Origin: an uncultured Clostridia bacterium
GTDB taxonomy: Bacteria > Bacillota > Clostridia > TANB77 > CAG-508
Direction of reading: 5' to 3'
Length of the DNA: 37,787 nucleotides
NCBI GenBank assembly: GCA_944393475.1
Contig: CALYAI010000003.1
Coordinates: forward strand, 1-37,787
In this document: positions 1 through 37,787 of the stretch, piece after piece
Numbering within the stretch: the stretch's first letter is position 1
Layout of the letters: the number at the start of each line of letters is the position of its first letter
The notes under the pieces: model-generated
The model's database searches: none
What the model was told of the DNA's origin: nothing
Seen by the model: only the letters and a program-made list of their open reading frames with translations
Position numbers and translations under genes: made by a program

Positions 1-2839
1 AGATTGTACCCTTGTTACCATGACGTCCAGCCATTTTATCTCCGACTGATATTTTTCTCTTTGTTGCTATATAACATCTTATTATTTGGTTTACACCTGG
101 TCCTAATTCATCTGAATTGTCCCTTGTAAAGATTTTTACATCAACTATTGTTCCTGCTTCACCATGTGGTACTTTAAGTGATGTATCTCTAACTTCACGA
201 GCTTTTTCTCCAAATATTGCACGAAGTAATCTTTCTTCTGCAGTTAATTCTGTTTCACCTTTTGGTGTAACCTTACCAACTAAGATATCTCCAGGTCTTA
301 CTTCTGCACCAATTCTTATAATACCATTTTCATCTAGGTCTTTTAGACTTTCTTCACCAACATTTGGTATATCTCTTGTTATCTCTTCTGGTCCTAATTT
401 TGTATCACGACATTCGCAATCATATTCTTCTATATGTATTGAAGTGAACACATCTTCTTTTACTAACCTTTCATTTAATAGGATAGCATCTTCGTAGTTA
501 TAACCTTCCCATGTAGAGAATGCTACTAATACGTTTCTTCCCAATGCCATTTCACCATTTTTAGTTGCAGGTCCATCAGCTATAGCGTCACCTTTTTTAA
601 CTTTTTCGCCCTTAACAACTATTGGTCTTTGGTTAATACATGTTCCTCCATTTGTTCTTTTAAATTTATTTAGTTTATGTGTTTTTGTTGTTCCATTTTT
701 ATATTTAACTGTAATAGCCTCTCCTGTAACTTTTTGGATTACTCCATCATCTTCTGCTAATATTAATATTCCAGAGTCTTTTGCTGCTCTATATTCCATT
801 CCTGTTCCAACTATTGGAGCTTCTGGCATAATTAATGGAACTGCTTGACGTTGCATGTTTGCACCCATAAGTGCACGTTTTGCATCATCATGCTCTAAGA
901 AAGGTATCATGGCTGCACCAATAGAAACTAATTGTTTTGGTGATACATCCATTCCTGTTACCATTTCTTTATCTACTTCTATAATATCATTTCTATATCT
1001 AACTTTAACCCTGTCATTTACAAAGCTTCCGTCTTCATTTAATGGTTCTTCTGCTTCTGCAATATAGTTACCATCTTCTACATCTGCACTCATATATTCT
1101 ACTTTATCAGTAACCTTATGTGTCTCTGGATCTACTAATCTATATGGTGTTTCTATAAATCCATATTCATTTATTTGTGCAAATGAAGAAAGTGCAGATA
1201 TAAGTCCTATGTTTGGTCCTTCTGGAGATTCTATTGGACATAGTCTTCCATAGTGTGTATAGTGAATATCACGTACTTCGAATCCTGCTCTTTCTCTAGA
1301 AAGTCCACCAGGTCCTAATGCTGAAATTCTTCTTTTATGTGTTAATTCAGAAAGTGGGTTTGTTTGATCCATGAATTGTGACAATTGTGAGCTTCCGAAG
1401 AATTCTCTTATTGCAGATGTTATTGGTTTTGTGTTAATTAATGTTTGTGGTGTTACTACGTCTAGATCTTGAATTGTCATTCTTTCACGAACAACTCTTT
1501 CTAATCTTGTTAAACCAATTCTAAATTGATTTTGTAATAACTCTCCAACACAACGAATACGTCTATTTCCTAAGTGATCTATATCATCTATTTCCCCTAA
1601 ATTATGATCTAGATTTAATAGATAACTTACAGAAGCTAAAATATCTTCTGTTGTAACATGCTTTGGAACTAATTCTTCATATCTTTGTTTTATTACATCG
1701 TGTAAATCTTTTTCTTCAGTATTATCTAATATACTTTTTAATACTTCATAATTTACCATTTCTTTAAAATGTAAATCTGATATATCTACATTTGTTACAA
1801 AGTCATGTATATTTACTGTTCCATTTCCTATTATTTTTACTGGTGTATCTTCTACTTTTACTTCTACTACATTTATTCCTGAATTTTGTATTTCTTCTGC
1901 AATATCTTTAGAAATAACTTCTCCTGCTTCTACAAATACTTCTCCTGTTTCTGGATTTATAATGTCTTTGTTAGCTATTTTTCCAGAAATTCTTGTAGCC
2001 AAACTTAATTTTTTATTATATTTGTGTCTTCCAACTTTTGCTAAATCATATCTTCTTGCATCGAAGAATAATCCATTAAATAAATTTTTTGCAGCATCAA
2101 CTGTTGGAAGTTCCCCAGGTCTTAATTTTTTGTAAATTTCTATTAATGCTTCATCTTGAGTTTTAATAGGATCCTTTTCCAATGTTACTTTTAATTTTTC
2201 TTCGTTTCCAAAGAAATCAAGTATTTGTTCATCTGTTGATAATCCTAAAGCTCTTAATAGAGTTGTTACTGGAATTTTTCTAGTTCTATCTACACGTGCA
2301 TAGAATACATCGTTACTATCTGTTTCGTATTCAATCCACGCACCTCTAATTGGCATTACTGTAGATGTAAAGATTTTCTTTCCTGTTTTGTCATATGTAA
2401 AATCATAATAACAACCAGGTGAACGAACTAATTGGCTTACTACAACTCTTTCTGCACCATTAATAATAAATGTTCCACTTTCTGTCATTAAAGGGAAATC
2501 TCCTAAATAGATTTCTTGTTCTTTAATTTCTCCTGTTTCACGATTTATTAGTCTTACTTTTACATGTAAACGTGTAGAATATGTAGCATCTCTTTCTTTA
2601 GCTTCATCTAAAGAATATTTTGTTTTGTCTTCCATGTAGTAATCGAAAAACTCTAGAACTAAATTTCCTGAATAGTCGATAATTGGTGAAATATCTTTTA
2701 ATACTTCGCCTAATCCTTCTTCGACAAACCACTCATAAGAATCTCTTTGAACTTTTATAAGGTTAGGCATTTCGATATAGTCGCCAACTTTTGCAAAGTT
2801 CTTTCTTGAGCTTTTTTCGTGCTTAATTTCTTTTAACAA
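1..2839 (-). CDS. rpoB: DNA-directed RNA polymerase subunit beta (5' part, runs off the window)
   Basis: Catalytic beta subunit of RNA polymerase. About 946 codons are visible; the C-terminal part (roughly 250-300 residues in Clostridia) lies beyond position 1. The start is TTG at 2839-2837. An in-frame TAG stands directly before it (2842-2840) and AGGTGA at 2850-2845 gives 5-nt spacing, so no longer start is possible. Recognisable pieces in order are the N-terminal lobe with SPGCYYD, the rifampicin pocket with [23 protein letters not shown] and the fork region with SPEGPNIGL, and near the window edge the [16 protein letters not shown] stretch of the active-site region. The rifampicin region reads as wild type (Asp in FMDQ, His in THKRR, Ser in ISALGP are present). 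rpoC is expected next, outside the window. No rplJ or rplL precedes it; the upstream neighbour is divergent. Confidence 0.98.
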
Positions 2840-3027
2840 CTAAATCACCTCTAAAATAAAATATAAGCAGTTTGAAAAAATTATATATGAACATTGAAAA
2901 GTCCCTCTTGCAATTAAAGTTTTATAATAACTTCCAAATTCCTGCTTTATAAATTTTTCCGTTAGAATATCACTCTAATTCAATTCCTCTTTCCAATTAA
3001 ATATAACCGATTTTTAGGCAACAAAAA

Positions 3028-3066
3028 GGTATGCTGGCAATTACTATCTTTTTTTGCCAACCTACC
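3028..3066 (-). promoter_or_regulatory. Stem-loop in rpoB leader, attenuator-like
   Basis: On the minus strand GGTA...TGGCAA pairs with TTGCCA...TACC, with a 3-nt internal loop on each side, and the stem is followed at once by five T. A GTTGCC just downstream (3020-3015) could compete for the same GGCAA arm, so two exclusive folds are conceivable. It lies about 70 nt after the predicted transcription start. This could be an attenuator for rpoBC or simply a weak terminator; only the pairing is seen. Confidence 0.4.
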
Positions 3067-3140
3067 TTAGTCATTTAAAATTACTTTTTACTAATAATTT
3101 TAATTATTTTTATCACCCGAACATTTAAAATATCTTAAAT

Positions 3141-3170
3141 ATAATATCATCAATCCCTACGGATTGTCAA
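3141..3170 (-). promoter_or_regulatory. SigA-type promoter of rpoB
   Basis: A perfect -35 TTGACA (3170-3165), an 18-bp spacer and -10 TATTAT (3146-3141), pointing to rpoB. Predicted start near 3134, giving a leader of about 295 nt. Confidence 0.7.
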
Positions 3171-3233
3171 GGTTTTAAGCCAATATTTTTAGATGTTTTT
3201 TCCATTTTTTATCTTTTTATAGAATAATTTAAT

Positions 3234-3262
3234 TTGTATTTTTATTTTCCGTATGTTATACT
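3234..3262 (+). promoter_or_regulatory. SigA-type promoter of the glucosaminidase gene
   Basis: TTGTAT (3234-3239), 17-bp spacer, TATACT (3257-3262). The predicted transcript starts about 25 nt before the ATG at 3295. Confidence 0.6.
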
Positions 3263-3294
3263 ACAAAAAAACGTAATTTTTTAAGGTGAGATAT

Positions 3295-4749
3295 ATGCAA
3301 GATAATAATACTAAAGATAATAATCAAAGAAATCTATCAGAAGCTTTTGAAGAACTAAAAAAAGCTAGGGAAGCTAGTATGCAGAAAGTGCAAAAACGAC
3401 CTACTAGCAAATCTACCTTTTCTAACTCTAAACCAAAAGTAAATAAAATTACTAATAATTCTAAACCAAAGAAGACTAAGCAAAAGAAAATGTCTTCTCC
3501 AAAATTGCCCAAAGCAAAACCTTATAACGGAATTGTAAGATATAAGTTTGATAGATTAAAAAGTAATAAAAAGAAATTTAAGCAATTCATCATTTTATCT
3601 ACTGTATATATTATAGTTATAATTGCTTTAATAGTTTTTATTGTTATGTATATTTCTAGTAAAAACAAGTACGAAAACCCATATGGCGATTTTGTTACTT
3701 ACGAGAAAAATACAAATCCTTTTAATATTAGTCAAATTCTTATTGATAATACTAATTCGACTAAAACAAAGGAAAAAACATATAGGGATAAGGAAATTCC
3801 TTTTTCTACAAAATACATTAAGAATGATTCTCTTCCTAAGGACGAAAAGGTTGTAAAACAACCTGGCGTAATGGGTCTTGAACGTGTTAATATTATTAGA
3901 ACATATGAGGGTGACGATTTAATTGACGAATCAACTTCTAGTATAGATATACTTTTAGCACCTGTTGAAGAAATTGTAGAAGTTGGTACATCGGATTTCT
4001 TAGTAAACTATAATGTACATTTAGGAGATATAATGTATATTATTTCTACAACATCTTTAATGGATGCAATAAATAATGGAACAGAAATTTGCAAAATTAC
4101 TAGATATATGGATGTTACCCTTTTAGAGGTTCTTGGAGATTGGTGTAAAATTTCTTTTGATGGAAAAGAAGGTTATGTTCCTGCCTCTTCATTAACATCA
4201 CAATCAACAACACCTGGCATTGTTGCACAAAACAAAGTTCAAAGAATTATATCAAATTTAAACTTTAATATGTCATTAAATGTAAAGAGTGGTTTAACAT
4301 TGGATGACTATAAACGTATCCTTTCTGGAGAAGCACGTGATGTTAATAAAATATTGGAAAACAATGCAGAAGCATTTTATAATGCAGAACAAAAATATAA
4401 TGTAAATGGAATATTATTAGTTGCAATGGCTATACACGAAAGCGGTTGGGGAACATCTGCAATTTCTTTAGATAAAAAGAATTTATTTGGATATGGTGCA
4501 TATGATAGTGATGCATATAATTCTGCATATACTTTTAATACATATGCAGAAGGAATAGATTTAGTTGCCAAGGTATTAGCAAAAGCATATTTAAATCCTG
4601 CTGGAATGTCTATGCCGGATGGAGATACAACTACAGGTAGATATTATTCTAGTCCAACATTATCCGGTATTAATACAAGATATTCTACAGACCCTAACTG
4701 GTGTACTAAAGTATTTTCTTATATGACATATTTTTATGATAAATTATAG
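3295..4749 (+). CDS. Membrane-anchored SH3-like / N-acetylglucosaminidase domain protein
   Basis: Predicted cell-wall hydrolase that cuts the glycan strand of peptidoglycan outside the membrane. I take ATG 3295 (484 residues), with AAGGTG 6 nt upstream; a GTG at 3286 lies inside that ribosome binding site. Order of parts: a Lys/Asn-rich cytoplasmic segment (about 1-95), one membrane helix (about 98-122), an unassigned linker, an SH3-like domain with DWCKISFDGKEGYVP (about 235-300), and a C-terminal glucosaminidase (Glucosaminidase/LytG type, about 345-484). The motif HESGWGTS carries the expected catalytic Glu, residue 382, and the NLFGYGAYDSD stretch fits the substrate cleft. The gene is 41 bp upstream of the next one and likely co-transcribed. 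Being held by a helix rather than released suggests action at the membrane face, as for cell separation or spore engulfment enzymes; that role is inference. Confidence 0.88.
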   Translation: MQDNNTKDNNQRNLSEAFEELKKAREASMQKVQKRPTSKSTFSNSKPKVNKITNNSKPKKTKQKKMSSPKLPKAKPYNGIVRYKFDRLKSNKKKFKQFIILSTVYIIVIIALIVFIVMYISSKNKYENPYGDFVTYEKNTNPFNISQILIDNTNSTKTKEKTYRDKEIPFSTKYIKNDSLPKDEKVVKQPGVMGLERVNIIRTYEGDDLIDESTSSIDILLAPVEEIVEVGTSDFLVNYNVHLGDIMYIISTTSLMDAINNGTEICKITRYMDVTLLEVLGDWCKISFDGKEGYVPASSLTSQSTTPGIVAQNKVQRIISNLNFNMSLNVKSGLTLDDYKRILSGEARDVNKILENNAEAFYNAEQKYNVNGILLVAMAIHESGWGTSAISLDKKNLFGYGAYDSDAYNSAYTFNTYAEGIDLVAKVLAKAYLNPAGMSMPDGDTTTGRYYSSPTLSGINTRYSTDPNWCTKVFSYMTYFYDKL

Positions 4750-4790
4750 GGATTAGTAATACATCTTATTTTCCCTAAAAGGAGATTCAA

Positions 4791-5624
4791 ATGAAGAAAT
4801 TTTTAAAAAGGAAAGACTTAGTTATTTTATTAATATTAGTTATAATAATTATCGCATTATTGCCTTTTTATATATTAAAAATTAGAGAAGTAGTTCTTAG
4901 TAATAAATTTGCAAATGACATTGCTAAAGATTATTCTAATTATACAAATCCTGTATTTTATGTTGAAAAAATTATATATTATAGCAGTGCTTTTGTATCA
5001 GATAATAGTGAAAATGGCAATTTGCAAAAAATAAATATTGGGCAATATACGGATATTGCAATATATATTAACAATACAAAGAAATCAGATGCTCTAACAG
5101 ATGAGAACACAATTTCTGAGTTATATATTGACGATATAGAAGTTTCAACAAAATCTGGTAAAGGTGAATGTTTGCTAGCATATAAAAATCCTTATTACTT
5201 TGCAAATTATAAAGGATTGGAAGCTCCAGAAAGTGGTAGAATAGATTTTAATATTATTAACAACAATAAGGATAATAAGGAAAGTGCATATAATTCTCCT
5301 TCATTCTACCATGATTGTTCAAATCCAATTTCCTTAGGATTTATTAATAAAAATATTTTAACAGATGTAACTGTTTCTAACACAGATACTTTTGCTTTAA
5401 ATGGAACTATTCTTCAGAAATTAGATGTTCCATTGGATGATTTAATTTTTAACATGAGTTTTAAAATTCATATTAAAAATAATAAAAATGAAGAATTTGT
5501 CTGCAATGTAGATAGATCCGTATTGGACGACTCTTATGCAAATAGCATTTATAAAGATGGTTACCTTGCTTCGCAATATACTCCAAGTGAAGGTACATAT
5601 CAATTTATAAAAGTTTCAGATTAA
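4791..5624 (+). CDS. Unknown single-pass membrane protein with large extracytoplasmic domain
   Basis: A 277-residue protein I cannot assign to a family. It starts with a short basic tail (MKKFLKRKD), then one strongly hydrophobic helix (about 10-30), then about 245 polar, Asn/Asp-rich residues that would lie outside the membrane. There is no signal peptidase site, lipobox or sorting motif. The outer part alternates short hydrophobic and polar runs as in beta-rich folds and has two cysteines (in the GECLLAY and HDCSNP stretches) plus one more in EFVCNV. AAAGGAG sits 6-7 nt before ATG 4791. It follows the glucosaminidase in the same direction and is closed by the hairpin at 5636-5679, so it may work with that wall hydrolase. 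Function unknown. Confidence 0.75.
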   Translation: MKKFLKRKDLVILLILVIIIIALLPFYILKIREVVLSNKFANDIAKDYSNYTNPVFYVEKIIYYSSAFVSDNSENGNLQKINIGQYTDIAIYINNTKKSDALTDENTISELYIDDIEVSTKSGKGECLLAYKNPYYFANYKGLEAPESGRIDFNIINNNKDNKESAYNSPSFYHDCSNPISLGFINKNILTDVTVSNTDTFALNGTILQKLDVPLDDLIFNMSFKIHIKNNKNEEFVCNVDRSVLDDSYANSIYKDGYLASQYTPSEGTYQFIKVSD

Positions 5625-5635
5625 TATAAAAGTAT

Positions 5636-5679
5636 AAAAACCACCTATTAATAATATAAATGAATAGGTGGTTTTTTTG
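5636..5679 (+). terminator. Intrinsic terminator that also contains the flippase ribosome binding site and start
   Basis: CCACCTATT (5641-5649) pairs perfectly with AATAGGTGG (5663-5671), extended by A5/T5, loop 13 nt, then seven T. The 3' arm contains AGGTGG (5666-5671), which is the Shine-Dalgarno of the next gene, and the T run leads straight into its TTG start at 5677. Termination and translation start therefore use the same element. Confidence 0.8.
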
Positions 5680-7200
5680 AGGAAAGTAAAATTATTTATT
5701 ATAAATGGGCTTGCTCTATTTTTTATATCATTTTTTTTACAACTTATTGGTGTATCTTTTGGAGTGTATATATCTAATAGAATTGGTGATGAAGCCGTTG
5801 GATTATATCATTTATTAATGTCTACCTATTCTTTTGGAATTACTCTTGCCTTTTCTGGAATTAACTTAGCTTGTACCCGTATTGTGTCCGAAGAACTTGC
5901 AGTAAAGAATTTAAAAAATATAAAAATAGTCATGAGAAATTGCTTGCTATATAGTTTATTTTTTGGTATATTCGCTTTTCTTTTATTTTCTTCATTAGCA
6001 AATGTAATTTCTAAAAATATTTTACATAGCAAAATATCTATTAGTACAATTTGTATAATGGCCTTTTCCTTTCCATTTGCTTCTATTTGTTCTTGCTTAA
6101 GTGGTTATTTTTCTGCTGTTAGACATATTGTTAAAAGTGCAGTAGTACAAATCGCAGAACAAATATTTAAAATGGCTATTGTTGGTTTATTCCTAAGCTA
6201 TTTCTTCGATTCTTCTATTAATTCTGCTTGTTTGCTAATAGTGTTAGGAAATAGTATTTCCGAGGTTCTTTCCTGCTTTATTATGTTTCTTATTTATAAA
6301 TTTGATAGAAATAAATTATATAAAAAATATGGATACAAAGAAAATAATTTAAATTCTAATAATATTACAAAGAGGATTTTTAATATATCTCTTCCAATTT
6401 CGTCCACTACATATATTAAATCTGGACTATCTACTTTAAAGCAAATATTAATTCCAATAAAGCTGGAAGCTTTTGGACTAACTTGTAGTGAAGCTCTTTC
6501 TAAATATGGTATGATTAACGGAATGGTTTTCCCCATACTTTTATTTCCCAGCACCCTTTTGGGATCTTTTAGTGGACTTCTTATTCCTGAGTTTTCCTCT
6601 TTTAACATAAAGGGAGAAAATGAAATTATAAAAAATTCCATATATAAAATAATTAAATATACTTTAACATTTTCTTTTTTTATACTTGGGGTTTTCTTTT
6701 GTTTTGCTAATGAATTAAGTTTTTTAATTTATCATAATAATGAAATTGCTGAATATATAATATTTCTTACTCCAATAATTCTTTTTATGTATTTGGATAA
6801 TATCGTTGACGGAATTTTAAAAGGATTAAATAAACAAGTTAGTGTTATGATTATAAACATTATAGATTTAATAAGTACAATTTTCTTAATTTGGCTATTA
6901 TTGCCACTTTATGGCATTAAAGGATATTTATGTGTCTTATTTATTAGCGAAATTTTAAATTGTGGATTAAGTATTATCGTATTATTAAAATCTACTAAGT
7001 TAAAATTTGATTTAAAACAGTGGGTAATAAAGCCTTGCTTCGCTTTTTTTATAAGTACTATTATTCTTAATTTTATAAAAATAAGTTCATATAGTATTTT
7101 CCCTTTAATGGTAAATTTAATAATTTATGCTTTTATCTTTTGTATAGTATGTTTTTTTGTTAAGCTAATTTCGAAAAAAGAAATTAATTATTTTCTATAA
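5677..7200 (+). CDS. SpoVB/MurJ-type polysaccharide (lipid-linked) flippase
   Basis: Integral membrane protein of about 507 residues, the usual size of the stage V sporulation protein B / MurJ group of MOP-superfamily flippases, which move lipid-linked wall precursors across the membrane. The hydrophobic profile gives 12-14 helices. The N-terminus has the family pattern of a first helix followed by ISNRIGDEAVGLYHLL and a second helix. The start is TTG 5677; the GTG nine bases upstream is the last part of the ribosome binding site. No in-frame ATG occurs until about residue 45, so TTG is forced. The gene ends tail to tail with, and overlapping by 17 bp, the convergent gene 7184-7618. The SpoVB versus vegetative MurJ assignment is by resemblance only. 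Confidence 0.8.
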   Translation: MRKVKLFIINGLALFFISFFLQLIGVSFGVYISNRIGDEAVGLYHLLMSTYSFGITLAFSGINLACTRIVSEELAVKNLKNIKIVMRNCLLYSLFFGIFAFLLFSSLANVISKNILHSKISISTICIMAFSFPFASICSCLSGYFSAVRHIVKSAVVQIAEQIFKMAIVGLFLSYFFDSSINSACLLIVLGNSISEVLSCFIMFLIYKFDRNKLYKKYGYKENNLNSNNITKRIFNISLPISSTTYIKSGLSTLKQILIPIKLEAFGLTCSEALSKYGMINGMVFPILLFPSTLLGSFSGLLIPEFSSFNIKGENEIIKNSIYKIIKYTLTFSFFILGVFFCFANELSFLIYHNNEIAEYIIFLTPIILFMYLDNIVDGILKGLNKQVSVMIINIIDLISTIFLIWLLLPLYGIKGYLCVLFISEILNCGLSIIVLLKSTKLKFDLKQWVIKPCFAFFISTIILNFIKISSYSIFPLMVNLIIYAFIFCIVCFFVKLISKKEINYFL

Positions 7201-7618
7201 TAATTAATACTTCATCTTCATTAATTATTTCTTTTTTTACTAGCTCATTATTAAAAATATAATGAACTAGTATTTTTATATTTTTTTCTTTATCTTGAAT
7301 TTCCATAATATCATGATGCTCTTCCTTACTATATGCACACATATCTATGTTATCTAAAATTTCTATATTTTTATTGTTTTGGCAAAAATATGCCCAATAT
7401 TTGTATGCAACATTGTCTACTTCTTTCTTTTTACAAACCGAAATAATTATATCTTGGTTTTTTGCTAAGATATTAATACCTTTAAAAATTTCTTTTCTTA
7501 TTTCTTTTATTATATCTATTTTTTCTATTTTTGTTTTAATTACTTTGTTTAAAAAATTAATTATCTCTTTAGTGTTGTTTTCTATATATTTTTTTAGAAA
7601 TTCTAATTTTATATTCAC
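7184..7618 (-). CDS. Unknown 144-residue cytosolic protein, likely Spo0A-controlled
   Basis: I do not recognise the family. It is a Lys/Ile/Asn-rich protein with no signal peptide or membrane helix. The first 70 residues look helical (possible short coiled coil) and the second half has a YWAYFCQ motif, three cysteines and an EEHHD patch. The start is GTG 7618, 11 nt after GGAAGGAG. It has its own promoter (7658-7686) with two perfect Spo0A boxes directly upstream, which is the main clue to its role: a stationary-phase or early sporulation protein. A 108-codon open frame on the other strand (7347-7673) is rejected because promoter and ribosome binding site both point left. Its 3' end overlaps the flippase gene by 17 bp. 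Confidence 0.65.
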   Translation of the reverse strand: MNIKLEFLKKYIENNTKEIINFLNKVIKTKIEKIDIIKEIRKEIFKGINILAKNQDIIISVCKKKEVDNVAYKYWAYFCQNNKNIEILDNIDMCAYSKEEHHDIMEIQDKEKNIKILVHYIFNNELVKKEIINEDEVLIIIENN

Positions 7619-7657
7619 AACAAAAAAGTCTCCTTCCTCAAGAGTTATATGTTACAT

Positions 7658-7686
7658 ATTAAAACATATTTAAATAATTTTTACAA
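7658..7686 (-). promoter_or_regulatory. SigA-type promoter of the 144-residue unknown gene
   Basis: TTGTAA (7686-7681), 17-bp spacer, TTTAAT (7663-7658), predicted start near 7651, about 33 nt before the GTG. The -10 is weak, as expected of an activator-dependent promoter. Confidence 0.5.
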
Positions 7687-7695
7687 GATTATTCG

Positions 7696-7712
7696 TTCGA
7701 CATAATTCGACA
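7696..7712 (-). promoter_or_regulatory. Two tandem Spo0A boxes
   Basis: Two perfect copies of TGTCGAA on the minus strand (7712-7706 and 7702-7696), separated by 3 bp so that they repeat every 10 bp, one helical turn. They lie just upstream of the -35 at 7686-7681, the placement used by activating Spo0A~P dimers. TGTCGAA is the established 0A-box consensus of Bacillus and Clostridium. Confidence 0.7.
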
Positions 7713-7729
7713 TATTTCATTTATGTTTT

Positions 7730-8857
7730 TTACCCCAGAGTTAAATTTAAAACATTTGTGTTGTTTCCTCTTTTATATTCTATCTCTATAATGTCTCCAG
7801 GATTTTTTGTATAAATATATTCTTTTATATCATTAATTGTATATATTTCCATTCCATCAATTTTTAGAATTATATCTCCTTTTCTTAATCCACTATTTTC
7901 TGCTGGTCCTCTAGCAGTTACACTTTCTATATATACTCCACTATCTAAATTTAAAGATTTATCTATATAAGAAATTATATCTTTGTCATACCCGGAAATT
8001 CCAATTATGGCTTCTTTAAACTCACCCGTAGTATTATACTTATCTATTATTGGTTTTAATATATTTATTGGCACAGCAAAACCAATTCCTTCTGCAGAGT
8101 CAATTTTTAAAGAATTTATACCTATAACTTCACCATTTGTATTAATTAATGGTCCTCCACTATTTCCCGGATTTATTGTTGCATCTGTTTGTATTAGATC
8201 AGTCATTAATACTTCTTCCCCATTTTCATTAAATTTTATCGTTCTAGACTTTGCACTTATTATTCCAGCAGTAACTGTTCTTTCAAATTCATAACCAAGA
8301 GGATTTCCCACAGCATATACTGTCTGTCCTGCCTGCACATTATCCGAATTTCCTAATTTTATACTCTGTAATCCTTTCATATTTATTTTTACTATGCTTA
8401 AGTCCATATCTGAATCTGCCCATACGACTGTTGCTTCATATGTGTTACTATTTTCTAAGGTTACATAGCAAGTACTATATTTATCACCCGAAACATGTCT
8501 ATTCGTTATTATATATCCATTTGCAGATGCTATAACACCTGTTCCCAATCCTAATTTTTCTATTCCATCCTCTGCTAAAACAGAACTTCCCATGTTTTGT
8601 AGTTTGGAAATTCCTACAACACTATGGTTAACTTCTTCTATCATCTCCTCTATCCCAATATCTTTTTCTTCTTTTTGAGTCGTAGTCTGCATGGTCCTAT
8701 CTACTTTTAAATCTTCATCTATTTTTGCTATATCAGTTCTTATATATAATCTTACTAAAGAGATTGTTAAAACCATTATTAGAGCAATTACAAATATAAT
8801 AAATAGTATATTTGTAATTCTTCTTTTTTTCTTTTTAGTTCTTTTGTATTCCTGCAT
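7730..8857 (-). CDS. HtrA/DegP-like membrane-anchored serine protease with PDZ domain
   Basis: Surface quality-control protease that degrades misfolded exported proteins. I choose ATG 8857 (375 residues), preceded by AAGGGG at 9-nt spacing; the longer frame begins at a TTG (8905) without a ribosome binding site. Order of parts: a basic cytoplasmic tail, one membrane helix (about 14-38), a linker, a trypsin-like domain (about 75-270) with a complete triad, His121 in TNRHVSG, Asp152 in DSDMDLS and Ser233 in NPGNSGGPL, then a PDZ domain (about 280-375) with SGLRKGDIILKIDG. The length matches HtrA/HtrB/YyxA of Firmicutes. It is transcribed left, away from the NRPS operon; the tandem 0A boxes lie just past its stop codon. 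Confidence 0.93.
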   Translation of the reverse strand: MQEYKRTKKKKRRITNILFIIFVIALIMVLTISLVRLYIRTDIAKIDEDLKVDRTMQTTTQKEEKDIGIEEMIEEVNHSVVGISKLQNMGSSVLAEDGIEKLGLGTGVIASANGYIITNRHVSGDKYSTCYVTLENSNTYEATVVWADSDMDLSIVKINMKGLQSIKLGNSDNVQAGQTVYAVGNPLGYEFERTVTAGIISAKSRTIKFNENGEEVLMTDLIQTDATINPGNSGGPLINTNGEVIGINSLKIDSAEGIGFAVPINILKPIIDKYNTTGEFKEAIIGISGYDKDIISYIDKSLNLDSGVYIESVTARGPAENSGLRKGDIILKIDGMEIYTINDIKEYIYTKNPGDIIEIEYKRGNNTNVLNLTLG

Positions 8858-8951
8858 AAACTTCAACCCCTTTTTGGTAAACTTTGTTATATTTATATTT
8901 TCCAAAAACTAATTTTTAATACAAATTTCATCAAGTATTTTTACTTTTCTA

Positions 8952-8981
8952 TTGAATTTTCACAAGTTATAAATATATAAT
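8952..8981 (+). promoter_or_regulatory. SigA-type promoter of the NRPS-kinase operon
   Basis: TTGAAT (8952-8957), 18-bp spacer, perfect TATAAT (8976-8981). Predicted start near 8988, 32 nt before the NRPS ATG, so the leader is short and no riboswitch can fit. Confidence 0.65.
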
Positions 8982-9019
8982 AAGTTTAAATTGATTTTTG
9001 ATACAAAGGATGTGATTAG

Positions 9020-12000
9020 ATGAATAAATATCCATTAGCTTTTCCTCAGCTAGCTCTTTGGAGTGTAGAACAGTTTTTTAAAGGAACAAGTGTTAATGTA
9101 ATAACTGGATATATAAAAGTAAAGGAACAGCTTGATCTTGCATTGTTCGAAGAAGCTGTGCAAACAGTTATTGCTAATACGGATATTTTTGGTGTTCATA
9201 TCTCATACCAAAATGATGAGTTAATGCAAACTTTTAATAAAATGGAACGTAGAAAACTTACAATCGTTAATTTTAAAAATGAAGATGAGTTTACTACTTT
9301 TTTAAACACTGTAGCAACAACTTCTTTTGATATTTTTAATGATGATTTATTTGAATTCACTCTTTTTAAATTTCCAGATGGTACTGGTGGTGTTATTGGT
9401 CGTTTTCATCATATTATATGTGATGCATGGTCAATGAGCCTTGTTATTACAAAAATAATGTCAATATACGAGAATTTAAAAAACAAACTTCCAGCTACTC
9501 AAGGAATAGATTTTGAATCATATATTAATTACATTAATTCTGAACAGGAATATATAGGTAGTGCTAAATACGAAAAATCCAAAGAATTTTGGTTAAATAC
9601 TTTTACTAATAATTTTTCTTATAGCTATTTATGTAACAATATTTCTAATTCTTGTAGTGCACTAAGACAAAAATATTCAATTTCTAAAGATTTAGTTAAG
9701 AATTTGAATGATTTTTGCCAAGCAAATTCCATTTCACTTCCATTGTTATTAATTTCTGTTATAGGAATTTATTTAGCAAAAATTAATGATAATACATGTT
9801 CTACTATTGGTCTTCCAATACTAAATAGAACAAATTTTAAGGAAAAAAATACTATTGGTGCATATATAAGTACCATTCCTTTTAAGATAAATATTTCAAC
9901 TGAAGAAAAATATTTGGATTTTATTAAAAACCTAAAGAAAAATTATTTTGAGATACTAAGAAACCAAAAATATCCATATAATAAAATCTTGGAAGATATC
10001 AGGAAGAAGACAAATGTTTCTAAAAACCTTTACGACGTAGCTTTTTCCTACCAAAATGCTAGGGATAATCATTCTACATCAAATATTTCTTACGAAAGTG
10101 ATTGGATTTTTAATGGCTGTGTTTCTAATAATATGGATATACATATATATGATATGGATAACACTGGGGATTTATCTATAATCTTTGATTATAGAAAGGA
10201 TTTGTTTAATTCATCTGATGTAGAGGAAATTTACTGTAATTTAATGAATATTTTAAAACAAATTATGAATAATCCAAACATCTTGTTAAAAGATATTTCA
10301 CCAGTAGCTAGAGTTGTTAAGGATTTTATTTTAAATGAATATAATAATACTTCTTCTAAGTACCCAGGAGAAATTCCAATTATTAGACTATTCGAAGCCC
10401 AAGCTAAGAAAACTCCTAATAAACTTGCCATAGTAGAAGAAAAAAAAGAATTAACATATTCGGAACTTTTAAATTGCATTAATAATTTGGCATATAGGCT
10501 TACAGCTTCTGGCATTAAATATAAAGATAATGTATGTTTATTCTTCGATAATTCAGTTGAATTAGTCGCTTTGATTTTAGCATGTTTAAAGATAGGTGCT
10601 TGCTATATTCCATTAAACACTTCTTTCCCAATCGAAAGAGTTAAATATATTATGGAAGATAGTAATTCTTCTGCAATTATTACTAATTCAAAAAATGTGA
10701 AGAAAATACCTGGATTTACTAATTCCATCGTAATTAATTATGAGGATTTAGAATTTTCATCTAATAAGGATTACAATGAAGATTTATTAAATTCAGATGA
10801 CTTAGCATATACGATTTATACTTCAGGCTCAACAGGAAATCCAAAAGGAGTTCAAATTGCAAATAGAAGCTTAGTAAATTATATTTATTGGTGTACAAAA
10901 CAATATGTGGCTGGCGAAACCGCAAATTTTCCACTATATTCTTCCATTGCATTTGACCTAACAGTAACATCTGTTTTTACTCCTTTAATTTCTGGAAATG
11001 CAATATATGTATATAATAATTCTAATCCTGAATTATTAATTAAAGAAATTGTAGAAGATAAAAAAATACAGGTACTAAAATTAACCCCTGCACATCTTAC
11101 TTTATTATTAGATGTTGCAACTCCTGACACCTGTATTAAAAAATTAATTTTAGGTGGAGATATCTTAACTGCAGAAATATGTAAAGCAATTACAAATAAA
11201 TTACATAATGGAATAAAAATATATAATGAATATGGTCCGACAGAAGCAACAGTTGGCTGTATGATATATGAATATAGCCTTTTGGATGATTATGTCTCTG
11301 TTCCAATTGGAAGACCAATAGATAATGTGAAAATTTATATATTTAATTCGTCAATGAATTTAATGCCATATAATACTATTGGTGAAATGTATATTGGCGG
11401 AGATTGCCTATCTAAGGGATATTTAAATCTTCCAGAAGTTAATAAAAAAAGTTTTGTACAAAATCCTTTTAATAAAAAAGAAGTACTTTACAAAACCGGT
11501 GATTTAGCTGTAATGCATCCTAATGGAGTTATGGAATACATAGGTAGATCGGATTTTCAAATTAAAATTAATGGATATAGAATAGAAACCGGAGAGGTTC
11601 AATCACAAATACTAAAATATCCATCAATTAAGGATTGTTATGTTATAGATATGAAAATAAAAAATAACAAAGAGCTTTGTGCATACTATATAGAATCTGA
11701 ACCTGTTAATATTGATGATTTAATTGCTACATTGGACAAAAAATTACCAAATTATATGATCCCTAAATATTTCATAAAAATGGATTCATTGCCAATGACA
11801 GTTAATGGTAAGGTAAATAGAAAAGAATTACCTCTTCCTGTAATAAAAAGGAAAGTGGCTCTTATACCTCCTGAAAATGAAGTGGAGGAAAAACTTTGTA
11901 AGGTATTTTGCGAAATTTTAGAGATTAAAAAGATAGGTACAAATGAAAACCTTTTTGATTATTATTTAGATTCTTTAAGCTTAATAAAAGCACAGACTAA

Positions 12001-13297
12001 ATTATATTCAGAAGGATATAATTTGGATACACAGGATTTTTATAATAATAAAACAATTAAAAATTTAGCAGATTATATAATTGGTGGTTATAAAAAAGAA
12101 GAAACAAATAATGAAGAGCTAACAGATATTCATTTTTCGATATCTGATATTCAAAAAGATTTAAAAGCACCCGTAAAAATTAAAAATGTATTGTTATTTG
12201 GTGCAACTGGATTTTTAGGTGTTCATTTACTTCGTGAATTACTAATGAAAACAAATTATAATATATATTGTTTAATTAGAAGCAAGAACAATATAAATCC
12301 AACCGAAAGATTAAAAGAGAAAATAAATTTCTATTATCCAGATACGGATATTAGCAAATATGTAGATAGAGTTACTATTTTGGAAGGAAATTTATTGGAC
12401 GAACATTTTGGATTACAAGATGATGAATATAATAATTTACTAAATACTATTGATGTTTGTATACATTCTGCTGCACTTGTAAAACACTATGGAGACTATA
12501 ATTTATTCCATCAGACAAATGTTGTCTCTACAGAAAAAATAATTGAATTCTGTAATGCAGGACATAGTAAGTTGGAATATATTTCTACAATTTCTGTTTC
12601 AGGATTTGGATTAGTGGACACACCTATTGCTGAATTTAGCGAAAACAATTTATATATTGGTCAAAATTATAAAGATAATGTATATGTACATAGCAAATTC
12701 GAAGCAGAGTATTTAATAATAGAAGCTTGCAAAAATACGAATTTAGTAGCAAGTATTTATAGAATTGGTAATCTTTCTAACAGATATAGTGATGGTGTTT
12801 TCCAAGAAAATGCATTAGAAAATTCTTCTTTAAATAGAATAATTGCATGTATAAACTTAGGTTGCTATCCAAAAGAATTAGAAGATTTTCATTTGGAATT
12901 TTCACCTGTTGATATTTGTGCAAAGAATATTGTTTCTTTAATGAATTGTCAAGATAAAAATTTAAAAGTATATCATTTATATGATGATCACTTTACAGAT
13001 TTCGGAAAGATTAATAAGATTTTAAAAAAGAATAATATAAATTTAAAGTCAGTTACGGCAAAAGATTTTAAAGATAGTTTATTAAATGATAAAAATAATT
13101 ATTTTGGTTTTGCAAATTTAATAAATAATACTATTACTAGTAATTTAAAAATAAGTAATAAAATTACAGAAGATACTTTAGTAAAGCATAATTTATGTTG
13201 GCCAGAAATTAATTCTTCTTATATACAAAAAATTATTGATTATTTAATAAAAAATAAATTTATAAAAGGAGCAAAAGATGAAGAAAAATCCAATTAA
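9020..13297 (+). CDS. Single-module reductive nonribosomal peptide synthetase, C-A(Asn)-T-R
   Basis: A 1425-residue one-module NRPS with reductive release. Order: condensation domain (about 1-430; HHIICDAWS with His130, His131 and Asp135, Ala in place of the usual Gly136), adenylation domain (about 455-960; YTSGSTGNPKG, NEYGPTEAT, YKTGDL, NGKVNRKEL), carrier domain (about 975-1045; phosphopantetheine Ser985 in YYLDSLSL), reductase (about 1057-1420; GATGFLG at 1061-1067 and Tyr1222/Lys1226 in YVHSK). Residues at the ten specificity positions are Asp646, Leu647, Thr650, Lys687, Ile710, Gly712, Glu737, Val745, Gly746, Lys931, i.e. DLTKIGEVGK, the established asparagine code. With the C domain first and no epimerase, the expected product is an N-acylated asparaginal, its cyclised form or the alcohol. 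Start ATG 9020 with AAAGGATGTGA. The 3' end overlaps the kinase gene by 20 nt. Acyl donor, PPTase and exporter are not in the window. Confidence 0.95.
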   Translation: MNKYPLAFPQLALWSVEQFFKGTSVNVITGYIKVKEQLDLALFEEAVQTVIANTDIFGVHISYQNDELMQTFNKMERRKLTIVNFKNEDEFTTFLNTVATTSFDIFNDDLFEFTLFKFPDGTGGVIGRFHHIICDAWSMSLVITKIMSIYENLKNKLPATQGIDFESYINYINSEQEYIGSAKYEKSKEFWLNTFTNNFSYSYLCNNISNSCSALRQKYSISKDLVKNLNDFCQANSISLPLLLISVIGIYLAKINDNTCSTIGLPILNRTNFKEKNTIGAYISTIPFKINISTEEKYLDFIKNLKKNYFEILRNQKYPYNKILEDIRKKTNVSKNLYDVAFSYQNARDNHSTSNISYESDWIFNGCVSNNMDIHIYDMDNTGDLSIIFDYRKDLFNSSDVEEIYCNLMNILKQIMNNPNILLKDISPVARVVKDFILNEYNNTSSKYPGEIPIIRLFEAQAKKTPNKLAIVEEKKELTYSELLNCINNLAYRLTASGIKYKDNVCLFFDNSVELVALILACLKIGACYIPLNTSFPIERVKYIMEDSNSSAIITNSKNVKKIPGFTNSIVINYEDLEFSSNKDYNEDLLNSDDLAYTIYTSGSTGNPKGVQIANRSLVNYIYWCTKQYVAGETANFPLYSSIAFDLTVTSVFTPLISGNAIYVYNNSNPELLIKEIVEDKKIQVLKLTPAHLTLLLDVATPDTCIKKLILGGDILTAEICKAITNKLHNGIKIYNEYGPTEATVGCMIYEYSLLDDYVSVPIGRPIDNVKIYIFNSSMNLMPYNTIGEMYIGGDCLSKGYLNLPEVNKKSFVQNPFNKKEVLYKTGDLAVMHPNGVMEYIGRSDFQIKINGYRIETGEVQSQILKYPSIKDCYVIDMKIKNNKELCAYYIESEPVNIDDLIATLDKKLPNYMIPKYFIKMDSLPMTVNGKVNRKELPLPVIKRKVALIPPENEVEEKLCKVFCEILEIKKIGTNENLFDYYLDSLSLIKAQTKLYSEGYNLDTQDFYNNKTIKNLADYIIGGYKKEETNNEELTDIHFSISDIQKDLKAPVKIKNVLLFGATGFLGVHLLRELLMKTNYNIYCLIRSKNNINPTERLKEKINFYYPDTDISKYVDRVTILEGNLLDEHFGLQDDEYNNLLNTIDVCIHSAALVKHYGDYNLFHQTNVVSTEKIIEFCNAGHSKLEYISTISVSGFGLVDTPIAEFSENNLYIGQNYKDNVYVHSKFEAEYLIIEACKNTNLVASIYRIGNLSNRYSDGVFQENALENSSLNRIIACINLGCYPKELEDFHLEFSPVDICAKNIVSLMNCQDKNLKVYHLYDDHFTDFGKINKILKKNNINLKSVTAKDFKDSLLNDKNNYFGFANLINNTITSNLKISNKITEDTLVKHNLCWPEINSSYIQKIIDYLIKNKFIKGAKDEEKSN

Positions 13298-15281
13298 AAA
13301 ATTATTATTAATTCATATGGTCCTTATGGCCTTTATATGTATAATGCTATATTTGCTTATACCATATGTATTAAATTATCCACCAAATTCTATAGATAAT
13401 GACTTTCAGATCGAAGTTGTTGGAATAAAATATAGTACTCAATTTATAATTTTAGCAGTTGTTCTTTCTATTTTTATTTTTACAGCTCTAATGTTTTTAT
13501 ATAATATGCTTTCTTTAAAAAAGATAAGAAATAAAAGTACTAATAAAATTGATGCTAAACAAGTAGAAAAAATAAGGAAAAGAAGTTTTACTTTTCCTTA
13601 TCTAGTATTACTACTTACTTTATTAGTGCCACCGTCTGTTGTATGTTTTTGTTTATTTTTATTTAATACAACACCGGAACTGAACTTAAGAATAACAATT
13701 ATAATCTTCTGTATGTCTGCAATATTTTCGATATGTTCGTATATTGCAAATAAGAGCTTTTTTATAAATACTTTGGTAAAAACGTCAAAAATATCTAATA
13801 ACAAAGTATCTGGTTTAAGACTTAATTTATATACCAAAATATTATTACAGATGTTACCAATATTCTTATATTCATTTATAATTATATTGTTATTATCTTT
13901 ATCTTTACTAACAACGGAGAAAGGTGACTTAATTTATAATTTATATCATCAGGAGCTTTCTAATTATTTCTCTGACAAAAGTAAAGTATATGATATAAAT
14001 GAATTACCAAATATATTAAAAGAAAATATAGAATTACAAAACCCAGAAGATAATTTCTTTATTATATCTTGCACAGATGGTAAGATACATTATTCAGAAG
14101 AAGAATTAAATACATTCTTCCAAAAATATTTAAGTGAATTTTACGATAAGACAAATGGACATATTTATGATAACTATGGTCAGAATATAGAAGGAAGTGC
14201 AATAAAGATACATACAAATGAAGGAGATTGCTATATTGGTGTTAGGTTCTATGTATTCTCTACTTCTTTTGTAACACCATTTATAATTGCAACAATAATA
14301 TTAATCTTCTTTAATATATTATTCGTATTATATATTAGTAAGGATTTAAGTAATGATATTAAAACCATAAGTAGGCAACTAAAAGCAATTGCAGCTTCCG
14401 ATGATATCTCTAATGAGCATAATTTACCAGTTACCTCAAATGATGAATTAGGTGACTTAACTATTGCATTTAATAGGGTTCAAGATAAAACAAAAGAATA
14501 TAATGATACTATTAAATCAAATCAAGAAACTCTTATGGAAAGTGAACGTCTAGCATCTCTAGGACAATTGATTGGAGGAATTGCTCACAATCTAAAAACA
14601 CCTATTATGTCAATTTCTGGTGCAGCAGAAGGATTAACAGATCTAGTAAAAGAATATGATTCTTCTATAGACGATCCAGAAGTAACTTCTGCAGATCACC
14701 ATGATATTGCAAAAGATATGAATGAGTGGATCGGAAAAATTAAAACATATGCAGAATATATGTCTGATATCATAACTGTTGTTAAAGGTCAAGCTGTAAA
14801 TCTTTCTTCTGATAATAATATGTATTTTAAAATTGATGAGTTGTTAAAAGATATTAATATTTTGATGAAGCATGAATTAAAGAGTGCTCTTGTTACATTG
14901 GATATTCATAATTATGTTGGCTCAGATGTACAAATAAATGGTGACGTTAATGCTTTGGTTCAAGTAATTAATAATATGATAACAAATGCTATACAAGCAT
15001 ATAATGGGGAACCAAATAAAACTATAAATTTAACCTTAAAAACAGATGCTTCTAAGTTATTCATAGAAGTTCAAGATTCTGGCTCTGGAATGCCTGACGA
15101 AGTAAAGGATAAATTATTTAAAGAAATGATTACTACAAAAGGTAAAAATGGTACTGGACTAGGATTATTTATGTCCTACTCTACTATAAAAGCACATTTT
15201 AATGGTAATATAGATTTTGAATCTGAACTTGGAAAAGGAACTACTTTTATAATAACCATTCCATTACCAAAGCTTAAATAA
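13278..15281 (+). CDS. Multi-pass membrane sensor histidine kinase coupled to the NRPS
   Basis: A 667-residue sensor kinase. The N-terminal half has five hydrophobic helices (about 8-30, 56-78, 103-128, 137-157, 189-212), an extracytoplasmic region (about 213-332), a sixth helix (about 333-355) and a HAMP-type linker, then a kinase core. The H-box is LIGGIAHNLKTP with phospho-acceptor His437; HNLKTP replaces the common HELRTP. The ATPase part shows the N box (NMITNAIQA), DSGSGMP and GTGLGLF, so it should be active. ATG 13278 lies inside the NRPS gene with AAAGGAG 6-7 nt upstream, meaning translational coupling. A strong terminator follows. The likely partner is the response regulator 145 bp downstream. 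The signal is unknown; sensing the NRPS product is a hypothesis. Confidence 0.92.
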   Translation: MKKNPIKKLLLIHMVLMAFICIMLYLLIPYVLNYPPNSIDNDFQIEVVGIKYSTQFIILAVVLSIFIFTALMFLYNMLSLKKIRNKSTNKIDAKQVEKIRKRSFTFPYLVLLLTLLVPPSVVCFCLFLFNTTPELNLRITIIIFCMSAIFSICSYIANKSFFINTLVKTSKISNNKVSGLRLNLYTKILLQMLPIFLYSFIIILLLSLSLLTTEKGDLIYNLYHQELSNYFSDKSKVYDINELPNILKENIELQNPEDNFFIISCTDGKIHYSEEELNTFFQKYLSEFYDKTNGHIYDNYGQNIEGSAIKIHTNEGDCYIGVRFYVFSTSFVTPFIIATIILIFFNILFVLYISKDLSNDIKTISRQLKAIAASDDISNEHNLPVTSNDELGDLTIAFNRVQDKTKEYNDTIKSNQETLMESERLASLGQLIGGIAHNLKTPIMSISGAAEGLTDLVKEYDSSIDDPEVTSADHHDIAKDMNEWIGKIKTYAEYMSDIITVVKGQAVNLSSDNNMYFKIDELLKDINILMKHELKSALVTLDIHNYVGSDVQINGDVNALVQVINNMITNAIQAYNGEPNKTINLTLKTDASKLFIEVQDSGSGMPDEVKDKLFKEMITTKGKNGTGLGLFMSYSTIKAHFNGNIDFESELGKGTTFIITIPLPKLK

Positions 15282-15304
15282 CTTATAGATTAATTATATT
15301 TTTC

Positions 15305-15345
15305 AAAAAGAACTAATTGGTTGATTTCCAATTAGTTCTTTTTTT
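15305..15345 (+). terminator. Strong intrinsic terminator of the NRPS-kinase operon
   Basis: A 16-bp perfect stem (15305-15320 with 15328-15343; core GAACTAATTGG/CCAATTAGTTC), a 7-nt loop, and seven T. It separates the kinase from the response regulator, which has its own promoter. Confidence 0.9.
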
Positions 15346-15373
15346 ACAAATTTATGTTTTTTTCGATTTTTTA

Positions 15374-15402
15374 TTGCTTTTGTGCCTGTTTATTTATATA
15401 AT
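15374..15402 (+). promoter_or_regulatory. SigA-type promoter of the HD-GYP response regulator
   Basis: TTGCTT (15374-15379), 17-bp spacer, perfect TATAAT (15397-15402). Predicted start near 15409, 18 nt before ATG 15427. The promoter overlaps the 5' extension of the longest open frame (from 15382), which argues that the extension is not translated. Confidence 0.65.
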
Positions 15403-15426
15403 TTTTATATTAGGAGGACTGTCAAT

Positions 15427-16455
15427 ATGAGAAAGAATCAAGTTACAGCCAAAAGCACTGGTTTTAAAATAATTGGTGTTGACGATGAACAAGGAATCTT
15501 AGATTCTCTATCTATTTTTATGAAAAGATCTGGCTACGAATTTGTAGGAATAACAGATCCATTAGAAGCAATTAATCGCGTAAAATCTAAACATTTTTAT
15601 TTAATGATACTAGATTTTATTATGGATCCAATTCATGGTGATAAAGTTGTAGAAGAAATTCGTAAATTTAATAAAGATTTATATATTTTACTTCTAACTG
15701 GACACAAAGATTTGGCTCCACCACTAGAAACGATCCATCAATTGGATATACAGGGTTATTGTGAAAAAAGTGATAAGTTCGATCAATTATTGCTATTAAT
15801 AGAATCTGGCTTAAAGTCTGTAAGTCAAATGAGAACTATTAGTAAAATGAATGATGATCTACAAAAAGCATATATGGATAGTATAGAAATTCTAAGACAT
15901 ACAGTAGAAGCAAAGGACCCATATACAAAAGGGCATTCTGACAGAGTTTCTGCATATGCTGTTTTGCTTGGTCAGAAGTTGTCTTTGGCTGGAGAAGATA
16001 TAGAAAAGTTAAGAATTGGTGGACTTTTTCATGATATAGGAAAAATTGGTATCCCGGACAGTATTCTTTTAAAAGAATCTAAATTAACAGACGAAGAATA
16101 TGCAAAGATTAAAGAGCATCCAGTAATTGGCTATAATATGTTGGAACATGCAACGATGTTTAATGATATTCTAGATATTGTAAAATATCATCATGAAAAA
16201 TTTGATGGTTCTGGTTATCCTGAGCAAATAGCAGGTTCTAATATTCCTTATCTCGCAAGGATTACAGCTGTTGTAGATGCCTTTGATGCAATGACTTCAA
16301 AAAGAAGTTATAGAGATTCTTTACCAATGGATGTTGTAAAATCTGAAATATTAGCAAACCTTGGTTCTCAATTTGATCCAGAAATAGGTATCGCATTTTT
16401 AGATATTTTAGATAATAATTTTAATGCCATTAAAGAAATACAAGAAAAGTATTAA
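15427..16455 (+). CDS. Response regulator with HD-GYP phosphodiesterase output (REC-HD-GYP)
   Basis: A two-domain regulator of 342 residues. The REC domain (about 8-130) has the acidic pair in VDDEQ, phospho-acceptor Asp63 in MILDFIMD, Thr in LLLTGH and the conserved Lys in CEKSDK. A helical linker leads to the HD-GYP domain (about 150-335): KDPYTKGHS, His202-Asp203 in FHDIGKIGIPD, HHEKFDGSGYP with Gly263-Tyr264-Pro265, and AVVDAFDAMTS. HD-GYP enzymes hydrolyse cyclic di-GMP, and some act on cGAMP. All metal-binding residues I can see are intact. Start ATG 15427 follows AGGAGG at 9 nt. It is the obvious partner of the upstream kinase, though a terminator and promoter lie between them. No GGDEF gene and no cyclic di-GMP riboswitch were recognised in the window, so its targets are elsewhere. 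Confidence 0.93.
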   Translation: MRKNQVTAKSTGFKIIGVDDEQGILDSLSIFMKRSGYEFVGITDPLEAINRVKSKHFYLMILDFIMDPIHGDKVVEEIRKFNKDLYILLLTGHKDLAPPLETIHQLDIQGYCEKSDKFDQLLLLIESGLKSVSQMRTISKMNDDLQKAYMDSIEILRHTVEAKDPYTKGHSDRVSAYAVLLGQKLSLAGEDIEKLRIGGLFHDIGKIGIPDSILLKESKLTDEEYAKIKEHPVIGYNMLEHATMFNDILDIVKYHHEKFDGSGYPEQIAGSNIPYLARITAVVDAFDAMTSKRSYRDSLPMDVVKSEILANLGSQFDPEIGIAFLDILDNNFNAIKEIQEKY

Positions 16456-16497
16456 TTACTTTTTGTATTAATATAATTAATTAAGGAGGGGATTTTA

Positions 16498-17463
16498 ATG
16501 GTTTTAACTGCTTCAGAAACAAGAAAGCAAGCTAGAGAATCTTTAAAAGGTAAATGGGGAACTGTTGCTATAATATCTTTAATATTTATAGCATATTCAT
16601 TTTTAATGGGCTTTCTTTCTGCAATACCTTTTCTAGGTTTCTTAGTTTCTATTGCTTCAATTGTTATTAATTTTCCAATTATGTATGGATTTGTAATGAA
16701 TTTTATGAAGCTAAAAAGAGGAGAAGAAGTAGGATATTTTGATTTCTTTAAGGATGGTTTTGCAAATTTTGGAAGAGCATGGTCTGTTCTAGGAAGATTA
16801 TTACAAAAAATGTTAGTACCACTTATTTTACTAGTAGTTGCTGTAATTATTGTAATAGTTGCATTGGTTGGAGTAATAGCTTCAGCAGGTCTTGCTATTG
16901 CTTCTATGGGAGCTTATGTATCTTCTGAGACAGCATTATCTTATCTATTATCAAATGTATCAGTATTTTCATTAGTAGCTATGCTTATAGCTGTTATACT
17001 AGAATTTATTGCTTACATATGGATAATTATTAAATCTTTCCATTATGGACTTGGAATGTATATCGCAATAGATAACCAAAATGCAACAGCACTTGAATGC
17101 ATGAACCAAAGTAAAGAAGTTATGGACGGACATAAAGGTCGTTTATTCAGCTTATATTTATCTTTCATCGGTTGGATTTTACTTGATATGTTATTAGCTG
17201 CAATTCCTGTTGTAGGTGTTATATTATCATATGCAGGATTAGTATTCCTAATACCATATATGCAATTTGCTTCTATTATTTTCTACGAAGATAGAATGGG
17301 AATAAATTCACCTGTAACTGCAGAAGGAACAGTTGCATCAGAAGATTCTGAAAGTAATTCAAACGAAAATGTAGAAAGCAAAGAAATAAAAGAAATGTCT
17401 GGTTCTACAGATGTAAAAGCAGAAATTGTTGATATACCAGAAATAGATAATAAAGACGAATAA
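16498..17463 (+). CDS. DUF975-family multi-pass membrane protein
   Basis: A 321-residue integral membrane protein of the DUF975 type, recognised by the N-terminal ASETRKQARESLKGKWG motif followed by about six helices. Helices lie near 25-70 (two), 108-135, 155-180, 215-240 and 245-262. The last 60 residues are a soluble, Glu/Ser/Asn-rich tail (SEDSESNSNENVESKE) that would be cytosolic. Start ATG 16498 follows AAGGAGGGG. It comes 42 bp after the response regulator with no terminator between, so both are probably on one transcript, which ends at the symmetric hairpin 17473-17512. The family has no established function; a link with HD-GYP signalling is only suggested by position. Confidence 0.82.
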   Translation: MVLTASETRKQARESLKGKWGTVAIISLIFIAYSFLMGFLSAIPFLGFLVSIASIVINFPIMYGFVMNFMKLKRGEEVGYFDFFKDGFANFGRAWSVLGRLLQKMLVPLILLVVAVIIVIVALVGVIASAGLAIASMGAYVSSETALSYLLSNVSVFSLVAMLIAVILEFIAYIWIIIKSFHYGLGMYIAIDNQNATALECMNQSKEVMDGHKGRLFSLYLSFIGWILLDMLLAAIPVVGVILSYAGLVFLIPYMQFASIIFYEDRMGINSPVTAEGTVASEDSESNSNENVESKEIKEMSGSTDVKAEIVDIPEIDNKDE

Positions 17464-17472
17464 TAATTAAAT

Positions 17473-17512
17473 AAATAAAAACTTCTTAGATTATTCTAAG
17501 AAGTTTTTATTT
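17473..17512. terminator. Bidirectional terminator between DUF975 gene and tex
   Basis: An 18-bp perfect stem (17473-17490 with 17495-17512, core ACTTCTTAGA/TCTAAGAAGT) and a 4-nt loop. A and T runs at the ends make it work in both directions. Its right arm reaches the tex stop codon. Confidence 0.85.
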
Positions 17513-19664
17513 ACCCTATTTTCATAGAAAGTTTTACTTTTTGTCTTTCATTATCTATTCCAATAACTTTTACCTTTACAATATCTCCTACAGATACTAT
17601 GTCTGATGGATTTTTTACAAATTTTTCACTCATCTCTGATATGTGGACAAGTCCATCATGTTTTACTCCAATATCCACAAATGCTCCAAAGTCAATAACA
17701 TTTCTTACTGTTCCTGTTAATATCATTCCCTCTTTTAAATCCTCGAACTTTAGTACATCCTGTCTTAATATTGGTTTTGGCATATCTTCCCTAGGATCTC
17801 TTCCTGGTTTAGAAAGTTCATCTATTATATCTTTTAATGTCATTTCTCCTACATCAAGCTTTTTAGCGGTTTCTCCAAGTTTTACATCCAATAGTTTCTT
17901 TCTTATTTCAACTAATTTTTCTTTATCCTTTAAATCTTCAGTTCCATATCCTAGTGATTTAAGTAATTCTTCTGCTATTCCATAACTCTCTGGGTGAACA
18001 GCTGTATTTTCCAATGGATTTTTTCCATCAGGAATTCTAATAAAGCCTGCACATTGCTCGAATGCTACTTTCCCTAATTTTGGAACTTTTAATAATTCTT
18101 TTCTTTCTTTTAATTTTCCATTTTCGTCCCTATATTTAACAATGTTTTTTGCAATAGTTTTATTTATTCCAGATACATAAGAAAGTAATGATGGGGTAGC
18201 TGTATTAACATCAACTCCTACTTTGTTAACACTATCTTCTACTACACCTGCTAAGCTTTCTTCCAATTTCTTTTGATTTACATCATGTTGGTATTGACCT
18301 ACACCAATTGATTTTGGATCTATTTTTACAAATTCTGCAAGTGGATCTTGTAATCTTCTTGCAATGGAAATTGCCCCTCTTATAGAAACATTTATGTCTG
18401 GATACTCTTCTGTTGCAAGTTTAGATGCAGAATATACAGATGCTCCTGCTTCGCTTACTATTGTGTATAATACTTTGTGATCACATTTTTTTATCATTTC
18501 AGAAACAAACATCTCGGATTCTCTTGAGGCTGTTCCATTTCCTATTGCAATCATATCTACATGGTCTTTATTTATTAATCTAACTAATTCCTTTTCTGCT
18601 CCAACTATATCATTTTGTGGCTCTGTTGGATATACTGTTGTAATATCCATTACTTTACCTGTTTCATCTATTATTGCAATCTTACAACCAGTTCTATATG
18701 CTGGGTCAAATCCCATAACAGTAATTCCTTTTATTGGGGCTCCAAGTAATAATTGTTTTGCATTTTTCCCAAAAACTTTTATTGCTTGTTCTTCTGCTTT
18801 TTCCGTTAGATCTGATCTTATCTCCCTATCTACAGATGGCTCTATTAATCTTTTAAAGCTATCTTCCACAGTTGCTTTTAAATATTCTGTAAATTGAGTT
18901 TCTCCCTTTATTATGTCTTCTTCTATTTTTCCTAAAATCTTTTCTTCATCTTTTATGATTTTTACTTTTAAGAATTCTTCTTTTTCTCCCCTATTAATAG
19001 CAAGTATTCTATGGCTAGGCATTTTATTTACATTTTCACTATAGTCATAATACATCTCGTATGCAGATCTTTCATCTGGCTTTGTTGCTTTTGTTTCTAT
19101 AGTACCTTTAGAATATATCATTTGCTTTATCATTTTTCTATATTCTGGATTGTCAGATATCATTTCTGCAATAATATCCAATGCTCCCTGAATTGCCTCT
19201 TCTACAGTTTTTACTTCTTTTTCTTCATTAATAAACTGTTCTGCTATTTCTTTTATATCTCTTTTTTCTTCTTGAGCCAAAATAATTTCTGCTAAAGGCT
19301 CCAATCCCTTTGCTTTCGCAACAGTTGCTCTTGTCTTTTTCTTTTGCTTATATGGTCTATATATATCTTCTACTTCTGCAAGTGTTGTTGCATTTTGTAA
19401 GTCTTGTTTTATTTCATCTGTTAATTTCCCTTGCTCATTTATAGAATTTTCAACCTCTTCTTTTCTTTTTTCTAAGTTTCTTAAGTATGTTAATCTTTCG
19501 CCAAATGTTCTTAAGATTTCGTCCGAAAGACCTCCAGTTACTTCTTTTCTATATCTAGCTATAAAAGGAATTGTATTGCCTTCATCTATTAAATTTATAG
19601 TATTTTGCACTTGGCTTTGTTTAATATTTAATTCCTCAGCTATTATTTGTATAATTTTATCCAT
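17511..19664 (-). CDS. tex: Tex-type S1 RNA-binding protein
   Basis: Nucleic-acid-binding Tex protein (YdcI/Spt6-like core), 717 residues, the usual size. Order: helical Tex N-terminal region with NTIPFIARYRKEVTGGL (about 25-50), YqgF/RNase H-like domain beginning GITVMGFDPAYRTG (about 315-440), helix-hairpin-helix part with NTATPSLLSYVSGI (about 485-560), and a C-terminal S1 domain with GTVRNVIDFGAFVDIG (about 640-715). I start at ATG 19664, preceded by GGGAGAG; the frame could extend six codons to a GTG, but those codons are the ribosome binding site. It follows the ABC-F gene by 31 bp and is probably the last gene of the corA operon. Tex acts in transcription or RNA turnover and tolerance to stress; the exact reaction is not settled. 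Confidence 0.95.
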   Translation of the reverse strand: MDKIIQIIAEELNIKQSQVQNTINLIDEGNTIPFIARYRKEVTGGLSDEILRTFGERLTYLRNLEKRKEEVENSINEQGKLTDEIKQDLQNATTLAEVEDIYRPYKQKKKTRATVAKAKGLEPLAEIILAQEEKRDIKEIAEQFINEEKEVKTVEEAIQGALDIIAEMISDNPEYRKMIKQMIYSKGTIETKATKPDERSAYEMYYDYSENVNKMPSHRILAINRGEKEEFLKVKIIKDEEKILGKIEEDIIKGETQFTEYLKATVEDSFKRLIEPSVDREIRSDLTEKAEEQAIKVFGKNAKQLLLGAPIKGITVMGFDPAYRTGCKIAIIDETGKVMDITTVYPTEPQNDIVGAEKELVRLINKDHVDMIAIGNGTASRESEMFVSEMIKKCDHKVLYTIVSEAGASVYSASKLATEEYPDINVSIRGAISIARRLQDPLAEFVKIDPKSIGVGQYQHDVNQKKLEESLAGVVEDSVNKVGVDVNTATPSLLSYVSGINKTIAKNIVKYRDENGKLKERKELLKVPKLGKVAFEQCAGFIRIPDGKNPLENTAVHPESYGIAEELLKSLGYGTEDLKDKEKLVEIRKKLLDVKLGETAKKLDVGEMTLKDIIDELSKPGRDPREDMPKPILRQDVLKFEDLKEGMILTGTVRNVIDFGAFVDIGVKHDGLVHISEMSEKFVKNPSDIVSVGDIVKVKVIGIDNERQKVKLSMKIG

Positions 19665-19695
19665 TTCTTTCTCTCCCATCACACATATAAATTAT

Positions 19696-21279
19696 CTATT
19701 CTATACCTAAATATTCATTATATGTGCATTCCTTATCTACAATTTTTCCACCTTTTTTAATATCTATAATTCTATCTGCTACTGTTTGCATTAATTGATG
19801 GTCATGTGATGCAAATATCATATTTCCTTTAAATCTCTTCATTCCTTCATTTAATGCTGTAATGCTTTCCATATCTAGGTGGTTTGTAGGTTCATCAAAT
19901 ATTAGGAAGTTTGCACCAGATAGCATTATCTTAGAAAGTACACATCTTACTTTTTCTCCACCTGATAATACTTTTATATTTTTTAGTGCTTCATCTCCAG
20001 AAAATAACATTCTACCTAAAAAGCTTCTTACATATGTTTCGTCAGGATCTTTTGAATATTGTCTTAGCCAATCTGTTATATTTAAGTCTTGTGTAAACAA
20101 ATAACTATTATCCTTAGGGAAATATGCTTTTGTAATTGTTGTTCCAAAACTTATAGTTCCAGAATCCGGTTCCATTTCTCCCGCTAATATTTGGAATAGT
20201 ACTGTTCTTGCATTCTCGTTATCTGCTAATACTGCAATTTTATTATCTGCTTTTACAGTAAAGCTTACATTATCTAATAATTTTTCACCATCTACGGTTT
20301 TAGTTAGGTTTGTAACTGTTAATATATCATTTCCAACATCTCTATCAGGTTTAAAATCTATATATGGATACCTTCTATTAGAAGGTTTTATTTCGTCTAA
20401 TTGGATTTTTTCTAGAGATTTCTTCCTTGATGTTGCTTGTTTAGATTTAGATGCATTTGCACTAAAACGAGCAATAAATTCTTGTAATTCCTTAATCTTC
20501 TCTTCTTTCTTTTTATTTGCTTCTTTCATTTGTTTTAATGCAAGTTGACTAGATTCGTACCAGAAATCATAATTTCCTGGATATACTTTAATTTTTCCAA
20601 AGTCAACATCTGCAATATGTGTACATACTTTGTTTAAGAAATATCTATCATGTGATACTACAATTACAGTGTTTTCAAAATTAATTAAGAATTCTTCTAA
20701 CCATTGAATTGTAGTTAGATCTAGGTCATTTGTAGGTTCATCCAATAATAATACATCTGGATTTCCAAATAAACTTTGTGCAAGTAATATTTTTACTTTT
20801 TCCCTATCTTCAATTTCTTTCATTTGTTTATAATGGTTTTCTGGTGAAATTCCTAAGTCATTTAATAATGTTTCTGCATTTGTTTCTGCATTCCATCCAT
20901 CTAGTTCTGCAAATCTTTCTTCTAGTTTAGCCGCTTTCATTCCGTCTTCTTCCGTAAAATCTTCTTTTGCATATATTTCTTCTTTTTCTTTCATTATTTT
21001 ATATAGTTCTTGGTCACCCATTATAACCGTGTCCAATACACTATAATCATCATATGCAAAGTGATCTTGTTTTAATATAGATATTCTTTCTCCTTTATCT
21101 ATACTTACATCACCTTTACTTGGCTCTAATTCTCCAGAAAGAACTTTTAAAAAAGTAGATTTTCCTGCACCATTTGCACCTATTATTCCGTAGCAGTTTC
21201 CTTTTCCGAATTTAATATTTACGTCTTCAAATAAAACTCTTTTTCCAAAACGAACTGTTACACCATTTACAGATAGCAT
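19696..21279 (-). CDS. ABC-F family ATPase, YkpA/YbiT type
   Basis: A soluble protein of 527 residues with two ABC domains and no membrane part, the ribosome-associated ABC-F class. It resembles YkpA/YbiT: VRVYPGNYDF-like (KVYPGNYDF) and FSANASKSKQATSRKK in the linker. ABC1 has Walker A GANGAGKST (34-42) and Walker B LLLDEPTNDLD, but the signature before LLAQ is EIEDRE instead of LSGGE, as also in YbiT. ABC2 keeps LSGGE (438-442), Walker B IFDEPTNHLD and SHD, but its Walker A is ADNENART (352-359), with Arg358 where Lys is expected. Ribosome binding site AAGGAGG 7 nt before ATG 21279. It starts 19 bp after corA ends. Role in translation is inferred from family. Confidence 0.92.
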   Translation of the reverse strand: MLSVNGVTVRFGKRVLFEDVNIKFGKGNCYGIIGANGAGKSTFLKVLSGELEPSKGDVSIDKGERISILKQDHFAYDDYSVLDTVIMGDQELYKIMKEKEEIYAKEDFTEEDGMKAAKLEERFAELDGWNAETNAETLLNDLGISPENHYKQMKEIEDREKVKILLAQSLFGNPDVLLLDEPTNDLDLTTIQWLEEFLINFENTVIVVSHDRYFLNKVCTHIADVDFGKIKVYPGNYDFWYESSQLALKQMKEANKKKEEKIKELQEFIARFSANASKSKQATSRKKSLEKIQLDEIKPSNRRYPYIDFKPDRDVGNDILTVTNLTKTVDGEKLLDNVSFTVKADNKIAVLADNENARTVLFQILAGEMEPDSGTISFGTTITKAYFPKDNSYLFTQDLNITDWLRQYSKDPDETYVRSFLGRMLFSGDEALKNIKVLSGGEKVRCVLSKIMLSGANFLIFDEPTNHLDMESITALNEGMKRFKGNMIFASHDHQLMQTVADRIIDIKKGGKIVDKECTYNEYLGIE

Positions 21280-21298
21280 TTCTTTACCTCCTTAAATT

Positions 21299-22252
21299 TT
21301 AATTTAGCATATCCTTCTTTTTTAACCATACTACAGAAATTAATGTAAGCAGCGTGGCAATAAATATCATTATCCAAAATCCAAAAGGGCTTCTTTCGAA
21401 TGGTAATTTAACATTCATTCCCCAAAAGCTTGCAATCATTGTTGGTACTGCAATAATAATTGTAATTGATGTTAATGATTTCATAACTCCGTTTAGGTTA
21501 TTTGATATTATTGATGCATAAGCATCCATTGTTCCGTTTAGGATATCACTATAAACTTTGCTCATTTCTATAGCTTGCTTATTTTCGATTATTGCATCTT
21601 CTAGTATATCTTCATCTTCTTCATATAATTTTATATTCTTAATTTTTACTGTTCTTTCCATAACTGCTTCATTTGATCTTAATGATGTTGTTATATATAC
21701 AAGTGATTTTTCTAATGATAGTAATTTTAATAATTCTCTATTCTTCATTGAATTGCTTAATACATTTTCTGCAATCTCTGTTTCCTTATTAATTTTCTTT
21801 AAGTATTCCAAATAGTCTGAAGAATTATTATACATCATTTGTAATATAAATCTACTCTTTTTATATGTGCAAAATCCTTTTACTTTACCATTTTCGAATC
21901 TTTTTATTAAATTACATTCTCTTAAAGTAACAGTTATGAAATAATCATCTCTTACAACTATCATACCAATTGGCATTGTTGCATACATATAACTTCCCGT
22001 ATGTAATTTTTCTGTAATTGGTATATCTATAATGAATAAAATTGTATTATCTTCGTCCTCTATATCGATTCTGGCTTTTTCTTCGTTATCCAAAGCATAT
22101 CTTATAAAGTCTTCTTTTATATTTACGTTTTGGCAAACTTCTTTTATTTCTTCTTCCGAAGGATCTACCATATGTATCCATGTTCCTCTAGTATATGTAT
22201 TAACAGTTTCTAATTTATTTGTTTGCATATTAGTATTGTATAACTTTATCAT
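21299..22252 (-). CDS. CorA-family divalent metal (Mg2+) transporter
   Basis: Membrane channel of the CorA family, 317 residues. A large N-terminal cytosolic domain with helices (about 1-250) is followed by two membrane helices near the C-terminus, with the signature Gly-Met-Asn at 278-280 (FWGMNVKLPF) between them and a basic tail (WLKKKDMLN). I use ATG 22252, with GTAGGGGG 8-9 nt upstream; the open frame extends 12 codons to a TTG, but this overlaps the ribosome binding site. First gene of the corA - ABC-F - tex row (gaps of 19 and 31 bp), with a good promoter at 22336-22364 and a perfect 12-bp inverted repeat at the predicted start of transcription. Metal specificity cannot be read from sequence. 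Confidence 0.9.
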   Translation of the reverse strand: MIKLYNTNMQTNKLETVNTYTRGTWIHMVDPSEEEIKEVCQNVNIKEDFIRYALDNEEKARIDIEDEDNTILFIIDIPITEKLHTGSYMYATMPIGMIVVRDDYFITVTLRECNLIKRFENGKVKGFCTYKKSRFILQMMYNNSSDYLEYLKKINKETEIAENVLSNSMKNRELLKLLSLEKSLVYITTSLRSNEAVMERTVKIKNIKLYEEDEDILEDAIIENKQAIEMSKVYSDILNGTMDAYASIISNNLNGVMKSLTSITIIIAVPTMIASFWGMNVKLPFERSPFGFWIMIFIATLLTLISVVWLKKKDMLN

Positions 22253-22305
22253 TTCGTAAATCCCCCTACCTTTCTTTTTATTTGCCAATTTGTTTTAATA
22301 CATTA

Positions 22306-22333
22306 AATAGGAGCTTTATCCAAAGCTCCTATT
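22306..22333. repeat. Perfect 12-bp inverted repeat at the corA transcription start
   Basis: AATAGGAGCTTT (22306-22317), 4-nt loop ATCC, AAAGCTCCTATT (22322-22333). There is no T run directly after it on either strand, so it is a poor terminator. The corA promoter places +1 near 22329, inside the repeat: it would be a 5'-terminal hairpin of the mRNA or a repressor operator. It also lies about 40 bp past the surface-protein stop codon, so a terminator role for that gene is not excluded. Confidence 0.6.
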
Positions 22334-22335
22334 CT

Positions 22336-22364
22336 AGTTTACATATTTTTTATTTCTTTGTCAA
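22336..22364 (-). promoter_or_regulatory. SigA-type promoter of corA - ABC-F - tex
   Basis: Perfect TTGACA (22364-22359), 17-bp spacer, TAAACT (22341-22336). It lies between the surface-protein stop codon and corA. Confidence 0.65.
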
Positions 22365-22371
22365 GTTCTAA

Positions 22372-25300
22372 TTATAAAACTTTTTTCTTAATTACTATAA
22401 CTCCTGTTACTAAAATTGCTAGTCCTACAATTGTTATAATTATTAATGTTAATTGCTTGTTTGCACCAAATGGTACAACAAATGTTAAGATTTCTGATCT
22501 ACCAGTGTCTAATTCTTCTATGTTTTCGAATGTTGTAGGGTCTGCGTTACCAGGTATTTCTACCTCTTCCTGTCCTGTTGTATCCTCATAATATGGTCTT
22601 CTACCATTATCTATTTTTAATTCGATTATTTCTGCTATATTTTGCATATCATCGGATGATGAAGTTTCTTCGGCACCTGCTATAACTCTTACACATCGTA
22701 TTATATCTGGAACATTTGCTGTTTCGCCTGGTTGTAGTTTTTGTCCTGAAGTTACACTTGTTTCTAGAGCTTCATCCAAACTTTCTGTTATATTATCAAA
22801 TACATCAGGTGATAAGTATTCTCCTCTGTAACTACTATCCAGTGTTACACTGTTTTGTTTATTTAATAGTACCTTCCAAACATCGTTTGTTTTTTCGTAG
22901 TCTAAAGCATTTGGAATGTAATCAATTATTTTTTCTGATGACATTTTGTTTATTGTATTCTTATTTTCTACATTTCCTGTATAATAATATGATTGTTCAT
23001 TATAGTCTATTTCACTGTAGTTTCTTACATAATATGTATATTCAACTGTTAATGAAGATCCGTATAGTAAGTTCTCGTCAACTGTTCCCTGGACTAAACC
23101 TGTTGTTACATTTCCATTTTCGTCATATTTATTTGCAACCCAAGTTAAGTTTGGTGCAGTTGATCTAGAATCGAATATTGTACTTCCATCAGTTGCTGTT
23201 AATTTTACATAAGTTACATTTTTGTTTAATACAATCTTTGTTCTTGGTCTTTCTATAATTCCAAAGTCTATATTATCTACAGAATAATTTGGTTGTTCTT
23301 TACCTAGGTATTCTACTTCTAGAGACATTTGTGCAGTATCTGCAAACATGCTTGTATTATTTGCAAGTTCTTCTAACATTGCATCATCTGCATCTCTTGT
23401 AGCATTTAATACTGTAGCATTTGAATATCTTAAAGTTTCGCTATATGCATTTACAGTCTCTCTTCTGTTCCAATCATCTTTTGCATCATTGTTTCTTGGT
23501 GTTGTATTTTGGTACCAGTATTTATCTGAATAATTTCCTTCTGTATAAATTGTTGATTTATAATCTTGTCCTGTATACATTTGGTCATTCATTTGTACTG
23601 CTTTTATACATGTTAGGTCACCATATGTAAATTGTAAATAGTAATCACCTGGTATATAACCACTTATTTCGTATGTACCGTCTTCATTTGTTCTTACTTC
23701 TTTAGGGTTTAAAGTATTTACATCTTCGTTTGTACAAATTAATTTTACAAAAACTTGGTTTACTTTAAATTCCTCATCTTGGTATGTTCCATCTCCGACT
23801 CTTTCATTATTTTTTAGTCTATCATCCAATGGTAAATCTTCGAATGCAATACCATTCATTTTTCTTTCTTCGTTATTTAATACTAATCTTAATGCTGGTG
23901 CAGCATCTGCATCATCTTCGAATACTTCCATACTACGTTTTGTTTTTGCTTCTCCACCTTGATTTTGATATTCTTGTGTTTTTGCATCTGCTACTAATTG
24001 TTGAACATCAGCATCTGTTGGGTTCATATTGTCCGGTGTAGAATCTATATCTAATAGACCTGCATTTTCACCTGCATTTGATATTGTATTTCCGTCTAAG
24101 TCTTTTCTATCGTTTGTATATGCATTTCTATAACCCGCAATTTCTGCAAAATTATCTTCATAAGTTTGTCCTTCTGAAAGAAGAGCTCTTAATGTATCAT
24201 TAGAAACTTTGTACTGAACAAATATCCATTTTTTATCTGTTATTCCTTCATTTGCTAAAGATGTTGTATGTAGTTTTTGGTATGTTTTACCATTTCCAGA
24301 TACAGTTCCAGATGAATTCCAACTGATTTGCTTATTGTTTTCATCATAAGAATTAACTAATTCGTATGATGTATCTGCATAGTCATTTAAGTCTAATACA
24401 TATCCTGTAATTTCTCCAACTGATTGGTTCTTTATTTGGATCTTGTATGTTACAAATACTTGTAATTTATCTCCATCATTATCATATTGTACATCTGACT
24501 TATATATAACATCTTCGCTTCTTAAACTTCTATTATAATTTGGTACATCTGTACCTCTTATTTCTATATTAAGATCTTCTCCGGCACCATTATAATCATA
24601 AGTATGTGTCTTTCCATTTATTTGTACATCAACTTTTATTAAGTCTTTTCTTAAGTTTAGGTCAAATTCTTCTCTTTCCTTAATACCAAAGTTTACGTTT
24701 CGTCTTACTTCCAATGATTTTCCTGCATTATATATTGTTAAACTTTGTAAACCATCTGATCCAGTATATGCATAAATCATAAACATTTCATTTGTAGTAT
24801 CATCCCTACTTGGATATGTATGTTGTGCATCGACTGGTGTAAATTTATCATTAAAAGCTCTTCTGTTTTCTTTACCGTCTGTTGCATGTGATTGTACTTC
24901 TACTGAAGCACCATCTTTTTGGTAAGTTGTTGGTTCATATATTTGACCATTATATTTAAATCTTACATAACATTCTAGATTTATATCCAGTTTGTCAAAT
25001 TCATAATATCCATTACCGTCGGTTGTTGTACTTGCAAGCTGTGTTCCATTTTGGTCAAATAACACTACTTCTACTCCTGATAGCATTACGTCTCCATTAC
25101 TTAGGATACCATCTTCTCTACCATCTTTTTGTGCAAGTTTATCTAAGAATACTTTTCCAGATAACTTCCATACTACATGTAATGGGAATTCACCATTATT
25201 GTATAGGAATGGATCATCTTTTCCATTTTCGTATTTATCTTGTACATCTACAACGAAGTAAATCATTGTATCTGCACCTTGGTAATACTCTGGCGAAGCA

Positions 25301-26796
25301 GTACCTTTTAATCCTTTAAGTGTTTTTTGTAATGTAATTGTTTTTGTATATGTGTCTCCACTTGCTGCCCAACCATTTTCATTTCCTGGTTGTAATATAT
25401 ATCCTGGTCCTGGTTCATCCACTAGTTCATATGTTGCACCCGGTGCTGATGCTCCCGGTCCTATGTTATATATTACCCATTGGAATTCTACCAAGTCCCC
25501 ATCATATATATAGGGAACTCCATTTTCATCTAAATCTTCTGCACTAAAGTATTTTTTATAATCTGGATATGTTACCTCTGTAACTTTAGCACTATTTTTA
25601 CCTCGATTTGCAATTGTTAATTTAGGTATTTCATTTATTGTAAATAGTCTTTTATATGTTCCATCATCTTGTAATCTTTGTACAGATTTTAGATATTTAT
25701 ATGCAACTAGTATTGGTTTTGCTGGTGGTACTTTTAATGTTAATGAACCATTTCCTTCTGTATGTGTTGCATTAAACACAGCTATTCTTTGACTTCCACC
25801 ACCACCAAGTAATAGGATTCTTCCAGCATATAAATCTGTTCCAGTTGTACTTAATGTTATACTTTGTATTTCATCTGCTATTCCATCTATATGTATATAA
25901 AAATCTTGACCACTAGGAATATCACTAAGTGCAATTTCTTCTTTGTTACTATTAAGTACTGTTACAGATCCATCTTCTGTAGAATATTTCTGATTTTTAT
26001 CATCTATTGTTATTCCGGTAACTTCGCCATTTCCAGAAAATTCTAATCTGTATGGTCCTAAGATTGTTTCTGTATCTGTAAATTCAATATCTGGATCTCC
26101 TTGCGAAGCATTTTTAACACCTCCAACACCTCCTTGTATTCCTTCTGCATATGCTTTTGCATCTTGATATACTCCTTGGTATCTAGATCCATAAGCAGTT
26201 GAACCATCTGTTTGCCATCCCGACCAATCTTTATATCCAGAATGTGCAAAAGCACTAAATGCACCGTTATAATTTTGAGCATGATTAGCAAAACAAACTA
26301 TATTACGAAGAAAGAAGTCATCATCACTTCCATTATCAGGTCTATTTGCCAACCAATTTGCAAGATACGCCATAAAACGTGCTCTTTTTACTATATCTGA
26401 ATCTGTAATATTCTGCAATCCGGCATTTCCATATAGCGTTGTTGGTGTATATACATTTAATCCTTGCCAATTATTTCCTAATGTTCCATTATAACTATTA
26501 TCTATATCGATTATAGCTAATATTTGATATGCCCCTTTATTAGGTGAAGAAGCTGTGTGTGGGTCTATACACGCTGCAGTTCTCTGATCAATTGTTCCTC
26601 TAGCAACTTCTACAGCACCAGCATATCTATAATCACTTGATAAAAATCCTGTTACTCCACTGGCAGCTGTTGCTAACTGTAAATCGGTATAAGATTTTAC
26701 GTTGTTTTTTGCTATTATAGCTATTCCTATAAAAATTATTAATATTAAGGCAAGATTAATTAAAACTTTCTTTTTAACTTCTTTTTTAGTTTTCAT
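22372..26796 (-). CDS. Giant surface protein with SdrD-B/Cna-B-like domains, C-terminal membrane anchor
   Basis: A 1474-residue exported protein. It begins with a basic tail and one hydrophobic helix (about 10-29), then an unassigned N-terminal domain (about 40-225) with a lone ACIDPH cysteine and a Trp/Tyr-rich end. A middle part (about 230-550) holds beta-rich and DUF11-like stretches. Next come an SdrD-B/Cna-B-type unit with TTTDGNGYYEFDKLDI, further DUF11-like repeats, and a second Cna-B-like unit with RTNEDGTYEISGYIPGDYYL near 1070. It ends with one helix and VIVIKKKVL. I see no LPXTG-type motif. Glu/Asp/Asn/Thr-rich throughout, fitting a stalk or adhesin. ATG 26796 lies inside the 3' end of the preceding gene (11-bp overlap), with GGGAGG upstream, so both are made together. 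No enzymatic residues recognised. Confidence 0.85.
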   Translation of the reverse strand: MKTKKEVKKKVLINLALILIIFIGIAIIAKNNVKSYTDLQLATAASGVTGFLSSDYRYAGAVEVARGTIDQRTAACIDPHTASSPNKGAYQILAIIDIDNSYNGTLGNNWQGLNVYTPTTLYGNAGLQNITDSDIVKRARFMAYLANWLANRPDNGSDDDFFLRNIVCFANHAQNYNGAFSAFAHSGYKDWSGWQTDGSTAYGSRYQGVYQDAKAYAEGIQGGVGGVKNASQGDPDIEFTDTETILGPYRLEFSGNGEVTGITIDDKNQKYSTEDGSVTVLNSNKEEIALSDIPSGQDFYIHIDGIADEIQSITLSTTGTDLYAGRILLLGGGGSQRIAVFNATHTEGNGSLTLKVPPAKPILVAYKYLKSVQRLQDDGTYKRLFTINEIPKLTIANRGKNSAKVTEVTYPDYKKYFSAEDLDENGVPYIYDGDLVEFQWVIYNIGPGASAPGATYELVDEPGPGYILQPGNENGWAASGDTYTKTITLQKTLKGLKGTASPEYYQGADTMIYFVVDVQDKYENGKDDPFLYNNGEFPLHVVWKLSGKVFLDKLAQKDGREDGILSNGDVMLSGVEVVLFDQNGTQLASTTTDGNGYYEFDKLDINLECYVRFKYNGQIYEPTTYQKDGASVEVQSHATDGKENRRAFNDKFTPVDAQHTYPSRDDTTNEMFMIYAYTGSDGLQSLTIYNAGKSLEVRRNVNFGIKEREEFDLNLRKDLIKVDVQINGKTHTYDYNGAGEDLNIEIRGTDVPNYNRSLRSEDVIYKSDVQYDNDGDKLQVFVTYKIQIKNQSVGEITGYVLDLNDYADTSYELVNSYDENNKQISWNSSGTVSGNGKTYQKLHTTSLANEGITDKKWIFVQYKVSNDTLRALLSEGQTYEDNFAEIAGYRNAYTNDRKDLDGNTISNAGENAGLLDIDSTPDNMNPTDADVQQLVADAKTQEYQNQGGEAKTKRSMEVFEDDADAAPALRLVLNNEERKMNGIAFEDLPLDDRLKNNERVGDGTYQDEEFKVNQVFVKLICTNEDVNTLNPKEVRTNEDGTYEISGYIPGDYYLQFTYGDLTCIKAVQMNDQMYTGQDYKSTIYTEGNYSDKYWYQNTTPRNNDAKDDWNRRETVNAYSETLRYSNATVLNATRDADDAMLEELANNTSMFADTAQMSLEVEYLGKEQPNYSVDNIDFGIIERPRTKIVLNKNVTYVKLTATDGSTIFDSRSTAPNLTWVANKYDENGNVTTGLVQGTVDENLLYGSSLTVEYTYYVRNYSEIDYNEQSYYYTGNVENKNTINKMSSEKIIDYIPNALDYEKTNDVWKVLLNKQNSVTLDSSYRGEYLSPDVFDNITESLDEALETSVTSGQKLQPGETANVPDIIRCVRVIAGAEETSSSDDMQNIAEIIELKIDNGRRPYYEDTTGQEEVEIPGNADPTTFENIEELDTGRSEILTFVVPFGANKQLTLIIITIVGLAILVTGVIVIKKKVL

Positions 26797-29700
26797 TTTT
26801 TCTTAATCCTCCCTTCTTTCTTATTATCGCTATAGCTATAATTGCTAATATTGCTAAAATTATTATTACTGCTATTGTTATTTGTAAAGCACCTGTGCTT
26901 ACACCAATTATTAATTGTGCTGTGTTATTTTGATTATTAATATTTATCTTAATATTTTCATTTGAACTTTTTACTTCTTCTATATCTGCTTTATTTGTAA
27001 CCTTTTTACCTTCACCTTCTGCTCCGGTTGATGTTGTCATTATTAATTTTAATGATTTTGTTTCTCCTGGTGCTAACTTAGTATTTTCTAATTCTGTTGT
27101 TGCTATTTTGTCTCCTTTTTGGTACCAATCTCCAGAAGCATCATTTAATTTTAATCCTTCACTTGGAGTATCTATTATTTCTTGTATTGTTTCTTCTGCT
27201 TCTCCTGTGTTTTGTATATCTATTGTATATTCAATAGCAATTTGAGCATTTTTTATTTCCTTAGAATGTATTTCTAATTTAGCAATTTGTTTTCTATCAT
27301 AGTCATATGAAGTTGTACGTTTACTTGTACTTACAGCAACTTTTGTAATTGATTTTGTTATTGTTAAGCTTCTTTCTGCTACTTCTATAAATCCTGCATT
27401 TACATTCTCTAAATCTATATCATTAAGATTTAGTTCTTCTGTTGCTGCAACATTTTTTGTTTCTCCATTTTGTTCGATGGTTGTTGAGATTACATCTGAA
27501 TTTGTATCTTCATCTGCTCCATTTACTTTATATGGAGAAATATAATATTTAGATGTATCATATTCGAATACAACTCTATAATTTCCTGGCTCTAAGCTTG
27601 TAAATTCATAATATCCATTATTTGTTGTAGTCGTATTGTTTACTATTGCTCCTGTTGATGTTATTAGTAATACTTCCATTCCAGGAATATTTGATTCTGA
27701 AGTATCTTTTATACCATTTTTGTTAGTATCATTCCATACAAATCCACCTATTGCTCTTTTTCCTGTTGAAGGATTATTTGGATTGTCTGGATCTTCTGGG
27801 TTATCAGGATCACTTGGATTATCTGGATCTTCTGGATTGTCTGGATCTTCTACTTCTCCAATTTCATCAACAACTTTATGTCTTATCGTATTGGATTGTT
27901 TTACTCCCTCTGCTTCATATGCATTCAATAATACTGTATTTTCTATCTCTTTATCATTATTTAAATATGTATTAATATTTGTATCTATTATTAATGTTAC
28001 TTTTTCTCCTGGTTGCATGGTACAAGATATATTATATGTTTGTCCAGTATATTGGACTTCTTTTCTTTCTCCATTTTGTTCTATATAGATATTGTTAATA
28101 ACTGCACTATCTGGAACTGTTCCATAAATTGTAGGAATTCCCTCAAGTTCACCAATATTTGTTATTTCTGTTGTATAGATTAAATTATCTCCTTGATGTA
28201 ATTCTCCCTCTATATTTGCTGTTTGAACTAATGAAAAATCCGTTAGCATTTTTTTGACTGTAAAATCTACAATTCCTGACACATATTCAGTATCTTCATA
28301 TACCATATTGCAAAATGTATAGAATGATTTTGTAACATCTTCATCCTCTATTTTCTTAAAGCTTCCATATACATACATTGATATTTCTTCATTTGGTTGC
28401 AATGTATTTATATTTATTTTTAATGTATTATCTTTATTTTCCAATATACTTGTTCTGTCAGATTCAACATTTGACATAATCACATCATTTGTAAACTCTA
28501 TATGTTGTGTATAAAATAAATTAAGTGTTAGATTGCTCATTGTTTCAGCTGTTAAATTTTTAATTGCAATCTTAAAAACTACCATTCCTCCCTCTACTAG
28601 TTCATCAGGATATCCTGCAGTTGTATCTGGTGCTAATGTTAATTTTACTTTACTATCTACAATTGGGTTTGTAATAGTTTTTATTTCTTTTTCTTCTATT
28701 GAATCTGCAGATATTTTAACGTTAGCAGATGTCGAACTATTATCTCCGTTTTTCTTTACTACTACTTCGTATGAAAATTCCTTTGTTTCTCCGGCTGCTA
28801 TCATTTCTGCTGAAAAGTCCATTTGTTTTCTATCTGGATTTTCGAAATAAGCATGATCTTCTTGTCCATCTTCCATAGTTTTTACCAAAAATTCATAGAA
28901 CACTGCATTTTCATTTGTAGCAGTAACTTTTACATTATTTATTGCTTGATCTGTTGTATTTGTTACTTTAATAATGTATTTTAAGTTTTGTTCATTTCCT
29001 ACACTCTCGCCATCTTTTAATGAAACATTTCCCTTCATTACAGAGATTTCTGTTTTTAACTGATCTTCATCGACTGTTGAAGCTTGTGGCTCTTGGTTTA
29101 CCATTTGCATATCTTCTGTAGAAACTTTCATTCCTGACCAGTTATTTACTGAATTTTCATTTTGTTTAGCATTTGCTATAAAAGCTAAGTATGAGCTTTT
29201 ACTATATGATATGTTTCCAGGTATTTTTAAATCATATTCTACTGTTACCATATCTCCTTTAGCAAAAGAATCTCCAAAAGATATTTTGAATAAGTTACTA
29301 TTCATTGTCTTTGTTTCTGACCAATTTTGATTATCTTCTGAATAATATATTTTTGCATCGTTTCTGTTAATTGTCACATTTCCTGCTATTTCTGCATTAA
29401 AACTTGATGTAATTGTATTTTCTCCCAATGTATATTGTTGGTCTCTACGAGGTAACATACCTGTTAATTCAAAATTATTAACTGAATCATCAAAGTTATT
29501 TGTAATAGTTTCTTTTACATGTATTGTTTGTGAAGCTGTATTAGCTCTTACTTTTACTTCTTCTAATTCTTTGTTTTTAGAAATTGCTGTGTCATTTGCT
29601 AAAGTTGTCATTATAAATCCATATGGTGCTGTTATTTTAACTGGAATATTAACTACTCCGCCATTATCATATGTTATTGCCTTTTCATTTGTATACGTAT

Positions 29701-31648
29701 ATGTAATATTTGTGTCTCTAGATGTTAGATTTTGGTATACTTTAACATTTCCTGTTATAGCTATCTGTGTATTTGCTGTTATGTCATTATTTAAGTATTC
29801 TAATTGCTCTCCTTCTATAGTAATAGTAAGAACTTTTCTTCCATCTTCTAAATTTGTCATTTCAGCATTTGTTAATTTTAGTCCGTTTTCAAAAGTAATT
29901 CCTACTGTTTCTATATTTACTTCTTCGAACTCAGATGGGAATACTACTTGTAATACAGGATTCTTATATAAATCATAATCCATACTTTGAGTATTTAAAT
30001 TTATTTTCATATTTATTGCTGTTCTATCATCTGCTGTATTAAATTCTGTCTTATCCAATTCTACTGTTGATTTTGTAACAGTATCATATAAATTAATGTC
30101 TTTTTCTACTGTACTTGTATAGATCATATTGTTATTTGTAAATATTAATCTTAATTGTTTTACTGCTTTTAATGTATCGTTATCTATTCCATGATTGCTT
30201 CTAATCTTTTTAGTACTATTTATATGTATACTTCCAATCTTCTCTGGATTTTTAATTAAAAATCTAAGTCTAGATATATTATTATATACTATGTTTATAT
30301 TTCCATTTTCATCTGCAGTTGCATCTTTATTTAATGTTCCTAATAAAGTTCCTGTTTCTGCGTCATAGATTTCTAATGTTCCATTTTCTCCTAAAACATT
30401 TGTAAGTTCTTCTTTAGATATACTTGAATTTGTATAATATGTGCTATTTATTATGTTTAGATTAACACTATCTCCTGTAAACATATTTCCTTGTTCTACT
30501 ATTTCTATGTCTTTTCCTGGTAAAATATATTGTACTTGTATATCCATATTTACATTAAATTGCATTTCATATTTTTGCCAATATAGATATCCCTTTGTAA
30601 TATTGTCCGCACTATTTATATTTAATATTGTTGTTTGATTGTTTTGCTCTTTTTCTAAATTATTTTGGAAACTAATATTCGTTTCTTCTCCATTATATGG
30701 TTTTACTTTTAAGTTTTGGTTTGCAACAATATTTACTTTTCCTATATTAAATTGTGTTCCATAAACATATATTATGTTATATTCAATATTTCCAGAAAGA
30801 TTAGCTATTTCACCATTTTCGTTTGGAGTATTTTCTTTTTTTATGACCAAAGACTTATCTTGCGTATTATATTGGAATTCATTTTCTGAAAGTCTTCTTC
30901 CATTTTCTATTATTTCTACTGTTTCTGGAGCAATACCATTTATATCTGGTACATTTGTAGATACCTCTACATTTTCCATAGGTATTGTAGTTCCATTAAT
31001 ACTTCCTGAAACTTTTGAAACAACTATTGATTTACCTTCTGCTTCAATATAGTTTTCTATGGTTGATTGTAAATTACCCTGTACTTTAGATGTCCATTGA
31101 AGTTTTACAGTTATCTTGCTAGATAGTTCTTTTCCAGTTTTATTACTATCTGCATATGTTCCTGCAAAATTTATCTCCGTATCTCTTTCTAGGTCTGTTA
31201 GGTTTATAGTATCCCCTGCTTTATAGCTTATCTTTACAGGTATTTCAACATTTTCTGCTATTGAATTTAATTCGATGCTATTTTCCCCTTCATTTACGCT
31301 CTTTACCAAATTATTTGCTTTTAATGCTTCGTAATCAATTGCAAAATTTGGGTTGTTAAATGTTATTTTAACATTTTGAACAATTCCCTCTTCTAGGTCT
31401 AGGCTTAAATAAATTTCATTTTCACCATTCGTATCTGCAATTACATTACGAATTTTCTTGTTTTCGCTTTTAAAATACGCATCAAATTCGACTTTTTTGT
31501 CTCCTGCTTCAGTCCTTTGATTGTTATAATCCACTGCTGCTGCATAAATTTCTGACAAAAAAGTTCCATAAGATGATAATATCAACATTACAACTATTAA
31601 TGCTGATATTAGCTTGTTGCCTTTTCTTAATACTTTTTCTCTTTCCAT
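26786..31648 (-). CDS. Giant surface protein with DUF11-like repeats, acidic Pro-rich spacer and SdrD-B domain
   Basis: A 1620-residue exported protein. ATG 31648 has AAGGGG 7 nt upstream and opens a signal peptide (EKVLRKGNKLISALIVVMLI, cleavage likely near IYAAA); the 13-codon 5' extension is ignored. The body consists of many beta-sandwich-like segments, several DUF11-type (for example GVTFENGLKL and PGETKSLKL). A DPDNPE spacer (about 1265-1290) comes next, then an SdrD-B domain with GFVWNDTNKNGIKD and YYEFTSLEPGNY (about 1300-1395). A last DUF11-like unit precedes one membrane helix and IIRKKGGLRKNEN. An LPXTG motif is missing; the NPSTGKR after the spacer is internal. First gene of a two-gene operon with the 1474-residue protein. 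Likely a long stalk or adhesin. Confidence 0.87.
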   Translation of the reverse strand: MEREKVLRKGNKLISALIVVMLILSSYGTFLSEIYAAAVDYNNQRTEAGDKKVEFDAYFKSENKKIRNVIADTNGENEIYLSLDLEEGIVQNVKITFNNPNFAIDYEALKANNLVKSVNEGENSIELNSIAENVEIPVKISYKAGDTINLTDLERDTEINFAGTYADSNKTGKELSSKITVKLQWTSKVQGNLQSTIENYIEAEGKSIVVSKVSGSINGTTIPMENVEVSTNVPDINGIAPETVEIIENGRRLSENEFQYNTQDKSLVIKKENTPNENGEIANLSGNIEYNIIYVYGTQFNIGKVNIVANQNLKVKPYNGEETNISFQNNLEKEQNNQTTILNINSADNITKGYLYWQKYEMQFNVNMDIQVQYILPGKDIEIVEQGNMFTGDSVNLNIINSTYYTNSSISKEELTNVLGENGTLEIYDAETGTLLGTLNKDATADENGNINIVYNNISRLRFLIKNPEKIGSIHINSTKKIRSNHGIDNDTLKAVKQLRLIFTNNNMIYTSTVEKDINLYDTVTKSTVELDKTEFNTADDRTAINMKINLNTQSMDYDLYKNPVLQVVFPSEFEEVNIETVGITFENGLKLTNAEMTNLEDGRKVLTITIEGEQLEYLNNDITANTQIAITGNVKVYQNLTSRDTNITYTYTNEKAITYDNGGVVNIPVKITAPYGFIMTTLANDTAISKNKELEEVKVRANTASQTIHVKETITNNFDDSVNNFELTGMLPRRDQQYTLGENTITSSFNAEIAGNVTINRNDAKIYYSEDNQNWSETKTMNSNLFKISFGDSFAKGDMVTVEYDLKIPGNISYSKSSYLAFIANAKQNENSVNNWSGMKVSTEDMQMVNQEPQASTVDEDQLKTEISVMKGNVSLKDGESVGNEQNLKYIIKVTNTTDQAINNVKVTATNENAVFYEFLVKTMEDGQEDHAYFENPDRKQMDFSAEMIAAGETKEFSYEVVVKKNGDNSSTSANVKISADSIEEKEIKTITNPIVDSKVKLTLAPDTTAGYPDELVEGGMVVFKIAIKNLTAETMSNLTLNLFYTQHIEFTNDVIMSNVESDRTSILENKDNTLKININTLQPNEEISMYVYGSFKKIEDEDVTKSFYTFCNMVYEDTEYVSGIVDFTVKKMLTDFSLVQTANIEGELHQGDNLIYTTEITNIGELEGIPTIYGTVPDSAVINNIYIEQNGERKEVQYTGQTYNISCTMQPGEKVTLIIDTNINTYLNNDKEIENTVLLNAYEAEGVKQSNTIRHKVVDEIGEVEDPDNPEDPDNPSDPDNPEDPDNPNNPSTGKRAIGGFVWNDTNKNGIKDTSESNIPGMEVLLITSTGAIVNNTTTTNNGYYEFTSLEPGNYRVVFEYDTSKYYISPYKVNGADEDTNSDVISTTIEQNGETKNVAATEELNLNDIDLENVNAGFIEVAERSLTITKSITKVAVSTSKRTTSYDYDRKQIAKLEIHSKEIKNAQIAIEYTIDIQNTGEAEETIQEIIDTPSEGLKLNDASGDWYQKGDKIATTELENTKLAPGETKSLKLIMTTSTGAEGEGKKVTNKADIEEVKSSNENIKININNQNNTAQLIIGVSTGALQITIAVIIILAILAIIAIAIIRKKGGLRKNEN
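27775..27850 (-). repeat. DPDNPE hexapeptide tandem repeat (18-bp units)
   Basis: Four imperfect copies of an 18-bp unit encode D-P-D-N-P-(E/S/N) just before the SdrD-B domain. This kind of acidic Pro-rich spacer is common in wall-spanning proteins. Synonymous differences between copies argue against very recent expansion, but the number could vary between strains. Confidence 0.75.
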
Positions 31649-31685
31649 AGGAACACCCCTTAATTGCATAAATATTATTATTATC

Positions 31686-31714
31686 AATATAGCAACATAT
31701 TTTTCTTAATTCAA
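31686..31714 (-). promoter_or_regulatory. SigA-type promoter of the surface-protein operon
   Basis: TTGAAT (31714-31709), 17-bp spacer, TATATT (31691-31686). Predicted start near 31679, about 31 nt before ATG 31648. Confidence 0.65.
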
Positions 31715-31731
31715 TATGTATTATTTTGCTT

Positions 31732-31763
31732 GGCCTTTTACCCCGAAATTGGCTCTACGGATA
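31732..31763 (-). other. GC-richer block upstream of the surface-protein promoter, possible pseudoknot
   Basis: In a 262-bp AT-rich gap (31649-31910), one stretch is clearly richer in G and C. On the minus strand TATCCG (31763-31758) can pair with CGGGGTA (31745-31739), and GCC in its loop (31753-31751) with GGC (31735-31733), an H-type pseudoknot. It lies upstream of the promoter I favour, so it could equally be a protein-binding site. It matches no riboswitch class I know. Confidence 0.25.
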
Positions 31764-31844
31764 TTACTTTTAAGGAATTGTTACATCTTTATTAAATCTT
31801 TGTTTATTTTGCATGACGCAACATATTTTTATGTTTTTAGACAC

Positions 31845-31880
31845 AAAAAAACACCATAGAATTTTTTTTATTCTATAGTG
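31845..31880 (-). terminator. Terminator of the M23 peptidase gene
   Basis: On the minus strand CACTATAGAA (31880-31871) pairs with TTCTATGGTG (31861-31852) with one G-U, then seven T (31851-31845). Confidence 0.85.
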
Positions 31881-31910
31881 CTTTTTTATTCATATTTCAA
31901 CATTTTTTAA

Positions 31911-33161
31911 CTATGGTAAGTATTTTGCTGGATCGACTCTTTGTGAACCATTAACTCTTATTTCGAAGTGCAAATGTGCTCCACCCGTAGGGTTGCTAGG
32001 TGTTGGTCTTGGTTGTACATTTCCTGTATTACCAACTGTCATTATTTGTTGTCCTTGTGATACTCTTTGTCCTTCTTTTACTAATCTACTTCCTGGCTTT
32101 CCATGTGCATATAATGTTATATTACCATCATCATGCAATATTGCTATATATTCGCCATAACTTCTATACTTTCCTATTAAATTTCCATTTGAATCATAGT
32201 TTGGTATGGTTCCTGTTAATGTTTCTGAAATTACAACTGTACCACTCTTAGCAGCTACTACTGGTTTTCCATAGTTTCCTCCAAAATCTGCTCCGCCATG
32301 TCCAGAATATCCATAAAAACCACATGTTATATTTCTTTTACTTAATCCTGGGATTGGGCATATATATCCCTTACTACTTGTTCCTCCAGAATTATTGCTT
32401 GATCCTCCTGAGCTACCACTAGAGCCATTTCCTTTATTGTTGTTTTTATTTGCATTAGCTATTGCTTCAAGTCTTGCATCTATTGCTGCTTTATCCTTTT
32501 CAAACTGTGCTAAATCTTTTTGTAAATCACTTGCTTGACCCTGCAAACTATTTATGTATTTTTCTTTTTCCTTTTTTGTAGAATTTAACTCCTGCGTTTT
32601 TACTTCTTTTTCACTTTTTAAATCTTCTATTTGTAATTTATCATCTTCCAATGATTTCTTAGTTGCTTCTATTTCTTTCTGTTCTTTTTGTATTCTTTCT
32701 AATAAGTCCAAGTCATAAGAAGCTAACTCGGAAATTAAATAATAATTAGAAATAAATTCTGTTAAACTATTTGAAGACAATAGTACATCTAAATATGAAA
32801 CACTTCCTGTTTCATATATTGTTATTAATCTTTCATCCAACAAATTTGAATTTTCCTCATATGCTTTTTGTTGTTCTTCTAATTTTTTTTCGTTTTCTGA
32901 TATATTAGTATTTAATGTATCTAATTTGTCATTTAGTGCATCGATTGAACCTTGGTATTCATCAATCTTGCTCTGTATATTGTCTACCTCATTTTCTGTA
33001 TCCGTCTTTGTTTCGTTTACTTCGTTTAACTTATTTTTTGTCTCGTTTATTTTGTCTTGCAAATCTTTTGAATCCTGTGTTGAAACTCCTAAAGATATAT
33101 TAGTCATAACACAGATTAATATTATTAATATGACTAATATTTGTTTTAGCATTTGTTTCAT
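31911..33161 (-). CDS. Secreted coiled-coil M23 peptidase (EnvC/NlpD-like)
   Basis: Peptidoglycan endopeptidase of the M23 (LytM) family or an activator related to EnvC. ATG 33161 (416 residues) opens a signal peptide with core LKQILVILIILICVMTNISL. A long coiled coil follows (about 30-235, heptads rich in Lys/Glu/Leu). Then comes a flexible Gly/Ser/Asn linker (about 240-265, GSSGSSGGSSNNSGG) and the M23 domain (about 270-416). The zinc-site motifs are complete: HGGADFGG, TLYAHG and HLHFE. AAGGG lies 11 nt before this ATG; the TTG at 33182 has none. This coiled-coil plus LytM layout is typical of division-site hydrolases and their regulators. It ends at the strong terminator 31845-31880 and follows a small unknown gene. 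Confidence 0.92.
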   Translation of the reverse strand: MKQMLKQILVILIILICVMTNISLGVSTQDSKDLQDKINETKNKLNEVNETKTDTENEVDNIQSKIDEYQGSIDALNDKLDTLNTNISENEKKLEEQQKAYEENSNLLDERLITIYETGSVSYLDVLLSSNSLTEFISNYYLISELASYDLDLLERIQKEQKEIEATKKSLEDDKLQIEDLKSEKEVKTQELNSTKKEKEKYINSLQGQASDLQKDLAQFEKDKAAIDARLEAIANANKNNNKGNGSSGSSGGSSNNSGGTSSKGYICPIPGLSKRNITCGFYGYSGHGGADFGGNYGKPVVAAKSGTVVISETLTGTIPNYDSNGNLIGKYRSYGEYIAILHDDGNITLYAHGKPGSRLVKEGQRVSQGQQIMTVGNTGNVQPRPTPSNPTGGAHLHFEIRVNGSQRVDPAKYLP

Positions 33162-33201
33162 AATACATTCAACCCTTTCCAAGGCATAAATAGGTATGAA
33201 A

Positions 33202-33230
33202 GTTATTCTTTCGTACTATTTCCCTTTCAA
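33202..33230 (-). promoter_or_regulatory. Possible promoter of the M23 peptidase gene
   Basis: TTGAAA (33230-33225), 17-bp spacer, AATAAC (33207-33202). The -10 matches only 4 of 6 bases. It sits in the 73-bp gap after the small gene 33235-33501. Confidence 0.4.
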
Positions 33231-33234
33231 TATT

Positions 33235-33501
33235 TTATATTGATTTTTCTTTTAGAATTGCTACCAACAATTCATTTTCTTGTATTTTTTCTTTTTTACC
33301 TTTGTATGTATATTCTTCTCCTGTTTTATATACCAAGTATCCTGTATTCATTAATTTTTGAGCAATTAAACTTAAAAAAGTAATTGAATCTTCTTCTGAT
33401 AAATTCAATTTCATTCTTACTTCGTAAAAAGAAAATTTAATAATTTCTCTGTTTTGTGCTAGTTTTGCATTTAAATAATTATCTACAAATTCTAACGTCA
33501 T
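33235..33501 (-). CDS. Unknown 88-residue protein
   Basis: A small soluble protein I do not recognise. ATG 33501 follows AAAGGAG at 7-8 nt; the longer open frame to 33558 would run back through the tRNA terminator and is not credible. It is mostly helical, with a mid-part LSEEDSITFLSLIAQKLMNT and a following GYLVYKTGEEYTYKG that looks like a winged-helix wing, so a small DNA-binding fold is possible. It has no membrane helix or cysteine pair. It lies between tRNA-Lys and the M23 gene, all leftward. No function assigned. Confidence 0.65.
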   Translation of the reverse strand: MTLEFVDNYLNAKLAQNREIIKFSFYEVRMKLNLSEEDSITFLSLIAQKLMNTGYLVYKTGEEYTYKGKKEKIQENELLVAILKEKSI

Positions 33502-33544
33502 TATATATCTCCTTTGGTTTTTTTGTATAATATCACAAAAACAT

Positions 33545-33572
33545 AAAAAAAACAACACTTTTTAGTGTTGTT
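33545..33572 (-). terminator. Terminator of tRNA-Lys
   Basis: AACAACACT (33572-33564 on the minus strand) pairs with AGTGTTGTT (33559-33551), loop 4 nt, followed by a run of T on the minus strand. It starts right after the CCA end. Confidence 0.85.
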
Positions 33573-33573
33573 T

Positions 33574-33649
33574 TGGTGCACCACCGGGGGGTCGAACCCC
33601 GGACCTTCTGATTAAGAGTCAGCTGCTCTACCAACTGAGCTAGTGGTGC
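33574..33649 (-). tRNA. tRNA-Lys (anticodon CUU)
   Basis: A 76-nt cloverleaf with encoded CCA. Acceptor GCACCAC pairs with GTGGTGC, D arm GCTC/GAGC, anticodon loop CTCTTAA (anticodon CTT, reads AAG), T arm CGGGG-TTCGACC-CCCCG, discriminator A. The top pair of the anticodon stem is G-A. It has a consensus promoter and its own terminator. Confidence 0.95.
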
Positions 33650-33673
33650 AGTTTCTGTACAAAGTACTTAATA

Positions 33674-33702
33674 AGTATAATACCAAAGTTTTACCTTGTC
33701 AA
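33674..33702 (-). promoter_or_regulatory. Promoter of tRNA-Lys
   Basis: Perfect TTGACA (33702-33697), 17-bp spacer, TATACT (33679-33674), as expected of a strong stable-RNA promoter; start about 18 nt before the tRNA. Confidence 0.8.
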
Positions 33703-33721
33703 GAGGAAATTTTTATAAAAT

Positions 33722-33751
33722 AGATCCTAAAAGTCTATGCCTCTAGGATCT
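33722..33751 (-). terminator. Terminator of the VanW-domain gene
   Basis: AGATCCTA (33751-33744 on the minus strand) pairs with TAGGATCT (33729-33722), 14-nt loop, then ATTTTAT. It is immediately upstream of the tRNA-Lys promoter. Confidence 0.65.
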
Positions 33752-33761
33752 TATTTTATTT

Positions 33762-35573
33762 CTATCCAATTTCATTTGTTTGGTCTTTTTCTGGCTCTGT
33801 TGGTGTTTCCGGATCTGTTGCTGGTGTTTCCGGTTGCTCCGGCTCCGTTGGAGTTGTTGGTTCTGTTGGTGTTGCTGGTTGCTCCGGTGGAGTTTCTGTT
33901 ACTGGTGGTGTTGTTACAACTCCTTTTGTTCCTCTTTTTATTATTGTTGTCATTTGGTTATATTTATCTTTTGAAAGTAATGTTCTAGATACTACTTTTC
34001 CATTTAAGTACATTACTTTATATGCCTCACTATATGTACCATTATGTCCTTTTTGTACTACTTTTTCCTTGCCTTGTTCCAATGTTGCATCATCTTCATA
34101 TTTAGTTTGCATTGGAATGCTTCCAGTTATTTTTGTTTCTATTTTAATTTCGTATTCGGTTTCTTCCTTTATTCCAAATATTGCTACTCTGGCTACTCCT
34201 CCACTTACTGTACTTTTTATTTGTATAGGATATTTTCTTGTATTCTTGAATTTAAAATCGATTGCACCATATACAACTGTTGCATCTCTACCTGCTTTTA
34301 CATATGATGGAACAAATTGGTGGTTACTTCTACTTACTATATCTAAATTTGCAAATATAACTGCATTATATAATGTGGATGTTATTTGGCAAATTCCCCC
34401 ACCTATATCATCAACTACTTTTCCGCCAGCATATGTTGCTGCTTCTTTATATCCTGCTGCTACTGTTCTTTTTCCTACAACCTTGTTATAAGAAAATGTT
34501 TCTCCAGGCATTATAACAGTATTGTTTATCTTATTTGAGGCCAATCTTAAATTTGTAGTTCTGTTTGTATCCCCACCATTATAATATGTTGTAAATTCTC
34601 CCAATAAATCAGGAAATGCTTCTGAACCAATCTTATCAGTTGTTATTTTTGGGTGAGTAATTTTTAAAGGTATTACATATTCATCCTTAACTTCTTCAAG
34701 TAGTTTTTTGGCTTCTTCCATCGAAATTGCAAAGTCTACTCCATCAACATGTGGATATAGTGTAAATGGATCCTTTGTGTAATACGCATCCTTTGCCTCC
34801 GTATGTATTTCGGAATAGATTTTATCCAAATCTATTGGATCTGGTTCTTTATTTCTTGTTGAAATTTGAATTTCTTTTTCAGCGCTTTCCACATTTTTTA
34901 TCTCATTTTCTACTTCTTGTTTTAATGTTTCTTCATCAACTTCTAGCCCTGCTTTTCCTCTGGTTATTATAAGTTCTGATTCCTCTTTATCTATATCATA
35001 ACTACTTTCTACAACTGCACCAGGTATTTGACCATTTATTGTATCTATTTGTTTTGTTAGTTCATCGTTATCATATTCAAAAGGTATTTCTATATTGTTT
35101 TTAACAAAATAATTCTTAATAATGTTAAAATTGTCTATGAATATATTACTGTCCCTACCCACGTTATATGCTTTATCTATTGCTTCATCTAATTTATAAT
35201 TTAGTTGTAATTGTTCAAAACTTATAATTCCTTTATATTCTCCTCCATCTGCTGTTTGTTGATTTGTTTTTACAACTACATCCTCTGTTTTTTTAGTATT
35301 TATTTTTTCCTCTAATAAAGTTTTTATTTCTTCTTTTGTTTTTCCTCCAACCTCTACATTGTTTATAGTAATTCCACTTAATACTTTATCGCTTTTACTA
35401 TTTACCAATGCAAAAACTGTACTTAATATTCCTGCAAGCACGATGATAGCGATTATTATAGCTATTATAATAATCTTTTTTTTCTTGCTTTTATTTTCTT
35501 TCTTTTTACTTTTCTCTTCCTTTTCGATAGGAATTTTATCCTTTTTTTCTAACTTTTCTTGTTCTTCAACCAT
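33762..35573 (-). CDS. Membrane-anchored VanW-domain protein with peptidoglycan-binding region
   Basis: A 603-residue anchored wall protein. Order: Lys/Glu-rich cytosolic tail (1-33), one membrane helix (about 34-57), tandem PG_binding_4-like modules (about 65-300; GITINNVEVGGKTKEE is typical of the first), a VanW domain (about 325-470) with MPGETFSYN and DIGGGICQITSTLYNA, a small beta domain, and a Thr/Pro/Glu-rich tail (about 555-603) built of TPTEPE-like repeats. VanW is named from vancomycin clusters but is common in Clostridia without resistance genes, and no other van gene is here, so it should not be read as resistance. GGGGAG 7-8 nt before ATG 35573. The domain's reaction is unknown; the layout suggests binding to wall peptides or glycan. 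Confidence 0.9.
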   Translation of the reverse strand: MVEEQEKLEKKDKIPIEKEEKSKKKENKSKKKKIIIIAIIIAIIVLAGILSTVFALVNSKSDKVLSGITINNVEVGGKTKEEIKTLLEEKINTKKTEDVVVKTNQQTADGGEYKGIISFEQLQLNYKLDEAIDKAYNVGRDSNIFIDNFNIIKNYFVKNNIEIPFEYDNDELTKQIDTINGQIPGAVVESSYDIDKEESELIITRGKAGLEVDEETLKQEVENEIKNVESAEKEIQISTRNKEPDPIDLDKIYSEIHTEAKDAYYTKDPFTLYPHVDGVDFAISMEEAKKLLEEVKDEYVIPLKITHPKITTDKIGSEAFPDLLGEFTTYYNGGDTNRTTNLRLASNKINNTVIMPGETFSYNKVVGKRTVAAGYKEAATYAGGKVVDDIGGGICQITSTLYNAVIFANLDIVSRSNHQFVPSYVKAGRDATVVYGAIDFKFKNTRKYPIQIKSTVSGGVARVAIFGIKEETEYEIKIETKITGSIPMQTKYEDDATLEQGKEKVVQKGHNGTYSEAYKVMYLNGKVVSRTLLSKDKYNQMTTIIKRGTKGVVTTPPVTETPPEQPATPTEPTTPTEPEQPETPATDPETPTEPEKDQTNEIG

Positions 35574-35660
35574 TCTTTTGCTCCCCTTATTTCCCTAATA
35601 TATTATATATTACAGATATATCACAATATGAATATATTTTCAATATTTTTCTGACAATAG

Positions 35661-35689
35661 TAGACTTTTATTTATCAATTTTGTATAAT
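35661..35689 (+). promoter_or_regulatory. SigA-type promoter of the XRE regulator
   Basis: TAGACT (35661-35666), 17-bp spacer, perfect TATAAT (35684-35689). Start about 11 nt before the ATG, so the leader is very short; autoregulation would act in this 133-bp divergent gap. Confidence 0.5.
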
Positions 35690-35706
35690 TCTAAAGAGGT
35701 ATAAAT

Positions 35707-36276
35707 ATGTTAGGTAAATTAATTAGAAATAGTAGAAGAAAAAAAAGAAAGAGATTAGAGGATGTTGCAATGGAAGCTGGCATAGATAAAGGTTATTTAA
35801 GCAACATCGAAAATGATAAAAGGAAGCCAACTATTAAGGTATTAAAAGAAGTTTGTAATGCAATTGGTGTTCCATACCAAAAATTCTTGGCTTGTTACGA
35901 TACATATTTGCCAAAAGCTGTTGAAGACTATAATTTTTTTACACATACTGCAGAAGAAAGAATTTTGGTTATAGATGATATAAATGATTTGCATTTTCTA
36001 CCATGTCCATCTTCTGCTGCATCAGCTTCTTTTGCAATACGTATTAATGATGATGCCCTAAATATAGAAAAATATTCCTATGTTTTTATAGATTTAGGTA
36101 CTCCTGTAAAGCCAAATGATGTAGGTCTTTTTTATCTTAATGGAAAGATTTTTATTAGAAGATTATATGTTTATAAGGGAGATCATTTTTCTCTTTATGC
36201 GGATAATCCTAAATATCCAAAAATAAAAGTTAATGATGATGATATTTTTTATATAATTGGGAAAGTTATACAATAA
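35707..36276 (+). CDS. XRE-family repressor with inactive S24 (LexA/CI-like) domain
   Basis: A 189-residue transcription regulator. The helix-turn-helix (about 4-60) has EDVAMEAGIDKGYLSNIEN and matches the XRE/Cro fold. Residues 95-189 align with the LexA/CI C-terminal domain (FAIRINDDALNI, DVGLFYLNGKIFIRRLYV, IGKVIQ). In active family members the first motif contains a catalytic Ser and the second a Lys; here the positions are Ala117 and Arg151, and no Ala-Gly cleavage site precedes them. The domain should therefore dimerise or bind a ligand but not cut itself. AGAGGT lies 7-8 nt before ATG 35707. No prophage or SOS genes are nearby; it stands alone, divergent from the VanW gene. Its target is unknown. 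Confidence 0.85.
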   Translation: MLGKLIRNSRRKKRKRLEDVAMEAGIDKGYLSNIENDKRKPTIKVLKEVCNAIGVPYQKFLACYDTYLPKAVEDYNFFTHTAEERILVIDDINDLHFLPCPSSAASASFAIRINDDALNIEKYSYVFIDLGTPVKPNDVGLFYLNGKIFIRRLYVYKGDHFSLYADNPKYPKIKVNDDDIFYIIGKVIQ

Positions 36277-36301
36277 TTTTATATTTTTTTGTAAAAAACT
36301 A

Positions 36302-36330
36302 TTGAATAATGTAAAACTTATATATATAAT
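36302..36330 (+). promoter_or_regulatory. SigA-type promoter of the starch-binding protein gene
   Basis: TTGAAT (36302-36307), 17-bp spacer, perfect TATAAT (36325-36330). Leader about 65 nt. Confidence 0.65.
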
Positions 36331-36401
36331 AGTATTGGTTTATATTATTGTTTAATTTACAATTTTTAACTAATCAAAAGATAAATGAGGAGAAATGCGA
36401 T

Positions 36402-36881
36402 ATGGAATTAGTAAAAAATATTTTTTTCAATACAGATAAATTAATAGAAAATTCTGTTATAAAGATTTCGTATACAGGAAAGTTTTTCCAAGATAATACT
36501 AATAACGAATTATATATACATTATGGTTTCGGTTTATTGTGGGAAAATGTTAATGAAATAAAAATGGAAAAAACTGAATTAGGTTACCAAGCTTTAATAT
36601 ATTTAAATGGTAAAGATTCATTAAATTTCTGTTTTAAAAACGGTAAAGGTGAATGGGATAATAATAATGGCAAAAATTATATGTTCGAAATTGCTCCATT
36701 ACCAACAGATTTAATTGTAGTTCAAGAAAATGCATTAGAGGAATTAGGAACTCAAGGTAGAGTTGCTAGATGGTGGCAAAATGTTAAGGCTTCTGTTGTT
36801 GCTGCAATTAAATATTTACCAAAACTATTTTCTTTTAACACAAATTCAGAAACAGTTGGAAATGAAGATTCTTTAAAATAA
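36402..36881 (+). CDS. Small cytosolic CBM25-like (starch/glycogen-binding) protein
   Basis: A 159-residue protein. The N-terminal 105 residues fit the starch-binding CBM25/CBM53 pattern: YIHYGFGLLWENV, LGYQALIYL, LNFCFKNGKGEWDNNNG and YMFEIAP, with aromatic residues where sugar-stacking ones are expected. There is no catalytic domain, signal peptide or anchor, so it should stay in the cytosol. The last 45 residues are an amphipathic helix (RVARWWQNVKASVVAAIKY) and a polar tail, which could bind a membrane or partner. I start at ATG 36402 with GAGGAG 9 nt upstream; the open frame to 36348 contains the promoter-proximal leader. Own promoter and strong terminator. A glycogen-granule or enzyme-targeting role is inference. 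Confidence 0.75.
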   Translation: MELVKNIFFNTDKLIENSVIKISYTGKFFQDNTNNELYIHYGFGLLWENVNEIKMEKTELGYQALIYLNGKDSLNFCFKNGKGEWDNNNGKNYMFEIAPLPTDLIVVQENALEELGTQGRVARWWQNVKASVVAAIKYLPKLFSFNTNSETVGNEDSLK

Positions 36882-36891
36882 TATAAAAATT

Positions 36892-36916
36892 AAAAGCACG
36901 TTAAACGTGCTTTTTT
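36892..36916. terminator. Bidirectional terminator between the CBM and SDR genes
   Basis: AAAAGCACG (36892-36900) pairs with CGTGCTTTT (36906-36914), 5-nt loop, flanked by T runs on both strands; it serves both convergent genes. Confidence 0.9.
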
Positions 36917-36922
36917 GTTTTG

Positions 36923-37648
36923 CTAAATATTCCAACCACCATTTATAGAAATTATTTGACCTGTCGTATATGTATCTTCCAAAAGCCATTTTATGCACTT
37001 TGTAATTTCTTCCGGTCTTCCTATTTTTTCTAATGGTATTTCTTCTTTTATTTCGTTTATCTCTTCTTCAGAAAATTTACTATTCATTGATGTATCTATC
37101 ATTCCAGGTGCTATTGCATTCACTCTTATATTAGATGGTCCTAATTCCTTTGCTAAGCTTTTTGTTAATCCAATAATTCCTGCCTTAGATGTAGAATATG
37201 CAACTTCCATTGCTGCTCCTGTAACTCCCCATATTGAAGAAATATTTATAATTAATCCATTTTGTCTATGTATCATATTTTTTACAACTTCTTGTGTAAC
37301 AATAAAATTTGATTTTAAATTTGTATTAATTATATTATCCCATTCTGCGTCTGTTATATCTGTAAATAATTTATATTGTGAAATTCCCGCATTATTTATT
37401 AATACGTCTATTCTTCCATATTTACTTAGAATTGTAGAAATCATATTTTCTACTTCATCTCTTTTTGAAACATCAGCTTTCATTATGTCTATATTTATGT
37501 TTTCTTTTTTTAATTCTTCTTGTAACTGTATTGCTTCTTTTTCAGATTTATTATAATTTGCAATCACAATATTTTCGTGTGCCAAAGTTTTAGCAATATT
37601 ATTACCAATTCCTCTTGAAGCACCTGTTACTAGTATAACTTTATTCAC
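36923..37648 (-). CDS. FabG-like short-chain dehydrogenase/reductase
   Basis: NAD(P)-dependent SDR of 241 residues, the usual length of 3-oxoacyl-ACP reductase. It has the nucleotide motif TGASRGIG (8-15), NNAG (85-88), and a full catalytic set Asn110, Ser138, Tyr151 and Lys155, the same spacing as in E. coli FabG, plus the C-terminal GQIISINGGW. The start is GTG 37648, 9 nt after AAGGAG. It is not in a fatty-acid cluster but between a terminator and a tRNA, so it may reduce another 3-oxo substrate; the gene symbol is withheld for this reason. It is transcribed leftward as a single gene from the promoter at 37688-37716. Confidence 0.9.
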   Translation of the reverse strand: MNKVILVTGASRGIGNNIAKTLAHENIVIANYNKSEKEAIQLQEELKKENINIDIMKADVSKRDEVENMISTILSKYGRIDVLINNAGISQYKLFTDITDAEWDNIINTNLKSNFIVTQEVVKNMIHRQNGLIINISSIWGVTGAAMEVAYSTSKAGIIGLTKSLAKELGPSNIRVNAIAPGMIDTSMNSKFSEEEINEIKEEIPLEKIGRPEEITKCIKWLLEDTYTTGQIISINGGWNI

Positions 37649-37687
37649 TTTCCAATACTCCTTCCATAGGAAATTTATATATTTACT

Positions 37688-37716
37688 TTTATATAAATTA
37701 TTTTTGGATAAAACAA
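37688..37716 (-). promoter_or_regulatory. SigA-type promoter of the SDR gene
   Basis: TTGTTT (37716-37711), 17-bp spacer, TATAAA (37693-37688). The -35 overlaps the T run of the tRNA terminator. Confidence 0.5.
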
Positions 37717-37750
37717 AAAGCTAGGCAATCTTTATAGAAAGTCTAGCTTT
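37711..37750 (-). terminator. Terminator of the edge tRNA
   Basis: AAAGCTAG (37750-37743 on the minus strand) pairs with CTAGCTTT (37724-37717), with an inner CTTT/AAAG stem, then TTGTTTT. It starts 8 nt after the CCA end. Confidence 0.75.
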
Positions 37751-37757
37751 AAGTATA

Positions 37758-37787
37758 TGGAGCCACTTGTCCGACTTGAACGGACGA
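37758..37787 (-). tRNA. 3' end of a tRNA (cut by the window edge)
   Basis: Minus strand shows a T arm GTCCG-TTCAAGT-CGGAC, a 3' acceptor strand AAGTGGC, discriminator T and encoded CCA. The acceptor predicts a 5' end of GCCACTT. A U73 discriminator with G1-C72 fits tRNA-Thr or tRNA-Gly of Firmicutes; the anticodon is outside the window, so the identity stays open. Confidence 0.85.

What the first reader, a model, noticed from the sequence alone, without database searches (positions are those of the whole stretch)
9020..16455. NRPS, translationally coupled sensor kinase and HD-GYP regulator: a candidate small-molecule signalling circuit
Seen: the kinase ATG lies 20 nt inside the NRPS gene; the kinase has six helices and an outside region; a strong terminator follows; then an REC-HD-GYP regulator with intact phospho-Asp63 and catalytic HD/GYP residues starts from its own promoter. 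Known: coupling of a signal-producing gene to a membrane sensor is the layout of peptide quorum systems, and HD-GYP proteins break down cyclic di-GMP. Inference: the NRPS product is the ligand (or damage signal) for the kinase, and its read-out is the cyclic dinucleotide level. A one-gene NRPS as autoinducer synthase, paired 1:1 with a kinase, would be a new type of system. It is also possible that the kinase merely regulates the NRPS.
Basis: partly seen in the sequence, partly recalled or inferred. Interest (0 to 1): 0.85.

Follow-up and report, generated by a model that had tools for sequence, protein, structure and literature searches.

The report
Swappable peptide-synthetase and receptor-kinase signalling cassette
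In uncultured gut Clostridia, a gene for a small-molecule-making enzyme sits next to a gene for a membrane sensor, and the enzyme and the sensing half of the sensor differ between species together while their neighbours stay much the same, which is what one expects if the enzyme makes the chemical message that the sensor reads.

Summary
In detail: NRPS (C-A-T-R, 9020-13297), a histidine kinase overlapping it by 20 nt (13278-15281), a terminator-like hairpin, then a REC-HD-GYP regulator (15427-16455). It is not a local oddity. In 145 sampled genomes of the family, both genes occur in 107, NRPS alone in 3, kinase alone in 1, neither in 34. Of 113 kinase stretches, 107 have an NRPS next to the kinase. 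The decisive result is covariation: the kinase's sensor half tracks the NRPS sequence (partial Mantel r 0.64, 80 loci; 0.92 within the main 6-helix class), while its catalytic half and the regulator hardly do. Relatives with 91-94% identical cores and regulators can have 37% identical NRPSs and 34% identical sensors. Six-helix sensors go with one-module NRPSs, 7TM-PAS sensors mostly with two or more, through about 12 switches on a core+regulator tree. This resembles ComQXPA pherotypes, and the layout resembles DSF rpfF-rpfC-rpfG. Best reading: the NRPS makes an acyl-amino or dipeptide aldehyde read by its kinase. That the ligand is the product is inferred; signalling between cells and a c-di-GMP read-out are less certain (PilZ in 0 of 13 genus genomes). 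New variant of a known kind.

The parts
9020..13297 (+). One-module NRPS, C-A-T-R, 1425 aa; A-domain code DLTKIGEVGK (Asn-like by recalled code); reductive release predicted
9023..10303 (+). Condensation domain (HHIICDAWS: HHxxxD present)
   Evidence: motif read
10391..11812 (+). Adenylation domain, main and C-terminal parts
11888..12079 (+). Phosphopantetheine carrier domain (LDSL, Ser present)
   Evidence: motif read
12188..13264 (+). Thioester reductase domain (GATGFLG and YVHSK present)
   Evidence: motifs read
13278..13297 (+). 20-nt overlap of NRPS end and kinase start (translational coupling likely)
13278..15281 (+). Sensor histidine kinase, 667 aa, six predicted TM helices, His437
13278..14477 (+). 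Sensor half of the kinase (residues 1 to about 400), the part that varies with the NRPS
13911..14273 (+). Extracytoplasmic sensor domain (residues 212-332), weakly like CpxA and PAS-type sensor domains
14478..15281 (+). Conserved kinase core (HisKA, HATPase_c)
15305..15343 (+). Terminator-like hairpin, T run follows
15427..16455 (+). REC-HD-GYP response regulator, 342 aa from the ATG behind AGGAGG; Asp63 and catalytic residues intact
16498..17463 (+). DUF975 membrane protein, sometimes next to the regulator; role unknown, probably not part of the core
7730..8905 (-). HtrA-like protease: frequent left flank of the locus, outside the swapped cassette
17511..19682 (-). Tex-like protein: frequent right flank of the locus

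Best explanation
The NRPS and the sensor half of the kinase are a matched synthase-receptor pair. The one-module NRPS loads one amino acid (Asn by its code), probably acylates it, and releases it by reduction as an N-acyl amino aldehyde; two-module relatives would make dipeptide aldehydes. The product is bound outside or within the membrane by the kinase encoded next to it (a 6-helix sensor for one-module products, a 7TM-PAS sensor for most longer ones). The conserved kinase core then changes the phosphorylation of the conserved REC-HD-GYP regulator, whose phosphodiesterase activity alters a cyclic dinucleotide. Synthase and sensor are inherited and exchanged as a cassette, giving related species different 'dialects' on one common output chain. 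Shown: gene order, co-occurrence, covariation of NRPS and sensor but hardly of core, joint switching, conserved catalytic residues. Inferred: product structure, binding, phosphotransfer, that the signal acts between cells, and the nucleotide.
For: Co-occurrence 107/3/1/34 in 145 genomes, Fisher p 1.7e-28, relatedness not corrected. Of 113 family kinase stretches, 106 have an NRPS next to the kinase by script and 107 after correcting tandem locus L163; 4 of the other 6 end at a contig edge. Of 80 named loci found by a scan for the kinase, partly the same genomes, 78 have an NRPS within 700 nt. Sensor~NRPS given core r 0.64 (80 loci), given core and regulator 0.64 (59 loci), 0 of 2000 permutations each; regulator~NRPS given core -0.02; core~NRPS given sensor and regulator 0.12. 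Main 6TM class alone 0.92 (29 loci), 7TM class alone 0.58 (47 loci), core~NRPS given sensor -0.09 and 0.02. Of 3240 pairs, 47 have A-T-R >=60% and none of these a sensor <42%; 28 have a sensor >=60% and none of these A-T-R <50%; 44 have core >=80%, of which 24 have both sensor and A-T-R <45%. G134 v G089, same genus: HtrA 87, NRPS 37, sensor 34, core 91, regulator 94%; the change falls sharply at about residue 390-405. Same A-code (at most one difference) in different genera: median sensor 48 v 30% with core 66 v 65% (41 v 492 pairs). Sensor class v module number 40/0 and 5/41, about 12 switches on a core+regulator tree with 1 exception in 61 loci. NRPS-kinase-HD-GYP also in 3 families of other orders.
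Against: NRPS and sensor are physically contiguous, so linked transfer without functional matching could give part of the correlation. In two-module NRPSs the sensor tracks the nearer A2 code (49 v 43%) but not the distant A1 code (44 v 43%), which fits recognition of the C-terminal residue or mere linkage. HtrA shows residual correlation with the sensor (0.24 given core, 0 of 2000) and the NRPS (0.16, 15 of 2000); core shows some with the C domain (0.23 given sensor, 35 of 2000) and with A-T-R (0.12, 17 of 2000). Five 7TM sensors sit beside one-module NRPSs. The regulator is not immediately downstream in 42 of 113 stretches, 1 of them cut by a contig end, and is missing from 3 of the 107 genomes (my count). 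c-di-GMP effectors are scarce. Only one phosphopantetheinyl transferase match, of AcpS size, was found in this 82% complete genome. One of four loci read from other orders has no kinase in the 4 kb behind its NRPS (G451), and 29 of 33 such genomes were not read.
Confidence: 0.68

Rival explanations
1. Product-sensing for self-regulation only: the NRPS product is an effector (for example a protease-inhibiting aldehyde) and the kinase gauges it to adjust its own production or tolerance, as lantibiotic kinases sense their lantibiotic (recalled). There is a matched pair but no communication system as such.
For: Gives the same covariation and cassette exchange. Gut-bacterial NRPSs are reported to make dipeptide aldehydes (PMC12327764, passages), and gut peptide aldehydes to inhibit proteases (PMC12282076, passage).
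Against: The regulator carries an HD-GYP phosphodiesterase and no recognised DNA-binding domain; no exporter or immunity gene lies between or directly beside the three genes in the window, though unlabelled neighbours in other loci were not annotated.
Confidence: 0.2
2. Linked hitchhiking: NRPS and sensor lie side by side and are replaced as one DNA block by recombination between conserved flanks (HtrA/promoter side and kinase core), without any binding of product by sensor.
For: The breakpoint lies at the start of the conserved core; correlation is stronger for the near A2 than for A1.
Against: Contiguity does not make other neighbours covary as strongly: core is contiguous with sensor yet raw r is 0.29, and HtrA gives only 0.16 with the NRPS given core, while sensor~A domain (over 1 kb away) is 0.87 and sensor~C domain 0.65 given core. 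The pairing persists where order is reversed (L189, L193) and where the pair lies away from HtrA and Tex in the stretch read (G062, G037, G103). Sensor class matches module number through about 12 switches.
Confidence: 0.12
3. The kinase senses something else (envelope or protease stress) and merely controls the NRPS.
For: The extracytoplasmic domain is weakly like CpxA and CzcS sensor domains; HtrA lies next door in many loci.
Against: Does not explain why sensors differ with the NRPS allele and A-domain code while core, regulator and, in close relatives, HtrA stay alike.
Confidence: 0.06

Closest known systems
DSF system rpfF-rpfC-rpfG (Xanthomonas and others)
   Same: Synthase gene, multi-helix membrane sensor kinase and REC-HD-GYP regulator clustered; a fatty-acyl ligase (RpfB) may stand beside it; in Stenotrophomonas two RpfF variants pair with two RpfC variants that differ in number of TM helices (passages of PMC4504480).
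   Different: The synthase is an NRPS, not a crotonase; the kinase is not hybrid; hosts are Clostridia; many alleles, not two.
ComQXPA / pherotype systems of Bacillus
   Same: The signal and the N-terminal sensor of the kinase are polymorphic while the cytoplasmic kinase part is conserved; gene overlaps occur (passages of PMC4008528).
   Different: Non-ribosomal product in place of a modified peptide; HD-GYP output in place of a DNA-binding regulator; compared here between species, not strains.
Gut dipeptide-aldehyde/pyrazinone NRPSs (ruminopeptin and the Fischbach group's compounds)
   Same: NRPS-made dipeptide aldehydes from gut bacteria (passages of PMC12327764); reductase-ended NRPS architecture here.
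   Different: No kinase partner is mentioned in the passages read; the original paper looked for was not held.
NRPS-made signals: valdiazen (ham) and Pvf
   Same: Reductive-release NRPS chemistry makes a diffusible autoinducer (passages of PMC5878181).
   Different: The words kinase and receptor do not occur in that paper's text; the Pvf receptor was still to be found in 2023 (passages of PMC10194917); tailoring enzymes are required for valdiazen.

Membership tests
DSF/Rpf system | Crotonase-type synthase RpfF | tested here: not met
   The synthase beside the kinase is an NRPS.
DSF/Rpf system | Membrane sensor kinase clustered with a REC-HD-GYP regulator | tested here: met
   regulator immediately downstream in 71 of 113 family stretches.
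DSF/Rpf system | Hybrid kinase with REC and HPt domains (RpfC) | tested here: not met
   Kinase ends after HATPase_c.
Pherotype-type quorum sensing (ComQXPA-like) | Synthase and sensor half covary; kinase core and regulator conserved | tested here: met
Pherotype-type quorum sensing (ComQXPA-like) | ComQ, ComX and ComA homologues | tested here: not met
   No such domains among the 19 window products scanned; ORFs under 80 aa were not scanned.
Pherotype-type quorum sensing (ComQXPA-like) | Secreted signal activates the cognate kinase at high cell density | not testable with these tools
   Needs product and culture.
Reductive-release NRPS (aldehyde-forming) | C-A-T with terminal thioester reductase and intact motifs | tested here: met
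   NAD_binding_4 158 bits against a cut-off of 20; TIGR01746 190 bits, below its cut-off of 213.
Reductive-release NRPS (aldehyde-forming) | AusA (aureusimine synthetase) equivalog | tested here: not met
   NF047350 681 bits against a cut-off of 2500.
HD-GYP c-di-GMP phosphodiesterase regulators | REC Asp plus HD, HHE and GYP residues | tested here: met
   72 of 72 aligned regulators.
HD-GYP c-di-GMP phosphodiesterase regulators | c-di-GMP made and sensed in the cell | tested here: inconclusive
   GGDEF hits in 145 of 145 genomes but GGDDF here; PilZ 0 of 13 in the genus; c-di-GMP-I riboswitch 3 of 59; c-di-GMP-II not searched in genomes.
NosR-family regulator (NF053512) | Score over curated cut-off of 400 | tested here: not met
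   189 bits.

The most novel reading that the evidence does not exclude
A modular NRPS serves as a readily re-programmed autoinducer synthase: across uncultured gut Clostridia one common kinase-core/HD-GYP output chain is fitted with many interchangeable NRPS-sensor cassettes, so that each species speaks a chemical dialect of acyl-amino or dipeptide aldehydes. The gut 'protease-inhibitor' aldehydes would then be, first of all, pheromones.
Probability: 0.5. Interest if true: 0.93.

Novelty: new variant of a known kind. Interest (0 to 1): 0.85.

Why it matters
The native role of gut aldehyde NRPS products is, as far as I know, open; here comparative data point to a receptor encoded by the next gene and give many natural allele pairs with which to test it. 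If right, it adds NRPS products to the signals read by two-component receptors with pherotype-like specificity, and would let communication groups be read from metagenomes by A-domain code and sensor type.

Tried and rejected
Riboswitch link: Rfam at gathering thresholds finds only a tRNA in the window, so no known c-di-GMP riboswitch is seen before the NRPS. Regulator as part of the cassette: regulator does not covary with NRPS given core (r -0.02). Identification of the sensor by fold: the 50 matches shown for the full-length model are dominated by kinase cores; the sensor domain alone gave only weak PAS-like matches (best E 2.9e-3, TM 0.40). Literature: in the listings (titles and starts of abstracts) I saw no paper on an NRPS paired with a sensor kinase in Clostridia; only open-licence full text was searched. 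Acylation: a separate AMP-ligase stands within two genes of the NRPS in only 20 of 108 loci and not in this window, so N-acylation is inferred from the leading C domain, not shown. An earlier count said 14 of 14 other-family loci are adjacent; re-reading one search gives 11 NRPS-kinase, 2 kinase-NRPS (L189, L193) and 1 with an AMP-ligase-like gene between (L195).
Full report
WHAT IS THERE. The window is contig C3 of a 1.33-Mb, 82% complete genome in 115 contigs. A same-genus genome, G012, contains the named locus L227 letter for letter on the other strand; that record is Candidatus Merdicola faecigallinarum, Clostridia. So the host is an uncultured clostridium of or near that genus; many related records come from gut samples. 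The locus reads HtrA (minus strand), NRPS, kinase, hairpin, REC-HD-GYP regulator, DUF975 protein, Tex (minus strand).

CO-OCCURRENCE. I searched the kinase, the NRPS and the regulator in 145 sampled genomes of the family. By my count from those tables, a strong kinase (E <= 1e-91) is in 108 and a strong NRPS (E <= 1e-100) in 110; 11 NRPS-negative genomes are not listed and were derived by elimination, and 4 genomes with weaker NRPS matches are counted as negative. Both: 107; NRPS only: 3 (G072's contig ends just behind the NRPS, G040's within the next frame; G083 is not explained); kinase only: 1 (G073, 68% complete); neither: 34. Fisher p 1.7e-28; relatedness of genomes is not corrected in this figure. 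A regulator at least 60% identical (full-length, split, or cut by a contig end) is in 104 of the 107 and, full-length, in 2 of the 34 (4 at >=50%); three more of the 34 match at 57-63% in the HD-GYP part only.

ADJACENCY. In 113 kinase-bearing stretches of the family other than the window, a script counted an NRPS next to the kinase in 106; 4 end at the contig edge; 3 do not. One of the 3, L163, is a tandem-kinase locus whose first kinase does follow an NRPS, so 107. The others are G033, where NRPS and kinase lie on different contigs, each with other genes beside them, and orphan kinases in G140. Of 80 named loci found by scanning for the kinase (capped at the best 80), 78 have an NRPS within 700 nt, 1 has no room and 1 (L210) has none; these partly overlap the same genomes. 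In 14 loci of three other families of the order (12 of them from one family, chosen by kinase score), 11 read NRPS-kinase, 2 kinase-NRPS and 1 has a ligase-like gene between. At class level, 42 of 291 genomes have a strong NRPS match: 5 of the own family, 4 of the own order, 33 of other orders. I read the 4 kb behind the NRPS in six: two in a fifth family of the order and four of the 33, chosen by score and architecture. Five of six have a kinase next (7TM type in three), three of these followed by a REC-DUF3369-HD-GYP regulator; G451 has none.

COVARIATION. This is the main new result. The kinase was split at residue about 410. In the genus, G134 and G089 share HtrA 87%, core 91% and regulator 94%, but NRPS only 37% and sensor 34%; the window and G134 share NRPS 80% and sensor 84%; G089 and G105 share NRPS 84% and sensor 72%. 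Between G134 and G089, identity jumps from about 30% to 88-100% between residues 380 and 420. Across the family, sensor identity follows NRPS A-T-R identity after removing the core (r 0.64, 80 loci) or core and regulator (0.64, 59 loci), 0 of 2000 permutations each, while regulator~NRPS given core is -0.02 and core~NRPS given sensor and regulator is 0.12 (17 of 2000 permutations). In the main 6TM class r is 0.92 (29 loci), in the 7TM class 0.58 (47 loci). No strongly discordant pair was found among 3240: none of 47 pairs with NRPS >=60% has sensor <42%, and none of 28 with sensor >=60% has NRPS <50%. Flanking HtrA and Tex follow core and regulator (HtrA~regulator 0.74, HtrA~core 0.64, Tex~core 0.51) rather than the cassette (Tex~sensor given core 0.08), with small residuals for HtrA noted under evidence against.

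CHEMISTRY AND SENSOR CLASS. The window's A-domain code is DLTKIGEVGK; the textbook code for Asn, recalled, is DLTKLGEVGK. Nineteen different codes occur among 34 one-module loci with long kinases. The same code (at most one difference) in different genera goes with similar sensors (median 48 v 30%; 0 of 2000 label shuffles) but not with clearly more similar cores (66 v 65%; 219 of 2000). In 33 two-module loci the sensor tracks the A2 code (0 of 1000) but not A1 (195 of 1000). Sensors are of two main architectures: 6 TM with an extracytoplasmic domain, or HisKA_7TM plus PAS (PF16927). Among loci not cut by contig ends, with module number taken from summed NRPS length, 40 six-helix sensors all go with one module (37 without the distant third type); 7TM sensors go with one module in 5 and more in 41 (Fisher p 2.3e-19, relatedness not corrected). 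On a FastTree tree of core plus regulator (61 loci, midpoint-rooted, branch support not examined), parsimony gives 12 changes of sensor class, 12 of module number and 13 of both jointly; on a regulator-only tree 13, 14 and 14. Random labels need 18.7 changes on average (minimum 13), so some inheritance remains; weak branches may inflate the count. Twelve genera contain both classes. So the match is unlikely to be one old accident inherited by many.

READ-OUT. Phospho-Asp and HD-GYP residues are intact in all 72 regulators aligned (71 of 72 at two further REC positions, a gap in one). But known cyclic-di-GMP effectors are rare: PilZ in 0 of 13 genus genomes and 2 of 21 relatives overall, c-di-GMP-I riboswitch in 3 of 59. 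GGDEF matches exist in 145 of 145; in this genome they are a 309-aa REC-GGDDF protein and a 373-aa protein with a degenerate motif. The second messenger therefore remains open.

COMPARISON. In layout this is the DSF rpfF-rpfC-rpfG system with an NRPS as synthase; the synthase test fails, so it is not a member, but it may well work like it. In evolution it behaves like ComQXPA. In chemistry it belongs with aldehyde-releasing NRPSs of gut bacteria. I know of no described system combining the three, and I saw none in the listings; the original gut-aldehyde paper was not available to me.

VERDICT. The synthase-receptor pairing is likely (about 0.7), communication between cells plausible (about 0.5), cyclic-di-GMP as output uncertain (about 0.35).

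Noticed in passing
L163 2004-5798: G140 has two tandem kinases behind one NRPS; their sensor halves are 37% and cores 52% identical, perhaps a second receptor or a heterodimer.
   Followed up: partly
L169 2093-5993: G029 has two kinases each split into separate sensor and core frames, one sensor like the six-helix type and one 7TM-PAS, behind a single NRPS.
   Followed up: partly
L172 10447-13414; L167 6058-13279; L173, L174: A third, distant NRPS-kinase pair (26-29% kinase identity) whose regulator has a REC domain and about 200 residues without a known domain instead of HD-GYP (Pfam for L172); G131 carries it on two contigs.
   Followed up: partly
L193 10426-17928; L189 1-2949: Kinase precedes NRPS in two genomes of another family of the order, so the linkage survives a change of gene order.
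   Followed up: yes
L176 3457-12399; L177 70-8709: G062 and G037 have an 1828-aa NRPS without reductase hit and without kinase match, with the HD-GYP regulator a few kb behind it (and HtrA before it in G062), while their NRPS-kinase pair lies on another contig.
   Followed up: no
L180 3320-4249: A 309-aa protein with a REC domain and a GGDDF motif; open frames of similar length with partial GGDEF matches recur in many of the family's genomes.
   Followed up: partly
window 22372-31687: Two very large proteins (1474 and 1633 aa) with SdrD_B-like domains, their frames overlapping by 11 nt.
   Followed up: no
window 1-2840: A long minus-strand frame seems to run off the window's start; by eye it looks like RNA polymerase beta (not tested; one search shows the DNA).
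   Followed up: no
L063 13533-15260, L087 4319-6019 and others: A 539-598 aa AMP-ligase gene stands within two genes of the NRPS in 20 of 108 loci, recalling RpfB in DSF clusters.
   Followed up: partly
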